DNA of 64,000 nt, from positions 2,332,501 to 2,396,500 of the forward strand of contig NZ_CP009122.1 of NCBI RefSeq assembly GCF_000803645.1. The letters are read 5' to 3'. This DNA comes from Sphingopyxis fribergensis. GTDB lineage: Bacteria; Pseudomonadota; Alphaproteobacteria; Sphingomonadales; Sphingomonadaceae. A program made the position numbers and the translations under genes. A model generated the notes under the pieces. That model made no database searches. It saw nothing but the letters and a program-made list of their open reading frames with translations, and had not been told where the DNA came from. Below are positions 1-64,000 of the stretch, piece by piece; position 1 is the first letter of the stretch; each line of letters opens with the position of its first letter.

Positions 1-440
1 GCGCGGGGAACGACATATTGATCGGCGACGGCGACGTGATGAGGGATAGCGCCAAGGGCGGCGCGGACACGCTGGAGGGCGGCGACGGCAATGACTGGCT
101 CTATGGCGACGGCCGCGAGTCTACCGCAACGGTCGCGGGTGGCGCGGACAAGCTCTACGGCGGCAGCGGCACCGACCATCTGATCGGCGGTGGCGGCAAC
201 GACCTGCTTGCGGGCGGTGCAGGCGCCGACTGGTTCGTCTTCGCGCCTGGCTCGGGTGCCGACGAAATCAGCGACTTTACCTCAGGCGCGGACCATATCG
301 ATCTCAGCGCCTTCGACATCGCCTATGAGCAACTCGCATTCATGTCGAGCGCCGACGGAACCCGCATCACCATGGGGACGGACAGCATCTTCGTCCGCGG
401 CGCGCAGAGCTTTTCGCCCAATGATTTCGTCTTTGGCTGA
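1..440 (+). CDS. RTX calcium-binding protein, C-terminal fragment (5' end outside window)
   Basis: The open frame enters from the left edge already inside an RTX nonapeptide (GNDILIGDGD) and continues through several GGxGxDxLx units. It then has a roughly 80-residue non-repeat tail ending in DFVFG. The tail (FVFAPGSGADEI, DRI/DHIDLSAFDIAYE, IFVRG) is closely matched by the tail of the convergent 1603-aa RTX protein, so both are probably recognised by the same type I exporter encoded at 5502-9046. In this family calcium folds the repeats outside the cell and the uncleaved C-terminal tail carries the secretion signal. The first in-window start-like codon (TTG at 18) falls inside a repeat and is not a true start. 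Function of the missing N-terminal part is unknown. The stop codon at 438-440 lies 3 nt from the stop of the opposite gene. Confidence 0.85.
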   Translation, partial: AGNDILIGDGDVMRDSAKGGADTLEGGDGNDWLYGDGRESTATVAGGADKLYGGSGTDHLIGGGGNDLLAGGAGADWFVFAPGSGADEISDFTSGADHIDLSAFDIAYEQLAFMSSADGTRITMGTDSIFVRGAQSFSPNDFVFG

Positions 441-443
441 GGC

Positions 444-3400
444 TCAGCCGAACACGAAGTCCGCCTGATCCAGCGCGGTGACGCCGCGCACGAAGATCGT
501 ATCGGTGCCGCCCAGCTGGATCGTCACCCCCGCGCTGCTCGTGGTGAAGCGCAGCGCTTCATAAGCGATATCGAAGGCGCTGAGGTCGATCCGGTCGGAC
601 TCGCCGCCGCCGCGGGTGAAGTCGGTGATCTCGTCGGCGCCCGATCCGGGCGCGAAGACGAAGCGGTCGCTCCCGCCGCCGCCGGTCAGCCTGTCAGCGC
701 CGCCGCGCGCGCCAGCCGCCATAGTCATCGCGTCGCCGACCAGCACGTCGTTGCCGAGCCCGCCGATCAGCGTGTCGGCGCCGCCAATCCCGCTTGCGGT
801 CATGCTCATCCCGTCGCCGACCAATATGTCGTCGCCGTCGCCGCCATCCAGCGTATCCCGCGCGGCAAGCGACGAGACCCATTCGGTATCACCAACCAGA
901 AGATCGTTGCCCGCGCCGCCATAGAGCCGGTCGGTCTGCTGGCCGCCGTACAGCGTGTCGTCACCATCCTCGCCGGCGAGCATATCCTCGTTCTTCCCGC
1001 CATCGAGCCGGTCCGCGCCAGCGCCTCCGCGCAGCGTGTCGTTGCCGTCGTCGCCGGAGAGCGCATCGCCGCCTTCGCCGCCGGTCAGTATATTGGCCCC
1101 CGCGCTGCCGAGCAGCACGTCGGCGAAGGCCGAACCCTGCGCATTCTCGATACTGACCAGCCGGTCGCCCATCGCATCACCGCCAGTCGCGGTCTGGGCG
1201 CGCAGGTTGACCAGCACGCCGCCCAGCGAGCCCGCATATTCCACCGTGTCCGACCCCGCGCCGCCGTCGAGTATATCGCCGCCCGCCCCGCCGCGCAGCA
1301 CGTCGCCGCCGTCTCCGCCGTTCAACCGATCCTCGCCGCCGCTACCAACAAGGAAATTGTCGAGCGTATTGCCCGTCATCGTCGCGCCGATCGTCCCGGT
1401 ATAGACCAGTTCCTCGATATTGGCGCCGAGCGTGTAGCTGGTCGCGGCGGTGCGGATCCGGTCGCGTCCCTCCCCCGCCGCTTCGATCACCTGGTCGCCG
1501 GCCTCGTACACAACATAGAGGTCGTTGCCGGTGCCGCCGCGCAGCAGGTCGTTGCCGCCACCGCCGTCAAGCTGGTCGTCGCCGGCGCCGCCGAACAACA
1601 GATCGTCGCCGCCCCGCCCATAGAGGATGTCGCCGACCAGCACATCGTCGCCGCCGGTGATGCTGTCGGCATAGTTGGAGCCGATCACGGTCTCGATGTC
1701 GACCAGCCGGTCGCCCTCGGCCTCGCCGCCGCGATTGACGTTGGTGACGAGGTTCACGGTGATCGCGGCGGATTTGGTGTAATCGACCTGGTCGCGTCCC
1801 GCCCCGCCGTCGAGCAGGTCCGCGCCCGCGCCGCCAACCAGCTTGTCGTCGCCGTCGAGCCCGTAGAGTGCGTCATCCCCTGCCTTGCCGTAGAAGCCGT
1901 TGTCGAGCGCATTGCCGGTTCCGGTAAAGCCGCCGCTGCCGGTATAGCTCAAATCTTCGACGCCATCGGCGAGCGTCAGCGACGACAGGCTGGTGCGCAC
2001 GATATCGACCCCGCCGCCGATCGTCTCGGTCACCTGGTCACCGGCATTGTCGACGACATAGGAGTCGTCGCCGGTGCCACCGATCATCGCATCGGCGCCG
2101 GCGCCGCCATCGAGCATATCGTTGCCCGCACCGCCCTCCAGCCGATTGGCGTTCGCGTCGCCCGTCAGCGTGTCGGCAAAGGCGCTGCCCACGACGGCCT
2201 CAATCCCGGCGATACTGTCGCCCTGCGCATCGCCGCCCGACACCGCGCCGGTAGCGAGGTTGATCTTCACGCCGATAGCGCTGTTCGAATAAACCACCGT
2301 ATCGAAGCCGCCCGCGCCGTCGATCCGGTCGCCGCCCGCACCGCCGACGAGGATCTGATCGCCGCCATCGCCGATCAGCGTATCGGCAAAGCCGGTGCCG
2401 ATGAAACGCTCGATCCCGTCGAAGCGGTCGCCCTCGGCATCGCCGCCGCTGCTCGCGCCGGTCTGGAGGTCGATCGAGACGGCACCTGTATTGGCGCTGT
2501 AGTCGACCGTATCGATGCCGTCTCCGCCGATCAGCATATCGGCGCCCGCGCCGCCCTGAAGCAGATCGTCGCCGCCGCGCCCTTCGAGCCGATCCGCGCC
2601 CGCGCCGCCATATAATGTCTCGTCGGCGCCCACCCCAGCCAGCACATCGTCGAAGACCGAGCCAACCAGCGCCTCGATGCTCAACAGCCGGTCGCCTGCC
2701 GCATCGCCGGTTCCACCCTGCACCGACAGGGCAAGGTCGACCTGCACCGCCACCGCCGAGCCCGAATAATCTGCCGTATCGAGGCCGTCGTGCCCATCAA
2801 GCAGGTCCGCGCCCTTGCCGCCGACCAGCAGATTGCCGCCAACGTCGCCGTTCAGCACATCGTCGAACGCCGAGCCGATCAGCCCCTCGATCGCGACGAG
2901 CGCCACCCCGGCCGAAGCCGCGCCCGCCGCAAGGTCCGCCGTCACTGCAGACCTAGAGGTCGAAAAGTCTGCCATATCGAAGCCCGCGCCGCCGTCGAGC
3001 CGGTCCGCTCCGCCGTTGCCGACCAGCCGGTCGTCGCCTGCGCCACCCGACAGCAGATTGACCGCGCCATCGCCGACCAGCACGTCGCCAAAGCCGCTAC
3101 CGACCAGATTCTCGATGTCCGCCAGCACATCGCCTGCGGCATCGCCGCCGCTGCCGGTGCCGCCCAGCACCGCGTTAACCGCTGCGCCGCTCGCCGAATA
3201 ATCGGCGGTGTCGATCCCCGCGCCGCCGGTCAGCCGGTCCGCGCCCGCGCCGCCGGCCAGCACATTGTCGAAGGCATCGCCGGTCAGCACATCGCCGAAG
3301 GCCGAACCAACCAGCCGCTCGATTGCCTCGAGCCGGTCGCCTTGGGCATCGCCTCCAGTGCCGGTGCCGGTAGCGAGATCGACCGTGACCGCCGCACCAC

Positions 3401-5255
3401 TCTCCGAATAGTCCGCGCTGTCGAACCCCGCACCCCCGATCAGCGTGTCGGCACCCATGCCGCCAACCAGCAAATCTTCGCCGCCGCGTCCCTCGATCCG
3501 GTCGTCTCCCGCGCCGCCGCCGAACCAGTCCGCGCCTTCGGTGCCCGAGAGCGTGTCGGCAAAGCTCGAGCCGTCCACGGCCTCGATACCGACCAGACGA
3601 TCGCCCGCAGCCTCGCCGCCGCTCGCCGCGCCGTCGGCCAGATCGACGACGACGCCCGCGCCGCTGCTGCCATAATCCACACGGTCGAACCCGCCACCGC
3701 CGTTGAGCAAATCCGCACCCGCGCCGCCGTCGAGCATATCGTCGCCGGCACCGCCCGAAAGCGCGTCGTCCCCCGCACCGCCAAACAGCCGGTTCGCGCC
3801 CGCGTCGCCCGATAGCGTGTCGGCAAAAGCCGAACCCTCGACATCCTCGAACCCGTCGAACAGGTCGCCCGCAGCATCGCCGCCGCTGGCGGTAAGCCGC
3901 ATCAGATCGACCCGCACCGCAGCATCGCTGCCCGCGTAACTCAGCAGATCGCGCCCGGCGCCGCCGACCAATATGTCGGCGCCCGCCCCGCCGGTCAGCA
4001 CATCGTCGCCGGCATTGCCGACCAGCATGTCTTTGCCTGCACCGCCGATCAGCAAATCGACACCCGCGGTACCGCCGATCAGGTCGTCGCCCGCGGTCCC
4101 CGCCGCAACCACCACGCGCTGCCCGTCCAGCGTCAGCATCGACCCCGTACCCTTCTTCCAGGTCAGCGTGCCCCCGCCAGTGGCAAGGCCATAGTCACGC
4201 ACGGTTAGCGCCCCATTCCTCTCGGCGAGGTTGAACAAAGTCGGCGAGCCGGCATCGGAGAAGAGCGCCCCGTCGATCGTCGCATTGGCGCCCTCGGCCA
4301 GCCAGATATGCTCGCGATTGCCGCCAGCCAGCGGCGCGCCGGCATCGAGGCTGACGGTGTTGCTGAGCTGCCCGCCCGTGCCCCACAGCCGGATGTTGCG
4401 GCCGTTGCCCGAAACGATCGCGCCGTCCACCACGATATTGTCGCTTTTCAGGTCGAGCCCGCCATCGCTGTTGCCGGTGGCGATCACGTCGCGCAGCGTG
4501 ATGTCATAGGTGCCGCGTTCGGTCGCAAAGCCGTCGCCGTTGCGATAATCATTCACCGTGTCGAGCGCGTTGCGCATGGCGACGCGATCGATCGTCACAT
4601 CGTGCGCGGTGCCGGTGATGTGGACGCCGATCGCGAAATTGTCGCCGTCCTGGAACAGGCTGTCGCCGCGCACATCCTCGATCAGCACATTATTGCTGTT
4701 ATACTGGACCCGGATCGCGCCCTTCGAATAGCCATCCACGGCGACATCGCGGATCGTGAGCCCGGAGATCGTCGCGCTGGCATTGGCGCCGGAGACCATA
4801 TTGTCGAAGAAGCGCGAGACGTTGGCGGCATCGACATGCTCGATCGTGAGGTTGCGCACATCGGCGCCAACGCGAAAGGCCGTGCCGACATTCTCGAAGG
4901 CCAGATCGCTGAAACGCAGATTGTCCGCGCCGCCGAGCAGCCGGAAGACTTCCTCGCCCGAGGGATTGGCCGGGTCGAAGGGCTCGGGCCGCGTGCCGGC
5001 GATCGTCGCCGCCATCGCATTGCCCGCGCTGTCTACCCCGCGGATCGTCACCGGCGCGCTCGCCGTTCCGCCGCCGACGATCGCCAGCGGCCCAGTCGGC
5101 GCGGCATAGTCGCCCTGATCGGCGAGCAGCAGCACCTGCCCGCCCGGCCCCGCCGCTGCGATGAGCTGCGGCAGGTCGTTCAGCGTCGCAGCGTTCGCCG
5201 CGCTCGAGCCGTCGCCCGAACCGCTGCCGGTCGGCGAGATGTAAAGGGTGGGCAT
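444..5255 (-). CDS. Large RTX protein with N-terminal parallel beta-helix, type I secreted
   Basis: A 1603-aa protein. Residues ~1-400 look like a right-handed parallel beta-helix: an LYISPTGSGSGDG opening, recurrent VTIDRVAMRNA-like rungs, and NGDGFA and DGGLDLKS segments reminiscent of family 9 pectate lyases. The rest is RTX: GGAGxDxLxGG nonapeptides interleaved with ten copies of a module resembling DYSxSGAAVxVDLxxG / GGDAxGDRLxxIExxxGSxFxDxLxGD. It ends in a secretion-signal-like tail (DFVFG). I chose ATG 5255 because GGGAG lies about 7 nt upstream on the minus strand and the beta-helix begins there; an upstream extension to 5348 has no such signal. It is divergent from the T1SS transporter genes, its likely export route. 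Known of such proteins: secreted adhesins or polysaccharide-active enzymes. A polysaccharide lyase or epimerase activity is inference only. Confidence 0.85.
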   Translation of the reverse strand: MPTLYISPTGSGSGDGSSAANAATLNDLPQLIAAAGPGGQVLLLADQGDYAAPTGPLAIVGGGTASAPVTIRGVDSAGNAMAATIAGTRPEPFDPANPSGEEVFRLLGGADNLRFSDLAFENVGTAFRVGADVRNLTIEHVDAANVSRFFDNMVSGANASATISGLTIRDVAVDGYSKGAIRVQYNSNNVLIEDVRGDSLFQDGDNFAIGVHITGTAHDVTIDRVAMRNALDTVNDYRNGDGFATERGTYDITLRDVIATGNSDGGLDLKSDNIVVDGAIVSGNGRNIRLWGTGGQLSNTVSLDAGAPLAGGNREHIWLAEGANATIDGALFSDAGSPTLFNLAERNGALTVRDYGLATGGGTLTWKKGTGSMLTLDGQRVVVAAGTAGDDLIGGTAGVDLLIGGAGKDMLVGNAGDDVLTGGAGADILVGGAGRDLLSYAGSDAAVRVDLMRLTASGGDAAGDLFDGFEDVEGSAFADTLSGDAGANRLFGGAGDDALSGGAGDDMLDGGAGADLLNGGGGFDRVDYGSSGAGVVVDLADGAASGGEAAGDRLVGIEAVDGSSFADTLSGTEGADWFGGGAGDDRIEGRGGEDLLVGGMGADTLIGGAGFDSADYSESGAAVTVDLATGTGTGGDAQGDRLEAIERLVGSAFGDVLTGDAFDNVLAGGAGADRLTGGAGIDTADYSASGAAVNAVLGGTGSGGDAAGDVLADIENLVGSGFGDVLVGDGAVNLLSGGAGDDRLVGNGGADRLDGGAGFDMADFSTSRSAVTADLAAGAASAGVALVAIEGLIGSAFDDVLNGDVGGNLLVGGKGADLLDGHDGLDTADYSGSAVAVQVDLALSVQGGTGDAAGDRLLSIEALVGSVFDDVLAGVGADETLYGGAGADRLEGRGGDDLLQGGAGADMLIGGDGIDTVDYSANTGAVSIDLQTGASSGGDAEGDRFDGIERFIGTGFADTLIGDGGDQILVGGAGGDRIDGAGGFDTVVYSNSAIGVKINLATGAVSGGDAQGDSIAGIEAVVGSAFADTLTGDANANRLEGGAGNDMLDGGAGADAMIGGTGDDSYVVDNAGDQVTETIGGGVDIVRTSLSSLTLADGVEDLSYTGSGGFTGTGNALDNGFYGKAGDDALYGLDGDDKLVGGAGADLLDGGAGRDQVDYTKSAAITVNLVTNVNRGGEAEGDRLVDIETVIGSNYADSITGGDDVLVGDILYGRGGDDLLFGGAGDDQLDGGGGNDLLRGGTGNDLYVVYEAGDQVIEAAGEGRDRIRTAATSYTLGANIEELVYTGTIGATMTGNTLDNFLVGSGGEDRLNGGDGGDVLRGGAGGDILDGGAGSDTVEYAGSLGGVLVNLRAQTATGGDAMGDRLVSIENAQGSAFADVLLGSAGANILTGGEGGDALSGDDGNDTLRGGAGADRLDGGKNEDMLAGEDGDDTLYGGQQTDRLYGGAGNDLLVGDTEWVSSLAARDTLDGGDGDDILVGDGMSMTASGIGGADTLIGGLGNDVLVGDAMTMAAGARGGADRLTGGGGSDRFVFAPGSGADEITDFTRGGGESDRIDLSAFDIAYEALRFTTSSAGVTIQLGGTDTIFVRGVTALDQADFVFG
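690..4130 (-). repeat. RTX repeat region (ten-copy module array)
   Basis: Within the large RTX gene the coding DNA is built from ten diverged copies of a composite module of very roughly 85-130 codons, interleaved with GGxGxD nonapeptides. The key residues of each copy are DYS.SG, VDL, GGDA.GD, IE, GS.F.D.L.GD. Copy 5 is shortened: it has no GGDAxGD step. The repetition explains the many long frames on the opposite strand here. Confidence 0.75.
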
Positions 5256-5501
5256 GGCAGGGCTCCCGTCATAAGCCTGAAAACATACCCCCCACTTGAT
5301 CGCGACCAGACAGCCCGCGACGGCAGCCGGGTCAACCATATGCTGCACCTGCGAACGCCGAATTGCCCCTTTGCTCCGACGACCGGAGCGGCGGCGCCTT
5401 CGCTCGCCAGATTTTGGCCGCTACCAAGGTTCGTGCCGGACGATCCCCATTGCCGCACCCCGCAGATTTCAACACCTCGAGAATCCGATCGGAGACCCAC
5501 C
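5256..5501. promoter_or_regulatory. Divergent intergenic region between RTX protein and its exporter
   Basis: This 246-bp gap separates the divergent starts of the 1603-aa RTX gene and the ABC exporter and must hold both promoters. Only the ribosome binding sites are clear: GGGAG before ATG 5255 on the minus strand and GGAG at 5491-5494 before GTG 5502 on the plus strand. I see no convincing -35/-10 pair. Confidence 0.4.
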
Positions 5502-7655
5502 GTGCAGCAGGACCTGTCCCTCGGGACGTCGGAGCCGCCTGTGGACAGCGGGCTCGCCGCCTTCGCCCAAATCCTTGCGATGCACCGTATTGTCGCCGAC
5601 CCGGCGGAGCTGCGCCACAGCCTGGGCCATGCCGATCCCGTCGCCGCATCCGACCTGCTGCGCCTCGCAAAGCGCATCGATGGCGTCCGCGCCCGCGCCA
5701 CGACCGCCAATTTCGAACGGTTGCGGCGCCTTCCCATGCCGGTGATGGCCAGCGGCGCGGAGGGCTGGTTCGTCATCGGCCGCGTCGGCGAAGACGCCGT
5801 CGCGGTCCAGCGTCCCGGCGACGCGATCGAGCGCTGGGACCGCGCCGCGCTGGAAGCCCGCTGGTCGGGCGCGCTGCTCCTCGTCGCCACGCGCGATTCC
5901 GCGCAGGTTGCCGCGCCCGCCTTCGACATGACCTGGTTCATTCCCCAGATCGTCAAATACCGGAAGCTGATCGGCGAGGTGCTGTTGATCACGCTCGCGC
6001 TCAACCTGCTCGGCCTCGCCGCGCCGCTCTTTTTCCAGAATGTCGTCGACAAGGTGCTGGCACACAACAGCTTGGCAACGCTGCAGGTGCTCGCCATCGG
6101 GCTGGTGATCGTTTCGCTGTGGGAAGTCGCGTTCGGCTGGCTGCGGACCCGCCTCTATTCGGAAACGAGCCAGAAATTGGACGTCGAGCTGGGCAGCCGC
6201 CTCTTTCGCCACCTGCTCCGCCTGCCGCTCGCCTATTTCGAAAATCGGCGCGTCGGCGACACCGTTACCCGTGTCCGCGAGCTGGAGACGGTGCGCGAGT
6301 TCATGACGAATGCCTCGCTCACCGTCCTGATCGATCCGCTGTTCACGATCGTCTTCATGGTCGCGATGTGGCTCTATTCGCCCCTGCTCTTCGTCATCGT
6401 CGCGCTCACCCTCCCCGCCTATGTGATCGTCTCGCTCGTCGTGACCGGCCCTTTGCGCCGCCGACTCGACGAGAAGTTCGCGCGCGGCGCCGCGAACAAT
6501 GCGCTGCTCGTCGAGAGCGTCTCGGGGATGCAGACGCTCAAGGCCGCAGCGGTGGAACCGCAATGGCAGGACCGCTGGGAACGCCAGCTCGCGGCGTACA
6601 GCGCCGCCAACCAGCGTGTGATCAACCTCGGCAATTCGGGCAGCCAAGCGGTTCAGCTCATCTCCAAATTGAGCCTTGCCGCGATCCTGTTCTTCGGCGC
6701 GCAGCAGGTGATCGCCGGCGCGCTGACGGTCGGCGGGCTGGTCGCGTTCAACATGTTCGCGCAGCGCGTCTCGGGTCCGGTCATCCGCATGGCGCAGCTC
6801 TGGCAGGATTTCCAGCAGGTTCGCCTCTCGGTCCAGCGAATGGGCGACATCCTGAACACCGGCACCGAACCCGGCGCCGGATCGCGCACGACTTTGCCCG
6901 CGCTGCAGGGCCATATCCGCTTCGAGGGTGTCCGCTTCCGCTATGCCGCCGAAGGCCCGTGGACGCTCGACGACATCGACCTCGATCTGCCCGCCGGCGC
7001 CACGCTCGGCATCGCCGGCGCCTCAGGCTCGGGCAAGTCGACGCTCACCAAATTGCTCCAACGCCTCTATCTGCCTGCGAGCGGCCGCGTGCTGATCGAC
7101 GGCGTCGACATCGCCCAGATCGATCCTTCATGGCTGCGCCGCCAGATCGGTGTGGTGTTGCAGGAGAATATCCTGTTCAACCGCTCGATCCGCGAGAATA
7201 TCGCGCTCGCCGACCCCGTCACGCCGATCGAGCGCGTGATGACCGCCGCCCGCCTCGCCGGCGCGCATGATTTCATCCTGGAACTGCCGCGGGGTTATGA
7301 CACGATCGTCGAGGAGCGCGGCGTCAATTTCTCGGGCGGGCAGCGGCAGCGCCTCGCAATCGCGCGCGCGCTGATCACCAACCCGCGCATCCTGATCCTC
7401 GACGAGGCGACCTCGGCGCTCGATGCCGAGAGCGAGGAGATCGTCCAGCGGAACCTCAAGGCCATCGCCGCCGGGCGCACCGTGCTGATCATCGCGCATC
7501 GCCTTTCCGCGATCCGCCAGTGCGACCGCATCCTGACGCTCGACAAGGGGCGCATCGTCGAGAGCGGCACGCATGACGAATTGATCCGCCTCGGCGGCCG
7601 CTATGCCGCGCTCCATTACCGCCAGATCGGTGTTCAGGCGGGAGCCCCGACATGA
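5502..7655 (+). CDS. Type I secretion ABC transporter, HlyB-like with degenerate C39 domain
   Basis: A 717-aa inner-membrane exporter with the full architecture of the HlyB group. Residues ~10-140 form a C39-peptidase-like domain. The place of the catalytic Cys reads DSGLAAFAQIL (Ser) and the place of the catalytic His reads GWFVIG, so the domain should bind substrate without cleaving it. Residues ~150-440 hold the membrane helices. Residues ~470-717 hold the ATPase: Walker A GASGSGKST near 506, signature FSGGQRQR near 609, Walker B ILILDEATSALD near 630, and the H-loop in IIAHRLS. Start GTG 5502 is set by GGAG at 5491-5494 and by where homology begins; longer frames upstream are not coding. 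The stop overlaps the HlyD-like gene by 4 nt (ATGA). No TolC-type outer-membrane gene is in the window. Confidence 0.93.
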   Translation: MQQDLSLGTSEPPVDSGLAAFAQILAMHRIVADPAELRHSLGHADPVAASDLLRLAKRIDGVRARATTANFERLRRLPMPVMASGAEGWFVIGRVGEDAVAVQRPGDAIERWDRAALEARWSGALLLVATRDSAQVAAPAFDMTWFIPQIVKYRKLIGEVLLITLALNLLGLAAPLFFQNVVDKVLAHNSLATLQVLAIGLVIVSLWEVAFGWLRTRLYSETSQKLDVELGSRLFRHLLRLPLAYFENRRVGDTVTRVRELETVREFMTNASLTVLIDPLFTIVFMVAMWLYSPLLFVIVALTLPAYVIVSLVVTGPLRRRLDEKFARGAANNALLVESVSGMQTLKAAAVEPQWQDRWERQLAAYSAANQRVINLGNSGSQAVQLISKLSLAAILFFGAQQVIAGALTVGGLVAFNMFAQRVSGPVIRMAQLWQDFQQVRLSVQRMGDILNTGTEPGAGSRTTLPALQGHIRFEGVRFRYAAEGPWTLDDIDLDLPAGATLGIAGASGSGKSTLTKLLQRLYLPASGRVLIDGVDIAQIDPSWLRRQIGVVLQENILFNRSIRENIALADPVTPIERVMTAARLAGAHDFILELPRGYDTIVEERGVNFSGGQRQRLAIARALITNPRILILDEATSALDAESEEIVQRNLKAIAAGRTVLIIAHRLSAIRQCDRILTLDKGRIVESGTHDELIRLGGRYAALHYRQIGVQAGAPT

Positions 7656-9046
7656 ACGCGATCAAACGTCACTGGACCGCCGTCCGCGACGCGCTCGACA
7701 ATGAACGGGCGCGATCGCGTGGGGTTTTGCGCACCGAGGAGGCGGATTTCCTTCCCGCCGCGCTCGAAGTGGTCGAGTGCCCCGTTTCGCCGACCGCGCG
7801 GGTCACCGCTTGGGCTTTGCTCGGGCTGTTCGCCGCCGCGCTGCTCTGGCTGGTCCTTGGCCGGGTCGACGTCGTCGCGTCGGCGCCGGGCAAGCTGGTC
7901 CCCGCCGACGACGTTCAGCTGATCCAGCCCGGCGCGGCGGGGATCGTCCACGCCATATTGGTCCGCGACGGCCAGCGCGTCCGCGCCGGCCAGCCGCTGG
8001 TCGAGCTCGATCCCACCGTCTCCGACGCCGATACGGCGCAAGCGAGCAAGGCGCTGGAGACCGCGATGCTCGACGCCGCGCGGCTGCGCGCCATATTGTC
8101 CGCGCTCGACGGCCAGGGTCTCAGCTTCACTCCGCCCGCCGGAACCGCGCCAGACGTCGCCGCCACCCAGATCGCGCTCGCGCGCGCCCAGCTCGCCGAG
8201 ATCCGAGCGGGCAGCCAAACGCGTGCCGCCGACACCGAATCCGCTCGCGCCGCCCGCGCCGAGGCGCAGATCCAGGCAGCCAAGCTGAGCGAAACGCTGC
8301 CGCTGCTCGACGAACAGATCGCCGCCAACGAAACGCTGCTCGAAAAAGGCTATGTCTCGAAGCTGCGCGTGATTGAGATGCGCCGCCAGCGCCTCGTCGC
8401 CGCGCGCGACCGCGACGCCGCGCTCGCCACCGCGCGCAAGGCGGAAGCGCAAATCGCGGTCGCCGGCGGCAATTCGAGCCAATCGACCGCCGAGGCGCGC
8501 GCGCGCGTCCTCGCCGAACTCGCCAAGGCGGAAAGCGACGCGCGGCTGCGCAAGGAGGAGCTAACCAAAGCGACGAAACGCAGCACCCTCCAGCGCCTCG
8601 TCAGCCCCGTTGACGGCACGGTCACGCAACTTGCTGTCCACACCGTCGGCGGCGTGGTCGAGGCGGCGAAGCCGATTATGATCATCGTGCCCGTGCGCGG
8701 AAAGCTGATCGCCGAAGTGACGATCGCCAACAAGGATGTGGGATTCGTCAGCGTCGGCCAGCCGGTCGCGCTGAAGGTCGAGGCCTTTCCCTTCACGCGC
8801 TACGGCGCGGTGCCGGGCAGGCTGGAGCAGATCAGTTCGGATGCCGTTCAGGACGAAAAGCGCGGCCTCATCTACACCGCGCGGGTAACGCTCGATCGCG
8901 CGACGATCGTGCGCGACGGTAGGGCGGTCCCCCTAACCCCCGGGATGGCGGTCACCGCCGATATCCGCACCGGCCGCCGTTCGCTTGCTTCCTATCTGCT
9001 GAGCCCGATCGACGAGATGCGCGCGACAGCCGCGCGGGAGCGCTGA
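7652..9046 (+). CDS. Type I secretion periplasmic adaptor, HlyD family
   Basis: A 464-aa membrane fusion protein. It has a short cytoplasmic N-terminus, one membrane helix at ~46-68 (WALLGLFAAALLWLVLG) and the biotinyl/lipoyl-like half-motif GKLVPADDVQLIQPGAAGIV. A long alanine- and arginine-rich coiled coil (~130-300) follows, then the second lipoyl half (LVSPVDGTVTQL) and a beta-barrel domain with the family-typical GMAVTADIRTGRRS near the C-terminus. It starts at the ATGA overlap with the exporter, so the two are translationally coupled. It bridges the ABC exporter to a TolC-like channel encoded elsewhere. The last codons lie in an 11-bp stem-loop (9030-9063). Confidence 0.93.
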   Translation: MNAIKRHWTAVRDALDNERARSRGVLRTEEADFLPAALEVVECPVSPTARVTAWALLGLFAAALLWLVLGRVDVVASAPGKLVPADDVQLIQPGAAGIVHAILVRDGQRVRAGQPLVELDPTVSDADTAQASKALETAMLDAARLRAILSALDGQGLSFTPPAGTAPDVAATQIALARAQLAEIRAGSQTRAADTESARAARAEAQIQAAKLSETLPLLDEQIAANETLLEKGYVSKLRVIEMRRQRLVAARDRDAALATARKAEAQIAVAGGNSSQSTAEARARVLAELAKAESDARLRKEELTKATKRSTLQRLVSPVDGTVTQLAVHTVGGVVEAAKPIMIIVPVRGKLIAEVTIANKDVGFVSVGQPVALKVEAFPFTRYGAVPGRLEQISSDAVQDEKRGLIYTARVTLDRATIVRDGRAVPLTPGMAVTADIRTGRRSLASYLLSPIDEMRATAARER

Positions 9047-9063
9047 CGCCATCTCCCGCGCGG
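9030..9063. terminator. Stem-loop between convergent HlyD-like and DUF1328 genes
   Basis: Perfect 11-bp arms CCGCGCGGGAG (9030-9040) and CTCCCGCGCGG (9053-9063) with a 12-nt loop that contains the stop codon of the upstream gene. There is no T-run on either side, so it is a stem-loop that may end or protect both convergent transcripts rather than a textbook intrinsic terminator. Confidence 0.45.
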
Positions 9064-9084
9064 AATTCGCAAATTGAGAGTGGA

Positions 9085-9258
9085 TCAGGGAAGCGTGCGA
9101 CGCCCACCCCTGCCAAACACAAAGCCGACCACGACAAGGACAACCGCCACAACAAGCAAAATCTTGGCGAAGTCCGCAGAAAGCCCGGCGATGCCGCCAA
9201 AGCCGAGCAGTGCCGCGACCAGCGCAACGACCGCGAAAATGATGGCCCATCTGAACAT
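9085..9258 (-). CDS. DUF1328 family small membrane protein
   Basis: A 57-aa protein starting [19 protein letters not shown], with two hydrophobic segments (~4-24 and ~30-50) around a glycine-rich turn ([13 protein letters not shown]) and a GRGGRR tail. This is the usual size and layout of the DUF1328/YtjA family of inner-membrane peptides, whose role is not established. ATG 9258 is preceded by AAGGAG at 6-nt spacing, which rules out the longer upstream start. It converges on the HlyD-like gene. Confidence 0.85.
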
Positions 9259-9672
9259 AATATTCTCCTTAGAGGGCGCATGCCTCATCTCGCTCCCGCG
9301 TGTAACCGCAGAAGTGGCGGAGGATCCCGCCGCATCATCCTGTCTGGATAAGCGGTCAACGCCGGTTCGACGCTAAAGTTCCTGCGATGCACAGGCGTCG
9401 GGCCAACGCCACGCACGCTATCAATCGAAAACCTCGACCTCGCGGGTCTCGCGGATATCGAGCGATGAGGACCCGGCACGAATCCGGTAGCGGCCTCGCC
9501 CATGAGCCTCCATTGATATGGCCGCTCGCCCGTCGTTCCCCCGGCACTCCCCCAGCGCGGCCGAAAGCATAGTGGTTGCCGGGCAATGTCACTTTGCATC
9601 GATACCATTTTGACCCTTACGCGTGCACCCGACCCGCAAGGAACGTTCCGGCGCGCGGGGGATTGGTCCTGC
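9259..9672. other. Gap between DUF1328 gene and AsmA gene; no gene supported
   Basis: The frames in this stretch lack ribosome binding sites and recognisable protein features. It should hold the promoters of the two divergent genes, but I see no clear -35/-10 pair. A longer AsmA start at 9586 would use part of it. Confidence 0.4.
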
Positions 9673-11859
9673 ATGGACACGCGCTCCGGTCAGATGGCCC
9701 CCGTGGCCGGCTCTTCCACCACCCCCTGGACCGATCGGCCCCGGCGCTGGGCGAAGACCGCATGGACGCCCGCGTGGCTCGCAAAGCGTCCAAGGCCGCT
9801 ACGGATCGCGATACGCACCGTTGCAATCATCCTGCTCACGCTGTTTGCGATCTGGCTGATTCTCTTCATCACCAAGGGTCGGTTCCTGAAAGGCCCTTTC
9901 GAACGCTTCGCCACGTCGCAGCTTGAACGGCAGGTCGATATAGGCGGCGATTTCCAGCTCTATTTCGCGCCCTTCAACGTCAAATTCTACGCCGAGGATA
10001 TCCGCATCGCGAACCCCTCATGGGCGCGCGAAAAGCAGTTTTTCATGGCGAAGACGGTCGACACAAGGGTTGCCACGCTGCCGCTGATCTTTGGCAACCG
10101 CATCCTGCGCTTTGCCGATCTCGACGGCGCGCGGGTGGCGCTTGAATGGGACAGCGGCAACAGGCGGAACAGCTGGACTTTCGGCGACCCGAACCGCCCT
10201 CCCGAGCCGCTCGAGCTGCCACGGATCCAGCGCGCCGCGATCACGCAGAGCGGCCTCAGCTACCGCGATCCCAAATTGCGGCTGTTCGCCGACATCGATA
10301 TCGACACCATCCGCGCGTCCGGCACGCGTATCAATGACGATATCCGTTTTTCCGGGCGCGGGACGATGCACACGCAGCCGTTCACCCTGTCCGGCGGCCT
10401 CTCCTCGCCGAACGAAACCATCGTGGGCGGCAAGAATGACCTGACGCTTCATGCCGTCGGGCTCGGCAATACGCTCGACGTATCGGGCACGTTGCCCGGT
10501 CCGACCGAACTCGAGGGCGCCGATCTCAAATTGCAGTCGCGCGGCGGCAATCTGTCGCGCCTTTTCGACTTCCTCGGCGTCGCGATCCCCGATACCCGCC
10601 GCTACCGCGTCACGTCGGCGCTGACCTATGAGGATGAAGTCTGGAAGCTCACGGGTATTAAAGGGATGTTCGGCGACAGCGACCTTGCCGGCTCGCTGGC
10701 GGTCAGCCAGCCGAAAGGGCGGGTCTATCTGAAGGCCGATTTGACCACCCGGTCGCTCAACATCATCGATGCGGGACCGTTCGTCGGCTATGATCCGCAG
10801 CGGCTCGACAAGATGGGAACCGGCGGCACGGTCGAGACGGTCGGCGGCCGCCCGCGCGTGCTCCCCGACGCCCCGCTGCGCGTCGAGGCGCTCAGGCGGT
10901 TCGACGTCGACCTCCGCTACCGGGCCACCAGGGTGCGCGCAAAAAGCTTTCCGATCAGCAATGTCGACCTGACACTCGCACTCAAGAACGGACTAATGGA
11001 GCTCAAGCCGTTCAATTTCGTCGTTGCCGGCGGGACGGTCAAAAGCGACGTGGCGATCGACGCACGCCCCGCCATGGTGCGCACCGAATATGATATCCGC
11101 CTGTCGCCGACGCGGCTCGACACCTTGCTTGCCGGCTTCGGAGCCGAGCAGTCGGGGACGACGGGCACGGTCAGCGGGCGCATGAAGATGGTGGGCTTCG
11201 GCGACAGCGTGCACCAGTCGCTCGCGACGTCGAACGGCCGCATCGCCTTTGTCCTGCCGCAGGGCACATTCTGGACGCGTAATGTCCAGCTCGCCGAACT
11301 CGACTTCGGAACGTTCGTACAAAAGATGTTTCAGGACAAGCTCAAGAAACCGGTCGAGATCAACTGCGGGGTGATCGCCTTCACGGTCCGCGGCGGCGTC
11401 GCAGCGGCCGACCCAATCCTGATCGACACCAAGAAGAATGTGATGATTGGCCGCGGCGGTTTCTCGTTCCGCAACGAGGCAATCGACCTGGCGGTCCGCG
11501 CCGACGGCAAAACCTTCAGCCTCTTTTCGGGCCAGTCGCCGGTCGGCGTCGGCGGCTATTTCGCGGCGCCCAAAATCGATCCGGTGAGCGACGAGCTCGC
11601 TGGACGCGCGGGGGCCGCGCTTGGTCTCGGCTTACTCGCCGGCCCCGCGGCGCTGGTCATCCCGTTCGTCGATGCCGGCGATGCCAAGGCGGCGCAATGC
11701 GGCCCCATCCTCGCCGGCGCCACCGCGCAGGCGCAACGGACGAGCAAAGGCAAACCGCGCGACGATGTCGGCAAAGGCACGACCGCCAAGTCGGAAGACG
11801 GCAAGCAGAGCGGCGACGAAGGGAAAAAACAGCGCAAGAAGTTCCTCGGCATTTTCTAA
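9673..11859 (+). CDS. AsmA family protein
   Basis: A 728-aa protein with a cytoplasmic N-terminus, one membrane helix at ~44-66 (VAIILLTLFAIWLILFI) and a long periplasmic part typical of AsmA/YhdP/TamB-like bridge proteins. These proteins are linked to outer-membrane lipid transport and assembly. Supporting segments are the early LERQVDIGGDFQLYFAP and IRIANPSWA stretch and the C-terminal AsmA region (GRGGFSFRNEAIDLAVRADGKTFSLFSGQSPVGVGGYF). The C-terminus is lysine-rich and low complexity (KGKPRDDVGKGTTAKSEDGK). I chose ATG 9673, about 10 nt after GGGGGA; ATG 9586 in the same frame would add 29 residues and cannot be excluded. It has no obvious operon partner. Confidence 0.85.
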   Translation: MDTRSGQMAPVAGSSTTPWTDRPRRWAKTAWTPAWLAKRPRPLRIAIRTVAIILLTLFAIWLILFITKGRFLKGPFERFATSQLERQVDIGGDFQLYFAPFNVKFYAEDIRIANPSWAREKQFFMAKTVDTRVATLPLIFGNRILRFADLDGARVALEWDSGNRRNSWTFGDPNRPPEPLELPRIQRAAITQSGLSYRDPKLRLFADIDIDTIRASGTRINDDIRFSGRGTMHTQPFTLSGGLSSPNETIVGGKNDLTLHAVGLGNTLDVSGTLPGPTELEGADLKLQSRGGNLSRLFDFLGVAIPDTRRYRVTSALTYEDEVWKLTGIKGMFGDSDLAGSLAVSQPKGRVYLKADLTTRSLNIIDAGPFVGYDPQRLDKMGTGGTVETVGGRPRVLPDAPLRVEALRRFDVDLRYRATRVRAKSFPISNVDLTLALKNGLMELKPFNFVVAGGTVKSDVAIDARPAMVRTEYDIRLSPTRLDTLLAGFGAEQSGTTGTVSGRMKMVGFGDSVHQSLATSNGRIAFVLPQGTFWTRNVQLAELDFGTFVQKMFQDKLKKPVEINCGVIAFTVRGGVAAADPILIDTKKNVMIGRGGFSFRNEAIDLAVRADGKTFSLFSGQSPVGVGGYFAAPKIDPVSDELAGRAGAALGLGLLAGPAALVIPFVDAGDAKAAQCGPILAGATAQAQRTSKGKPRDDVGKGTTAKSEDGKQSGDEGKKQRKKFLGIF

Positions 11860-11908
11860 TGCCGGTTCGTCGATATTTTGCGTGTGCAGCACGGCGCGCG
11901 GTCGCGGC

Positions 11909-12085
11909 TTAGGCGTCCCGGGCAAGCGCAAGCGCGCCGAGCGGACCTGCACGCGAACGCAGGCCGGGCGGCTGGAGGAAATTGTCGATATCCTCGGAAA
12001 CGAGCGCCGTAGCCGCATAGCCCGCGAGACTGTCGATCAACATGCAAATGCATTTGGTTCCGCCGAGCTCGACCCCCGCGAGCAC
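11909..12085 (-). pseudogene. ROK-family sugar kinase (fructokinase type), internally deleted relic
   Basis: Directly after the GntR stop (TAG at 12089-12087) a GTG opens 58 codons. They begin LAGVELGGTKCIC, the phosphate-binding start of ROK kinases, and jump straight into a kinase C-terminus (IDNFLQPPGLRSRAGPLGALALA) before TAA at 11911-11909. A ROK fructokinase is about 300 aa, so some 240 codons are missing and the frame is kept. The product lacks the catalytic and zinc-binding core and should be inactive. The relic follows the minus-strand regulator pair, so the cluster may once have included sugar metabolism. The family call rests on the two short terminal motifs only. Confidence 0.6.
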
Positions 12086-12086
12086 C

Positions 12087-12794
12087 CTAAAACTGGTCCT
12101 TCAGCATCTCGCCGATCGAATTGTTGAAATGGCTCTCCATCGCGGCGCGCGCGCGCGCGGGATCGCGCGCAGCGATGGCCTCGGCAACCTCGCGGTGCAG
12201 CGCGAGCGTCTCGTCGCGCTCTTGACTGGTGCTCCGTCCAGCCCAGGCGCGCGGGATCGCCACCGCCATCAGCTCCTCGAACGAGCGGACGATTTGAAGG
12301 AATAGCTGATTGCCGCTCGCCTCGGCGATCGTCTGGTGAAAAATCGTGTCGGCGGCGGTCCGCGCCGCTTCGTCATGCTCGACCGACAGGCCATGCGCTG
12401 CGGTCAGGATCGCGCGCGCCTGCTCGTCGGTGCGGTTGATCGCGGCGAGTTCGGCGGTGCGCAGTTCGAGCGTGCGGCGCACCTCCCACACGTCGGCGAG
12501 CGACACCTGCGCGGTGTTGACCGCATGCCCCATCGACGCCGCCATCACCGATCCATCGATCGCGCCCACGCGCGGCTTGCGCCCATTGCCGACGTCGACC
12601 AGGCGAAGCGCCGCGAGCGCGCCGAACGCCTCGCGCATCACCGGGCGGCTAACGCCAAGCCGCGTCGCAAAGCTCCCCTCGCCCGGCAGCGTGTCGCCGA
12701 CCTTTAGGTCGTTTGTCCGGATGAAGTCGCGCACCGATTCGACCGCGCGGTCGACAAGCGAACCCCGGCCGGACGGATCGAGCATCCCGCTCAT
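12087..12794 (-). CDS. GntR family transcriptional regulator, FadR/FCD subfamily
   Basis: A 235-aa regulator. It has an N-terminal winged helix at ~12-75 (VESVRDFIRTNDLKVGDTLP, then LGVSRPVMREAFGALAALRLV) and a C-terminal FCD ligand domain. The metal-binding pattern is visible: D and H in ADTIFHQTIAEASGN, H in LALHREV and H in MESHFNNS. FCD regulators commonly sense small organic acids and repress until ligand binds. ATG 12794 overlaps the stop of the AraC-type gene (ATGA), so the two regulators are co-translated. Its likely operators are the ACCTAT palindromes at 13605-13619 and 18557-18571. Confidence 0.9.
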   Translation of the reverse strand: MSGMLDPSGRGSLVDRAVESVRDFIRTNDLKVGDTLPGEGSFATRLGVSRPVMREAFGALAALRLVDVGNGRKPRVGAIDGSVMAASMGHAVNTAQVSLADVWEVRRTLELRTAELAAINRTDEQARAILTAAHGLSVEHDEAARTAADTIFHQTIAEASGNQLFLQIVRSFEELMAVAIPRAWAGRSTSQERDETLALHREVAEAIAARDPARARAAMESHFNNSIGEMLKDQF

Positions 12795-13552
12795 GCCGCC
12801 ACTCCGACCCGCCGCATCGCGGTCGGCGCCATGCCGAAGCGACGCGAAAAGGCGCGCGTGAAGCTGGCGTTGTTGAGATAGCCGCAGCGATAGCCAATGC
12901 TCGCCACGGGCAAATCGCTCGCCGCAAGCATCTGTCGCGCCTGACGCAGCCGCCGATCGCTCAGCGCCTCGGCAACGCTGCATTGATAGAGCTCGCGAAA
13001 CCCGCGCGTTAGCTTGTCGCGATTGATCCCGCAGCTTTTGGCAATGTCGTCGATCGTCAATTTCTCGTGCCAACGGGTGTCGACGATCCGACGCGCCGCC
13101 GCGATCCGCGCGATGTCGCTTTCGGTCAGGCTTGGCTGTCCGTCGACAGGGATGAGGGCGCCGGCGCGGAGCGCGGCGAAGAATTGGCAAAGGAGTTCGA
13201 TGCTGCGCGCGAGGCGCAGCGTGTCCGCCGCCGCCTCGTCGCAATCGGGCGCGACGATCGACTGGCCGAGCGTGCGCAGGTCCGACGGCAGGAACCAGCG
13301 CGCGTCGGCGTCGGGCAGGTCGCTGAACAGGCGGCGGCACGCGGCGCGCGATACGGCGAAGACGAGCAAATGCCCTTCACTCTCGAGTTCGCGAAAGGTC
13401 AATGTGCGGACGACGGGTTCACCGATGTCGCCGAAGCCAAGCAGCAGCGCATCGGGGGGCAGCAACAGGCGGTCGCATGGACCACGGCCGACAAAGGTGG
13501 TCATTTCGGGCGACACGATCACCGGATGCTTGGACATATGCTCGGACGGCAT
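12791..13552 (-). CDS. AraC family transcriptional regulator
   Basis: A 253-aa protein. Residues ~1-145 are an unrecognised ligand or dimerisation domain. The last ~105 residues are the double helix-turn-helix: LTIDDIAKSCGINRDKLTRGFRELYQ, then VASIGYRCGYLNNASFTRAFSRRFGMAPTAMR with the usual FxRxFxxxFGxxP consensus. ATG 13552 is chosen because GGGAG lies 9 nt upstream; ATGs at 13579 and 13573 are alternatives. The stop overlaps the GntR start by 4 nt. Its promoter region (13553-13620) carries two ACCTAT sites shared with the TonB-receptor promoter. Members of the family usually activate neighbouring uptake or catabolic genes. Confidence 0.88.
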   Translation of the reverse strand: MPSEHMSKHPVIVSPEMTTFVGRGPCDRLLLPPDALLLGFGDIGEPVVRTLTFRELESEGHLLVFAVSRAACRRLFSDLPDADARWFLPSDLRTLGQSIVAPDCDEAAADTLRLARSIELLCQFFAALRAGALIPVDGQPSLTESDIARIAAARRIVDTRWHEKLTIDDIAKSCGINRDKLTRGFRELYQCSVAEALSDRRLRQARQMLAASDLPVASIGYRCGYLNNASFTRAFSRRFGMAPTAMRRVGVAA

Positions 13553-13581
13553 GGCATGATTCTCCCTGCCCATCTGCATAA

Positions 13582-13619
13582 ACCTATCTTACAGCTTTCG
13601 CAATACCTATCTGATAGGT
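13582..13619. promoter_or_regulatory. Paired ACCTAT operator-like sites upstream of AraC/GntR genes
   Basis: Site A ACCTATCTTACAGCT is at 13582-13596. Site B ACCTATCTGATAGGT is at 13605-13619: a perfect 7-bp inverted repeat around one base, overlapping the MFS stop codon. The same A-then-B pair recurs before the TonB receptor (18537-18571). The direct repeat would suit AraC and the palindrome would suit GntR. Confidence 0.6.
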
Positions 13620-14914
13620 TCAGGTGCCCGCCGCATCGCGAGCAGGAAGGCGAAGAAAGACAGCCCGCTGACGATGACGCCGACGAGCGCCAGCGCCTCC
13701 GCAAGCATCGCCTCGCCGCCCATCAGCGCACTGACGCGCGTCACCACCCACGGTGCGAGACCGAAGCCGATCAGCCCCGCGATCGCGATGAAGGCGCCGA
13801 TGCAGAGACCGCGCAGTTCGTTAGGTAGCAGCACGGTCAGCGCGACCGAGACGACGAGCCCGGTCACCGCGCCGCACATCGACATCACGCCGAGCGCGAC
13901 GGCAAGGCCGGTCACGCTGGGCATCAGCGGGAACAGCGCCGCCGGCACCCCGATCCCCGCCGCGATCACCGCACCGAGCAGGATGCCGCCGCGGCGGTGG
14001 CTTTTCTGTCCGATATCGGCCGAAATCCCGCCAAGTACCGCGCCCGCGACGCCGGTGCCGAACAAAAGAGCGCCGACCCAGCCGGCGAACTGCTGCGGCT
14101 GGAGCCCGAAGTCGCGCGACAGCACGGGCGCGACCCAGACCGTAGCGGCGACGTCGGCCATCACGACCGCGACCTGTCCCGCGAAGAGCGGCCCGAGAAA
14201 GCTGCGGCGCGCCCAGAGTTCGGCAGCGACGATGCGGAAAGGCGCATCGGGGCTCGCCTCGACCTCGCGCCGTTCGGGTTCGCGCAGGAATAGCAAGGGC
14301 AGCAGACACAGCGCGCTGATCGCGGCGAGCAGCACATGCGCGCCGCGCCACGGCGCAAGATCCGCGAGCCAGCCCGGCGCCGAAAAATCCGCGAGCAGGC
14401 CGAACAGCCAGCCGGTGAGCGCAAACCCGAGCGCGACGCCAAGCGCTTTGCCGAGGTTGACGATCAGCATCGCGCGGCCGCGCTGTTCGGGCGCGCAAAA
14501 ATCGGCGCAGAGCGACAGCGCCGCGGTGAGCGAACCCGTCGAGCCGATGCCGACGAGCATCCGCGCCGCAGTGAGCAGCCCCGCGCTCGGCGCAAAGGCC
14601 GTGAGCAACGTACCAAGCGTCCAGAGCACGGCCAACCCGATCGTCAACCGCACCCGGTTGCGGCGATCGACGAGGATTCCGATCGGGATCGAGAAGAGCA
14701 CCATCGGCACCGCTGCGCCGAGCCCCTGGATCAACGCGAGCGCGTCGTCGCTGAGCGCCAGTTCGGCCTTGGCGCTTTCCTGGATCGTGCCGAAGCTGCC
14801 GAGCGCGGTGAAACCCATCGTCGTCACCAGCGCGAGCAGCAGCAACGGGATGAGCGTCGCGGGCGCGGTCAGGCGCGGCGCCGGCGTGGCGAACGGTTCG
14901 GCCTGCGTCGCCAT
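13607..14914 (-). CDS. MFS transporter
   Basis: A 435-aa protein with about 12 hydrophobic segments. The conserved loop 2-3 motif appears as GILVDRRNRVRLTIG and its repeat in the second half as GGISADIGQKSHRRGG. The substrate cannot be read from sequence; its position suggests the small acid or alcohol handled by the flanking dehydrogenase. ATG 14914 shares its first base with the stop of the FAD-linked dehydrogenase (TGATG), so it is the third gene of the receptor-dehydrogenase-transporter operon. A GTG one codon earlier is possible. The 3' end runs into operator site B. Confidence 0.9.
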   Translation of the reverse strand: MATQAEPFATPAPRLTAPATLIPLLLLALVTTMGFTALGSFGTIQESAKAELALSDDALALIQGLGAAVPMVLFSIPIGILVDRRNRVRLTIGLAVLWTLGTLLTAFAPSAGLLTAARMLVGIGSTGSLTAALSLCADFCAPEQRGRAMLIVNLGKALGVALGFALTGWLFGLLADFSAPGWLADLAPWRGAHVLLAAISALCLLPLLFLREPERREVEASPDAPFRIVAAELWARRSFLGPLFAGQVAVVMADVAATVWVAPVLSRDFGLQPQQFAGWVGALLFGTGVAGAVLGGISADIGQKSHRRGGILLGAVIAAGIGVPAALFPLMPSVTGLAVALGVMSMCGAVTGLVVSVALTVLLPNELRGLCIGAFIAIAGLIGFGLAPWVVTRVSALMGGEAMLAEALALVGVIVSGLSFFAFLLAMRRAPEPIR

Positions 14915-16317
14915 CACAGGGTAAAAATCTTACCGGGATTGAATAGATTCTGCGGATCGAGCGCGCGCTTGATCATCCGCATCTGTTCGACCGCATCGCC
15001 GAGTTCGGCGACAAGCCACGCCTGTTTGCCGATGCCGATGCCATGTTCGCCCGTGCACGTCCCGTCCATCGCGAGCGCGCGCTCGACGAGCCGCGCGTTG
15101 ATCGCCTCGACCTCCGCCATTTCGTCGGGCACGTCGGGGTCGATCGAGAAGATCACATGGAAATTGCCGTCGCCGACATGGCCGAGGATCGTCGCGGGGA
15201 CGCTCGATTTGTCGAGATCGACATGCGTCTCGGCGATGCATTCGGCGAGGCGGCTGATCGGCACGCAGACGTCAGTCGCCCAGCCGATCGCGCCCGCACG
15301 CATATTGACCGCGGCGTAATAGGCTTCATGTCTGGCGCGCCACAATTTGGTGCGCTCCTCGGGCAGGTTCGACCAGTTGAAGGCGCTGCCGCCATTGGAC
15401 TCGGCGAGCGCTTTCACCGTCTCGACCTGCTCGGCGACATTCGCCGGGCTGCCGTGGAATTCGAAGAACAAAGTCGGCGCTTCGGGATAATCGAGCTTCG
15501 ACCAGCGGTTGACCGCGATCATTTGCTTCGTGTCGAGGATCTCGACGCGCGCGAGCGGGACCGCGCACTGGATCGACTGGACGACGGTATCGACCGCGCC
15601 GCCCAAGGTGTCGAAGCTGCAAACAGCGGCCGAGATGGTGTCGGGAACCGGATGCAGGCGCAGCGTCACTTCGGTGATGATGCCGAGCGTGCCCTCGGAG
15701 CCGACATAGAGCCGGGTCAGATCATAACCCGCCGCCGATTTGCGCGCGCGGCGCGCGGTGCGGATCACCTTGCCCTGCGGCGTCACGATTTGCAGGCTGA
15801 GAACCGCATCCTTCATCGTGCCGTAACGCACCGCGTTGGTGCCCGACGCGCGCGTCGACGCCATGCCGCCGATCGTCGCATTGGCGCCGGGGTCGATCGG
15901 GAAGAAGAGCCCCTGATCGCGCAGATGGACGTTGAGTTCCTCGCGGCGCACGCCGGGCTGGACGACACAGTCGAAATCCTCGGCGTTGACCGCGATCACC
16001 TTGTCCATCTGGCTCATGTCGAGCGAGATGCCGCCGTTGACCGCGAGCGCATTGCCCTCGATCGACGTCCCCGCGCCGAACGGAACGATCGGGATGTCCG
16101 CGGCCGAACAGAGCGTCACCAGCGCGACGACATCGTCGGTCGAATGCGCAAAGACCACGGCGTCGGGCAGCACGGGAGCGAAATGGGACTCGCTCGATCC
16201 ATGCTGCCCGAGCACCGCTTGGCCGCGCTGGAAACGGTCCCCGAACCGCCCTTCCAGCGCCCCCACCAAGTTAGCGGGAAGCGGTTTGCGCCCTCCCGGA
16301 TGCTCCGTTCCCGCCAT
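14914..16317 (-). CDS. FAD-linked oxidase, D-lactate/glycolate dehydrogenase-like
   Basis: A 467-aa flavoprotein of the GlcD/DLD/D-2-hydroxyglutarate dehydrogenase group. The FAD-binding half covers ~40-220 (PIVPFGAGTSIEGNALAVNG, PGANATIGGMASTRASGTNAVRYG, VGSEGTLGIITE). The FAD-oxidase C-terminal half carries GHVGDGNFH and GTCTGEHGIGIGK. Such enzymes oxidise D-2-hydroxy acids and pass electrons to cytochrome c, ETF or quinone; the exact substrate is not predictable. ATG 16317 lies 2 nt after the TonB-receptor stop, so the two genes are co-transcribed. The chain receptor, dehydrogenase, MFS suggests uptake and oxidation of a hydroxy-acid compound. Confidence 0.9.
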   Translation of the reverse strand: MAGTEHPGGRKPLPANLVGALEGRFGDRFQRGQAVLGQHGSSESHFAPVLPDAVVFAHSTDDVVALVTLCSAADIPIVPFGAGTSIEGNALAVNGGISLDMSQMDKVIAVNAEDFDCVVQPGVRREELNVHLRDQGLFFPIDPGANATIGGMASTRASGTNAVRYGTMKDAVLSLQIVTPQGKVIRTARRARKSAAGYDLTRLYVGSEGTLGIITEVTLRLHPVPDTISAAVCSFDTLGGAVDTVVQSIQCAVPLARVEILDTKQMIAVNRWSKLDYPEAPTLFFEFHGSPANVAEQVETVKALAESNGGSAFNWSNLPEERTKLWRARHEAYYAAVNMRAGAIGWATDVCVPISRLAECIAETHVDLDKSSVPATILGHVGDGNFHVIFSIDPDVPDEMAEVEAINARLVERALAMDGTCTGEHGIGIGKQAWLVAELGDAVEQMRMIKRALDPQNLFNPGKIFTL

Positions 16318-16319
16318 GG

Positions 16320-18497
16320 TCAGAACTTCAGGCTTGCGCGCACGCCATAACGGCGGCGGTCGCCGGTGATGCCGAGGTCGGAGGCAGGAAGGCCCGCGAG
16401 CGCCAGCGTCGTCTGTTCGATATAGCTTTCGAAATACTCCGTGTTGAAGATGTTGTTCGCGAACAGCGCCACCTCGACCGGGCCGGTGCGGTACGCGATC
16501 GACGCATTCGTCAGCCAATAGCTGTCGAGGAGGGTCGGCGTCGTCTCGTTGAGCGTCGCGGCAAGCCGCTTGCCCTTGCCAACCAGCCCCGCGCTCAGCG
16601 TCACGTCGCTGTCGCCGCCCATCTCGATCCGGTAATCGCTCGAAAAGCTCGCCGTCCAGTCGGGCTGGAAGGTCAGCCGGTCGGACGACAGCAGGCGGCC
16701 GGTCGTCGCGGTATAGGCACTGTCGTCGGTGATGCGGGCGTGCATCCAGGTTAGCCCGCTGCGCAGCGTCCAGGCCTGCACCGGGCGCACCATCGCTTCG
16801 AGTTCGATGCCATAGCTTTCGACGTCGCCGGTGTTGAGATCGACCGTGACCAGCCCGCCTCCAGCAGCGGGAGCGATCGAGTTCAGCCCGATATAATCCT
16901 TGTAATCGCTATAGAAGACGGCGCCCGACAGGTTGAATCCCGGCGACGAATATTTCGCGCCCGCTTCATAGGTCCACGCGGAGTCGCCCCGATAGGTGCG
17001 CGTCGGCGCGGTGGGGGCGTTGAACCCGCCACCGCGATAGCCGCGCGCGACCGAGACATAAGTCATCAGGTCGGGGGTCCATTTGCGCGTGATCGACAGC
17101 TTGGGCTGCCATTCGTCAGACTTGATCGTCGCGGTCGGGACAATGCCGCCCGCCGTCGCGGTGCCGAGCACCGTCGTCGTCGCGCTGACCACCGACCCGT
17201 TCGCGGTACGGCTCTCATGATCGAAGCGCAGACCGGCAGCGATTTCCCAGTCGAGGCCGGGCTTGAAGAAGAGCGTACCGAACGCCGCATAAGTATCGCC
17301 GACATTCTTCACGCTCGTGGTACGCAGGATCGAAACCGGCCCCAGCACCGGATGCGTCAGGCTGATCGTGTCCTGCCCGCGCGCGCGGACCATCTCGTTT
17401 GAATAGAAGACGCCGAACAGGGTCGAAAACTGGTCCGACCATTCGCTGTCGAGGCGCGATTCCAGCGTCATCGTGCGCAGGCTGTCGCGCGCGACCGTCC
17501 GCACCGTGTCGGTCGGCCCGAAATCGCCTTCGCCGTCCGGGGTGAAGCCGTTGCGCATATCATAGGCGCCTATGACGCTGAGCTTCGACCCGCCGCCAAG
17601 GTCGGCCTCGGCGCGCGCGTTGAAGCCGCGATATTTGTACGAGACGCGGTTGATCGTGTTGAACTGGACGTCGCGCGAATAATCCTTAGGGCCCGTCACG
17701 CGCGAGTAAGGCGTGTTCACCCCGTCGACCCAGTCGTAATAGCCCTTGACCGTAAGCGCGAAGCCATCCGAAGGCGTCACCCGCAGCGTCGCGTTGACGC
17801 TGTCGGTGTTGAACGGATTGGCATTGCCGCCAATGACGGTGTTGGTCAGGAAGCCGTCCTGCTGACGGTGCGCGGCGGCGACGCGCAGCGCGATCTTGTC
17901 GGTTACGATGGGGCCCGAGACTGAGCCCGACACCATCCATGAATCGTCGGGTCCGGCATAGCTGCCGTTCGCCCGGACCTCGAAATCATTACCCGGCTGG
18001 CGCGTGATGACATTGATCGCGCCGCCCATCGTGTTCTTGCCGTACAGCGTCCCCTGCGGCCCACGCAGCACTTCGATGCGCTCGACGTCGACCAACGGGT
18101 TGTTCAGATAGGCGGTGTTCGGCTGATAAATACCGTCGATAAACAGCCCGACGCCGGGCTGGACGCTCTGCACAAGCGTCACGCCGACGCCGCGGATCGA
18201 AACGAAGGCGCGGCCGGTGCCGTCGCTGTTGATGTTGAGGCCGGGCGAAAGCACCGCCGCCTCGCGCACCGAGTTGAACCCGCGCGCAATCAGCGTGTCG
18301 CCGGTAATCGCGGTGGCGGCGATAGGAATATCGTTCAACGTCTCTTCGCGCTTACGCGCGGTCACGACGATCGTGCCCTCGTCTTCGGCTTCGGCGGCCA
18401 CCTGAGTGGCCGCGTTATCCTGAGCAAAAACGGGCGCGGCGCCCAAGGTGGCAACCAGCACGAGCGTCGAAACAGCGGCAAATCGGAATTTGGTCAT
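16320..18497 (-). CDS. TonB-dependent outer-membrane receptor
   Basis: A 725-aa protein. It has a signal peptide at ~1-25 (STLVLVATLGAAPVFAQ), a TonB-box region EGTIVVTARKREE, a plug domain (~45-165, with GVGLFIDGIYQPN and VLRGPQGTLYGKNTMGGAINV) and a 22-strand-type barrel ending in aromatic ASLKF. The long sphingomonad-type receptors of this class import plant- or lignin-derived organics as often as iron complexes. The neighbours (hydroxyacid dehydrogenase, SDR, esterase) favour an organic substrate here. It is the first gene of a three-gene operon. Two ACCTATATGA sites lie 40-75 bp upstream. Confidence 0.93.
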   Translation of the reverse strand: MTKFRFAAVSTLVLVATLGAAPVFAQDNAATQVAAEAEDEGTIVVTARKREETLNDIPIAATAITGDTLIARGFNSVREAAVLSPGLNINSDGTGRAFVSIRGVGVTLVQSVQPGVGLFIDGIYQPNTAYLNNPLVDVERIEVLRGPQGTLYGKNTMGGAINVITRQPGNDFEVRANGSYAGPDDSWMVSGSVSGPIVTDKIALRVAAAHRQQDGFLTNTVIGGNANPFNTDSVNATLRVTPSDGFALTVKGYYDWVDGVNTPYSRVTGPKDYSRDVQFNTINRVSYKYRGFNARAEADLGGGSKLSVIGAYDMRNGFTPDGEGDFGPTDTVRTVARDSLRTMTLESRLDSEWSDQFSTLFGVFYSNEMVRARGQDTISLTHPVLGPVSILRTTSVKNVGDTYAAFGTLFFKPGLDWEIAAGLRFDHESRTANGSVVSATTTVLGTATAGGIVPTATIKSDEWQPKLSITRKWTPDLMTYVSVARGYRGGGFNAPTAPTRTYRGDSAWTYEAGAKYSSPGFNLSGAVFYSDYKDYIGLNSIAPAAGGGLVTVDLNTGDVESYGIELEAMVRPVQAWTLRSGLTWMHARITDDSAYTATTGRLLSSDRLTFQPDWTASFSSDYRIEMGGDSDVTLSAGLVGKGKRLAATLNETTPTLLDSYWLTNASIAYRTGPVEVALFANNIFNTEYFESYIEQTTLALAGLPASDLGITGDRRRYGVRASLKF

Positions 18498-18536
18498 CAG
18501 GCATCCCCAAAAACGGCGGTCTCGGCCGCCCGTGGA

Positions 18537-18579
18537 ACCTATATGACAGCTATAAGACCTATATGAAAGGTATGTAGGT
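18537..18579. promoter_or_regulatory. Tandem ACCTATATGA operator-like sites upstream of TonB receptor
   Basis: ACCTATATGACAGCT (18537-18551) and ACCTATATGAAAGGT (18557-18571) start exactly 20 bp apart, followed by a further AGGT at 18576-18579. The first matches 13582-13596 at 13 of 15 bases. The second matches the palindrome at 13605-13619 at 13 of 15. The position just upstream of ATG 18497 fits operator control by the cluster's AraC or GntR protein. Confidence 0.6.
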
Positions 18580-18631
18580 TGTGCCGATCCGCAGACTGGG
18601 TTTGCAGCAGCCCATTTCCCAGCCCCACATT

Positions 18632-18718
18632 CCGTTGGTGTTGAGCTTGTCGAAGCACCGTTCTTTCTGGCGCCCCCAAAAGAGAAGGGCCGCCCTTGGA
18701 CAAGCTCAAGGCGAACGG
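18632..18718. repeat. Intergenic inverted repeat of the GAGCTTGTCGAAG type
   Basis: Left arm 18632-18656 (CCGTTGGTGTTGAGCTTGTCGAAGC) and right arm 18694-18718 are imperfect reverse complements around a 37-bp centre. Similar GAGCTTGTC palindromes are frequent between genes in sphingomonads. It lies between the SDR stop and the receptor promoter and may end the esterase-SDR transcript. Confidence 0.6.
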
Positions 18719-18748
18719 AGTTGAAAGATCGGAGCCGGCCCTCTTGGC

Positions 18749-19522
18749 CTACCAGCAGCTGTAACCGCCGTCGGCGAGCACGACGCTGCCGGTCATCAAA
18801 CTCGCCATGTCCGACGCAAGGAACAGGATCACCGACGCGACTTCCTCGGGCTCTCCCAGCCGCGCCTGCGGCGTCCCGTCGATCCAGCGGCGGTACATTT
18901 CGCCCTGTTTGTCAGCGAAAGCGTTGAGCGGCGTCGCGATATAGGTTGGCGCCACCGCGTTGACGCGCACCCCGCGCCCCGCCCATTCGGCGGCGAGGCT
19001 CTTGGTCAGCTGGTGCATCGCCGCCTTCGAAGCATTGTAATAGCTTTGCGGCTGGGGGCGGTTGACGATGAAGCCTGACATCGACCCGACATTGACGATG
19101 CTCCCCTGCCCCGCTGCGAGCATGTGCCGCCCGAAGGCGCGCGCGCACCAGAAGCTGCCGTTGAGGTTTACGTCGAGCACATTGAGCCAATGTTCGTCGG
19201 CGACATCCTCGGCCGCTGTTTCGCTGCGGGCGATCCCGGCATTGTTGACGAGGATGTCGATCCGGCCGTCGCGTGCGAGCATTGCGGCGGCGGCGGCATC
19301 GACCGCGGCGCTATCGGTGACGTCGAGCACTTCGGCGAAGACCGCATAGCCCTTGGCCGCGAGATCGGCGACCGCGCGGTCGAGCGCGGTGGCGTCGCGA
19401 TCGGCGATCGTGACCTTCGCGCCGGCTTCGGCCAGCGCTTCGGCGGTCGCGAGGCCGATTCCTTGCGCGCCGCCCGTAACAAAGGCCGTGCGCCCACCCA
19501 AGCGCAGCTTGTCGAGATACAT
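18749..19522 (-). CDS. SDR family NAD(P)-dependent oxidoreductase
   Basis: A 257-aa classical short-chain dehydrogenase. The nucleotide-binding TGGAQGIG is at ~16-23, with ADRDA after beta-2 pointing to NAD(H), then NNAG at ~91-94. The catalytic Ser-Tyr-Lys appear as VGSMSGF and SYYNASKAA (YxxxK). The C-terminus is LADGGYSCW. It interconverts an alcohol and a ketone; the substrate is unknown. ATG 19522 has GGAG about 7 nt upstream. It follows the carboxylesterase by 4 nt, so the two form an operon that could hydrolyse an ester and then oxidise the released alcohol. Confidence 0.92.
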   Translation of the reverse strand: MYLDKLRLGGRTAFVTGGAQGIGLATAEALAEAGAKVTIADRDATALDRAVADLAAKGYAVFAEVLDVTDSAAVDAAAAAMLARDGRIDILVNNAGIARSETAAEDVADEHWLNVLDVNLNGSFWCARAFGRHMLAAGQGSIVNVGSMSGFIVNRPQPQSYYNASKAAMHQLTKSLAAEWAGRGVRVNAVAPTYIATPLNAFADKQGEMYRRWIDGTPQARLGEPEEVASVILFLASDMASLMTGSVVLADGGYSCW

Positions 19523-19526
19523 CGAC

Positions 19527-21014
19527 TTACTCCGGAACGAAGGCGGCGGCGGCCATCATGGGTTCGTGCAGCGCCTCGCCGCGCGTCATCTGATACACCA
19601 TCCGGTACGCCCCGAACTCGGGCCAGGGCATCGCACCCGTCCGCGCGAACCCGGCCCACAGGTCGTGAACCCGATCGGCAAGCGCCTGCGGCGGGTCTAT
19701 CCCCGCCAACCCGCGCGGCCCGGTGACGGTCGGCAGCGTCTTGAACACGAACGGCATCTCGATCCCGTGGCACGCGCCCAGTTCGCCGGCGCACGCGGGC
19801 GAGCGCCAGTCGAACTCGTACATCCACGTCTTGCCCTGATGCGCCGAGGCATATTGGCGCGCCGGCCAGCGGAAGACGAGGTCGTTCATCGCTTCGGTCA
19901 GCGCCTCGCCGGGCCGCACGCCCGGCTGCTTGTAGCCATAGGCCTTCAGCACCGCCGTCGCCTGCGGATGCGACCGCCCGAGAAGCCAGCGCGCCAGCAG
20001 CCCGCCGATCTTCTTGCGCACCCCCGTCGGCACGAAATAGAGGTTCATCTCCTCGGCATTGCTGCCGATGACGACTTCCACGTCGCGCCCGGCCCCTTTG
20101 CGCAGCGCGTCGATCGGCTTTTCGGGCAGCACATCGTCGCCATAGACCGGAATGAAACGGCTGATCCCATACACCGGCTCGCGCCCGTCATTTCCGCGCA
20201 AATCGACCGCCCAAGGCTTTGCCACCTTCTCGATCGCATCCATCGCCGCGGCATGCGTGACGGTGCTAAAACCCCCGGCGTCGGGGCTGACACGCAATAT
20301 TTTCGCCAACTTCCGCACCAACCGCTGCGCCACTTCGATCTCGCGCACCATCGCGCCATGGCCGCTCTGGATGATCGCCCGAGCGAACAGGCCCTTCGCC
20401 AGCGGCGAGGTAATCAGGTCGGCGATCGCCATCGCGCCCGCGCTCTCCCCGAACACGGTGATCTTGGCCGGATCGCCGCCAAAGGCCGCTATATTGCGCT
20501 GTACCCATTCGAGCGCGAAGATCATGTCGCGCAGGCCCAGATTGGTCGGCGCGCCGGGCACCGGCAAAAAGCCATCGATCCCCATACGGTAGTTGATCGC
20601 GACACAGACGATGCCCGAGGCAGCAAAGGCGCTACCGTCGTGGACCGACGCATCCTTGCAGCCGCCGACAAAGCCGCCACCGTGGATAAAGACCATCACC
20701 GGCGCCGCCGTGGCATCCTTGGGCGCCCAGACATTCAGCCGAAGATAGTCGCCATCGCTGCCATCGCTGCCCGGACCGACGAGCGGCGTCGGGTCGACCA
20801 TGGGGAAAGGCTTGATCCGGTGCGGCGCCGCGGGGCCCGGATCATCCATATCGCGCACCCCCTCCCACGGAAGCGGCGGACGCGGACGTTCGAAACGCTC
20901 GGGAGGCGCGGCGTAAGGGATGCCGAAAAACCGCACGACAGGGCCATCGACGCGCCCGCGTATCGCGCCGCTATCGATTTCGATCGGCGCACCATATTGT
21001 TCTTCAGCGATCAT
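19527..21014 (-). CDS. Type-B carboxylesterase/lipase family protein
   Basis: A 495-aa alpha/beta hydrolase of the carboxylesterase type B family. It shows the RFFGIPYAAPP N-terminal signature, the oxyanion hole HGGGFVGG (~112), the nucleophile elbow GESAGA (~197-202) and the catalytic His in CHGIEMPF (~415). The acidic member is probably the Glu of SNAEEMNLYF. There is no signal peptide, so it is cytoplasmic. It is the first gene of the esterase-SDR pair and lies close to a receptor, dehydrogenase and MFS operon on the same strand, suggesting release of an acid or alcohol from an imported ester. ATG 21014 lacks a strong ribosome binding site but starts the conserved region. Confidence 0.9.
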   Translation of the reverse strand: MIAEEQYGAPIEIDSGAIRGRVDGPVVRFFGIPYAAPPERFERPRPPLPWEGVRDMDDPGPAAPHRIKPFPMVDPTPLVGPGSDGSDGDYLRLNVWAPKDATAAPVMVFIHGGGFVGGCKDASVHDGSAFAASGIVCVAINYRMGIDGFLPVPGAPTNLGLRDMIFALEWVQRNIAAFGGDPAKITVFGESAGAMAIADLITSPLAKGLFARAIIQSGHGAMVREIEVAQRLVRKLAKILRVSPDAGGFSTVTHAAAMDAIEKVAKPWAVDLRGNDGREPVYGISRFIPVYGDDVLPEKPIDALRKGAGRDVEVVIGSNAEEMNLYFVPTGVRKKIGGLLARWLLGRSHPQATAVLKAYGYKQPGVRPGEALTEAMNDLVFRWPARQYASAHQGKTWMYEFDWRSPACAGELGACHGIEMPFVFKTLPTVTGPRGLAGIDPPQALADRVHDLWAGFARTGAMPWPEFGAYRMVYQMTRGEALHEPMMAAAAFVPE

Positions 21015-21126
21015 TGCGTCGGCATATCATCTGGTACGGCTACGCGCCTATGCCCGCCGATATGCCCAACGGATGAAGAAATATGCCCGGACACGGGAGC
21101 GGAGCCGATGCCGCGCCCCCGCGCGC

Positions 21127-24100
21127 CTAGAACCGCACCCGGAAACCCGCGCTCCCCTTCAGATTATATCCCGCGCCGAAGTCGGCGATGGCGGTATCGC
21201 CCGAAATTTCGGTATAGAGCGTGAAGCGGTCGTTGCCCCAGCTGTAGCTGCCGCCGAGCCCCAGTTCGCCCGACAGGCGGTGGTCGCGGTTCGCAATCGT
21301 CGTTGCCGACACATCGGCAACCGCGCCGTCGAGCCATTCATAGCTGAGGTTCATCACGCTATAGAGGCGCGTGCGGCGGACATCGCCCGCCGGGCCCTTC
21401 CAGCTCGTCTGGTGGTCGATCGCTATGCCCCATCGGGTCTTCAGGCTTTCGCCCTTCGCCGCCGAAACCGACGCATCGGCCGGATCGGCGAAGCGGTCGA
21501 AATCGACCTTGGCAAAGCTCATCTGGACCTGCGGCGTGACCGAGAGATTCCGCCCGATCGACGTCTGCTTGCCGAGTTCGAGGCTGAACGCCTGGCCGTC
21601 CCCCTTGTTGCCCTGTGCGAGCGAGCCGAGGATGTTCGATTCGAGGTCGCTGTCGAACCAGCTGAGCTTGGCCTGACCGTCGACGTAAAAGCCCTGCGGC
21701 CCGTACCAGGTCATCGTCGCGCCGACACCATAGCCCTGCGTGTCGATGCTGCCGTTACCGAAGATCGACGTCACGGCGCTGTCTGCCTTGCCATAATGCG
21801 CGGTCAGCCCGCCGATGAGTGCTGCACCGTCGCTGCGCTGGCTTAGCGTCGCGTCGAGCCCGAGCTGCGCCTGCCACTGGTCTACCTTGCGATCCGCGCC
21901 GCTGGTCGAGACGAGCGCGTCCGGACGCTGACGTTCGGATTCGAACCGGCCCCACAGGCCCGCGCCGGCGACCGGCGACGCGGCCCATGACCGGTTGCCG
22001 ACGCGCTGTTGCAAGGTCGGCAGGCGGTTCAGCGACTGCAGCGCCCCGACATAGGCCTCATAGACCGGGACACCCGGCTGATAGAGCGGGCCTTGCGGAT
22101 TACCGGCCTCATCGAGCCGCGCCGAACGCAGATACCAGTCCCCGTCCTGCGGCGTCGAGATGCCGTTCTTGTAGAGGCGATAGCCATAGGCGCCCGCGAT
22201 CACCGCCTGCTGGCCGCCGAACAGATAGTCGCCGTCGAGCGCGAAATTTCCGTTCGATGCACCGGCGACGTCGACGATCTTGATCCCGTCAACCGTCTGC
22301 GCGCCGAGGCCGCCGCGATTGATCACCGCGACCCGCGTGTTCCCCGACGTCGCGCCGCTCACGATCAGACGATCGGTCGCCGATGTGTCGCCGCCAAGCG
22401 CAGCTTCGATCTCGAGAACGCCGCCATTGCCCGCATAGTCGCCCGTGACGGTCAGCGAACCGATGCCGCTGCCCGGTGCGACGATGCCCGCATTGACGAT
22501 GCTGCCGACGCGGCCCGCGCCGTCGAGACGACCCGCCGAACCGACGCTCACCGCGCCGCCGAGGCTTCCCTGCACGGAAAGCGTGCCGCCGGCGACCGTC
22601 GTGCTGCCGCCAAAGCCGCTGTTGTTGCCAGTGACAAGCAAGGTGCCCGCGCCATTCTTGGCCAGCACCCCAGCGCCCGATAACAGGCCATGATAGGTGA
22701 AGACCGTATCGGCAGCGGCCGCGATCGTGCCCCCGCTCGCGACGACGATATCACGCGCGCTGGTGAGGTTGGCGCTCGTTTCGAGCGTGCCGCCATCGAG
22801 CGTCACGGCGCCGCTCGTGGCGCCGAGGTTTGCGTCGTTCGAGATGCGGATCGTACCGCCAACGATCTGGGTGCCGCCGGTGTAGCTGTTCGTACCGCCG
22901 AGGACGAGCGTTCCCGCGTCCGATTTGACGAGCTGAGCCGCACCGCTGAGCGACGAATTGATCGTCGCGGTGAAGCCCGCGCCCGCGCTGCTGCCGTCGC
23001 CGACGCGGATCGTCGCGGTCGCATCGGTCAGGGTGATGCCGCCGCCCGTGATGACATAATTGTTCGCCGCGAACTGCATCCCGGCCGCCGACACGGCGCC
23101 AAGGCCATTGTCCACGGTGACGGTACCGCCGGTGCCGCCGAAGATGGCGAAGGCGCCGTCGGTATAGCCTGCGTTCACCGCGCCATTCTCGCCGGTCCAA
23201 TTGTCGTTGCCGGGGCTCGCCTGCCACACGCCACTGCCGCCGTTGACGACGCCATTATTCTTGGGCCCGGCCGCGCCATCCCAAAAATTGAGCGTCAGTC
23301 CCGCCGAATTGACGAGGTTCACTTGCCCCGCGATCGACGTCTGGACGACCGCATTCGCCCCCGTTGGCAGCGTGCCGAGCGTGACGCCATTGTTAGTCAA
23401 CGTGCCCCCATAGTTGAACATCCGATAGACGCCGACGTCGAACGCGCCACCGGTCGGAACGCCGACGTTGATCACGCCGTCGAGCACCAGATTGCCGCCC
23501 ACGTTGACGAGATCGTTGAGCGCGCCGCCCACGATCCCAGCCGCGCCGAACTCGAAATCGAGCTGCGTTGTCGCCGACAGTGACAAATTGCCGCCGATCG
23601 TCAGCGTTCCCGCCGAGCCCGCGCCCGGTGCGAGCGTCGCACCATTGGCCAAAGCGACATTGCCGCCGATCGTGCCGATGCCGCCCAGCGTCGCGCCGGC
23701 GAGGACATTCGTCGTCCCGGCGGCGGCAGCGTAATTGCCGTTCACGAACATCGTGCCGGCGGCGACCGTTGCACCGCCATAGGTGCCGCCGCCACCCAGA
23801 ACCAGCATACCGTCGCCGCTCTTGGTAAAGCTGCCCACGCCCGACAGCGCGCCCGCAAGCGTCAGCGTCGTTCCCGCGTCGGTGCGGAAACCGCCGGTAC
23901 CGATCAGGTCGACGCCGCGCGCCAAGCTGAAGCTCGCCGTCGTTCGCAGCGTCCCGCCGTCGAAGCGGATCGTCCCGCCGCCCAGATTGGCATCGGCGCC
24001 GATTTGCAGCGTACCGCCGTTGATCGACGTTCCGCCGGTGTAGCTGTTGCTGCCCGCGAGCACGAGCGTCCCCGCATCGGTCTTCACCAACCCGGCCGCG

Positions 24101-27100
24101 CCCGTCAGTTCGGCATCTATCGTCGCAACATAGGCTGCGCCGGCCGCGGTGCCGTCACCGACACGGATCACCGCCTGCGCGCCATCCAGCGTCAGCGCGT
24201 CGCCGGTGATGCGATAACCGCCCGTCGCGAACTGCATCCCCGAGGCGCCGACCGTGCCCAGGCTATTGTCGATCGTCACCGTTCCGGCCTCGCCCGAGAA
24301 GATGGCGAAGGCGCCGTCATCATAGCCCGCGTTGACCGCACCCGTGACGTCGGCCCAATTGTCGTTGCCGAGGCTATTTTGCCAGACGCCGTCGCCGCCG
24401 TTCACGGCATTGTCGAACTTCGGCCCAGCCGCGCCGTCCCAGAAGTTAAGCGTCGCCGATCCCTTGTTGATCAGGTTCACTTCGCCCGCGATCGACGTCT
24501 GCACCTGCGCATTGGCACCCGCGGGCATCGTCCCGAGCGCGAGGCCATTGTCGGTCAGCGCCCCCGCATAGTTGATGATACGATAGAGGCCGATATCGAA
24601 CGCACCGCCCACCGGCACCGCCACGTCGAGCGTGCCGTCGAGGACGATATCCCCGCCGACGTTGACGACGTCGTTGAGCGGACCGCCGACATCGTTCGCG
24701 CGGCCGAATTCGAAGCCGAGCGTCGCGCCCGCGGCGAGTGCGAGATTGCCGTTGATCGTGAGCGTACCCGGAGCATTAGCGCCCGGAGCGAGCGTGGCGC
24801 CGCTGTTGACGAACACATTTCCGCCGATGATGCCCGACCCGCCCAGCGTCGCGCCCGCGCCAACATTGGTCGCGCCCGTCGCCGCCGACTGGTCGCCATT
24901 TACGAGCAGGGTGCCTGCACTGACGCTGGTTGTCCCGGTATAGCTGTTGCTGCCGGTAAGGATCGTGGTGCCCGAACCATTTTGGTCGACTGCACCGCCA
25001 CCCGAAATCACGCCCCCGAAACTATGGGTGTCGGCGCGGCTGAAGACGAGCAGGCCGTTGTTGACAATGTTGCCCGAGATCGAGCCCGAGATGCCTCCAT
25101 CGCCCAGTTGCAGCGTACCCGCCGATATCGTCGTGCCGCCCGTGAAGAGATGGTCGCCGGTTAGGATCGTCCTTCCCGAACCCATCTGCTCAAGCGAACC
25201 GCCGCCCGAAATCAGTCCGGCGAAAGTCGTATCGTCCGACCGATTGAACGCGAGCACGCCGTCGTTGACGACATCACCGGCGATCGCGCCACTGGCGGCG
25301 CCGCCGCCAATCTCCAGCCGCCCGGCGTGGATCGCCGTATCGCCGGTGTAAACATTGTTTGCCCTCAGGACGAGAGTTCCCGCGCCGTCCTTGGTCAGGC
25401 TGCCCGCGCCCGAAACGACCCCCGCGAGCGTCAGGCCCGCGTCGGTCAGGAAGGTCGCGTCGCCTGCGAGGTCCACCGCACGGTTCGAAACCATCGCGGC
25501 CGTCGTGTGCAAGGTGCCACCGCCAAACGACAGTCCGCCCGCCGCGTCGCCAAGGTTGGCGTCGGACGAAATGCGGATGGTGCCACCGTTGATCGCGGTG
25601 CCGCCGGCATAGCTGTTGGTGCCCGACAGATTGAGCGCGCCTGCATCGGTTTTCACCAGCATCGCCGTCCCCGTCAGGTCGGCGCCGATCGTCGCGGTGT
25701 AGCCCGCGCCCGCGGCGCTGCTGTCGCCGACCTGGACGAGCGCCTGCGTGCCGGTGAGCGTCAGCGTATCGCCGGTCACGACATAGCCGTCGCTAGCGAA
25801 CTGCATCCCCGACGCGAGCACCGCGCCGCCACTGTTGTCGATCGTAACCGTTCCGGGCGCCGCTGCGAAGACCGCGAAACTATCCTGCGCATAATCGGCG
25901 TTGATCGTCCCGTTCGCGTCGGTCCAGTTATTCGCGCCGCCGGCGATACGCCACACGCCGTTGCCGCCGTTGAGCACGCCATCATGCTTGGGTCCGGCCG
26001 CGCCGTCCCAGAAGCTGAGCGCGAGGCCCTGCGTGTTGACGAGGTTCACCTGACCCGCGATCGCGGTCTGCACCGAAACGCCCGCGCCGCCGCCGGGGAT
26101 CGCGCCCAGCGCCAGTCCGTTGTCGGTCAGCGCGCCGCCATAGTTGAACACGCGATAGATTCCGGGACCGAAGGTGCCGCCCGTCGACACCGACACGTCG
26201 ATCGTCCCGTCGAGGACCAGATCGCCCCCGACATTGACGAGATCGTTGAGCGCGCCGCCTGCGACATTCGCCTGCCCGAATTCATAGGCAAGGATCGACC
26301 CGCCGGCGAGCGACAGATTGCCGTTGATCGTCAGCGTCCCCGCACTCTCGCCGGGCGCAAGTGTGGCGCCATTCTGCACATCGACGTTGCCGCCGATGAT
26401 TCCATTGCCGCCAAGCGTTGCGCCCGAGAAGGCCGTCGTCAGCCCGGTCGCCGCCGACTGGTCGCCGCTGACGAGCAAAGTGCCCGCGTTGACGAGGGTG
26501 GCCCCCGCATAGCTATTGGCGCCGGTCAGCGTCAATGTGCCGAGACCGTCCTTGGTCAGCCCGCCCGCGCCAGCGAAGCGCGGCGCCATGCCGATATTGT
26601 GACCGTTGGTGTCGATGATGCCGCCGTTTGTGCCGAGCGTAATGTCGTTCGCACCGAAATCGACGAAGAACTCGCCTTCATCCTGCGTCGCGCGGAGCAC
26701 GCCGCCGTCGAGCGAGAAATTGACCGTCCCCAAACCGCCACCGATCTGGCTGGTCTCGACAACACCGCGACTCCCGGTCGTGCCCGCAATGGTCACAGAT
26801 CCGCTGGACCCCGCCGCGACGCCGAGCGCGACGCCGCCGTCGGCGCGGACCAGCCCCCCGTTATCGACCAAAAGCGAGCCCGTACCATCATTGCCGACGG
26901 TCATCGAGAAATCGGTGACCAGCCAGCGCGACCCGGCGCCAGTCACAACGACGCTGCCGGTGGAATTGGCCCCGATATAACCCTGATTGCTGGTGACGCT
27001 CGCGCCGTTCTCGATACGCAGGGAGCCGGTGCCAAAGCTGCCGACATTCAGCTGCTGGGTGTTGACCCATGAGGTGCCGGCCCCGGATATGATCGCGTTG

Positions 27101-30100
27101 CCGTTTCCGGAGGCCCCGACGATCCCGTCGTTGCTGGTCACCGTCGCGCCATTTTCGATGCGCAGCGTGCCCGCACCAGACAGGCCGACGTTGATCCGTC
27201 CGCTGTTTTCCCACAGCGAGCCTGCGCCGGTTACGAGAACCTGTCCGACGCCGTCGGTACTGGCGCCGATCTGGCCGCCGACGCTGACGACCTTGCCGCC
27301 GTCCGTGATGTTCAACGTCCCGTTGCCGTCATAGCCGACGAGCACATCGCCGTTGTTCGTCCAGGTCGAGGCGGCGCCGTTGCCGCCGACACCCGAGACA
27401 TTGACGATACCCTGGCTGCCGGCGTTGGAGCCGATCCAGCCCGACTGGTTGCTGACCTGGGCGCCCGCTGTAATGTTCAACGTGCCGGTGCCGAACTCGC
27501 CGACGACGATGTCGCTTGCCCCGGTCCAGGTCGAGGCATTGCCATTGGCATCCTGGCCCGAAACATTGACGGTCCCCTGGCTGCCGACATCGTCGCCAAT
27601 ATAAGCGAGATCCGCGACGGTCACGATGCCGCCATCGAGGATGTTCAGCGTGCCGGTGCCGAGGCGGCCGACACGGAGCATGCCCGCGTTGGTCCAGGTC
27701 GAGGCATTGCCGCTGCCGTCGGTACCCGTGACAGTGACGATGCCCTGCTCGCCGGCCTCGCGGCCGATCATGCCGGCCGCATTTGTCAGCGTGCCGCCGT
27801 CCGCGAGCCGCAGTTCGCCGCCCCGGACGTTGGTTTCGCCCACGAAATTGTTGTCGCCCGTCAGAATGAGCGTTCCGAGGTCGGTCTTGATGACGTCGCC
27901 GATGCCGTTCAGGTTCGACGCGATCGTCGCGGTGTAATCCGCGCCGCCAATCGAGCCGTCACCGACGCGAATAATCGCCTCCGATTCAACGAGCGCGATA
28001 TCGTCGCCCGCGAGGACATAGCCGTCGCTGGCGAACTGCATCCCCGATGCCGTGACCGCGCCGAGCGAGCCGTCGACGGTTACCGCGCCACCGACACCCG
28101 AAAAGACCGCGAAGGCCGCGTCGGTGAACGGGGCATTCGCCGACCCGTCGAACTCGGTCCAGTTGTCATTGCCGCCTGCCGCCTGCCACAGGCCGTCGCC
28201 GCCCGTAATCGTCCCGTCGTTCTTGCCCCCGTTTACGCCGTCCCAGAAGCGCATGGTGAGGCCGGTGGTGTTCACCAGATTGACCTGGTTCGCGACCGAG
28301 GTCTGCACGAAATAGCCCGCATTGACCGTCAACCCGTTGTCGGTCAGCGTCCCGCCATAGTTGATGACGCGATAGACGCCCGGATCGAAGCTGCCGCCGG
28401 GAGGAACCGAAACATTGAGCGCGCCGTCGAGCGTCAGGTCGCCACCGACCTCGATCAAGTCGTTAAACGCACCGCCGACGACATTCGCCTGGCCGAAATC
28501 GACGTTGAGCGTTGCGGCCGCCGCGAGGGTCAGATTGCCAGCGATGGTCAACCTGCCCGGAATCCCGCCGACATCGCCCGGATTAAGGTTACCGTCGAGG
28601 ATGTCGACATTGCCGCCCAGCGTGCCGGTGCCGCCGAGTGTGCCGCCGGTCGCCACACTGACGCTGCTCGCCCCGCCGCCGAGAATGCCGTCGACGAGCA
28701 GCGTGCCGCCCGCGACCGACGTCGTGCCGGTAAAGGCCGAGCTGTCACCGGTCAGGCGCGTGGAGCCGGCCGCATGATTGATCGAACCCGCGCCCGACAT
28801 GCTGTTGGCGAAGAGATAGTCGGGGCCGGTGTGGTTGAAGTTCAGCGCGCCCGCGCCGAGGCCGAATATGATGTTGCCGTCGATGAAGCCGGCTGCCGCA
28901 GCGGCACCGCCCTCGACACCGCCGATATTCACGGTGCCGGTCGAACCGGCTTGGGCCGCAATCTGGAGGCCTGAGCCGGCGATCGCACGGCCGTTGTCGG
29001 CAACCGTCAGGACGGCAGTGCCAGTCCCGCTACCGATAATCAGGTCACCGGTCGTGGCGAAGCTGGAGCCCGTGCCCGACACCGTCAGGTTGGCGGTCCC
29101 TGGTGCCGCCCCGAGGGTCGCGGACGCAAAGCTTGCCACGCCGCCCTGATCGACCGCGAAACTGCCGGCGGTCATCAGCAGCGCGCCGGCGCTCGTCCAG
29201 TTGGAGTCGGCACCGGTGATCGCCACGGCAAGCGGGATTGTGTTGCTGGTCGCGGTGCCGATCTGGCTGTCGCCGCCGGTGCGCAGCGTTCCGCCCGCGC
29301 CGATCATCAGGCTGAAGGGGCCGTTGAAGACCGTGCTCCCCCGGATCCCGCCCGACACATCGGCCAGCGAGTTCGCGCCCGTGATGTTGATCTGTGTAGA
29401 GACGGGAGACACAGCGCGCACCGCTACGTCGCCTGCCGTGACCCGGAGCGTGCCGCCATTGGTGACATTCATGATGACCGAGCCCGTGCCGGCGAGATTT
29501 GCGCTGCCGATGGCGGTGGTGCTGAAGACCGAGTTCGCACCGTCAATGCTCAGCGTCGAGCGGCCCAAGCTCGTGCTGCCCCCGGACGTTACCCTTGCCC
29601 CGCCGACGATGCGAAGCTCGCCGCCCGAGCCGTTGATGAGCGTGCCACCGCCATAATTGCTGTCGCCGGTCAGCGTGGTCACGCCGGTGCTGGTTACCCA
29701 TAGAGTGCCGGTGCCAGTAATCGAGCCGGCATAGGTATAGGCGTTCGAGCGATTGAAGGTGAGGCGGGCATTGTTGACCACGTCGCCCACGATCGAACCG
29801 GTCGTGCCGTCAAGGCCGCCAATCTGCAGCGCACCCGCCTCGATCCTCGTGCCGCCGGTATAGCTGTTCTCGCCAGCGAGCGCGAGCGAACCGTCGCCGA
29901 GTTTCGTAAATCCGCCGCTCCCTGTCATGGCATTGAGGACGCCGTTCGACGTTGCGGCATTTGCAATGTCGATTGCACCGCCGTTCGCGCCCAGAATGTA
30001 GGCGTGCGCGTTGACCGAGTTAGCGCCCGTCATCCGTAAGGTGCCGCCGTCGAGCGTGATCGCGCTACCAGCATCGCCGAGGAAGCTGTCATTCTCGACC

Positions 30101-33100
30101 GAAATGACGCCGCCCTCGATCCGCGTGCCGCCGGTGTAGCTGTTGGACCCCGTCAGTACGAGCGTGCCGGCATCGGTCTTTACCAGCTGGGACGCACCGG
30201 TGAGATCGGCGCTGATCGTCGCGGTGAAGCCTGCACCCGCCGCGGTGCCGTCGCCGACGCGAATGATCGATTCGGGGCCGACCAGCGTCAGCGGCGCGCC
30301 ATCGATCAGATAACCGTCGGTCGCGAACTGCATTCCCGTCGCCGTGACCGCGCCGCCGCTGTTGTCGACCGTGACGGTGCCCGGCATGCCCGCGAAGATG
30401 GCGAAGGTGCCATCGGCATAGGCCGCGTTGACCGCGCCGTCGGCGCCGGTCCAGTTGTTGTCGGCGCCGCCGAGATGCCAGCTGCCATCGCCGCCGTTGA
30501 CCATATCGTCGAATTTGGGTCCGGCGCCGCCGTCCCAGAAGCTGAGTGCAAGGCCCTCGCTGTTGATCAGGTTGACCTGTCCCGCGACCGAGGTCTGGAC
30601 CGTGACATTGCTCCCGGCCGGCATCGATCCCAGCGCGAGCCCATTGTCGGTGAGCGTCCCGTTATAGTTGAAGACGCGGTAGATGCCGCCGCCGAAATAA
30701 CCGCCACTCGACCCCGTGACGTTGATTGTCCCATCAAGTGTCAGATTGCCGCCGACGTTGACCAGATCGTTAAGCGCGCCGCCCGCGACGCCGGCTTCGC
30801 CGAATTCGAAGTTCAGGATCGAACCGCCCGCGAGCGTCAGGTCGCCATCGATATTGAGCGTGCCGGGGCTGTTGCCGGGTGCGAGGATGCCGCCGTCAAG
30901 CACATTGACGCTGCCGCCGATCGTCCCGCTGCCCGCAAGCGTTGCGCCCGACGCCACCGTTACAAGGCCCGTCGCCGCGGATTGGTCGCCATTGATGCGC
31001 AGCGTGCCCGCGTTGACATTGGTCGCGCCAGCATAGCTGTTGTTGCCGCTCAGCGTCAAAATGCCCGTGCCGGACTTGGTGAGGCCGCCCGCGCCCGAAA
31101 TCAGGCCGCTCAGCGCGAAGGTCGTACCGGCATCGGTCAGGATGGTGCCCGCGCCGGTCAGGCTGGTGCTGCGCGCGCTCGAAAAGGATGCGGTCGTCCG
31201 CAGCGTGCCGCCGGAGAAAATGAGACCGCCCGCCGCGTCGCCGAGGTTCGCGTCGGCCGACACCTGCAAATTACCCCCCAGGATCGACGTCCCGCCGGCA
31301 TAGCTGTTGACGCCCGAAAGCACCGTCGTGCCACCACCGATCTGCCGCACGGCGCCGCTGCCCGATATGATTCCGCCGAAGTTGACGAGGTCGGAACGGT
31401 TGAACACCAGCACGCCATTGTTGACGACGTCGCCGACGATGCTGCCCGTCGCCCCGCCATTGCCGAGCTGAAGCGTGCCCGCCTCGATCGTCGTGCCGCC
31501 GGTGTAGATATTGGTGCCGGTGAGGACAGTCGTCCCCGTCCCCGCCTGTCGCAGCGAGCCGGTGCCGACGATCTGGCCGCCATAGGACAATAGGTCGCCG
31601 CGGTTGAAACCGAGCGTGCCGAAATTGTTGACGAGGGCACTCGCGATCGAACCCGTCGTGCCGCCACCCCCGACGAACAACGTGCCGCCGTTGATATTGG
31701 TCGATCCGGTATAGCTGTGGTTGCCGGTCAGCACCCACGTGCCGCTGTCGTTCTTCGCGAGCGTGGTGACGCCTGTCCCCGCGTTGCCGATCGCGCCCGC
31801 GAGCGTGTTGTTGCCCGTGTTGGTGCCCCCAAGCGCGATCGTGCGCGCCTGATTGTTGCCCGCCAGCGTCACCGGTCCCGTGTCGGTAAAGACGATCGCG
31901 CCCGTCCCCGACGATTCGATGAAGGTCACGCCCTGCGACAGGGTGAAGAGGCGGTTGGTCGTGTCGCCGCTGCCGGTGTAGCGCAGCGTCGAGCCATTGC
32001 CGATGACGAGGTTCGAAGCGGCGGCCGTCGAGGCGCCGATACTGCTTGCGACACCGCCGTCGGAGAGCTTGTCGACCGCGAGCACGCCGCCGTTGATTGT
32101 CGTCACGCCGGTGTAGGTGCTGCCCGAATTGGTCAGCACCCAAGTGCCCGCGTCATTCTTGGCAAGGCGGGTGACGCCGGTGCCGTTGTTCGTGATCTGT
32201 GCACCGAAAAGATTGTTGCCCGTGTTGGTTCCGCCGAGCGTCAGCGTCTGAGCGGTGTTCGCGCTCGCAAAGGTCAACGGTCCCGCGTGCGTGAAGGCGA
32301 TCGCGCCGGTGCCCGATGCATCGAGCTTGCTGGTCGCCGAGGCGCCGAGCGTGAACTGGCGGTTCGTGCTGCCGCCTGTGCCGATATATTGCAGCGTTCC
32401 CCCGCTCAGTACGAGGTTGCTCGCCGCCGACGAGGACGAACCGATCGAACTGTTCGCACCGCCGTCTTCGAGACAGGTAACCGCGAGCGTCCCCTGATTG
32501 ATGACGGTGGTCCCGGTATAGCTGCTGGAACAGCCGGAGAGCTGCTGGATGCTGCCGCCATTCTTTATCAAACCACCGGCACCGCTGATCGCTCCGCCGA
32601 AATTGGCTGCGACAAGGCTGCCGCCGAGATTGATCGTGAGCGTCGCTCCGCCAAGAGCGATATTGCCGCCCAGCGTGCCGCCGCCCGCGAGGGCGGCAAC
32701 GCTGTTGCTGTATCCGTCGAGGTTGAACAGGACGCCCGCGGTATTGTCGAGCGACAGCCAGCCGCTGCCGAGCGCCGTTGTCGAGCCGGCGCGTAGCGTA
32801 CCATTTACAACGCGCACATTGCCGGTCGAATTATTCACGCCGGACAGGAGCAGCGTTCCGGCACCGTCCTTGAAGAATAATCCGCCGCCGGTAACCGCGC
32901 CGGAAAATTCCAGCGTTGTCCCCGCATCGACGACATTGAGGACGCCATTTCCGAGGAGCGTAAAGCCGCGGTCGGTCGAGGCGCTGGCGCCGGTATAGGC
33001 GAGCGTCCCGCCCGCAAAGGCGAGGTTCGATGCGGAAGCCGACGATGCGCCGATCGCGCTCGCTTGCCCGCCGTTCGCGATGCAGTCTATTGCGAGCCCG

Positions 33101-36100
33101 CCGCTGATCGTCGTGACGCCGGTATAGTCGTTATCGCAGCCGCTGATCGTCTGTGTATAGCTGCCTGCACCGCGGGTGAAGCCTCCGGTGCCGGTGATCC
33201 GCCCCGTAAAGACTCCTGGGCCGCCAGCGGTGGTCAGCGTTCGGCCGCCAAGGTCGACGAGGCCGCCGCCGATGATCGCTGCGACATTGATATCATAACC
33301 GCCGAGATCGAGCGTCGCGCCCGTGTTGACGGTCATATAGCGCCCGCCCGGGCCAAAGGCGCGCGCCGACCCTGCACGCAATGTCCCCGCGGTAACTAAG
33401 GTTTCGCCAGCATAGCTGTTCGTACCGCTGAGAACGAGTGTACCGGCCCCGTCTTTGACGAAGTGCCCGGCTCCCGTCGCCACGCCGCTGATCGTCAGCG
33501 TCGTTCCCGCCTGCGCGACGTCGATCCGGCCATTTCCGCCCGCCAGCGTGAAGCCGCGGTCGGTCGCGACGTTACCGCCGGTATAGCGCAGCCGGCCGTC
33601 GGTGGTGAGTATGATGTTCGCAGCGTCATTGCTTGCAGCCCCGAGACCGCTCGCGGTGCCCCCGTCGGCCAGGGTGTTCACGGCGAGCGTGCCGCCAGCG
33701 ACTGTCGTTACGCCGACATAATCATTTGCGGCGTTGGCGAGCGTCAGCGTACCTGCACCTACCTTGGTAAAGCTGGCATCGTCGGCGCTCGTCACGAGGC
33801 CGGAGAAGGTCAGGTCGGTTCCCGCCTGCGTCACGTCGATCGTACGCGAGATCCCGCCATTGACCAGCGTGAAACCGCGATCGCTGCTGGCGGTGCCGCC
33901 CGTATATTGCAGCGTCCCGCCCTCGATCACGAGGTTGCCCGATGCCGCCGACGACGAACCGATGCTCGACGCAACGCCGCCGTTCGCGATGCTCGAGACC
34001 TGCAGGATGCCGTCGGTCAGCGTCGTCGTGCCGGTGTAGCTGTTCGTTCCCGACAGCGCGACGCGGCCGGCTCCCCCCTTCGCGAAGGAGGTTACGCCGC
34101 CACCGTCGACGATCGCCGATGCGATCGTGAAAATGCCGCCGCCATTATGCTGGATGCCGAGCGCCCCGCCCGCGACACCGCTGGTGAGCTGACCGCCGGT
34201 GATCGTCTGGTTCGCCGTGCCGACACTGGGCGCGATAATGACCGTGCCGTCCACGCCCAGCGTATTGCCCGCACCAACGGTGACCGTCGATCCCGCGGCA
34301 GCTGAATATCGCAGACCCGCAAGGTAAACATTGCCCCCGACCGTTCCCAAATAGGGCGAGTTAGCTGCCCCGGCACTGTCGCTGATGATTTCGCCGGTCG
34401 CCCAAGTGCCGGCATTATCCTTGTCCGTGTAATCGACCGCGTCGAACGCGACGACATTGCCGCCAACGACCTTGGCATAATCGGATCCGTTGACGGTCGC
34501 CCAACCGCCCAGCACCCCATCAAGATTCGACGTCGTGATCGCACCCGCGCCGGGAAGCACGAAATTGACCAGCCCGCCCGTCCGATTGATCGCGCCGAGA
34601 TTGAGGTTCACCGCGCCGCCCGCGCCGCTGATACCGCGCAGCGTGTTGCTGCCTGCACTGACGGTCAGACCGTTGAACGTCTGGCTGTTGACCTCGCCCG
34701 CCGCGCCAAACACGTCGAGTGCGCCGCCCGACAACACCAGATGCGATGCCGACGACAGGATGTTCGATACAGGGCCCGCCGCACCTGCGAAGTCGAGCGC
34801 AAGCCTGCCCCCAGCGACCGTCGTCGTCCCGACATAGCTGTTCGCGCCGGTCAGTGTGAGCGTGCCGGCGCCCGCCTTTATAAGCGCGCCGCTGCCCGCG
34901 ATCTCGCCTCCGAAGCTCTGCGCCGTCGCGGCATTGACCGTCAGCGTTGCACCGCTGAGCGCGACCGTACCGCCATTGCCGGTAAGAGAGGGCGCGACGA
35001 GATCGAAACCGCCGAGGTCGAGCATCCCGCCGTTCACGACAAAGCCCGTCGCGTTGCCGAATGCGCCGGCAATTTCAGCACGTAGCGTACCATTATTTAC
35101 CGTTACGGTACCGCGCTGGGCATTCGCCCCGCGCAGAACCCAGGTTCCCGCACTATCCGCGACGATATTGCCGTTACCCGACATGACGCCCTCGAAGATA
35201 TTGGTTCCGGCATAGCTGCCGCCGAAAGTCAGCGTATCGGGATTCGGAGTCCCGGCGTTGAACGCGATCGCGCCCGAAAGCGTGAGCGCGCCCGTGCCGT
35301 CGTTGCGGATCGCATTGGTCGCGCCATTGACCAGCCACTCGCGGTTGCTCGCGTCACCCGTGCCGATATAGCTGAGCGTTCCGTTGCTGAGCGCGATCGT
35401 CGTCCCCGCGCCGAGCGAACTCGCAGCCCCGATGTCGGCAAGCTTTCCGACACGGATTTCGCCGGCGAGCGCCGCCTGTTCGGTAAAAATATTTGCGTTA
35501 CCGAGCAGAACGTGGCGGCCAGCCGCGGCATTGAAACCGAACGCGCCGCCGCTCAACACGCCGAGCAAGCGGATGTCCGCCGTGTCAGCGTAAAATGTCC
35601 CGGCGGTCGAAATATCGACGTCACCGGTGATTTCGAGTGTACCCGTGCCTTGATTGCGGATCAGGGCGGCATTGCCGTTGATATCCCAATTGCGGTTCGA
35701 ACTGTCGCCATCGCCAATGTAGAAGATGGTGTCGCTATACTGGCTCTGCTGGTTGAAGACGATCGTACCGTCGGCCACCGTCACCGGCGCGCCGAGCGAA
35801 CTCGCCTCGCCAAGGTTGCCGATCGACGTGAATCGCGCCGAGCAGGTTCCGTTGCAGCCTTGGAAGACGGTGCGACCAGTATAGTCGCTAAGGTTGTTGC
35901 TCATCGTGATGCCGCTCGCCGCAAGCTGCACCGACCCGTTGCCTCTTATTTGGGCAGCGCCTGCCCCGGTTCCTTCGAGGATCAGATTGCCACCGTTGCC
36001 GATCGTGACCGTTCGCGAGGTGCCCGCACCGCCGATCGACAACCGGACGTTCGAGGCAGCCGCCGTGAATATGTTATTCCCCGCCGCCCCGAGCGCGCTA

Positions 36101-36651
36101 TCGGCGGTCGCATAAAGGCTGCCCGCGTTGATGTTGATATCCCCGGCGAAGCTGTTCGCGCCGCTCAGCACCAGCGCGCCGCCGCCCGCCTTGATCAGCC
36201 CGTTGGACCCCGCCAGAACCGAATTGATCGTGGTTGTTCCGGTCCCCGTCGTAATCGTCGAATTGGCCGCGCCCAATGTAATGGTGCCGCCGTTCAGGAC
36301 ATAACCCGCCGAACTGAAAGTGATATTGCCGACCGTTACCGGCGCGCCCACCGTCACCGTTCCCGCGGTTCCGCCAAAGATTGCATTGTCGAGATCGTCA
36401 TTGTTCCACGGCTCGACAAAGGGACCGCTCACCCCGTCGCCATTGGGGCTCCAGTTGAGGTTGGCAAGGTTCCATGTGCCGGGGCCGCCAGATCCGACCG
36501 CGGTGCCGTTGGCATCCCAATATCGATCCTCAGCACGCGCGGACAGCGGGGCGCACGCCAGCACGGCCGCGAGCGAGGCTCCGCACAACAGGCGGCGCGA
36601 CAACGGCTGGACCTTGCGGATGGAGGGCGCAGGTTGGCTGTCGATTGTCAT
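21127..36651 (-). CDS. Giant autotransporter, 5174 aa (type Va)
   Basis: An N-terminal signal (RRLLCGASLAAVLACAPLSARA, ~18-40) is followed by a passenger of nearly 4900 residues. The passenger is made of autotransporter-associated beta-strand repeats (GAGTLTLTGANSYAGATxVNAGTL style). Inside it are five copies of a large unit (each with LNDLVNVGG, YRVFNYGG, FWDGAAGPK, MQFATDGY) and a block of GTGTLNI..GG/VGxxGTG repeats at ~26850-27780. A pertactin-like stretch (VIAGAYGYRLYKNG) and a C-terminal beta-barrel of ~280 residues ending FRVRF complete it. ATG 36651 has AAGGA 8 nt upstream, which decides against the start at 36669. The barrel inserts in the outer membrane and the passenger is displayed as a beta-helix, usually for adhesion. 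A promoter-like sequence lies at 37000-37028. Confidence 0.92.
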   Translation of the reverse strand: MTIDSQPAPSIRKVQPLSRRLLCGASLAAVLACAPLSARAEDRYWDANGTAVGSGGPGTWNLANLNWSPNGDGVSGPFVEPWNNDDLDNAIFGGTAGTVTVGAPVTVGNITFSSAGYVLNGGTITLGAANSTITTGTGTTTINSVLAGSNGLIKAGGGALVLSGANSFAGDININAGSLYATADSALGAAGNNIFTAAASNVRLSIGGAGTSRTVTIGNGGNLILEGTGAGAAQIRGNGSVQLAASGITMSNNLSDYTGRTVFQGCNGTCSARFTSIGNLGEASSLGAPVTVADGTIVFNQQSQYSDTIFYIGDGDSSNRNWDINGNAALIRNQGTGTLEITGDVDISTAGTFYADTADIRLLGVLSGGAFGFNAAAGRHVLLGNANIFTEQAALAGEIRVGKLADIGAASSLGAGTTIALSNGTLSYIGTGDASNREWLVNGATNAIRNDGTGALTLSGAIAFNAGTPNPDTLTFGGSYAGTNIFEGVMSGNGNIVADSAGTWVLRGANAQRGTVTVNNGTLRAEIAGAFGNATGFVVNGGMLDLGGFDLVAPSLTGNGGTVALSGATLTVNAATAQSFGGEIAGSGALIKAGAGTLTLTGANSYVGTTTVAGGRLALDFAGAAGPVSNILSSASHLVLSGGALDVFGAAGEVNSQTFNGLTVSAGSNTLRGISGAGGAVNLNLGAINRTGGLVNFVLPGAGAITTSNLDGVLGGWATVNGSDYAKVVGGNVVAFDAVDYTDKDNAGTWATGEIISDSAGAANSPYLGTVGGNVYLAGLRYSAAAGSTVTVGAGNTLGVDGTVIIAPSVGTANQTITGGQLTSGVAGGALGIQHNGGGIFTIASAIVDGGGVTSFAKGGAGRVALSGTNSYTGTTTLTDGILQVSSIANGGVASSIGSSSAASGNLVIEGGTLQYTGGTASSDRGFTLVNGGISRTIDVTQAGTDLTFSGLVTSADDASFTKVGAGTLTLANAANDYVGVTTVAGGTLAVNTLADGGTASGLGAASNDAANIILTTDGRLRYTGGNVATDRGFTLAGGNGRIDVAQAGTTLTISGVATGAGHFVKDGAGTLVLSGTNSYAGETLVTAGTLRAGSARAFGPGGRYMTVNTGATLDLGGYDINVAAIIGGGLVDLGGRTLTTAGGPGVFTGRITGTGGFTRGAGSYTQTISGCDNDYTGVTTISGGLAIDCIANGGQASAIGASSASASNLAFAGGTLAYTGASASTDRGFTLLGNGVLNVVDAGTTLEFSGAVTGGGLFFKDGAGTLLLSGVNNSTGNVRVVNGTLRAGSTTALGSGWLSLDNTAGVLFNLDGYSNSVAALAGGGTLGGNIALGGATLTINLGGSLVAANFGGAISGAGGLIKNGGSIQQLSGCSSSYTGTTVINQGTLAVTCLEDGGANSSIGSSSSAASNLVLSGGTLQYIGTGGSTNRQFTLGASATSKLDASGTGAIAFTHAGPLTFASANTAQTLTLGGTNTGNNLFGAQITNNGTGVTRLAKNDAGTWVLTNSGSTYTGVTTINGGVLAVDKLSDGGVASSIGASTAAASNLVIGNGSTLRYTGSGDTTNRLFTLSQGVTFIESSGTGAIVFTDTGPVTLAGNNQARTIALGGTNTGNNTLAGAIGNAGTGVTTLAKNDSGTWVLTGNHSYTGSTNINGGTLFVGGGGTTGSIASALVNNFGTLGFNRGDLLSYGGQIVGTGSLRQAGTGTTVLTGTNIYTGGTTIEAGTLQLGNGGATGSIVGDVVNNGVLVFNRSDLVNFGGIISGSGAVRQIGGGTTVLSGVNSYAGGTSILGGNLQVSADANLGDAAGGLIFSGGTLRTTASFSSARSTSLTGAGTILTDAGTTFALSGLISGAGGLTKSGTGILTLSGNNSYAGATNVNAGTLRINGDQSAATGLVTVASGATLAGSGTIGGSVNVLDGGILAPGNSPGTLNIDGDLTLAGGSILNFEFGEAGVAGGALNDLVNVGGNLTLDGTINVTGSSGGYFGGGIYRVFNYNGTLTDNGLALGSMPAGSNVTVQTSVAGQVNLINSEGLALSFWDGGAGPKFDDMVNGGDGSWHLGGADNNWTGADGAVNAAYADGTFAIFAGMPGTVTVDNSGGAVTATGMQFATDGYLIDGAPLTLVGPESIIRVGDGTAAGAGFTATISADLTGASQLVKTDAGTLVLTGSNSYTGGTRIEGGVISVENDSFLGDAGSAITLDGGTLRMTGANSVNAHAYILGANGGAIDIANAATSNGVLNAMTGSGGFTKLGDGSLALAGENSYTGGTRIEAGALQIGGLDGTTGSIVGDVVNNARLTFNRSNAYTYAGSITGTGTLWVTSTGVTTLTGDSNYGGGTLINGSGGELRIVGGARVTSGGSTSLGRSTLSIDGANSVFSTTAIGSANLAGTGSVIMNVTNGGTLRVTAGDVAVRAVSPVSTQINITGANSLADVSGGIRGSTVFNGPFSLMIGAGGTLRTGGDSQIGTATSNTIPLAVAITGADSNWTSAGALLMTAGSFAVDQGGVASFASATLGAAPGTANLTVSGTGSSFATTGDLIIGSGTGTAVLTVADNGRAIAGSGLQIAAQAGSTGTVNIGGVEGGAAAAAGFIDGNIIFGLGAGALNFNHTGPDYLFANSMSGAGSINHAAGSTRLTGDSSAFTGTTSVAGGTLLVDGILGGGASSVSVATGGTLGGTGTLGGNVDILDGNLNPGDVGGIPGRLTIAGNLTLAAAATLNVDFGQANVVGGAFNDLIEVGGDLTLDGALNVSVPPGGSFDPGVYRVINYGGTLTDNGLTVNAGYFVQTSVANQVNLVNTTGLTMRFWDGVNGGKNDGTITGGDGLWQAAGGNDNWTEFDGSANAPFTDAAFAVFSGVGGAVTVDGSLGAVTASGMQFASDGYVLAGDDIALVESEAIIRVGDGSIGGADYTATIASNLNGIGDVIKTDLGTLILTGDNNFVGETNVRGGELRLADGGTLTNAAGMIGREAGEQGIVTVTGTDGSGNASTWTNAGMLRVGRLGTGTLNILDGGIVTVADLAYIGDDVGSQGTVNVSGQDANGNASTWTGASDIVVGEFGTGTLNITAGAQVSNQSGWIGSNAGSQGIVNVSGVGGNGAASTWTNNGDVLVGYDGNGTLNITDGGKVVSVGGQIGASTDGVGQVLVTGAGSLWENSGRINVGLSGAGTLRIENGATVTSNDGIVGASGNGNAIISGAGTSWVNTQQLNVGSFGTGSLRIENGASVTSNQGYIGANSTGSVVVTGAGSRWLVTDFSMTVGNDGTGSLLVDNGGLVRADGGVALGVAAGSSGSVTIAGTTGSRGVVETSQIGGGLGTVNFSLDGGVLRATQDEGEFFVDFGANDITLGTNGGIIDTNGHNIGMAPRFAGAGGLTKDGLGTLTLTGANSYAGATLVNAGTLLVSGDQSAATGLTTAFSGATLGGNGIIGGNVDVQNGATLAPGESAGTLTINGNLSLAGGSILAYEFGQANVAGGALNDLVNVGGDLVLDGTIDVSVSTGGTFGPGIYRVFNYGGALTDNGLALGAIPGGGAGVSVQTAIAGQVNLVNTQGLALSFWDGAAGPKHDGVLNGGNGVWRIAGGANNWTDANGTINADYAQDSFAVFAAAPGTVTIDNSGGAVLASGMQFASDGYVVTGDTLTLTGTQALVQVGDSSAAGAGYTATIGADLTGTAMLVKTDAGALNLSGTNSYAGGTAINGGTIRISSDANLGDAAGGLSFGGGTLHTTAAMVSNRAVDLAGDATFLTDAGLTLAGVVSGAGSLTKDGAGTLVLRANNVYTGDTAIHAGRLEIGGGAASGAIAGDVVNDGVLAFNRSDDTTFAGLISGGGSLEQMGSGRTILTGDHLFTGGTTISAGTLQLGDGGISGSISGNIVNNGLLVFSRADTHSFGGVISGGGAVDQNGSGTTILTGSNSYTGTTSVSAGTLLVNGDQSAATGATNVGAGATLGGSGIIGGNVFVNSGATLAPGANAPGTLTINGNLALAAGATLGFEFGRANDVGGPLNDVVNVGGDIVLDGTLDVAVPVGGAFDIGLYRIINYAGALTDNGLALGTMPAGANAQVQTSIAGEVNLINKGSATLNFWDGAAGPKFDNAVNGGDGVWQNSLGNDNWADVTGAVNAGYDDGAFAIFSGEAGTVTIDNSLGTVGASGMQFATGGYRITGDALTLDGAQAVIRVGDGTAAGAAYVATIDAELTGAAGLVKTDAGTLVLAGSNSYTGGTSINGGTLQIGADANLGGGTIRFDGGTLRTTASFSLARGVDLIGTGGFRTDAGTTLTLAGALSGVGSFTKSGDGMLVLGGGGTYGGATVAAGTMFVNGNYAAAAGTTNVLAGATLGGIGTIGGNVALANGATLAPGAGSAGTLTIGGNLSLSATTQLDFEFGAAGIVGGALNDLVNVGGNLVLDGVINVGVPTGGAFDVGVYRMFNYGGTLTNNGVTLGTLPTGANAVVQTSIAGQVNLVNSAGLTLNFWDGAAGPKNNGVVNGGSGVWQASPGNDNWTGENGAVNAGYTDGAFAIFGGTGGTVTVDNGLGAVSAAGMQFAANNYVITGGGITLTDATATIRVGDGSSAGAGFTATINSSLSGAAQLVKSDAGTLVLGGTNSYTGGTQIVGGTIRISNDANLGATSGAVTLDGGTLETSANLTSARDIVVASGGTIAAAADTVFTYHGLLSGAGVLAKNGAGTLLVTGNNSGFGGSTTVAGGTLSVQGSLGGAVSVGSAGRLDGAGRVGSIVNAGIVAPGSGIGSLTVTGDYAGNGGVLEIEAALGGDTSATDRLIVSGATSGNTRVAVINRGGLGAQTVDGIKIVDVAGASNGNFALDGDYLFGGQQAVIAGAYGYRLYKNGISTPQDGDWYLRSARLDEAGNPQGPLYQPGVPVYEAYVGALQSLNRLPTLQQRVGNRSWAASPVAGAGLWGRFESERQRPDALVSTSGADRKVDQWQAQLGLDATLSQRSDGAALIGGLTAHYGKADSAVTSIFGNGSIDTQGYGVGATMTWYGPQGFYVDGQAKLSWFDSDLESNILGSLAQGNKGDGQAFSLELGKQTSIGRNLSVTPQVQMSFAKVDFDRFADPADASVSAAKGESLKTRWGIAIDHQTSWKGPAGDVRRTRLYSVMNLSYEWLDGAVADVSATTIANRDHRLSGELGLGGSYSWGNDRFTLYTEISGDTAIADFGAGYNLKGSAGFRVRF
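23275..30540 (-). repeat. Five large internal repeats in the giant autotransporter
   Basis: Each unit carries the coding motif FWDG at 30529-30540, 28237-28248, 26002-26013, 24433-24444 and 23275-23286. Each motif sits in the same ~200-residue frame: LNDLVNVGG, then GxYRxxNYxG, QTSIAGQVNLVN, FWDG, MQFA.DGY, RVGDG. Starts are ~2290, 2235, 1570 and 1160 bp apart, so the filler between conserved cores shrinks toward the barrel. Confidence 0.75.
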
Positions 36652-36999
36652 GATTTTTCCTTCGGGCACGATTCGGGGTTCGTGAGCGGATCACGGGGGA
36701 GGATGTGTCTGATGATGAGGGACCGTTTGAGGCAGGACGAAACGAGGGCGATGTCGGGCGCAAAGAGGACAGAAAGAAACGCGTCATCCCCGATCATACG
36801 GCCCCCGGTGGCTGTGGCACGGCCCGCAAAACGAGCCTCGCCTTCCCATTGCTGTGCCAGCGCTCGCAAGACGAACGCCCGCACATCTCTTCCCACCACC
36901 GACCTTCCGCCGCCGAAGCGGGTCCTTGCGGAAGATCAGGCCAAGCGCATCCCCCGGCAAAAACGGAAGAGGGCACGGCCGCCGACTACAAAAGATTTA
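36652..36999. other. Long 5' leader region of the giant autotransporter; no gene supported
   Basis: About 350 bp lie between the autotransporter start and the nearest promoter-like sequence. Frames here have no recognisable product. If transcription starts near 36990 the mRNA has an unusually long untranslated leader of ~340 nt. Confidence 0.4.
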
Positions 37000-37028
37000 T
37001 TATCAGTTGGTTACTGGAAAGCAGCAAA
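37000..37028 (-). promoter_or_regulatory. Sigma70-like promoter for the giant autotransporter
   Basis: On the minus strand TTGCTG (37028-37023), a 17-bp spacer and GATAAT (37005-37000) form a good housekeeping promoter reading toward the autotransporter. It sits at the 3' edge of the transposase relic, so the insertion may have supplied it. Confidence 0.45.
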
Positions 37029-37560
37029 GGGAGGTATGTCGCGGTATCGATACGGGCAACTGATACCGAGTAACATCGACGCCGCGCAACGGGTGGAGAT
37101 GCGGCGCTGCTGTGTGCGAGCGGGCTGAGCATTCGCTCGATGCGGTTGCGATCCTTGTAGCGCCGATAATGGGGCTGTTCGAGCGCCTTGCGGTTCGCGC
37201 GCGGCGGGCTGATCGGCAAGATGCCCTGGATCCAACAGGCTTTCGCGGACGCGATCACCATCATAGCCCTTGTCGGCGAGCAGCGCCTTGGGCTTCGGCG
37301 GCGGCGTAATCCGATGCTTCGCCGCCGGTCAGGAGGAAGCCGAGAGGGCGTCCCCGATTGTCCGAGCGGGCGTGGACCTTGTCTGTAAAGTCGCCACGTG
37401 ATCGCCCAAAAGCGTTTGCAGCAGGCCATCCCAAGCCCGCTTGTTCGGCCCAGCGCCGGAACCGGACTTAGACCGAGTTCCCCTTGCCATAGCGTTCGTG
37501 CATGTCGCGCCAAGGGCAGCCAACCCCCAGCACATGGAGCATCCCGTTCGGGAATCGCTT
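37011..37560 (-). pseudogene. IS5-family (IS1031/IS427-like) transposase relic
   Basis: Pieces of an IS5-type DDE transposase can be read only by switching frames. The pieces are an N-terminal WAEQAGLGWP stretch, then GRSRGDFTDKVHARSDNRGRPLGFLLTGGEASDYAAAEA, and near the C-terminus RYKDRNRIERM (the Glu-bearing C-terminal signature region) and RRISTRCA. The middle that normally carries the first catalytic Asp is missing, and at least one frameshift follows the LLTGG region. The element is dead. It reads the same way as the flanking autotransporter genes and lies between them. No terminal repeats could be fixed by eye. Confidence 0.65.
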
Positions 37561-37591
37561 TTGTCAATTCGGCCTAGAGTAGGAAATCAAG

Positions 37592-37622
37592 GAGGCCGAA
37601 GCGACGAGCGTCGCCTCGGCCT
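37592..37622 (-). terminator. Stem-loop terminator after the 1957-aa autotransporter
   Basis: GAGGCCGAAGCGACG and CGTCGCCTCGGCCTC form 15-bp arms with one G-T pair and a tiny centre, ~37 bp past the stop at 37659. On the minus strand it is followed by TTGATTTCC, a weak T-tract. Confidence 0.5.
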
Positions 37623-37658
37623 CAAACTGCGTTAGTCGCTTCCGATTGGGTCGCAAAA

Positions 37659-40600
37659 TCAGAATGCGATGCGCGCAGTTACCCGGGCACCATGGACGTT
37701 GCGATCCGATGCCAGCGTGCCGGTGTATGCAGCGCCGAGGCGTAACGACCCCGTGGTGTATTCAAAGCCTGCCTCGACCTCGGCAGAATTTTTCGGGATG
37801 GCCGTGCCAACGATATCGAATGCGGGCCCGCCCGCTTCGAAACGCGAAACGATGGGAGCGCCGCGATCGTCGAACGCGCGGTTCCAGGCGGCCGATACAT
37901 AGGGCTGGAAACCCGGCTGTCCCGCATTGAACTGCGCGCGTGCGCCAAGGCTGAGGAAAGTCGTCTTCTGATCGGCCTTGCCGACAGCGAGCGCCGCATT
38001 GCCGCCCGTTTCGGTAAAGGCGTCGCTGCCCGTGTCGACATGCGCCAACCTTGCGAAAGGCGTAATCGCGGTGTTGCCGGTGACGATATCATAGCCGATT
38101 TCGCCAAAGATCTGCAGCGTGTCGGCATCGCGTTTCGAGTTGAGCGTTTGCGCCAGCGGCGCTACGCTGATGGCGCGCGTCGTGTCGATATCGTGCCAGG
38201 CGTAGCTGACGCCGATCGTGCCGCGCAGCCCGCCTGCCGCGCCATAGGTGGCGTGGGCAGCCAGATATTTGCTCTCGACATCGGCACGGTCGTTGCGGCC
38301 GCCCAAGTGGAAGTCCGAGCCGCCGATACCCGCCGACAAGGCCGCGGCGAAGCCGTTGCCGCCAATGCCGACGCCCGCGACCAGTCCCTTATGATCGGTG
38401 TCCATCGCGAAGTTGCCGCGATTGGCATCGAAATCGCCCCAGCCGCCAAACGCCGAGCCCCAGACGAACGCCCCGCCTTCTTCGGGCGCCTGCATTCCCA
38501 ACAGCGCGTTACGAAGATGACGACTGTCGTCGGTCAGCCCGCTGATCGTGCTGGCGAGGATTTCGCCCGACAGGTCGCCAAAGCTTGCCTGCGCGCCCGC
38601 CGCATTCTGCACCAGCACCGCTTCATAGAGCGGATTGTCGACGCCGAGCGCCTGCACCGCGGTCGCTACGCTCGCCTGGTTAAAGCCCAGCGCGACATCG
38701 GCGAAATCAATGTCGTTGCGATAAAGCGACAGCGTCACCGAATTGGCGCCATAGCGCAGCAGCGGATCGAGGAACGCCAGGTTGCTCGTTACCGATCCGA
38801 AAGTGCCGGTGATGCCGCCCGCGCCGGTCAGGATCACATAGTCGGTGCGCGGACTATAGGTGCCGTTTTCGGCGAGCACCGCGACGCCCGCAGTGCTGGC
38901 GATCGTGACGGCGCCGGTTGCATCGAGCCGGTCGGCCGCGCCCGCGGCATTGGCTTCGACTTCGTAGATCGAGCCGGCCGCGAAGGCGAGATCGCCGTTG
39001 ACCGTGAGCTGGCCGATCGAGTTGCCCGGTGCGATACGGCCGCCGTCCGCGACGGTGGTCGAACCGACGCTGCCGTTGCCGCCAAGCGTGCCGCCGCTGT
39101 TGATAGTGACCGGCGAGACGATCGAGCCGTTGACCGCGAGCGTACCGCCGTTGACCGAGGTCGGGCCGGTATAGCTGCTGTCGCCGGTCAGGTTGAGCGT
39201 GCCGCTGCCCTCTTTCACCAAGCTGCCGTCCCCGGCGATATTGCCGCCGAACGCGGTATTGCCGGTTTGATCGACGGTGAGCTCGCTATCGCCGATCACG
39301 ACGGTCGAACCCGTGTCGCCTTCGAGCGCACCGATCGTCTGGTCCTTGCCGGTGATGTCGAGCGTACCGCCTTCACCCAGGTCGAATTCGGTCGTCGGGT
39401 CGATCGTCCCGCCGATGCGAACCGCGCCGCCGAGAATGTTGGTGACACCCTGGAACGCATAGTCGCCCATGAACACCAGCGCGCCGTCGCCCTTCTTGTC
39501 GAGCACGCCCGAACCAGAGAAGGCGCCTAGGAAATCATAATCGTCGGATCGGTTGAAGACAAAGCGGCCGTCATTGACGATATTGCCTGCAAAGCTGCCC
39601 TCGGTCCCGCCGGCGCCCAGTTCGAAATAACCCGTGCCCTCGGTCTTTACATCGCCCTGGAGCAAGCCGGTAAGGACGAGCCCGCCGTTTGAGATGGTCG
39701 TGCCGCCGGTGTGGGCGATATTCGCGGTATCGACCGTGAACACCGCGTCGCCGATCAGTTGAAGCTGACCTGTTCCGTCGATGGTGAGATCGTCGAGCGC
39801 GGACACCGTTTCGTCGGTGCCGAAGTTGAGTACGAGCAGGCCGTTGGTGCGAACCGCCGGGGTCAGGATAGGCGATTCGCCCTCTCCGCCAATGTCGATT
39901 TCATTCACCCGCAGCGCCGCGCCTTCGTCGATCGACACGCTGTCGAACGCCCCGACAAGGCCCGAAGTCGACCAATATCCGGCGGCGACGTCGAGGTTTT
40001 CAAAACCGTCGGCAGCCGAAAGTTGCTGCGCTTCGGTGAGTTCGAGGACGTCGCCGTCGAGCGTCAGCGTATCGTTGCCTGCGCCTGCATCGATCGCGCC
40101 GGTGATGGCGCTACCGGTGCGCAGCGTCACCCCGTCGTCAAACGCTCCAAGCTGCACAGCGACGCCCGATCCGCCCGACAAGATGCCCGAATTGTCCAGG
40201 CTCGTCTGGGTCAACGACGTGAAAGCAGCTCCGGTTGCGCTGGAAATCGTACCGCTGTTCACCAGCGTCACCGTACCACCAGCATTGCTCTCAACCCCGG
40301 TCTGCCCGCCGGTGATCGTGCCGCTGTTGGTCAGCGTCATGGCGCCGTCGGTGCCGTGCCCGAGGCCAACCGTCGCACCGCTGATCGAGCCGCTGTTGTC
40401 TACAACCACCGATTCCAATCCAGCGTTGAACTGGACAGCCGTGCCGACTGCGCTGCTGATCGATCCGCTGTTGGCCAGCGTCCCGGTCAGGCCAGCATCC
40501 TCGCCATCGAACTGGCTCTGGATAACAACACCGCCAAGCTCGCCGACGACCGTACCGGCGTTATCGACGCTGCCACCGCCCGACAAAATGATGCCGAAGC

Positions 40601-43532
40601 GGGCGCCGTCGATCGTGCCTGCGGCGCCGTTCGAGACCGTTGCCGCATAGCCGTCAGCAGCCTGCTCTTCGGCGCGGAACATCGAAATGCCGTCGGCGAG
40701 CGCCGAACCGCCTCCCGAAATCGCACCGCTGTTCGTGACGCTGCCCCCGCCGATCAGGCGAACGCCGTCGTTCGATTCGCCGGCAATCGTGCCGCTATTT
40801 TCCACCGTGGTGCCGGCAGCGAGAAAGACGAGCTGACCGATTTCGTCATCGAACAAATAAGCCGTCGTGATGCCTGCGCCCGCGCCGCTGATCGTGCCGC
40901 TGTTGGTCACGCTCGAGCGGGCGGTGCCGATGGTGATGCCCGCGTCGGGCACGGCGTCGAAGCCGTCATATGTGCCTTCGCCGCGGATCGTGCCGGCATT
41001 GTCGACAATGAGAGTGCCGCTAGCCGCGCCGTAGATGCCCGACGTCGCGCCGGTGATGACGCCGCTCGCGGCGTTCGTCACCGTCAGGTCAGCGAGCGAT
41101 CCGTGCGAGACGCCCACCGACTGTTCGCTGGTGATCGTCCCGCTGTTCTGAAGCGTGGCGGTCGACATATCGCTGCCGAAGCCGATCCCATAACCATTGC
41201 CGTCCTGGCCCAGCGACTGCTGCGGCCCCGTGCCGGTGATCGTGCCGCTGTTCACAACATTGGCTGTCAGGCCGCTGCGATCCTCGCCCGGATCGGTGTT
41301 GAGCGCGGTGCCCTGAATGAAGATGCCGCCGACAACACCTGTAATCTGGCCTGCATTGGCGACGTCGCCGCCGCCCGAGAGAATGATGCCGAACCGCGTC
41401 CCGCTGATTTCGCCGCCATCAGCGTTGGCGACCGATGCGCCGTAATTCTCATTGGCTTGCGCAACATAGGCAAACATCGAAATGCCGTCGGTGAAATCAC
41501 CGGCCAGACCGCGGATTTCGCCGCTGTTTTCAACGCTGCCGCCACCGATCAAGCGGACGCCGTCATCATTTTCACCAATGATCGAGCCGCTGTTGACCAC
41601 GCTGGTATTGATCGCCCGCCCCTCGGTCTGACCGGTCGCTGCGTTGAAGTAGTTGGCCGTCGTTATTCCAAGGCGATTGCCCGAAATCGTGCCGCTGTTG
41701 GTAATCGAGCTGCCGCCGTCGGTGATCGTCACGCCCGCGTCGGGCGCGGCATTCACGCCTTGGTTGGTTCCGTTGCCGCGGATGGTCCCGGCGTTGGTCA
41801 GGGTGAGCGCACCCAGCACGGTTTCGATCCCCGACGCAGCGCCAGTGATCGTACCGCCTTCGGCGTTGGTAATCGTAATTGCCGTATCGCTGGTTGTGTT
41901 TACGGCAACGCCATCGCTGGCGCTTCCGGTAATTTCGCCACTATTCGTAACCGTGAAGCTGTCGAACTCGCCAAAGCCGACCACACCTTCGCCAAACAAC
42001 CCCGCGCCGCCATTGCCACCGACGATCGACCCGCTGTTGGTGATGGCGCCGCTCACCGGCGTGCCGCCAAGCCCGTTCTGGATGAGGATACCCGCACCGC
42101 CGCCCGCGATAGCGCCGGAATTTTCAACCGTGCCGCCGGAAGACAATGTAACGCCCGAGCGAACCCCTGTAATCGTGCCCTCGGCGCTGTTGGTGACGAG
42201 CGCGGAAAATGTTCCCAAATCCTGGGTCACCAGCGCGAACATCGATACGCCATCGGCCTGCGCGTTCAGTTGCCCGCTGATCGTGCCGCTATTGTTGACG
42301 CTGCCCCCGCCCTGTAGCCGGACACCATCGTTGTTGAGCCCGACAATCGAACCGCTGTTGTTGACCGTGGTATTGATCGAACGGTCCTCGACCACGCCCG
42401 GGCTGACCTGGAACGGGTTAGTGGTGATCCCGAAAGTGGCGCCCTGGATTGTACCGCTATTGTCGATAACGGCGTCGGGGGTCGTGATGTTGATCGCGGC
42501 TTGCGTGTTGCTGCGGATCAAGCCGTCGTTGTCGACGGTCAGCGTGCCGGCGTTCGACGTGATCGCGGGCCCGTTGCCCGTAATCTGGGCGCCGACCTCG
42601 TTATTGATAATCAGATCGCCACTGTTGAGCCCGATGAGGCCGCTCTGTTGTCCAGAGATCACGCCGCTGTTGTTGATGATCGCCGTTTCGAGCGACTGAT
42701 TGGCGAGCAGGCCAAGGAAACCACTGATCGTGCCGCTGTTGTTGAGTGTTGCGGTGCGACCGGGTTGGTTCGCATTGGCGGTCAAGATAACGCCAAAGGG
42801 CGAAACGTTCGGCGTCGCCGGGTTGAACGTGCCGGTGCTGCGGATGATCCCTTCGTTATCGATCGTGCCGCCGCCCGACAGCAATACACCGAACAGCTGG
42901 CCCTCGATCAGGCCCGACTGGGTATTGGTGACCGAACCGATGCCGGTCACGCCCTCGGCAACCGCCTCGGGGAATTCGGCGATAACCACGCCCGTCGCCT
43001 GAACGCCGGCGGCGCCAAAAGCCTGAATGGTGCCGCTGTTGACGACGTCGCCACCGCCGATCAACGCCACGCCGCTCCCCGCTTCGCCGCGGATCAGGCC
43101 CGAGTTGGTCACGGTCGTGTCGGCCGCGAGCGCCTGCGGCGGCAGATCGTCGCCCGCCTCGTCTTCGCCGAAGAAATAGGATGTCGTCACCCCGTTGGCG
43201 GCGCCGCTGATCGTCCCGCTGTTGGTGACGGTCGAACCCGGTTGCGACATCACGACACCGCCGCTCGGGCGCTGCTGGATGCTGCCGAAGTCGGTGCCGT
43301 TGCCGCGGATCGTGCCCGCATTGTCGACCACCACCGCGCCATTGTCGGCGTAGACGCCAATGATGCTGCCCTCGACGGTTTCGCCGTCGGCCACGGTGAC
43401 TTCCAGCGTTCCGGGCTGGTCGTTGTGAATGCCGAACGCTTCCTGCGCCATCGCAGGCGACGTCAGATGGGCAATCGACAGGCCGACGATCGCGCTGGTC
43501 GTCAGAAGGCGGGTTTTCGAAACAGGCGTCAT
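37659..43532 (-). CDS. Large autotransporter, 1957 aa (type Va)
   Basis: A signal peptide (RLLTTSAIVGLSIAHLTSPAMAQ) at ~7-30 precedes a ~1650-residue passenger. The passenger is built from short, highly regular VxNSGTIxGxxxGV and VENSGxIxG beta-helix rungs. A stretch of autotransporter-associated repeats (EGSGTLNLTGDSSYTGPTSVNGGTL) and an autotransporter barrel over the last ~280 residues, ending VTARIAF, follow. ATG 43532 has AGGGG about 7 nt upstream; a longer frame to 43649 lacks one and would bury the signal peptide. Its passenger rungs differ from those of the 5174-aa neighbour, so the pair is not a recent duplication. Likely a surface adhesin or biofilm protein. It is divergent from a sensor kinase gene. 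Confidence 0.92.
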   Translation of the reverse strand: MTPVSKTRLLTTSAIVGLSIAHLTSPAMAQEAFGIHNDQPGTLEVTVADGETVEGSIIGVYADNGAVVVDNAGTIRGNGTDFGSIQQRPSGGVVMSQPGSTVTNSGTISGAANGVTTSYFFGEDEAGDDLPPQALAADTTVTNSGLIRGEAGSGVALIGGGDVVNSGTIQAFGAAGVQATGVVIAEFPEAVAEGVTGIGSVTNTQSGLIEGQLFGVLLSGGGTIDNEGIIRSTGTFNPATPNVSPFGVILTANANQPGRTATLNNSGTISGFLGLLANQSLETAIINNSGVISGQQSGLIGLNSGDLIINNEVGAQITGNGPAITSNAGTLTVDNDGLIRSNTQAAINITTPDAVIDNSGTIQGATFGITTNPFQVSPGVVEDRSINTTVNNSGSIVGLNNDGVRLQGGGSVNNSGTISGQLNAQADGVSMFALVTQDLGTFSALVTNSAEGTITGVRSGVTLSSGGTVENSGAIAGGGAGILIQNGLGGTPVSGAITNSGSIVGGNGGAGLFGEGVVGFGEFDSFTVTNSGEITGSASDGVAVNTTSDTAITITNAEGGTITGAASGIETVLGALTLTNAGTIRGNGTNQGVNAAPDAGVTITDGGSSITNSGTISGNRLGITTANYFNAATGQTEGRAINTSVVNSGSIIGENDDGVRLIGGGSVENSGEIRGLAGDFTDGISMFAYVAQANENYGASVANADGGEISGTRFGIILSGGGDVANAGQITGVVGGIFIQGTALNTDPGEDRSGLTANVVNSGTITGTGPQQSLGQDGNGYGIGFGSDMSTATLQNSGTITSEQSVGVSHGSLADLTVTNAASGVITGATSGIYGAASGTLIVDNAGTIRGEGTYDGFDAVPDAGITIGTARSSVTNSGTISGAGAGITTAYLFDDEIGQLVFLAAGTTVENSGTIAGESNDGVRLIGGGSVTNSGAISGGGSALADGISMFRAEEQAADGYAATVSNGAAGTIDGARFGIILSGGGSVDNAGTVVGELGGVVIQSQFDGEDAGLTGTLANSGSISSAVGTAVQFNAGLESVVVDNSGSISGATVGLGHGTDGAMTLTNSGTITGGQTGVESNAGGTVTLVNSGTISSATGAAFTSLTQTSLDNSGILSGGSGVAVQLGAFDDGVTLRTGSAITGAIDAGAGNDTLTLDGDVLELTEAQQLSAADGFENLDVAAGYWSTSGLVGAFDSVSIDEGAALRVNEIDIGGEGESPILTPAVRTNGLLVLNFGTDETVSALDDLTIDGTGQLQLIGDAVFTVDTANIAHTGGTTISNGGLVLTGLLQGDVKTEGTGYFELGAGGTEGSFAGNIVNDGRFVFNRSDDYDFLGAFSGSGVLDKKGDGALVFMGDYAFQGVTNILGGAVRIGGTIDPTTEFDLGEGGTLDITGKDQTIGALEGDTGSTVVIGDSELTVDQTGNTAFGGNIAGDGSLVKEGSGTLNLTGDSSYTGPTSVNGGTLAVNGSIVSPVTINSGGTLGGNGSVGSTTVADGGRIAPGNSIGQLTVNGDLAFAAGSIYEVEANAAGAADRLDATGAVTIASTAGVAVLAENGTYSPRTDYVILTGAGGITGTFGSVTSNLAFLDPLLRYGANSVTLSLYRNDIDFADVALGFNQASVATAVQALGVDNPLYEAVLVQNAAGAQASFGDLSGEILASTISGLTDDSRHLRNALLGMQAPEEGGAFVWGSAFGGWGDFDANRGNFAMDTDHKGLVAGVGIGGNGFAAALSAGIGGSDFHLGGRNDRADVESKYLAAHATYGAAGGLRGTIGVSYAWHDIDTTRAISVAPLAQTLNSKRDADTLQIFGEIGYDIVTGNTAITPFARLAHVDTGSDAFTETGGNAALAVGKADQKTTFLSLGARAQFNAGQPGFQPYVSAAWNRAFDDRGAPIVSRFEAGGPAFDIVGTAIPKNSAEVEAGFEYTTGSLRLGAAYTGTLASDRNVHGARVTARIAF

Positions 43533-43877
43533 GTGTAGTCCCCTCGGCATGGCAGGCGAAGAAAGGGTTCGCCGGAGAGCTGATGCTCTCCGGCCGGTCC
43601 ACCCCACCTCGAATTTTTTGCGTCCCCCAGCCGATGGACGGATTGCCATCCTCGGCTTTGTGCGCGTTGCCTAGGTGCCGGGGGCCCTCAACGTCTACCC
43701 AATGTTATTTAGGGTGAATTTGCGACAAACCGTTGCGACGGCCCTTGCGCCCGGACGTCAGACCCCGTTACGGGAAGGGATCACCGGGGGGTGGGTCGAG
43801 ATAGTTGGCGAGCGCGCGAGGCGCGCGCGTCGGAGACGCAATGACGCGTTCGATCCCCGCCTCGGCGCGGGGGCGCG
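43533..43877. promoter_or_regulatory. Divergent region between autotransporter and sensor kinase
   Basis: This 345-bp gap separates two divergent starts. An AT-richer patch at ~43705-43735 (TGTTATTTAGGG and GAATTTGCGACAA) is the most promoter-like part, but no confident -35/-10 pair can be named. No gene is supported. Confidence 0.35.
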
Positions 43878-46124
43878 ATGAAAATATTATTCGCAATTTT
43901 TGGTCTTCTGTGCCTTCTCGTCGCGCAACCGGCGAAGGCGGAAACTGAAAAGCTACCGCAACTTGATCTGCGGGCAGGCGAAGATGCGCCGGAGATCGCT
44001 CCTTTCGTACGTTTCGCCAAACGACCGGGTACAGTGCGGACGCCTCAATTGAACGCCATTCTGGCGGGGTCTCTTCAACATATCAAAGGGTCGACCATCC
44101 ATTTCGGGCCGCCGGGTACTCGGACCGTCGTCTTGCTGAAAGTCCGCAATGCGAGCCGCGAGCAGGGAAGCTGGATTCTGACCACCGGCCGCGGCTCGCT
44201 CAAGCATTTCCGGCTCTATGAAGCCGAGGGAAATCAACTCTCATTGATTGTCGACGGCACCGATCCGCAGGTTGCCCGGCAGAATCTCGGCACCTATCAG
44301 GCATTCAGCTCGGAACTCGTGCTCGCCCCGCGTCAGGAGAAACTGGTCGTCATCGAGTTCGTTTCCGAAAATTCGACCTACATGCCCCTCCGGATCGAGA
44401 GCTATGGGACCTTCTTCAAGGACCGGCGAGCCAATATATCGATGGTGTCGGGTGTCGTTGTTGGCGCGCTGACTCTGCTCCTCCTCAATTTTCTATTTTT
44501 CTCGATTACCGGATTCAAAGAGTTTCTGTGGTTAGCGGTTGCCGAAGCCTTTTTCGCTCTGAACACGGTTCACTCGGAAGGCTATATCACCATCTTCTTT
44601 CTGTACGACAGGCCGCTGACCGGGGTTGCCGTCGAAGACTTCTTCAAATGCGGATTTGCAGGAGCGATGGCGCAATTCTGCCGAAGCTTTGTGAAGACGG
44701 CGGATAATTTCCCGAAACGCGACCTGGTGCTTCGAGCGCTCATTCTGTTCGCCGTCGCGGTTATGCTGGTTCAGCCGGGGCTGTCACTGTACCCGGCCGA
44801 GGTTCGGTTTTTCCTCCACATGTCGGGATGGCTCGTCGCGGTCGCCGTCGCGCTCTTCCTGCCCTTCGTCGGTTATGCCGCAATGAAACAGCTCGGATTC
44901 CAGCTGTGGCCGCTTTTCGTGGGCTGGGCCAGCCTCGCCTTGTTCATCATATATGCGGCCGTTGCCTCAATGGGCGTCTTCACCTGGCTGCCGATCAACT
45001 GGCACTTGGCCGGGCCGGTCGGGCTCTTCGAATCCATCATGGTCACGCTGGCCCTCGGGTTGAATCTCAAGAAAATCCAGCAGGAGAAACTCGCTGCCGA
45101 CGCCAATTTCGCGCAGTCGCTGGGCGAGCGTCTGGAAATCAGCGAACGGGCGAAACGGCTGGCCGAAGAAAAGGCGTTCGCCCTCGAGACCGTCAGCAGC
45201 CAGAACGCGCTGCTTCATGCCTCGGGTCATGACAGCCGACAGGTGATCCTCGCGCTCAATAGTGCGGTCGAGGTCCTCAAACGGCAGGAAGGTACAAATA
45301 GTGACTCTTCGCTTGTCGAGATGCTCGAAAGCTCGGCCGATTTTCTGAATGAGATCGTCTCGACGACTATCTCGGGCGCCAACATCGCCCCAGGCGATTC
45401 CGATTTCGTCTCGCTCAGCGTTTTTCGGGGTCAGGCACTGATCGAGCCGCTTGCAATGATGTTCAAGGCGCCCTTCGCGAACAAAAAGCTGCTGCTCGAG
45501 GTCCGTATTGTGGACGATGTCCAGATAATTTCGGACAAACCCCTGCTCATGCGCGCGCTCGCCAATTTGCTCAGCAACAGCTACCAATATACCGAAACCG
45601 GCGGTGCCTGCGTTAGTCTTGAACGCGTGGATGGGCAGGCCGTCATCAAAATCACCGACAGCGGCAGCGGCATGTCCACCGAAGTCGCCACTGCCCTGAA
45701 CGGCGACGCCGTCACGCGAATTCGCGGTAACGAAAGCATAGCGGGAACCGGTTCGGGTTTCGGATCGGCCAAGCGCATTATCGAAACGCTCAGTGGGAAG
45801 CTGGAGATCGTCTCGTCCACGCCAGGCGGCACCGAAATCCGGATCGTCCTGCCCGCGGCCTTCACCGTCATCACGCCGATTTCAGTCGGCGATTTGCAGG
45901 CAGGTCTGGCGGCGTGGGCCGTCCTCGATTTCGACCAGCGCGGCGATTTCGAGGCGGGATTGGGATCAGCGGAGGACAAAAGGCGGGTCATCGCCCTTAC
46001 CTATGATGATACCACGGTTACGCGCGGGCGCCTCAGCCATCTTGTCGCAATGGCTGCAATCAAACCTGCCTGCCGCGAAATGTTGGATCATCCCCTTCTC
46101 GCGACGGCGTCAGAGCAGGTTTAA
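43878..46124 (+). CDS. 7TM sensor histidine kinase with receiver-like tail
   Basis: A 748-aa membrane kinase. It has a signal peptide at ~1-21 and a periplasmic beta-rich domain at ~40-180 of the 7TMR-DISMED2 kind. About seven helices follow at ~190-400, then a coiled coil (~400-440) and an H-box with His451 in SGHDSRQVILAL. The HATPase has N-box NLLSNSYQYTE, DSGSGMS and GTGSGFGSAKRIIETLSGKLE. After the ATPase come ~85 residues (WAVLDFDQRGDF, RVIALTYDDT, MAAIKP) that look like a worn receiver domain. A phosphorylatable Asp of canonical position is not evident. 7TMR-DISM kinases sense ligands bound outside. The gene's 3' end overlaps the convergent response regulator by 15 bp, so that protein is its likely partner. 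Confidence 0.85.
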   Translation: MKILFAIFGLLCLLVAQPAKAETEKLPQLDLRAGEDAPEIAPFVRFAKRPGTVRTPQLNAILAGSLQHIKGSTIHFGPPGTRTVVLLKVRNASREQGSWILTTGRGSLKHFRLYEAEGNQLSLIVDGTDPQVARQNLGTYQAFSSELVLAPRQEKLVVIEFVSENSTYMPLRIESYGTFFKDRRANISMVSGVVVGALTLLLLNFLFFSITGFKEFLWLAVAEAFFALNTVHSEGYITIFFLYDRPLTGVAVEDFFKCGFAGAMAQFCRSFVKTADNFPKRDLVLRALILFAVAVMLVQPGLSLYPAEVRFFLHMSGWLVAVAVALFLPFVGYAAMKQLGFQLWPLFVGWASLALFIIYAAVASMGVFTWLPINWHLAGPVGLFESIMVTLALGLNLKKIQQEKLAADANFAQSLGERLEISERAKRLAEEKAFALETVSSQNALLHASGHDSRQVILALNSAVEVLKRQEGTNSDSSLVEMLESSADFLNEIVSTTISGANIAPGDSDFVSLSVFRGQALIEPLAMMFKAPFANKKLLLEVRIVDDVQIISDKPLLMRALANLLSNSYQYTETGGACVSLERVDGQAVIKITDSGSGMSTEVATALNGDAVTRIRGNESIAGTGSGFGSAKRIIETLSGKLEIVSSTPGGTEIRIVLPAAFTVITPISVGDLQAGLAAWAVLDFDQRGDFEAGLGSAEDKRRVIALTYDDTTVTRGRLSHLVAMAAIKPACREMLDHPLLATASEQV

Positions 46125-46721
46125 TTCGTTCGCGCGATCTACGATTTTACGGTTGTGCGGAGCGTCGAGTTTGCGTCGCAGCTCGGCGATGTGGAAGGAA
46201 ACGGTGGGCGGCGCGATCGCCAGGCGATAGGCGATCTCCTTGTTCGTCTCGCCTTGTGCCAGATAATGTAGAATGGCCATCTGGCGTGACGACAGGGCAA
46301 CCGGCGGCTGCTGAAATTTGCCGAGCGCCTCGTCGATGTGCGGAGAAATATAAACTTCACCCGCCAGTGCCGCGTCGCAGGCTGCGACAATATGATCCAA
46401 AGGATCCGATTTGCTGACGACCGCGCGCGCGCCGAGTTTGAGCGCCGAATGAATCTCGTTGAGATGCGTTTCGCCCGTCAGAATGATCACCGTCATGTCC
46501 CGCGAGCCGACGATTTCGGCGAGAACGTTGATCCCACGCACGTCGGGAAGGTTCAGATCGAGGATAACCAGGTCGACCGGCTGCGACTGGACAAAGGCAT
46601 TGACCATTGCCCCGCAATCGAGGGCGCCGACCACGGCATAGCGGTCGAGTGACGCGAAGAGGAATCGCAGCCCGCTTTGCGTGATACGGTGATCGTCCAC
46701 GATCAGAATATTGTGTTTCAT
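46110..46721 (-). CDS. Response regulator, NarL/FixJ (LuxR HTH) family
   Basis: A 203-aa regulator. The receiver at ~1-120 has the acidic pair Asp9-Asp10 (ILIVDDH), phospho-acceptor Asp55 (VILDLNLPD), the Thr of ILTGE and Lys of VVSKSDP. The LuxR-type helix-turn-helix is at ~138-200 (LSSRQMAILHYLAQGETNKEIAYRLAIAPPTVSFHIAELRRKL). ATG 46721 starts exactly at the receiver's first strand; upstream extension has no homology. No strong ribosome binding site is seen. It converges on the 7TM kinase with overlapping ends. Its targets may include the adjacent autotransporters (inference). Confidence 0.9.
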   Translation of the reverse strand: MKHNILIVDDHRITQSGLRFLFASLDRYAVVGALDCGAMVNAFVQSQPVDLVILDLNLPDVRGINVLAEIVGSRDMTVIILTGETHLNEIHSALKLGARAVVSKSDPLDHIVAACDAALAGEVYISPHIDEALGKFQQPPVALSSRQMAILHYLAQGETNKEIAYRLAIAPPTVSFHIAELRRKLDAPHNRKIVDRANELNLL

Positions 46722-46861
46722 GCCCACACCCCACCCATCCCCACTCGCTTTTCTGCGGATTATAGCATCTCTGCAACCCGAATTGATGCGGGGTGCTGCA
46801 AGAATTAGGGCCGTCGCCAGACAAACAGAGGCCCGTCGAGTGGCCTTCGACTCGTCCTTGA

Positions 46862-46898
46862 AACAAAAAGGCCCCACCCTCTTGGGTGGAGCCTTTTG
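46862..46898 (-). terminator. Strong intrinsic terminator reading leftward
   Basis: On the minus strand GGCTCCACCC, loop AAGA, GGGTGGGGCC is followed by TTTTTGTTT. It ends a transcript coming from the right (a small RNA from ~47000, or the long tail of the peroxiredoxin-ArsR operon) just before the response-regulator promoter. The plus strand also has a short T-run, so it could act both ways. Confidence 0.7.
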
Positions 46899-47003
46899 GC
46901 CTCGACCGGCCTTACAACGGCTCGAGACTGACCCTCCTGCCCTTCCCGGGTATCAGAGCGGCAGGAACTGAATTGTGGCAGCCCTCGATCGACGCGTGAT
47001 CCC
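46862..47003 (-). ncRNA. Putative structured small RNA ending at intrinsic terminator
   Basis: The stretch between ~47003 and the terminator has no gene but several stems on the minus strand: CCTGCC...GGCAGG enclosing CCCGGGAA, and AGGCCGGTCGAGGCC just before the terminator hairpin. A TTGACC at ~47020 could be a -35 box. I do not recognise a known family. Alternatively it is the 3' untranslated tail of the ArsR operon. Confidence 0.3.
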
Positions 47004-47021
47004 AAAAAGAGTTTAGGGTCA

Positions 47022-47084
47022 ACCCGAACTGAAGATTGGCCGGTTGTGGCGTGGCGAAGAATAGGCGAATTCAGACTTTCGCAT
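47022..47084 (-). CDS. Possible 20-aa small ORF (MRKSEFAYSS...)
   Basis: ATG 47084 is preceded by AGGAG at 8-nt spacing and encodes 20 residues rich in Arg, Ser and Pro ending IFSSG. It lies just upstream of the putative structured RNA. No family recognised. It could be a leader peptide or chance; the good ribosome binding site is the only support. Confidence 0.25.
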
Positions 47085-47199
47085 GATCATTCTCCTGTGG
47101 GCGAAATGGCCAAGGGGAACGAGCGAACGGCCCCTTTAGCTGTCAGCAGACCGTCTGACCGTTCGACGTCGACGATAGCTGCCAGGGGTCAGCAATATT

Positions 47200-47601
47200 T
47201 CACCCCAGGCGGGCAAAAACAGCCGCGCCTGAGGGAGGTAATTCCCGTTCCTTCTGGCTACTTTCAGAAACGATTGCCGCTGCGAGCAATTCTCCTGTCG
47301 TGACAGGTCCGGCAAAGATCGCCTCCATGCCGCGCACGCATACACCCACGCCCTCATCCGCCAGATCATAATGCACCTGTTTCGCCGAACGCCGCGTGAC
47401 GACCATATCGGCCCGGCGCAGTTCGGCTAGCTGCTGGCTGAGCGCCGGCTGTCCGATCCCCGTTGCCGCTTCGATTTCGCCCACTGTCCGCCCGCCGCGG
47501 AGCAGGCAGGAGAGGATCATCAGCCGTTGCGGCTGGGCATAGACGCGCAGCTTTTCAACGGCCTTGTCCGCGAGCGCACGGTCCTGGTAAATCGCGCTCA
47601 T
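47200..47601 (-). CDS. ArsR family regulator, BigR/SqrR-like
   Basis: A 133-aa winged-helix repressor: LRVYAQPQRLMILSCLLRGG, the recognition region IGQPALSQQLAELRRADMVVTRR, and the wing AKQVHYDL. Cys32 sits where BigR/SqrR keep their first reactive Cys. The second (Cys88, in GVGVCVRGM) is several residues earlier than in BigR, so a persulfide- or tetrasulfide-sensing dithiol is plausible but not assured. ATG 47601 overlaps the peroxiredoxin stop (ATGA), making a two-gene operon divergent from the sulfide genes. The likely operator is the palindrome at 48298-48314. Confidence 0.85.
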   Translation of the reverse strand: MSAIYQDRALADKAVEKLRVYAQPQRLMILSCLLRGGRTVGEIEAATGIGQPALSQQLAELRRADMVVTRRSAKQVHYDLADEGVGVCVRGMEAIFAGPVTTGELLAAAIVSESSQKERELPPSGAAVFARLG

Positions 47602-48230
47602 GGGGCGTCGACCGTACGGCAGAACCAGCCTAGATCGTCGCCTTCCATCATCCGCTCGGGCGGCGGAGCGAGCAACGGCTGGCCGGGACGCCAGCCTTCG
47701 GGGGCCAGCACGCTGCCGTCGGCGGTGCGCCGGAGTGCGGCGAGCGTCCTCAAAATCTCGTCGACCGAACGACCGACCGTGTGCGGATAGATGTTGATCG
47801 CGCGAACAACTCCGTCGGGATCGATGAAATAGGTCGCGCGAACCGCAGAACTGTCCTGCGCCGCATCATCGATCATGCCATAGGCGCGGCCGACCGCCAT
47901 GCTCGGATCCTCGACGATCGGAAATTCGATCGCGACGCCAAACTGCGCCTCGATCGCGCGCACCCAGGCGAGATGCGAATAGAGGCTGTCGACCGACAGC
48001 CCGAGCAAGGCGCAATCGAGCGTATCGAAGTCAGCCTGTCGCCTGGCGAAAGCGATGAACTCGGTCGTACAGACCGGTGTGAAATCGGCGGGGTGCGAGA
48101 AGAAGACGAGCCAGCGCCCGCGATAATCGGCGAGCTTCATCGCGCCTTTGGTCGATCTTGCGCTGAAAGGCGGCGCTTCATCGCCAAGCCGTAGGGAGCG
48201 CCGCCCCTCGGTATCGATCTTGTCTATCAT
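47598..48230 (-). CDS. Peroxiredoxin, Prx6-type (AhpC/TSA family)
   Basis: A 210-aa peroxidase with the active-site PADFTPVCTTE (peroxidatic Cys54) and the Prx6-like C-terminal extension (YPHTVGRSVDEILRTLAALRR). Additional cysteines occur near ~88 and close to the C-terminus (WFCRTVDAP). I chose ATG 48230 because the family's usual N-terminus (SLRLGDEAPPF) starts shortly after; ATG 48260 is an alternative. It is co-translated with the ArsR regulator and divergent from the persulfide dioxygenase-like gene, so it probably deals with peroxide or hydropersulfide stress during sulfide oxidation. Confidence 0.88.
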   Translation of the reverse strand: MIDKIDTEGRRSLRLGDEAPPFSARSTKGAMKLADYRGRWLVFFSHPADFTPVCTTEFIAFARRQADFDTLDCALLGLSVDSLYSHLAWVRAIEAQFGVAIEFPIVEDPSMAVGRAYGMIDDAAQDSSAVRATYFIDPDGVVRAINIYPHTVGRSVDEILRTLAALRRTADGSVLAPEGWRPGQPLLAPPPERMMEGDDLGWFCRTVDAP

Positions 48231-48275
48231 AAGTCTCGGTCTTTCATCCCCAAAATCCATGCCGCCGGTGCGGAC

Positions 48276-48314
48276 TTGACGCAATCTTTCTATTCGATTA
48301 CATAGTTTATGTAA
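48276..48314 (+). promoter_or_regulatory. Sigma70 promoter with overlapping palindromic ArsR operator
   Basis: TTGACG (48276-48281), a 17-bp spacer and TACATA (48299-48304) drive the sulfide operon. The -10 box lies inside a perfect inverted repeat TTACATA-GTT-TATGTAA (48298-48314). A dimeric ArsR repressor bound there would block RNA polymerase. The site also lies upstream of the divergent peroxiredoxin-ArsR operon, allowing autoregulation. Confidence 0.75.
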
Positions 48315-48336
48315 ATATGAATTCATGGAGGCAGAA

Positions 48337-49254
48337 GTGACCGATTCGACCATTGCCCACGCCAGCGCCCAAGTGATCGCAGCCAGGGCGAAACCGGCGG
48401 CGATCAAGGCCTTCTTCGACGATGCGACGAATACGGTGTCCTATGTCGTCCACGATCCCGCGACGAAGCGCGCCGCGATCATCGACAGCGTGCTCGATTT
48501 CGATCCGGCGGCGGGTCGCACGGGGTTTGCCTCGGCCGACAAGATCGTCGCCTTCGTCAAGGAGCATGACCTCGGCATCGACTGGCTGCTCGAGACGCAC
48601 GCGCATGCCGACCATCTGTCGGCGGCGCCGTACCTCCAGGAAAAGCTGGGCGGCAAAATTGCGATCGGCGAACATATCGTCACCGTTCAGAACAGCTTCG
48701 GCAAATTGTTCAACGCCGGAAGCGACTTTCAGCGCGACGGATCCGACTTCGATCATTTGTGGAAAGACGGCGACCGTTTCCAGATCGGCGAGATCGAGGT
48801 CACGGTGCTGCACGTCCCCGGCCACACGCCCGCCGACAACGCCTATGTCATCGGCGACGCCGTCTTCGTCGGCGATACGATGTTCATGCCCGACTATGGT
48901 ACCGCGCGCGCCGATTTTCCGGGCGGCGATGCCCGCCAGCTATTCCAGTCGCTGCGCCGCATCCTCAAGCTGCCGCCCGAAACGCGCCTGTTCATGTGCC
49001 ATGACTATCTGCCCGAAGGCCGCGACAATTATATCTGGGAAACGACGGTCGCCGACGAACGCGCCCATAATGTCCATGCACACGATGGCGTGACCGAAGA
49101 TGAATTCGTCGCGATGCGCGAAGCGCGCGACATCGCGTTGGCGATGCCGCGGCTGATCATGCCCTCGATCCAGGTCAACATGCGCGCCGGTCATATGCCG
49201 GCGCCCGAGGAAAACGGCATTCGTTACCTCAAGATCCCCGTGAACGCGGTATGA
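48337..49254 (+). CDS. MBL-fold persulfide dioxygenase-like protein
   Basis: A 305-aa metallo-beta-lactamase-fold enzyme of the ETHE1/SDO/Blh group. Metal ligands are visible in THAHADH (~87-93), VPGHTPAD (~150), FVGDTMF and MCHDY. In this group a mononuclear iron oxidises glutathione persulfide to sulfite. I chose GTG 48337 because GGAGG at 48327-48331 lies 5 nt before it. The in-frame ATG at 48325 overlaps that Shine-Dalgarno and has none of its own. It is first gene of the operon under the palindromic promoter, and its stop overlaps the next gene (ATGA). Confidence 0.88.
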   Translation: MTDSTIAHASAQVIAARAKPAAIKAFFDDATNTVSYVVHDPATKRAAIIDSVLDFDPAAGRTGFASADKIVAFVKEHDLGIDWLLETHAHADHLSAAPYLQEKLGGKIAIGEHIVTVQNSFGKLFNAGSDFQRDGSDFDHLWKDGDRFQIGEIEVTVLHVPGHTPADNAYVIGDAVFVGDTMFMPDYGTARADFPGGDARQLFQSLRRILKLPPETRLFMCHDYLPEGRDNYIWETTVADERAHNVHAHDGVTEDEFVAMREARDIALAMPRLIMPSIQVNMRAGHMPAPEENGIRYLKIPVNAV

Positions 49255-49691
49255 TCGCGGCCTTTCCGCAGGCGATGCCGGTCGAGGGTTTGCTCGGCGG
49301 CTTGCTCATCGGTCTGAGCGCCGCGATCATGCTGCTAGGCAACGGCCGGATCGCCGGGGTCAGCGGTCTTGCTGCACGCGCGACCGGGCTCGGAACCGGC
49401 AGCGCGCCGCGCGGCATGGCACTCGCCTTCATTATCGGCCTGCCGCTTGGTGCCGCCGTGATCGCCTTGCTGCTTGGCGGCGTCGAAATCCGCTACCCCG
49501 CGTCGATCTGGCCGATCGTCGTGGGCGGGCTGTTCGTCGGCTATGGCACCCGCCTGGGCTCGGGCTGCACCAGCGGCCATGGCGTGTGCGGCATGTCGCG
49601 GCTGTCGCTGCGCTCGATCACCGCGACCCTGTTGTTCATGGCAAGCGGTATCGCCACGGTCGCGTTGATGCGCGCGGGCGGCCTGCTGTGA
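49251..49691 (+). CDS. YeeE/YedE family membrane protein (sulfur transport half, PmpA-like)
   Basis: A 146-aa protein with four hydrophobic segments and the YeeE signature GSGCTSGHGVCGMSRLSLRS near ~103-122, whose cysteines are thought to guide thiosulfate or sulfur species through the membrane. It is half the size of full YeeE, as in the paired proteins of bigR-type operons. ATGA overlap with the MBL gene and GTGA overlap with the next gene show tight coupling. Confidence 0.88.
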   Translation: MIAAFPQAMPVEGLLGGLLIGLSAAIMLLGNGRIAGVSGLAARATGLGTGSAPRGMALAFIIGLPLGAAVIALLLGGVEIRYPASIWPIVVGGLFVGYGTRLGSGCTSGHGVCGMSRLSLRSITATLLFMASGIATVALMRAGGLL

Positions 49692-50098
49692 AGCGCGTGA
49701 TTGCGGCGCTGGCGGCGGGCGCGATATTCGGTGCGGGCCTGGCGCTTTCGGGCATGGCCGACCCCCAGCGCGTCCGCGCCTTCCTTGACATCTTCGGCGC
49801 CTGGGATCCGACGCTGGCGTTCGTCATGGGCGGCGCGCTGGCCCCGATGGCGATCGCCTGGGCGATCCAGCGTCGTATGGCGCGCCCGATCCTCGCCGGT
49901 GTTTTCGACCTTCCCCCTACCCGCGGGATCGACCGACCGCTTGCCGTCGGCGCGGTGATCTTCGGCGTCGGCTGGGGGATCAGCGGCCTCTGCCCCGGCC
50001 CCGCGATTGCGGGGCTCGCGCTGGCTCCAAGCCATGCCATCGTTGCGGTTGCCGCAATGGGCGCTGGCATGGCCCTGCACCGCCTCACCAGCCGCTGA
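49688..50098 (+). CDS. YeeE/YedE family membrane protein, second half (PmpB-like)
   Basis: A 136-aa membrane protein starting with GTG in a GTGA overlap. It has about four hydrophobic stretches and the complementary motifs GAGLALSGMADPQRVRAFLD and GWGISGLCPGPAIAGLA, the second with a conserved Cys. Together with its upstream partner it would form one YeeE-type channel for a sulfur compound. The start is fixed by the overlap; no ATG fits. Confidence 0.87.
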   Translation: MKRVIAALAAGAIFGAGLALSGMADPQRVRAFLDIFGAWDPTLAFVMGGALAPMAIAWAIQRRMARPILAGVFDLPPTRGIDRPLAVGAVIFGVGWGISGLCPGPAIAGLALAPSHAIVAVAAMGAGMALHRLTSR

Positions 50099-50124
50099 CC
50101 CCAAGCCACGCCTGGAGAAGAGAC

Positions 50125-51705
50125 ATGGATATTAGAACAATCAATTTGCAGCTCGGTGTCAGCCCGCAGATTCAGCCCGACGACGTCGCGGCGATCGTCG
50201 CAGCCGGCTATCGCTCGATCATATGCAACCGCCCCGACGGCGAGGAAGCCGGGCAGCCGCCTGCCGCTGCGATTGCCGAGGCGGCGCAACGGCATAAGAT
50301 TGGCTTTGCGCATATCCCGGTGGTTTCGGGCCAGATGACCGGGACCGACGCGATGCTGATGGCTAATGCTCTTGCCGAGTTGCCGTCACCGATACTCGCC
50401 TTCTGCCGTTCGGGCAGCCGATCGGAAAAGCTGGCTGCCATGGCGACCGCACGATCGGCGCCGCACGCCGGCGCCGACTATGACATTGTCATCGTCGGCG
50501 GCGGCAGCGCGGGGATCGCGACAGCGGCCAGTCTGCTGAAACGGAACCGCAAGCTCTCCATTGCCATTATCGAGCCCTCCGATGTCCATTATTATCAGCC
50601 TGGCTGGACAATGGTCGGCGCGGGGATATTCGACGCCGCATTCACGCGCCATACCGAACGCTCGGTCATGCCGCGCGGGGTGGACTGGATCAAAAAGGCG
50701 GCAACTGGATTTGCGCCCGATGATGATCGAGTGTTGCTGGATGACGGCAGTTCGGTGTCGTACCGCGTTCTGGTCGCGTGTCCCGGTATCAAGCTCGACT
50801 GGGATGCCATTCCAGGCCTGAGCGAAACGCTCGGCAAAAACGGCGTTACCTCCAACTACCGCTATGACCTTGCGCCCTATACCAATCGCCTCGTCAAGAA
50901 TTTGGAAGGTGGCCGGGCCCTGTTCACCCAGCCGCCGATGCCGATCAAATGTGCCGGTGCGCCCCAAAAAGCGATGTATCTGTCGTGCAATGTCTGGGAA
51001 CGCAGCGGTGTCCTCAAAGACATTGACGTCCAGTTTCACAACAGCGGCCCGGCGCTGTTCGGCGTTGGGGTCTATGTCCCGGCGCTGATGGAATATGTCG
51101 AGCGCTACAACGCACATCTGAATTTCGGATCCAAGCTGGTCGCCATCGACGGCCCCGCGAAGGTCGCGACCTTCGAGCAAAAACGCGGCGATACAGTCAC
51201 CCGCGTCGACGAACATTTCGACATGATCCATGTCGTGCCGCCGCAGGTGGCGCCCGATTTCGTTCGCAACAGTCCGCTCGCCGCGCCCAGCGGATTCATC
51301 GAGGTCGATGAAGCGACGCTCCAGCATGTCCGCTACGCCAATGTCTTCGGGCTCGGCGATGCCTGCTCGGCGTCGAACGCCAAGACGATGGCCGCAGCGC
51401 GCAAGCAGGCGCCCGTCGTTGCGGTCAATGTGCTGGCCGCGCTCGATGGCAAGGCGCCGGTCGCCGATTATGACGGCTATGGCAGCTGCCCGCTCACCGT
51501 CGAGCGCGGCAAGATCGTGCTTGCCGAATTCGGTTATGGCGGCAAGCTGCTCCCGAGTTTTCCGAACTGGCTGATCGACGGTACAAAGCCCTCGCGCCTG
51601 TCGTGGCTGCTGAAGGACACGATTCTGCCGCCGATCTATTGGCACGGTATGCTCAAGGGCCGCGAGTGGATGGTCAAGCCGCACCTGATTGCCGCGAACG
51701 GATAG
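50125..51705 (+). CDS. DUF442 sulfurtransferase/phosphatase-like domain fused to sulfide:quinone oxidoreductase
   Basis: A 526-aa two-domain protein. Residues ~1-108 match the DUF442/TIGR01244 fold with active loop CRSGSRS (Cys94). Residues ~118-526 are a flavoprotein with dinucleotide motif IVGGGSAG. The SQR cysteines fit the mitochondrial (SQOR) pattern: Cys276 in KCAGAPQK and Cys455 in DGYGSCPL, with another at Cys219. SQR oxidises sulfide to persulfide or polysulfide and reduces quinone at the membrane; the C-terminal amphipathic part (LIDGTKPSRLSWLLKDTILPP) fits membrane attachment. In bigR-type operons DUF442 is usually fused to the MBL enzyme instead. GGAGAAGAGAC precedes ATG 50125. 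The fused domain may take the persulfide from SQR (inference). Confidence 0.9.
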   Translation: MDIRTINLQLGVSPQIQPDDVAAIVAAGYRSIICNRPDGEEAGQPPAAAIAEAAQRHKIGFAHIPVVSGQMTGTDAMLMANALAELPSPILAFCRSGSRSEKLAAMATARSAPHAGADYDIVIVGGGSAGIATAASLLKRNRKLSIAIIEPSDVHYYQPGWTMVGAGIFDAAFTRHTERSVMPRGVDWIKKAATGFAPDDDRVLLDDGSSVSYRVLVACPGIKLDWDAIPGLSETLGKNGVTSNYRYDLAPYTNRLVKNLEGGRALFTQPPMPIKCAGAPQKAMYLSCNVWERSGVLKDIDVQFHNSGPALFGVGVYVPALMEYVERYNAHLNFGSKLVAIDGPAKVATFEQKRGDTVTRVDEHFDMIHVVPPQVAPDFVRNSPLAAPSGFIEVDEATLQHVRYANVFGLGDACSASNAKTMAAARKQAPVVAVNVLAALDGKAPVADYDGYGSCPLTVERGKIVLAEFGYGGKLLPSFPNWLIDGTKPSRLSWLLKDTILPPIYWHGMLKGREWMVKPHLIAANG

Positions 51706-51709
51706 CGAC

Positions 51710-52495
51710 ATGATCGACACCCTCCATTTTGCGCTCGGCGGCGTCTCGGGCGCCCTGGTTGGATTCGTGCTGGGCTTGGTCGGCGGCGGCGGGTCAATTC
51801 TGGCGGTTCCCCTGCTGCTCTATCTCGTCGGCGTGAAAGAGCCGCATGTCGCGATCGGTACCAGCGCCTTTGCGGTGGCGGCCAATGCCGCGATCGGGCT
51901 GTGGAACCATGCGCGCGCGGGAACGGTCAATTGGCGCTGCGGTTTCATCTACGGCTCGGCCGGGGTCGTCGGCGCATTTGGCGGCTCGACGCTCGGGAAG
52001 AGCATCGACGGGCACAAGCTGTTGCTACTGTTCGCGTTGCTGATGATCGTCGTCGCGATCCTGATGTTCAGGCGGCGCGGTGACGAAGGCATTGAGGGCG
52101 CCCAGTGCAGCCGCGAAAATGTCGGAAAGGTCGCCGGTTATGGGCTGGGAACTGGGGTGTTCTCAGGCTTTTTCGGGATCGGCGGCGGCTTCCTGATCGT
52201 CCCCGGCCTGGTGGCTTCAACGTCGATGCCGATCCTGCGGGCGATCGGCACCTCGCTGATCGCGGTGACCGCATTCGGCCTCACCACCTCGTTCAACTAT
52301 GCGCTGTCGGGTCTCGTCAACTGGCCGCTGGCGGGCGTCTTCATCCTCGGCGGCGTCGCGGGCAGCGCGCTAGGCACCCGCGCCTCGCGCGCACTTTCGG
52401 CCGACAAGGGCAAACTCAACACCGTCTTTGCCGCCTTTGTCATGATCGTCGCCCTCTACATGCTCTGGAAGAGCTGGGGGGAGATCGGCCTATGA
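51710..52495 (+). CDS. TauE/SafE family sulfite exporter-like protein
   Basis: A 261-aa membrane protein with ~8 hydrophobic segments and the duplicated TauE/SafE glycine motifs VGGGGSILAVPLLLYLVG (first half) and FGIGGGFLIVPGLV (second half). Family members export sulfite, sulfoacetate or related anions. Its position after the dioxygenase and SQR genes fits export of sulfite made by persulfide oxidation. ATG 51710 lies 4 nt after the SQR stop; an in-frame start at 51689 would overlap the SQR gene and is less likely. Confidence 0.9.
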   Translation: MIDTLHFALGGVSGALVGFVLGLVGGGGSILAVPLLLYLVGVKEPHVAIGTSAFAVAANAAIGLWNHARAGTVNWRCGFIYGSAGVVGAFGGSTLGKSIDGHKLLLLFALLMIVVAILMFRRRGDEGIEGAQCSRENVGKVAGYGLGTGVFSGFFGIGGGFLIVPGLVASTSMPILRAIGTSLIAVTAFGLTTSFNYALSGLVNWPLAGVFILGGVAGSALGTRASRALSADKGKLNTVFAAFVMIVALYMLWKSWGEIGL

Positions 52496-52548
52496 TCCCG
52501 GCGAAGATGTGAAAACGCGAACAGCCCGAATATCAAAAGGAAAATATC

Positions 52549-53178
52549 ATGACTCTCCACATTGGCGACATTGCGCCCGACTTCACTGCCGACACCCAGA
52601 ACGGACCGATCAGCTTTCATGAATGGGCCGGCGACAGCTGGGTCTTCCTCTTCAGCCATCCAGCCGATTTCACGCCCGTCTGCACGACCGAGATGGGCCG
52701 CACCGCCCAGCTCGCGCAGGAATTTGACAAACGCAACACCAAGCCCCTCGGCCTTTCGACCGATACCGCCGAAGAACATCGCAAGTGGATCGAAGACGTC
52801 AACGACACCCAGCACACCGACCTCAAATTCCCGATCCTGGCCGATGCCGACCTGTCGATTGCCCGGATGTACGACATGATCCACCCGCAGCAGAGCGAGA
52901 CGGCGGCGGTACGTTCGGTGTTCATCATCGACCCTGCCAAGCGCATCCGGCTGACGATGACCTATCCCATGAGCGTCGGTCGCAATTTCGACGAGATCTT
53001 GCGCGTGATCGATGCGCTGCAACTGGGCGACAAGTTCCGGATAGCGACGCCGGCCGACTGGTCGGCGGGCAAAGAGGTCATCATCCCGCCGTCGATCAAG
53101 GATGAGGAAGCGGTGACGCTGTTTCCGCAGGGCTGGACGACGCACCGGCCTTATTTGCGCACGACATTGGTCGCATAA
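52549..53178 (+). CDS. Peroxiredoxin, 1-Cys Prx6 type
   Basis: A 209-aa peroxiredoxin with PADFTPVCTTE (Cys45) as its only cysteine, so it must be recycled by an external thiol. The C-terminal extension (YPMSVGRNFDEILRVIDALQ, then PADWSAGKEVIIPP) is typical of Prx6. AAAAGGA lies 8-9 nt before ATG 52549. It is the second Prx6-type gene in this island, this time inside the main operon, between the exporter and the oxidase genes. Confidence 0.93.
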   Translation: MTLHIGDIAPDFTADTQNGPISFHEWAGDSWVFLFSHPADFTPVCTTEMGRTAQLAQEFDKRNTKPLGLSTDTAEEHRKWIEDVNDTQHTDLKFPILADADLSIARMYDMIHPQQSETAAVRSVFIIDPAKRIRLTMTYPMSVGRNFDEILRVIDALQLGDKFRIATPADWSAGKEVIIPPSIKDEEAVTLFPQGWTTHRPYLRTTLVA

Positions 53179-53207
53179 GTCAACCATGAGCCGAGAGGGG
53201 GATCGAG

Positions 53208-53648
53208 ATGTTCACACGCATTGAACGCTGGCTGGAACCAGGCACACGGTCGAAGGCGCTGATCGATCCACTTTTCCGCATATTCACCAGCCTGATCTTT
53301 ATCGTCGGCGGCCTCGGTCATTTTGGCCAGCATCGGATGATGCTCGAACGGATGAAGCAATCGCCCTGGGCGGGCATGGTCGACAGGATTGGCGATCCTT
53401 CGGTCCTGCTCTGGCTTTCGGGGATTGCCTTTGTCGTGGCGGGGTTCACACTGGCGATCGGTTTCATGACGCGGGCCTCGGCCCTGATTATATTCGTGAC
53501 ACTCGTACCGGTCACGATCACGACGCATCTGGTACCCGATCCCTCGCATGTCGGCCCATTGTTCAAGAATATCGCCATATTGGGCGCGCTCCTGCTGATC
53601 TGGGCGCGCGGACCCGGTGCCTATGCACTCGATAATAAGGGATTTTGA
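53208..53648 (+). CDS. DoxX family membrane protein
   Basis: A 146-aa protein with four membrane helices and the DoxX-like stretches FIVGGLGHFGQH, AFVVAGFTLAIGFMTRASAL and PLFKNIAILGALLLIW. DoxX relatives include thiosulfate:quinone oxidoreductase subunits and proteins supporting redox enzymes in the membrane. In this setting a role in sulfur-to-quinone electron transfer or in the oxidase complex is plausible. GGGGGA precedes ATG 53208, and the stop lies 3 nt before the CydA-like start. Confidence 0.85.
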   Translation: MFTRIERWLEPGTRSKALIDPLFRIFTSLIFIVGGLGHFGQHRMMLERMKQSPWAGMVDRIGDPSVLLWLSGIAFVVAGFTLAIGFMTRASALIIFVTLVPVTITTHLVPDPSHVGPLFKNIAILGALLLIWARGPGAYALDNKGF

Positions 53649-53651
53649 CCG

Positions 53652-55058
53652 ATGATTGAGCAAGACTGGGCCATCATTCTTGCCCGTGTGCAATTCGCCT
53701 TCACGGTCAGCTTTCACTTCCTGTTCCCGGCGTTCACGATCGGGCTGGCGAGTTTCCTAGCCGTGCTCGAAGGGCTCTGGCTCAAAACCGGCAAAGGGGT
53801 TTACGCGAATCTCTATCGCTATTGGCTCAAGATCTTTGCCGTCGTATTCGCGATGGGCGTCGTGTCGGGCATCGTCATGTCGTACCAGTTCGGCACAAAC
53901 TGGTCGGTCTTTTCCGACAGGGCCGGGCCGGTCATCGGACCGTTGATGGCCTATGAAGTGCTAACAGCCTTCTTTCTGGAGGCGGGCTTCCTCGGCGTCA
54001 TGCTATTCGGCATCAACAAGGTCGGTCGCAAGCTTCATTTTGTCGCGACACTCGCTGTAGCCGCAGGCACGTTCGTCTCCGCTTTCTGGATCTTGTCGGT
54101 CAACAGCTGGATGCAGACGCCGGTGGGTTTCGAAATGGGCGCGAACGGACAATTCCTGCCCGGCGACAGCTGGCTGACGATCGTCTTCAACCCAAGCTTT
54201 CCCTATCGCCTCGTCCACACCGTCCTGGCCGCTTATCTGACGACAGCCTTTGCGGTCGGCGCAGTGGGGGCATGGCATCTCCTGAAAGACCGGCAGAATC
54301 CCGGCGCGCGAAAGATGTTCTCGATGGCGATGTGGATGGCGGCGATCGTTGCACCGATCCAGATATTCGCTGGCGATATGCATGGCCTCAATACGCTCGA
54401 GCATCAGCCCGCCAAGGTGATGGCGATGGAAGGACATTATCAAAGCCACCCCGACGGCGCGCCGCTCATCCTGTTCGGCATCCCGAACAGCAAGGAGAAG
54501 CGCGTCGATTACGCCATCGAAATACCGAAGGCTTCGTCATTGATCCTGAAGCACGATCTGAATGCTCCCCTCGCTGGACTGGACACCATCCCCGATGCCG
54601 ACGAGCCTCCGGTCGGGATCGTCTTCTGGGCGTTCCGCATCATGGTCGGCCTGGGCTTTGCCATGCTGGGCATCGGAATGTGGAGCCTGACCGCCCGCGC
54701 CCGCAAGAAACTCTACGACTGGCCGTGGCTGCACCGCGCCGCGGTCGCGATGGGTCCGAGCGGTTTCATCGCCGTACTCGCCGGCTGGGTGACGACCGAA
54801 GTCGGACGCCAACCCTTCACCATCTATGGCCTGCTCCGGACCGTGGATAGTGCATCGCCGCTCGATGCGCCGGCGGTCGCGGCATCGCTCGTCGCCTTTG
54901 TCATCGTCTATTTCGCTGTGTTCGGGATGGGCATCTGGTATCTGCTTCACCTGATGAAAAAGCCGCCCGAAGCGCATGAAGCCGCGCTCGACGGCCTGCC
55001 GATCCGCTCCGCCGGAATCACGCCCGCCGCCGCGGTTATCGAAGGAGACATCGCATGA
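53652..55058 (+). CDS. Cytochrome bd-type quinol oxidase subunit I (CioA-like)
   Basis: A 468-aa subunit I with short Q-loop, as in the cyanide-insensitive CIO group. Visible haem and proton-path residues are His in FTVSFHFLFP, the Glu pair in MAYEVLTAFFLEAGF, His in RLVHTVLAAYL and Met in FRIMVGLG. The quinol-site stretch is GLNTLEHQPAKVMAMEGHYQ and the signature GWVTTEVGRQPF. It oxidises quinol and reduces oxygen to water without proton pumping. bd oxidases are known to keep working in sulfide and cyanide. Being in the SQR operon, it should re-oxidise the quinol SQR makes. Confidence 0.94.
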   Translation: MIEQDWAIILARVQFAFTVSFHFLFPAFTIGLASFLAVLEGLWLKTGKGVYANLYRYWLKIFAVVFAMGVVSGIVMSYQFGTNWSVFSDRAGPVIGPLMAYEVLTAFFLEAGFLGVMLFGINKVGRKLHFVATLAVAAGTFVSAFWILSVNSWMQTPVGFEMGANGQFLPGDSWLTIVFNPSFPYRLVHTVLAAYLTTAFAVGAVGAWHLLKDRQNPGARKMFSMAMWMAAIVAPIQIFAGDMHGLNTLEHQPAKVMAMEGHYQSHPDGAPLILFGIPNSKEKRVDYAIEIPKASSLILKHDLNAPLAGLDTIPDADEPPVGIVFWAFRIMVGLGFAMLGIGMWSLTARARKKLYDWPWLHRAAVAMGPSGFIAVLAGWVTTEVGRQPFTIYGLLRTVDSASPLDAPAVAASLVAFVIVYFAVFGMGIWYLLHLMKKPPEAHEAALDGLPIRSAGITPAAAVIEGDIA

Positions 55059-56053
55059 TCGATCTCACCGTCGTCTGGGCCGCGATCATCGGCTTTGCGA
55101 TCATCGCCTATGTCGTGATGGACGGCTTCGACCTTGGCATCGGCATCCTTTTTCCCTTTTTCAAGGTGGGCAAGGATCGCGATACGGCGATGAACAGCAT
55201 CGCACCGGTGTGGGACGGCAACGAAACCTGGCTGGTGATGGGGGTCGGCGGACTGCTCGCCGCCTTTCCGCTCGCCTATGCGATCATCCTCCCGGCCCTC
55301 TATGCACCGATGATAGCGATGCTGCTCGGCCTGGTATTTCGGGGCGTCGCCTTCGAATTTCGCTGGCGGGACCCGGCGCACCGCGAATTCTGGGATCGCG
55401 CGTTCACGACAGGCTCGATCGTGGCGACCTTCGCGCAGGGAATCGCGCTCGGCGCGCTTTTGCAGGGGATCACCGTCGAAGGCCGCGCCTATGCCGGCGG
55501 CTGGTGGGAATGGCTTTCGCCGTTCAGCCTGTTGACCGGCTTTGGGTTGCTGACCGGCTATGCGCTGCTTGGCGCCTGCTGGCTCAACTGGAAGACCGAA
55601 GGCGGTTTGCAACGCCAGGCAGTGACCTATGCCGGCCGCCTCGGCATCGCGTTGTTGCTGATGATCGGCGCGATCAGCCTCGCGACGCTGACCTTGGAGG
55701 CACAATATTACCAACGGTGGCTAAGCTTTCCGGGCGTATTGGCGACGGCGCAGGTGCCGCTGGCGACGCTGATCATAACCTTCCTCTTCTATCGCAGCTT
55801 GCGACTGAAAAAGGATGCGCAGCCCTTTTTCTGGGCGCTGACGCTCTTCGGTCTGTGCCTGATCGGCCTTGGTGTCTCGATCTGGCCCGACGTCATCCCC
55901 GCGCGCGTCACTATCTGGGAAGCCGCCGCTCCGCACCGCAGTCAGGTCTTCATGCTGGTCGGCGCATCGATCATGGTGCCGATCATCCTCGCCTACACCG
56001 CCTGGTCCTATTGGGTGTTCCGCGGCAAGGTGGGCGCGGATGGATATCATTGA
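55055..56053 (+). CDS. Cytochrome bd-type quinol oxidase subunit II (CioB-like)
   Basis: A 332-aa subunit II with about eight membrane helices and the family signatures DGFDLGIGILFPF, PVWDGNETWLVMGVGGLLAAFPLAYA and FRGVAFEFRWR near the N-terminus. Late WPDVIPA and TIWEAAAP stretches fit as well. It starts in an ATGA overlap with subunit I and ends in a TGATG overlap with the 35-aa subunit gene. Confidence 0.94.
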   Translation: MIDLTVVWAAIIGFAIIAYVVMDGFDLGIGILFPFFKVGKDRDTAMNSIAPVWDGNETWLVMGVGGLLAAFPLAYAIILPALYAPMIAMLLGLVFRGVAFEFRWRDPAHREFWDRAFTTGSIVATFAQGIALGALLQGITVEGRAYAGGWWEWLSPFSLLTGFGLLTGYALLGACWLNWKTEGGLQRQAVTYAGRLGIALLLMIGAISLATLTLEAQYYQRWLSFPGVLATAQVPLATLIITFLFYRSLRLKKDAQPFFWALTLFGLCLIGLGVSIWPDVIPARVTIWEAAAPHRSQVFMLVGASIMVPIILAYTAWSYWVFRGKVGADGYH

Positions 56054-56160
56054 TGACGGCGCGCCTGAAACGGATTGGCTGGTTTGTCGCAATTTGGGCC
56101 GCAAGTGTCTTGGCGCTGGCGACAGTGGGGTTGATAATCAGAGCCGTTCTGCGCGCATGA
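56053..56160 (+). CDS. DUF2474 (CydX-like) small bd oxidase subunit, 35 aa
   Basis: ATG 56053 shares its first base with the CydB-like stop (TGATG). It encodes 35 residues: a basic start MTARLKRIGWF and one membrane helix (VAIWAASVLALATVGLIIRAVL). DUF2474/CydX/CydZ peptides stabilise the haems of bd oxidases and are normally encoded exactly here. Length, position and hydrophobicity all fit. Confidence 0.85.
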   Translation: MTARLKRIGWFVAIWAASVLALATVGLIIRAVLRA

Positions 56161-56620
56161 TTGGAACCAGTGATTTGATCCCGCGATCGTGGTGCTTAGG
56201 AGCGGGTTCGCCGAGAATGGCCGTTAGGGGTCTGGCAGCCGTTGTCGTGCGGAAAGCGAAAGCAGACACCCGCCAGCACGTAATGCAAACAGGCAAGGTA
56301 CGACGCGATTCCGAGTTTCGATCTTTCGCGGTGCGCGGCGACTGATCGTAAACTGGGCTCGTCGCCCGTTGCCGGTCCGTTTTACTCGTCGGCTCCAGCG
56401 GTAGGACCGAATTGCACTGACGGAGATACGATAGTGCCGGTGATCAACGAAACCCCAGAAAATTACGCAGGTCGGGGATAAGGCCTATGTCCGCCGCATC
56501 GTCGGCAAGGCTGGTTTCGGCAATGACCAATCACGATCTGCGGCTCGAAACTGGCGATCGAGCATGCTTATTCGGGGCGATCGCCACCCCGGCGGGATGG
56601 TGCCAAGTTTTGACCGGAAA
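56161..56620. other. Gap after the sulfide operon; no gene supported
   Basis: About 460 bp without a supported gene. A short stretch near 56460-56540 reads like old coding DNA (QVGDKAYVRRIVGKAGFG) but has no start or family. No clear terminator for the cyd genes was found. Confidence 0.35.
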
Positions 56621-56705
56621 TGGTGCCCCTGGCCGGACTCGAACCAGCACTCCTTGCGGAACCGCATTTTGAGTGCGGCGCGTCTACCAATTTCACCACA
56701 GGGGC
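56621..56705 (-). tRNA. tRNA-Leu (anticodon CAA)
   Basis: Minus strand: acceptor GCCCCTG pairs with CAGGGGC, followed by discriminator A and an encoded CCA. The D-arm is TGGTGAAATTGGTAGACGCG. The anticodon stem CCGCA/TGCGG has loop CTCAAAA, giving anticodon CAA. A class II long variable arm and T-loop GGTTCGAGTCC complete it. 85 nt with CCA. Confidence 0.95.
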
Positions 56706-56759
56706 ACGGCGCTTGCAGCGCGGCGCATCCCCTAAAGCGAAGCGCCGCTTTTTGCCAAG

Positions 56760-58211
56760 CTATTTCTTGAGTTCTTTCGCCAGCGTCTTTGCCGTCGCCT
56801 TGCCATAGGGCGGCTTGAAACCCGCGAGCCCCGCGACGTCGAGCTTGGGCTGGCGGTACACCGCGCGCGCGTGGCTGAAGGTGCGGAATCCGTCGACCCC
56901 GTGATAATTGCCCATGCCCGATGGCCCGACCCCGCCGAACGGTAGATCCTCCATCGCGTTATGGAACAAGACGTCGTTGACCGTGACGCCGCCCGAGATC
57001 GTCCGCGTCAGCACGCGGTCTTCCTCGCTCTTGTCCTGCCCGAAATAATAAAGGCCGAGCGGTCGGTCGTTGGCGTTCACATAGTCGATCGCGTCGTCGA
57101 TATGCTTGTACGTCTTCACCGGCAGGATCGGCCCGAAGATTTCTTCCTGCATCACCTTCATATCGTCCGTCGGATTGCGGACGATATGGAGCGGCATCTT
57201 GTGGCCGTTCGAGCTTGCGAAATCCTCAGCCCCCGGATTGATCTCGATCACCTCGGCGCCCTTTTCGCGCGCATCGGCGAGATAGGACTGCAGCCGATCG
57301 TAATTGCGCGTGTTCACGACCGACGTGTAATCATCGTTGGCGAGCAAGGTCGGATAAAGCGCCGCCGCGCCCTTGGTGACGCGGTCGATCACCTCGCCCT
57401 CCTGATCCTCGGCCACCAGCAGATAATCGGGCGCGAGGCAGATCTGTCCGGCGTTCATCATCTTGCCGAGCGCGACGCGCTGGCCGACAAGATCCTTGTT
57501 CGCGCTGCGCCCGATAAAGGTCGGCGACTTGCCGCCGAGTTCGAGCGTCACCGGCACCAGATTGTCCGCCGCGGCGCGCATGATATGTCTGCCGACGCTC
57601 GTCGCGCCGGTGAAGATCATATGGTCGAACGCCAGCTTCGAGAAGGCGACGCCAACCTCGGAATCGCCGGTGAACACCGCCATCTCGCTCTCGTCGAAAT
57701 AGTTGGGCACCAGCCGCGCCATCAGCGCCGACACATTTTCGGTAAACTCGCTCGGCTTGATCATCGCGCGATTGCCCGCCGCGAGCACGCCCGCCATCGG
57801 GACGAAGACCATGCCGACGGGGAAATTCCACGGCGCGACGATGCCGACGACGCCCTTCGGCTGATAGACGACCTCGGCCTTGGCGCCGAGCAGGCCGAGC
57901 GGAAAGGTCGGTTTGCGCTTCTCGCCCTTCGACCAGTTCGCCATATGCTTTTTCGCATGCTTCAAGGCGCTGACCGAAGGCATGATGTCGGTCATCAGCG
58001 TCTGTTCGCGGCTGCGGTGCCCGAAATCCTCGCTCACCGCCTTGGCGAAATCCTCGGCATGGTCGACGAGCATCGCGATCGCGCGGTCGATGCGGTCGGT
58101 GCGGACGGCAAGGCTTTCAGGCATGGCGGCGGTGAAGCTTGCTTTCTGCGCCGCGAGAACCGCGTGCATGCGCGCCGTTTCGCCGGCGATATCCTTGATC
58201 GCGGTTGCCAT
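56760..58211 (-). CDS. Coniferyl-aldehyde dehydrogenase-like ALDH
   Basis: A 483-aa aldehyde dehydrogenase of the CalB/class 3-like group. It has the active-site Glu in LELGGKSP (~216), catalytic Cys in NAGQICLAPDY (~250), cofactor region APWNFPVG, EEIFGPILPV, and the C-terminal GVGPSGMGNYHGVDGFRTFSHAR typical of coniferyl-aldehyde dehydrogenases. It oxidises an aromatic or aliphatic aldehyde to the acid with NAD(P). There is no operon partner; tRNA-Leu follows. GGGGAGATTAGG lies upstream of ATG 58211. Confidence 0.9.
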   Translation of the reverse strand: MATAIKDIAGETARMHAVLAAQKASFTAAMPESLAVRTDRIDRAIAMLVDHAEDFAKAVSEDFGHRSREQTLMTDIMPSVSALKHAKKHMANWSKGEKRKPTFPLGLLGAKAEVVYQPKGVVGIVAPWNFPVGMVFVPMAGVLAAGNRAMIKPSEFTENVSALMARLVPNYFDESEMAVFTGDSEVGVAFSKLAFDHMIFTGATSVGRHIMRAAADNLVPVTLELGGKSPTFIGRSANKDLVGQRVALGKMMNAGQICLAPDYLLVAEDQEGEVIDRVTKGAAALYPTLLANDDYTSVVNTRNYDRLQSYLADAREKGAEVIEINPGAEDFASSNGHKMPLHIVRNPTDDMKVMQEEIFGPILPVKTYKHIDDAIDYVNANDRPLGLYYFGQDKSEEDRVLTRTISGGVTVNDVLFHNAMEDLPFGGVGPSGMGNYHGVDGFRTFSHARAVYRQPKLDVAGLAGFKPPYGKATAKTLAKELKK

Positions 58212-58662
58212 GACCTAATCTCCCCGTTTCCAGTTTGCACGACTTCACCATGCCCCGCAGCCGGTTGCAAGTTGAAACCTGCGTGCCCAGGGCGATCGAG
58301 AGGTCATGGCTCGATACTGATGGCGCGGGATCTGAGCCGGGCGGCGAGCGGACGGTCGGGAAACGTTGAGAGTTTCAGACGCCGTTAGGCGTCAGAAAGT
58401 CTTCGATGCCCGAACCGCGGGGATCATAGACTGAGCTATGGGGAAAGCTGCTTTGCGCGAGGCACGGGGTAGCCAAGAGCTGTCAAAAAGCAGCCGGACA
58501 TGAGAGCGGACCGGCAGCTTTTATGTCGCGAGAGCAGACGTCTGAACTGAGACAGTCTGATTTTGGGCGTCTGGCGTCTGCTTTTCGGCAGGGCGAGCGC
58601 AAGCGTGTCCGCTTCCGGACGCAGGGCTGCGCCGGCTATGGGAGTGGATGAGCCGTGCCGGG
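58212..58662. other. Flank of the IS91-type element; no gene supported
   Basis: This 450-bp stretch probably contains the 3' end of the IS91-type element. A hairpin AGACGCC-GTTA-GGCGTCA lies near 58377-58395 and repeated GCGTCTG words occur at 58560-58585. IS91-type ends lack long terminal inverted repeats, and I could not fix the boundary. Confidence 0.35.
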
Positions 58663-59853
58663 TCACGGCGCCTGTGTCCCGGATGATGACGGCGCGGGTG
58701 GCGGCGCGCGGGCGAGGTAGCGGCGTTCGAACACCTCGATGATCACCATGGTGCCGCCGCAGCACGGGCAGAGCGGCCGGGCCTCGGGCTCATTGATCGG
58801 GTCGGCGGCGGGCGGCGGCGCGACGCTGAGCAAACGGCGGGCGCGTTCGAGGTGAGCCTTGCGCTGTGCGCTGGCGAGGAGCCCATAGTGGCGGATGCGG
58901 TGGAATCCGCGCGGCAGGGCGTGGAGCAGGAAACGGCGAATGAACTCGTCAGCGGCGAGGGTCATGACCTGCTGGCGGTCGGCGCCGGCCTCGCGATAGT
59001 TTTTATAGCGGAAGGTGACGCCGGCATCGTCGAAGCGGAGGAGGCGGCTGTTCGATATCGCAACGCGGTGGGTGTAGCGCGACAGATAGGCGAGCACCGC
59101 CTCGGGCCCAGCGAACGGCGGCTTGGCATAGACCACCCAGCGCTTCTTTCTGACGGGTGAGAGATGCCGCAGGAATGCGCGCCGGTCGGCGAGCTGCGTC
59201 ATGCCGCCGAAGAAGGCGAGCTGCCCACGGTCATGGAGGGCGCGCAGCCGGGTCAGGAACAGGCGGCGGAACAGGGCGCCAAGCACGCGCACGGGCAGGA
59301 GGAAGGCCGGACGTGCGGATATCCAGCGTGTCCCATCGCGGGAGATGCCGCCGCCGGGCACGATCATGTGGATGTGCGGATGATGGGTCAGCGCCGAGCC
59401 CCAGGTGTGGAGGACGGCGGTGATACCGATCCGGGCGCCGAGGTGCCTGGGATCAGCGGCGATGGTCAGCATCGTATCGGCAGCGGCCTTGAACAGCAGG
59501 TCATAGACGAGCGCTTTGTTGTAATAGGCGATCGCGGCGACCTCGGCAGGCAGGGTGAACACGACGTGGAAGTAGCCGACCGGGAGGAGGTCGGCCTCGC
59601 GCGCTTCGAGCCAGCTGCGCGCCGCAGCGCCCTGGCACCTTGGGCAGTGCCGGTTGCGGCAGCTGTTATAGGCGATCCGCCAGTGCCCGCAGTCGGTGCA
59701 GGCCTCGACATGACCGCCGAGCGCGGCGGTGCGGCAATGTTCGATCGCCGACATGATCTTGAGCTGATGCAGGCTCAAATGCCCGGCCTGCGCGGTGCGA
59801 TACGCGGGACCAGCGCTGCGGAAGATATCGGCGACCTCGAGTGAGGCGCGCAC
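58663..59853 (-). CDS. IS91 family transposase (HUH rolling-circle type)
   Basis: A 396-aa transposase. It has an N-terminal zinc-finger region CTDCGHWRIAYNSCRNRHCPRC (~60-82, longer spans not quoted), a HUH metal site in THHPHIHMIVPGGG and the catalytic Tyr region in YLSRYTHRVAIS. A second Cys pair, LCPCCGG, lies near the C-terminus. It cleaves one strand at the element end and transposes by rolling-circle replication. GTG 59853 lies 4 nt after the recombinase stop and is preferred; an overlapping ATG at 59898 is possible. Confidence 0.9.
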   Translation of the reverse strand: MRASLEVADIFRSAGPAYRTAQAGHLSLHQLKIMSAIEHCRTAALGGHVEACTDCGHWRIAYNSCRNRHCPRCQGAAARSWLEAREADLLPVGYFHVVFTLPAEVAAIAYYNKALVYDLLFKAAADTMLTIAADPRHLGARIGITAVLHTWGSALTHHPHIHMIVPGGGISRDGTRWISARPAFLLPVRVLGALFRRLFLTRLRALHDRGQLAFFGGMTQLADRRAFLRHLSPVRKKRWVVYAKPPFAGPEAVLAYLSRYTHRVAISNSRLLRFDDAGVTFRYKNYREAGADRQQVMTLAADEFIRRFLLHALPRGFHRIRHYGLLASAQRKAHLERARRLLSVAPPPAADPINEPEARPLCPCCGGTMVIIEVFERRYLARAPPPAPSSSGTQAP

Positions 59854-59857
59854 CGCC

Positions 59858-60766
59858 TTAGCCGTCAGGCGCCTCCTCGTCCGGCGCGGCCAGCGCAAGC
59901 CTGTCGAGCGGACTGACGACCGACCGAACGGTCTTCGTTGCGACCTGCGCGTAGAAGGCCGTCGTGTTTATCTTGGCGTGGCCGAGCAGGACCTGGATGA
60001 CGCGGATGTCGACGCCATCTTCCAGCAGGTGCGTGGCGAAGCTGTGGCGCAACGTGTGCGGTCCAACCCGCTTGGCGATATCCGCGGCCTCGGCGGCCTC
60101 GACGACGACCCGGTAGAGCTGGCGCGTGCTGATATGGGCCGCTGCGCCCTGTCCGGGAAAGAGCCAGCCGTCGCGACGCAAAATGCCCTGCTGCCGCCCG
60201 GCGCGCCACCAGTCACGCAGGAGCAGGAGCAGGCCCTCGGGCAGCATGGCGTTGCGGTATCGCCCGCCTTTGCCGCGCTCGATCCGCAGCAACATGCGCT
60301 CGCTGTCGACGTCGCTGATCTTGAGCGCTGCCACTTCGGCCACCCGTAGGCCCGCGCCATAGGCCACCGACAGCGCGGTCTGATGCTTGAGGCAGCGTGT
60401 CGCATCGAGCAGGCGCTTCACCTCGGCCATGGTCAGCACGACCGGGATCTTGCGAACCTGCTTGGTGCGGATCAGCTTACGCGCGAGATCGGGGCGGTCG
60501 AGCGTGTGCGTGAACAAGAACTTGAGCGCGCTGACGATGCTGTTCATCGTTGGCGCCGGCACGCCAGCTTCGAGCTGCTCGAACTGGAACTGGCGGATAT
60601 CCTCGGCGGTCGCGGTGTGGGGAGAGCGCTGCAGCCAGGTCGCGAACCGTCCGACATCGCGTAAATAATTACGCTGCGTCTCCGGTCCGAACCTGCGCAT
60701 CGCCATGTCGTCCAGCAGGCGCTGGCGCAGCGGGCTGATCGGGCTAATCTGAACAAGCTCATTCAT
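59858..60766 (-). CDS. Tyrosine-type recombinase/integrase
   Basis: A 302-aa recombinase with a SAM-like N-terminal DNA-binding domain (~10-95) and a catalytic domain. The Arg is in GAGLRVAEVAALK, with HTLRHSFATHLL and the final LLGHAKINTTAFYAQV carrying His and the nucleophilic Tyr. It is complete in length for the XerD-like group that accompanies IS91-type transposases. ATG 60766 starts the conserved region; the transposase follows after 4 nt. Confidence 0.92.
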   Translation of the reverse strand: MNELVQISPISPLRQRLLDDMAMRRFGPETQRNYLRDVGRFATWLQRSPHTATAEDIRQFQFEQLEAGVPAPTMNSIVSALKFLFTHTLDRPDLARKLIRTKQVRKIPVVLTMAEVKRLLDATRCLKHQTALSVAYGAGLRVAEVAALKISDVDSERMLLRIERGKGGRYRNAMLPEGLLLLLRDWWRAGRQQGILRRDGWLFPGQGAAAHISTRQLYRVVVEAAEAADIAKRVGPHTLRHSFATHLLEDGVDIRVIQVLLGHAKINTTAFYAQVATKTVRSVVSPLDRLALAAPDEEAPDG

Positions 60767-60922
60767 CGTTCGACTCCTCGGTTGAAGAAGTCGAAAAGGT
60801 CTGCCTATGCCGGCCGACGTTCAATCAGACGCGGCGCTCGCTGGACGGCTTTACATCGAGGCTAGCGCCAATCCACGCAGTGGTTCGTGCTCCGACCGAT
60901 AGTTGCCGTTGAAGGACTTGCT

Positions 60923-60942
60923 CTCTCCCCTTCAGGGGAGAG
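60923..60942. repeat. Intergenic palindrome CTCTCCCCTTCAGGGGAGAG
   Basis: Nine-base arms around a 2-bp centre; a nearly identical, longer copy lies at 61017-61040. The pair resembles a mobile intergenic repeat common in this bacterial group. Confidence 0.6.
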
Positions 60943-61016
60943 ATAAGAAGGCTTGCCGGTTTTACCGGCTAGCCGCAGTTGAGAGGGGCTTGAGCTGCTT
61001 CCGCCCCCTCTCCCAA

Positions 61017-61040
61017 CCCTCTCCCCTGAAGGGGAGAGGG
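61017..61040. repeat. Intergenic palindrome, second copy
   Basis: CCCTCTCCCCT and AGGGGAGAGGG flank a 2-bp centre, giving 11-base perfect arms. It is inverted relative to the copy at 60923-60942, so the two can also pair with each other. Confidence 0.6.
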
Positions 61041-61402
61041 CTACGTCCGCTCCCCACCTCTTTCCGGTCGTTCGTCGGAACTCAGTGACACTGCCCATAC
61101 TTACCCCCAGACGCCCTCCGGAAAAACCGCTTTCCTACAATATCCCGCTATGGTTCAAGGTTATCGATGATCAGCATCCTTTTAATTCCAGCGCGATCCA
61201 CTCCCCTTTCACCCCGGGCAGAAGCTCGACAGGAATGTCATTGGGCTGAACTTCACTGAACTTTGACGCTGCGGCACCAGATTTCACGGCCCTCCTTCCG
61301 AAGTAAGCAGGCCTCGCGATCGGTTTGCCTCCCCCTTTCGCATTTGCAGCATTTCGGCTAATCGACCGGCCGACGTATCTTTCCCCTACGGAGTCTCTCG
61401 AT

Positions 61403-62590
61403 ATGACCGCCACCGATCCCGTCGTTTTCCTCTCCTATGCGCGCACCCCGATGGGCAGCATGCAGGGCAGCCTGTCGGACGCGAGCGCGACCGATCTCGG
61501 CGCGACTGCGGTCAAGGCTGCGGTCGAGCGCGCGGGCGTGTCGGGCGACGATATCGAGCGCATCTATATGGGCTGCGTCCTTCCCGCCGGCCTCGGCCAG
61601 GCGCCGGCGCGTCAGGCCGCGATCAAGGCAGGCCTGCCCAAGTCGGTACAGGCAACGACCGTCAACAAGGTGTGCGGTTCGGGCATGCAGACCGTGATCA
61701 TGGGCGCCGAGGCGCTTGCCGCAGGCAGCGTCGACCTGATCGTCGCGGGCGGCATGGAATCGATGACTAACGCGCCCTACCTGCTCAAGAAGCATCGGGG
61801 CGGCGCGCGCATCGGCCATGACACCGCCTATGACCATATGTTCCTCGACGGGCTGGAGGATGCCTATGAGGCGGGCCGCGCGATGGGCACTTTTGCGCAG
61901 GATACCGCCGACGCCTATCAGCTCAGCCGCCAGTCGATGGACGATTATACGCTGACGTCGCTGAGCCGCGCCAAGGCGGCGATCACCGACGGCGCCTTTG
62001 CCGCCGAAATCGCGCCCGTCACGATCGCCGGCCGCAAAGGCGACGTCATTGTCGACACCGATGAAGCCCCCGGCAAGGGCATGCCCGACAAGATCCCGAC
62101 GCTGAAGCCCGCCTTTGCCAAGGACGGCACGATCACCGCCGCGACCAGCTCGTCGATTTCGGACGGCGCCGCCGCGGTCGTGCTGACGCGCCAGTCGGTC
62201 GCCGACGCGAAGGGCGCCAAGCCCGTCGCCCGCCTCGTCGCGCATGCGGCGCACGCACAGGAACCCAAGGATTTCACCGTCGCCCCCGTCGGTGCGATCA
62301 ACAAATTGCTCGCCAAGACCGGCTGGTCGATCGGCGATGTCGACCTGTTCGAAGTCAATGAAGCCTTTGCCTGCGTCGCGATGTTCGCGATGCACGATCT
62401 CGGCATCCCGCATGAGAAGATCAACGTCCATGGCGGCGCAACCGCGCTCGGCCACCCGATCGGCGCCAGCGGCACGCGCATCATCACGACACTGATCGCG
62501 GCGCTGCAACGCCACGGCAAGACGCGCGGCATCGCCAGCCTCTGCATCGGCGGCGGTGAAGCGACGGCGGTTGCTGTCGAATTGATCTAA
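61403..62590 (+). CDS. Acetyl-CoA acetyltransferase (thiolase)
   Basis: A 395-aa thiolase. The acyl-accepting Cys is in NKVCGSGMQ (~89-93), with GGMESMTNAPY, NEAFA, His in GHPIGASG (~349) and the second catalytic Cys in SLCIGGGEATA (~380). It condenses or cleaves acetoacetyl-CoA-type substrates; length fits the biosynthetic tetrameric class. ATG 61403 has GGAG about 9 nt upstream, and upstream in-frame codons are not conserved. It is a single gene closed by a terminator at 62612-62637. Confidence 0.94.
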   Translation: MTATDPVVFLSYARTPMGSMQGSLSDASATDLGATAVKAAVERAGVSGDDIERIYMGCVLPAGLGQAPARQAAIKAGLPKSVQATTVNKVCGSGMQTVIMGAEALAAGSVDLIVAGGMESMTNAPYLLKKHRGGARIGHDTAYDHMFLDGLEDAYEAGRAMGTFAQDTADAYQLSRQSMDDYTLTSLSRAKAAITDGAFAAEIAPVTIAGRKGDVIVDTDEAPGKGMPDKIPTLKPAFAKDGTITAATSSSISDGAAAVVLTRQSVADAKGAKPVARLVAHAAHAQEPKDFTVAPVGAINKLLAKTGWSIGDVDLFEVNEAFACVAMFAMHDLGIPHEKINVHGGATALGHPIGASGTRIITTLIAALQRHGKTRGIASLCIGGGEATAVAVELI

Positions 62591-62611
62591 ATCGCTATTC
62601 CAAAAGGTTGC

Positions 62612-62650
62612 ACGGCGCCGTCGCAAGACGGCGCCGTTTCGTCGTTTTGG
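62612..62650 (+). terminator. Intrinsic terminator after thiolase
   Basis: Perfect 11-bp arms ACGGCGCCGTC (62612-62622) and GACGGCGCCGT (62627-62637) with loop GCAA, followed by the T-rich TTCGTCGTTTT. Confidence 0.8.
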
Positions 62651-62782
62651 CCGCGACAATTTGCGACACTAATGTCCTGAAAATAAACGGCGCATTCCGG
62701 CTCCGTTCAATTCGAATCGCCTAATCCTTGTTTCAGTCATCGGGCAATCCCCCTCCCCCTGACGGAATGAAAGGATCAACCA

Positions 62783-63253
62783 ATGAAGACCAGATTTCTC
62801 ACCGTCGGCCTGATCGCAGCTTTGATGGTCCCCGGCGTCGCCGCGGCCCAGACGCGCGGCGAGGTGCGCGACAGCCGCCAGGACGTGCGCGAAGAACAGC
62901 GTGAGCTCCGCCAGGCAAAGCGTTACGGCGATCGCGGCGACGTTCGCGAAGAGCGCCGCGACGTGCGCGACGCACGCCAGGAACTGCGCGAAGACAAGCG
63001 CGACTGGCGCCAGGATCGCCGCTATTCGAACTATCGCGCGCCGTTCAAATATCAGTCGTTCCGCGTGGGTTCGACCCTGCGTTCGAACTATTATGCGCCG
63101 GCCTATCGCCCGGCCTGGGACAGCCGTTGGGGCGTGCCGCGCGCCGGTCGCAACCTGACCTATGTGCGTCATTACAACGACCTGCTGCTCGTCAACGCGC
63201 GCAACGGACGGGTAGTGAAGGTGTACCGCAACCACTTCAACTGGCGCCGCTGA
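62783..63253 (+). CDS. RcnB-like periplasmic protein
   Basis: A 156-aa protein. It has a signal peptide at ~1-22 (LIAALMVPGVAAAQ), then a highly charged Arg/Glu/Asp stretch at ~24-80 (repeated DVREERR, DARQELRED units) likely to be helical or disordered. The C-terminal RcnB-type domain contains YNDLLLVNARNGRVV. RcnB in E. coli affects nickel/cobalt retention; many alphaproteobacterial relatives have unknown roles. AAAGGA lies about 8 nt before ATG 62783. It is a single gene ended by the hairpin at 63280-63307. Confidence 0.8.
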   Translation: MKTRFLTVGLIAALMVPGVAAAQTRGEVRDSRQDVREEQRELRQAKRYGDRGDVREERRDVRDARQELREDKRDWRQDRRYSNYRAPFKYQSFRVGSTLRSNYYAPAYRPAWDSRWGVPRAGRNLTYVRHYNDLLLVNARNGRVVKVYRNHFNWRR

Positions 63254-63279
63254 ACGAAAATAGTCTTTTGTTTCAACGA

Positions 63280-63307
63280 GGGTCGATGGGAAACCATCGG
63301 CCCTTTT
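63280..63307 (+). terminator. Intrinsic terminator after RcnB-like gene
   Basis: GGGTCGATGG (63280-63289), loop GAAA, CCATCGGCCC (63294-63303) with one G-T pair, then TTTT. Confidence 0.75.
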
Positions 63308-63383
63308 GGCCGCCCGGCGATTGTCATTGCCGCTCCCCCGCGAAGGGCATAGCCTGTGGCCATTCTACTGGGGAGAAATCGAC

Positions 63384-63782
63384 ATGAAAAAGCTGGTCCT
63401 GCTTGCCGCGCTCACCGCTCTGTCAGCCTGTTCGCAAAAAGCTGCAGAATCGAGAGACGCCGCCGCGACGCCAACAGAAACCGCCGCGCCCGCGCCGACA
63501 GCCAATCCGGGCACCGCGCCGGGCAGCTATGACGTCAAACTGGCCGATGGCACGGTGGCTTCGACGGTCATCAACGCCGATGGTACATATGTCGACACCG
63601 ACGCGACGGGAAAGACCGTCAAAAAGGGCAAGTTCGCGCACAAGGACGGCGAGGATTGCTTCGATCCCGACGGCGACGAAGCCGAGGAATGCTGGACCTT
63701 GTCGCCCGCAGCCGCCGATGGCAGCTTCACCGCGACAAATCCGGAGGGCACAACCGTAACCGTCACGCCCAAGAAGAGCTGA
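63384..63782 (+). CDS. Small lipoprotein, function unknown
   Basis: A 132-aa protein beginning MKKLVLLAALTALSACSQ with lipobox LSAC, so Cys16 should be lipidated. A low-complexity Ala/Thr/Pro linker (~25-48) precedes a small beta-rich domain at ~50-130 (VKLADGTVASTVINADGTYV) with two cysteines, in DCFDPDGDEAEECW, that may pair. GGGAG lies about 8 nt before ATG 63384; the in-frame upstream ATG at 63306 would destroy the signal. No family recognised. Confidence 0.8.
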   Translation: MKKLVLLAALTALSACSQKAAESRDAAATPTETAAPAPTANPGTAPGSYDVKLADGTVASTVINADGTYVDTDATGKTVKKGKFAHKDGEDCFDPDGDEAEECWTLSPAAADGSFTATNPEGTTVTVTPKKS

Positions 63783-63825
63783 CCGGGCAGCAGGACCAGC
63801 GACCGCCCGATATTCGGAGCGAGCT

Positions 63826-64000
63826 CAGTCGCCCCATATATGGTCGGTCTGGATCCAGCCCTTGCGGCCTTTGACATCGAACCGGCACCAGCCGTCCTCG
63901 CATTCGGTGATGCGGCCGACGACGCCCGGCTCGGCGCGATAGGCGACCGCCGCCGAGATGCTGGCGTCTTCGCGCATCGGCCGGATGTCGCCGGTGACGA
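63826..64000 (-). CDS. SH3-like domain protein, C-terminal part (5' end outside window)
   Basis: The last 58 codons of a minus-strand gene read VTGDIRPMREDASISAAVAY, then CEDGWCRFDVKGRKGWIQTDHIWGD and stop at 63826. The spacing of the two Cys, GWCRF and GWI...WG, is typical of bacterial SH3-like (SH3_4) domains found in secreted or periplasmic proteins. The rest lies beyond the right edge. Confidence 0.75.

What the first reader, a model, noticed from the sequence alone, without database searches (positions are those of the whole stretch)
47200..56160. Sulfide/persulfide detoxification operon wired to a cyanide-insensitive-type bd oxidase
One compact plus-strand run (48337-56160, several 4-nt overlaps, no gap over ~55 nt) encodes an MBL persulfide dioxygenase-like enzyme, a two-part YeeE channel, SQR, a sulfite exporter, a 1-Cys peroxiredoxin, DoxX and a full bd oxidase including its 35-aa subunit. 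A divergent ArsR and second peroxiredoxin lie upstream. Core parts resemble known bigR/sqr operons. The seamless addition of a sulfide-tolerant terminal oxidase, DoxX and two Prx6 enzymes suggests a self-contained unit: SQR makes quinol, and an oxidase that sulfide does not poison consumes it.
Basis: partly seen in the sequence, partly recalled or inferred. Interest (0 to 1): 0.78.

Follow-up and report, generated by a model that had tools for sequence, protein, structure and literature searches.

The report
Sulfide-detoxification operon with sulfide-proof oxidase
A block of neighbouring genes carries both enzymes that break down toxic hydrogen sulfide and an oxygen-using respiratory enzyme of a type that sulfide is known not to poison; the same block recurs, with swapped parts, in many alphaproteobacteria and on plasmids, so the pairing looks like a kept design and not an accident of this genome.

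Summary
From 47200 to 56160 lie ArsR and PrxA (minus strand) and, divergent, PDO, a two-part YeeE/DUF6691 channel, SQR, TauE, PrxB, DoxX, CydA, CydB and a 35-aa subunit. Corrections: the SQR is fused to an N-terminal sulfur-transferase (DUF442/BLH) domain; the small subunit is the CydZ/DUF2474 type of short-Q-loop bd oxidases; ArsR is BigR-like, but neither BigR sensing cysteine is in place. The linkage is real beyond this genome. Of 18 order genomes with both cydB and SQR, 14 have them within 10 kb. Of 29 class genomes with both CydA and SQR, 9 have them within 15 kb. Of 80 named SQR loci, 34 carry CydA. Two plasmids carry most of the module. A palindrome overlapping a likely -10 box in the divergent promoter is conserved and has no other site in the genome at up to 2 mismatches. 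Best reading: one locally repressed, mobile unit for sulfide oxidation plus sulfide-proof respiration. That SQR quinol goes specifically to this oxidase is inferred; 3 of 17 linked loci lack the SQR domain. New variant of a known kind.

The parts
47200..47601 (-). ArsR/SmtB-family repressor, BigR/SqrR-like fold, C-terminal GAAxFARL tail; Cys32 and Cys88
   Evidence: NF033788 over its cut-off; BigR equivalog model matched at 68.9 bits, far under its 155-bit cut-off; best solved relative Xylella BigR; AlphaFold mean pLDDT 84.5
47598..48260 (-). PrxA, 1-Cys-type peroxiredoxin, upstream of ArsR in the same direction with a 4-nt overlap, C-terminal WFC motif
   Evidence: AhpC-TSA and PRK13189 over cut-off; adjacency
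48276..48304 (+). likely sigma-70-type promoter, TTGACG, 17 nt, TACATA (read by eye; not listed by the scanner, whose rule wants T at the sixth base of the -10)
   Evidence: sequence; scan
48298..48314 (.). operator-like palindrome TTACATA GTT TATGTAA overlapping the -10
   Evidence: 0 mismatches; only site in the genome at up to 2 mismatches; conserved in relatives
48337..49254 (+). PDO, stand-alone metallo-beta-lactamase-fold persulfide dioxygenase
   Evidence: best solved matches 9g8t, 4ysk and 4efz, E 3e-111 or lower
49251..49691 (+). YeeE-type sulfur transporter, first half
   Evidence: PF04143
49688..50098 (+). YeeE/YedE-type transporter, second half (DUF6691)
   Evidence: PF20398
50125..51705 (+). 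fusion: N-terminal sulfur-transferase (BLH/DUF442) domain plus type II sulfide:quinone oxidoreductase
   Evidence: PF04273 and TIGR01244 over cut-off, SQR domain 119-513 against human SQOR; Cys94, Cys276, Cys455 invariant in the 9 aligned sequences
51710..52495 (+). TauE/SafE exporter; stands where many relatives have a SulP permease
   Evidence: PF01925; SulP/STAS in relatives
52549..53178 (+). PrxB, 1-Cys peroxiredoxin
   Evidence: AhpC-TSA, 1-cysPrx_C, PRK13189 over cut-off
53208..53648 (+). DoxX family membrane protein
   Evidence: PF07681
53652..55058 (+). CydA, short-Q-loop (CIO-type) bd oxidase subunit I
   Evidence: PF01654 552 bits; 65 residues fewer than E. coli CydA in the Q-loop region
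55055..56053 (+). CydB
   Evidence: PF02322 328 bits and TIGR00203 over cut-off
56053..56160 (+). CydZ-type small subunit, 35 aa
   Evidence: PF10617 39.6 bits, cut-off 26.6

Best explanation
This is one locally controlled, horizontally mobile sulfide-defence module. An ArsR repressor, made together with PrxA, holds a palindrome over the -10 box of the divergent promoter and so shuts off both arms. When sulfide or reactive sulfur rises, repression is relieved (the chemical signal is not known). SQR then oxidises sulfide and passes electrons to quinone; its fused sulfur-transferase domain hands the sulfane sulfur on as a persulfide; PDO oxidises the persulfide to sulfite; TauE (SulP in many relatives) exports sulfite or sulfate, and the YeeE pair moves thiosulfate or a similar sulfur species; the peroxiredoxins remove peroxide or excess sulfane sulfur. 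The CydAB-CydZ oxidase, co-transcribed, keeps quinol oxidation going while sulfide blocks the three heme-copper oxidases, and so gives SQR, and respiration at large, an outlet. Shown here: gene content, order, conservation, conserved operator-like site, recurrent linkage. Inferred: single transcript, repressor binding, sulfide induction, each enzyme's activity, the electron route.
For: Families. Order-level linkage: 14 of 18 genomes holding both cydB and type II SQR have them within 10 kb (coordinates, counted; the window's genome is one of the 14). Class level: 9 of 29 for SQR-CydA and 12 of 57 for PDO-CydA within 15 kb, short and long types together. 17 of 43 over-cut-off cydB loci, window included, have PDO in the DNA fetched around them. 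34 of 80 named SQR loci have CydA. Plasmid copies. In the CydA tree the window sits in a supported clade of 21 rows, all linked, and starred branches force at least 9 changes of the linked state. Palindrome: at most 3 mismatches in 39 of 45 divergent loci of the window's ArsR type against 6 of 900 random stretches. One bd oxidase and three COX1-type oxidases in the genome. P. aeruginosa CIO is unaltered by high H2S (PMC10968556, abstract).
Against: No expression data. 3 of 17 linked loci have no type II SQR domain, so bd does not need SQR beside it. 4 of 18 order genomes and 20 of 29 class genomes (some in short contigs) do not have SQR and bd genes close. 46 of 80 named SQR loci show no CydA in the DNA held. 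The repressor lacks BigR's dithiol in register, and many relatives have no cysteine at all, so persulfide sensing is unproven. The named loci were picked by SQR, so linked rows are over-represented in the CydA tree. The genome-wide palindrome count (1 site) is no higher than the tool's own control, the reversed pattern (1 site); the case rests on place and conservation.
Confidence: 0.72

Rival explanations
1. The oxidase is a general bypass, not SQR's partner: it rides in the operon because any cell meeting sulfide needs a sulfide-proof oxidase for NADH- and succinate-derived quinol, whether or not SQR is there.
For: Three of 17 linked loci carry PDO and CydAB but no type II SQR domain. PDO-CydA linkage is also found (12 of 57 class genomes with both, against 9 of 29 for SQR-CydA). 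In L068 an ArsR is divergent from CydAB with no PDO or SQR hit in the roughly 20-kb locus.
Against: 14 of the 17 linked loci do carry SQR, with one to three genes between SQR and CydA.
Confidence: 0.4
2. The oxidase answers another poison (cyanide, nitric oxide) or low oxygen, and its place beside sulfur genes reflects general stress clustering.
For: CIO-type oxidases protect against cyanide, NO, metals and peroxide as well as sulfide, and the C. violaceum cioRAB operon was induced by cyanide only among the stressors tested (PMC11837568 passages).
Against: Nearly every other gene in the block belongs to a family with a sulfur or thiol role, and no cyanide-specific family was hit there; linkage to PDO and SQR recurs in different families with different bd subtypes.
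Confidence: 0.1
3. Chance neighbourhood or a recent insertion at a tRNA gene.
For: tRNA-Leu, an IS91-type transposase and an integrase-family gene lie downstream; G+C of 44-58 kb is about 0.58-0.64 against about 0.63-0.70 upstream.
Against: None of 9 linked relatives scanned has a tRNA-Leu in the fetched stretch; no second copy of the tRNA 3' end in the window at up to 2 mismatches; the gene order recurs widely.
Confidence: 0.03

Closest known systems
bigR operon of Xylella and Agrobacterium (BigR, Blh and neighbours)
   Same: ArsR-type repressor of the BigR fold, sulfur-transferase domain, sulfur dioxygenase (BigR and Blh from PMC5823870, abstract start and passages); exporter and YeeE-type channel in that operon are recalled, not read
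   Different: Here the sulfur-transferase domain is fused to SQR instead of to the dioxygenase; SQR, two peroxiredoxins, DoxX and a bd oxidase are added; BigR's C42/C108 pair is not in register
Acinetobacter baumannii FisR and BigR sulfide systems with separate cydAB
   Same: PDO, SQR, TauE, YeeE, and cydAB induced by sulfide (PMC7315123 passages)
   Different: There cydAB (A1S_1433-1434) is encoded apart from the sulfide operons; here it is in the same gene run
CioAB of Pseudomonas aeruginosa and CioRAB of Chromobacterium violaceum
   Same: bd oxidase of the cyanide-insensitive kind giving sulfide tolerance, short Q-loop in CioA (PMC10968556 abstract; PMC11837568 passages)
   Different: C. 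violaceum cioRAB is an operon with a MarR/GbsR-type repressor and no sulfide-oxidising gene is named in the passages read
SqrR regulon of Rhodobacter capsulatus
   Same: ArsR repressor controlling SQR, sulfurtransferases and a peroxiredoxin (PMC9995734 passages)
   Different: genes with distant locus numbers; the term searches 'cydA' and 'bd oxidase' found nothing in that paper's main text; SqrR uses a C41-C107 link, which is not in register here

Membership tests
BigR/SqrR persulfide-sensing repressor | ArsR winged-helix fold closest to BigR/SqrR | tested here: met
   Foldseek rank 1 is BigR 3pqj, E 1e-7, SqrR chains within the top 20, HlyU and SmtB close behind; phmmer best hit BigR
BigR/SqrR persulfide-sensing repressor | cysteine pair at the alpha2 and alpha5 positions of BigR C42/C108 | tested here: not met
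   S31 and A97 stand there; C32 and C88 are out of register. 52 of 78 relatives without C88 have no cysteine at all
BigR/SqrR persulfide-sensing repressor | score over the NCBIfam BigR equivalog cut-off | tested here: not met
   68.9 bits against 155
CIO-type (short-Q-loop) cytochrome bd | CydA with short Q-loop and the conserved heme-ligand positions | tested here: met
   65 residues fewer than E. coli CydA between the two aligned stretches; H22, H189 and M331 present and aligned with E. coli H19, H186, M393 (alignment; ligand numbers recalled)
CIO-type (short-Q-loop) cytochrome bd | CydZ/DUF2474 small subunit | tested here: met
   PF10617 over cut-off; link of CydZ to short-Q and Cio operons in PMC4325964 passages
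CIO-type (short-Q-loop) cytochrome bd | insensitivity to cyanide and sulfide | not testable with these tools
   needs enzyme assay
Type II sulfide:quinone oxidoreductase | human-type SQR fold with redox cysteines | tested here: inconclusive
   E 2.3e-87 to human SQOR; first redox Cys (C276) invariant; the second stands one residue off (C414) and is missing in 2 of the 9 aligned sequences (cysteine roles recalled)
Persulfide dioxygenase | homology to solved stand-alone PDO/SdoA-like enzymes | tested here: met
   9g8t, 4ysk, 4efz over nearly full length (that these are PDO/SdoA enzymes is recalled, the table names them only as MBL-fold proteins)
Blh (fused sulfur transferase-dioxygenase) | both domains in one chain | tested here: not met
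   domains are in different genes: dioxygenase 48337-49254, transferase domain in 50125-51705

The most novel reading that the evidence does not exclude
The repressor of this module does not sense sulfur through the BigR/SqrR dithiol at all. Its near-constant partner is PrxA, encoded in overlap with it; PrxA is the sensor, reacting with peroxide or persulfide, and passes the signal to the repressor. In the window's clade that would go by a thiol relay from PrxA's C-terminal WFC cysteine to ArsR Cys88 near the dimer axis; in the cysteine-free majority by protein contact, perhaps through the conserved C-terminal GAAxFARL tail. That would make a peroxiredoxin-repressor pair a new kind of sulfur sensor.
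Probability: 0.12. Interest if true: 0.78.

Novelty: new variant of a known kind. Interest (0 to 1): 0.5.

Why it matters
That bd oxidases survive sulfide is known, and sulfide is reported to raise cydAB in E. coli, M. tuberculosis and A. baumannii (PMC7315123 passage), but in the cases read here the two functions are encoded apart. Here oxidation of the poison and poison-proof respiration are inherited as one package, repeatedly joined in alphaproteobacteria and carried by plasmids, one of them typed conjugative. It gives a direct genetic system to ask whether SQR and a bd oxidase form a dedicated electron path. It also shows that the repressors of many such operons have lost or moved the cysteines by which their relatives are known to sense persulfide, so how these cells notice sulfide is open and easy to test.

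Tried and rejected
Covariation of PrxA and ArsR cysteines: across 123 non-identical neighbouring pairs, ArsR Cys88 and PrxA WFC occur together in 40, Cys88 alone in 5, WFC alone in 1, neither in 77 (Fisher p 1.2e-25). On a tree of the pairs this is essentially one clade with one or a few losses, so the p-value mainly reflects shared ancestry; it is kept as a lead, not as evidence. Bookkeeping: of 205 loci searched 139 have an ArsR hit of 45 bits or more; 8 have no PrxA beside it, and 8 more were dropped as identical or too short before the count. Of the 111 ArsR places listed I fetched 80, 14 were already held, 17 were not taken.

Genomic island at tRNA-Leu: no second copy of the tRNA 3' end in the window at up to 2 mismatches. 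RNA elements: only the tRNA at gathering threshold in 46800-57200. Promoter and terminator scan: near chance, and it does not list the promoter read by eye. CydDC dependence: no CydC-family match over the curated cut-off in the genome (best 272.5 against 329.05 bits), which suggests but does not prove that no CydDC is present.

Sensor geometry: the C32-C88 distance could not be measured, because no model coordinates lay in the Python box; the placing of Cys88 near the dimer axis rests on extending an SmtB match that ends at residue 85, with recalled metal-site numbers.

Print search: no held paper describing this operon turned up in the listings; the library lacks most subscription journals.
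Full report
What is there. The window lies in a 5.2-Mb, two-contig genome. On the minus strand PrxA (47598-48260) and ArsR (47200-47601) overlap by 4 nt; on the plus strand PDO, a two-part YeeE/DUF6691 transporter, SQR, TauE, PrxB, DoxX, CydA, CydB and a 35-aa subunit follow with gaps of -4 to 53 nt. Three corrections matter. The SQR gene codes for a fusion of an N-terminal sulfur-transferase domain (PF04273/TIGR01244, residues 2-109) and a type II SQR (residues 119-513); many plasmid records call such genes 'bifunctional protein tyrosine phosphatase family protein/NAD(P)/FAD-dependent oxidoreductase'. The small oxidase subunit is PF10617, named CydZ in PMC4325964 and tied there to short-Q-loop and Cio operons (passages). 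The repressor is BigR-like in fold but not in its sensing cysteines (see below).

The oxidase. CydA aligns with E. coli CydA in two stretches between which E. coli has 65 more residues, so the Q-loop is short. It is the only bd oxidase found in the genome (PF02322, 1 match), beside three COX1-family oxidases. No CydC-family match passes its cut-off. Full-length SQR and PDO are likewise single in the genome at the thresholds used; one further stand-alone sulfur-transferase domain exists. Insensitivity of a CIO-type oxidase to sulfide is published for P. aeruginosa (PMC10968556, abstract), not tested here.

Is the linkage more than chance? In 118 genomes of the order, 43 have a cydB match, 42 of them over the cut-off with 43 places. 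I fetched up to 20 kb around the 42 places other than the window's own (some contigs end sooner). With the window, 17 of 43 have PDO in the stretch with CydA. By coordinates (counted), 31 of 118 genomes have an SQR-domain match at E 1e-100 or better, 18 of these also have cydB, and 14 of the 18 (window's genome included) have both within 10 kb; in genomes of about 3.5 Mb well under one would be expected by chance (my estimate; related genomes are not independent). In 289 genomes of the class (compared), 29 have both CydA and SQR and 9 have them within 15 kb, in seven family codes and with short- and long-Q-loop CydA; 57 have both CydA and PDO and 12 have them within 15 kb. Many of the other contigs are short, so 34 is a lower bound. 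Copies with ArsR, PrxA, PDO, YeeE, DUF6691, SQR fusion, TauE, CydA and CydB, but without PrxB and DoxX, lie on plasmids of Sphingobium sp. WTD-1 (typed conjugative) and Novosphingobium resinovorum pSA3 (typed mobilizable).

How the unit varies. The pair ArsR-PrxA next to PDO is steady: 71 of 80 further ArsR loci have PDO within the fetched stretch of about 2.5 kb either side, and in 118 of 123 non-identical pairs PrxA and ArsR touch or overlap, by exactly 4 nt in 85. Between SQR and CydA many relatives carry a SulP permease with STAS domain where the window has TauE; L059 and L069 add a Tll0287-like gene. L117, L128, L143 and L152 carry CydAB in the opposite orientation. In a tree of 78 CydA proteins the window falls in a supported clade of 21, all linked, and starred branches force at least 9 changes of the linked state; the named loci and plasmids were chosen by SQR, so linked rows are over-sampled. 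The association was thus made or lost several times, which speaks for function. Against a fixed SQR-oxidase pair: 3 of 17 linked loci (L033, L034, L059) have no type II SQR domain.

Control. The palindrome TTACATAGTTTATGTAA (48298-48314) overlaps the -10 of a promoter read by eye (TTGACG, 17 nt, TACATA). In the window the expected number at up to 3 mismatches is 0.09. In the genome it is the only match at up to 2 mismatches; the tool's control, the reversed pattern, also gives one, so the count itself shows only that no second target is evident. Between divergent PrxA and PDO the site is found with at most 3 mismatches in 39 of 45 loci with the window's ArsR type, in 21 of 46 loci whose ArsR has no cysteine, and in 4 of 12 others, against 6 of 900, 3 of 920 and 0 of 240 random stretches of the same loci. 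In five co-directional loci of other families (L034, L037, L039, L041, L054) the best match upstream of PDO has 6 to 9 mismatches; L054 has one with 3 mismatches upstream of PrxA.

The sensor question. XfBigR senses through C42 and C108 and SqrR through C41 and C107 (passages of PMC9774590 and PMC9995734). In the alignment with BigR S31 and A97 stand at those places; the window's own cysteines are C32 and C88. Among 123 pairs, 45 have C88; of these 27 also have C32 and 15 have C88 as the only cysteine; of the 78 without C88, 52 have no cysteine and 14 have a cysteine at BigR's alpha2 place. So the dithiol rule fails for most of the sampled family while operon and, in part, operator stay. A C-terminal tail of the form G[AVT]AxF[AV][RKQ] is present in 98 of 123 (41 of 45 with C88, 45 of 52 without cysteine, 12 of 26 others); it is predicted with low confidence (pLDDT about 50). 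PrxA's C-terminal WFC cysteine goes with C88 (40 of 45, against 1 of 78), but the tree shows one clade, so this is a lead only. Published support for peroxiredoxins in sulfane-sulfur handling: PrxI of Synechococcus reduces S8 (PMC9774590 passage). Against a sensor role: a mutant in the SqrR-regulated peroxiredoxin gene rcc00528 of R. capsulatus showed wild-type-like induction (PMC9995734 passage).

Verdict. The exact electron route, single transcript and induction are inferred. The parts are all of known kinds; the combination, its recurrence and its plasmid carriage make a new variant. Seven paper searches listed no paper that describes it, in a library that lacks most subscription journals.

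Noticed in passing
L041:4898-6631, L048:1905-3656, window 50125-51705: The second redox cysteine expected in SQR (recalled) stands one residue off in the window (C414) and is absent in two fused homologues, while the cysteine of the fused sulfur-transferase domain (C94) is invariant in 9 of 9 aligned; the transferase cysteine might take the sulfur acceptor's part.
   Followed up: no
L057 and L060, about 15000-16000: PrxA-ArsR pairs lie beside CydAB of the long-Q-loop kind and two ABC-transporter-sized genes (probably cydDC), with no PDO hit in the fetched stretch; PrxA-ArsR may control bd oxidases apart from sulfide genes.
   Followed up: partly
L068:8050-9993: An ArsR gene without PrxA is divergent from a short-Q CydA, with no PDO or SQR hit in the locus.
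   Followed up: no
L059 and L069 (G031, G100): A Tll0287-like gene (possible heme/PAS sensor, recalled) sits in the operon just before CydA or PrxB.
   Followed up: no
58663-60766: IS91-type transposase next to an integrase-family gene downstream of the operon, after a tRNA-Leu and an aldehyde dehydrogenase gene.
   Followed up: partly
21127-43649: Two very long minus-strand open frames (5180 and 1996 aa); the second has an autotransporter beta-domain at its end. The first was not scanned.
   Followed up: partly
43878-46877: A 7TMR-DISM histidine kinase gene and a convergent LuxR-type response regulator gene flank the ArsR side of the operon.
   Followed up: no
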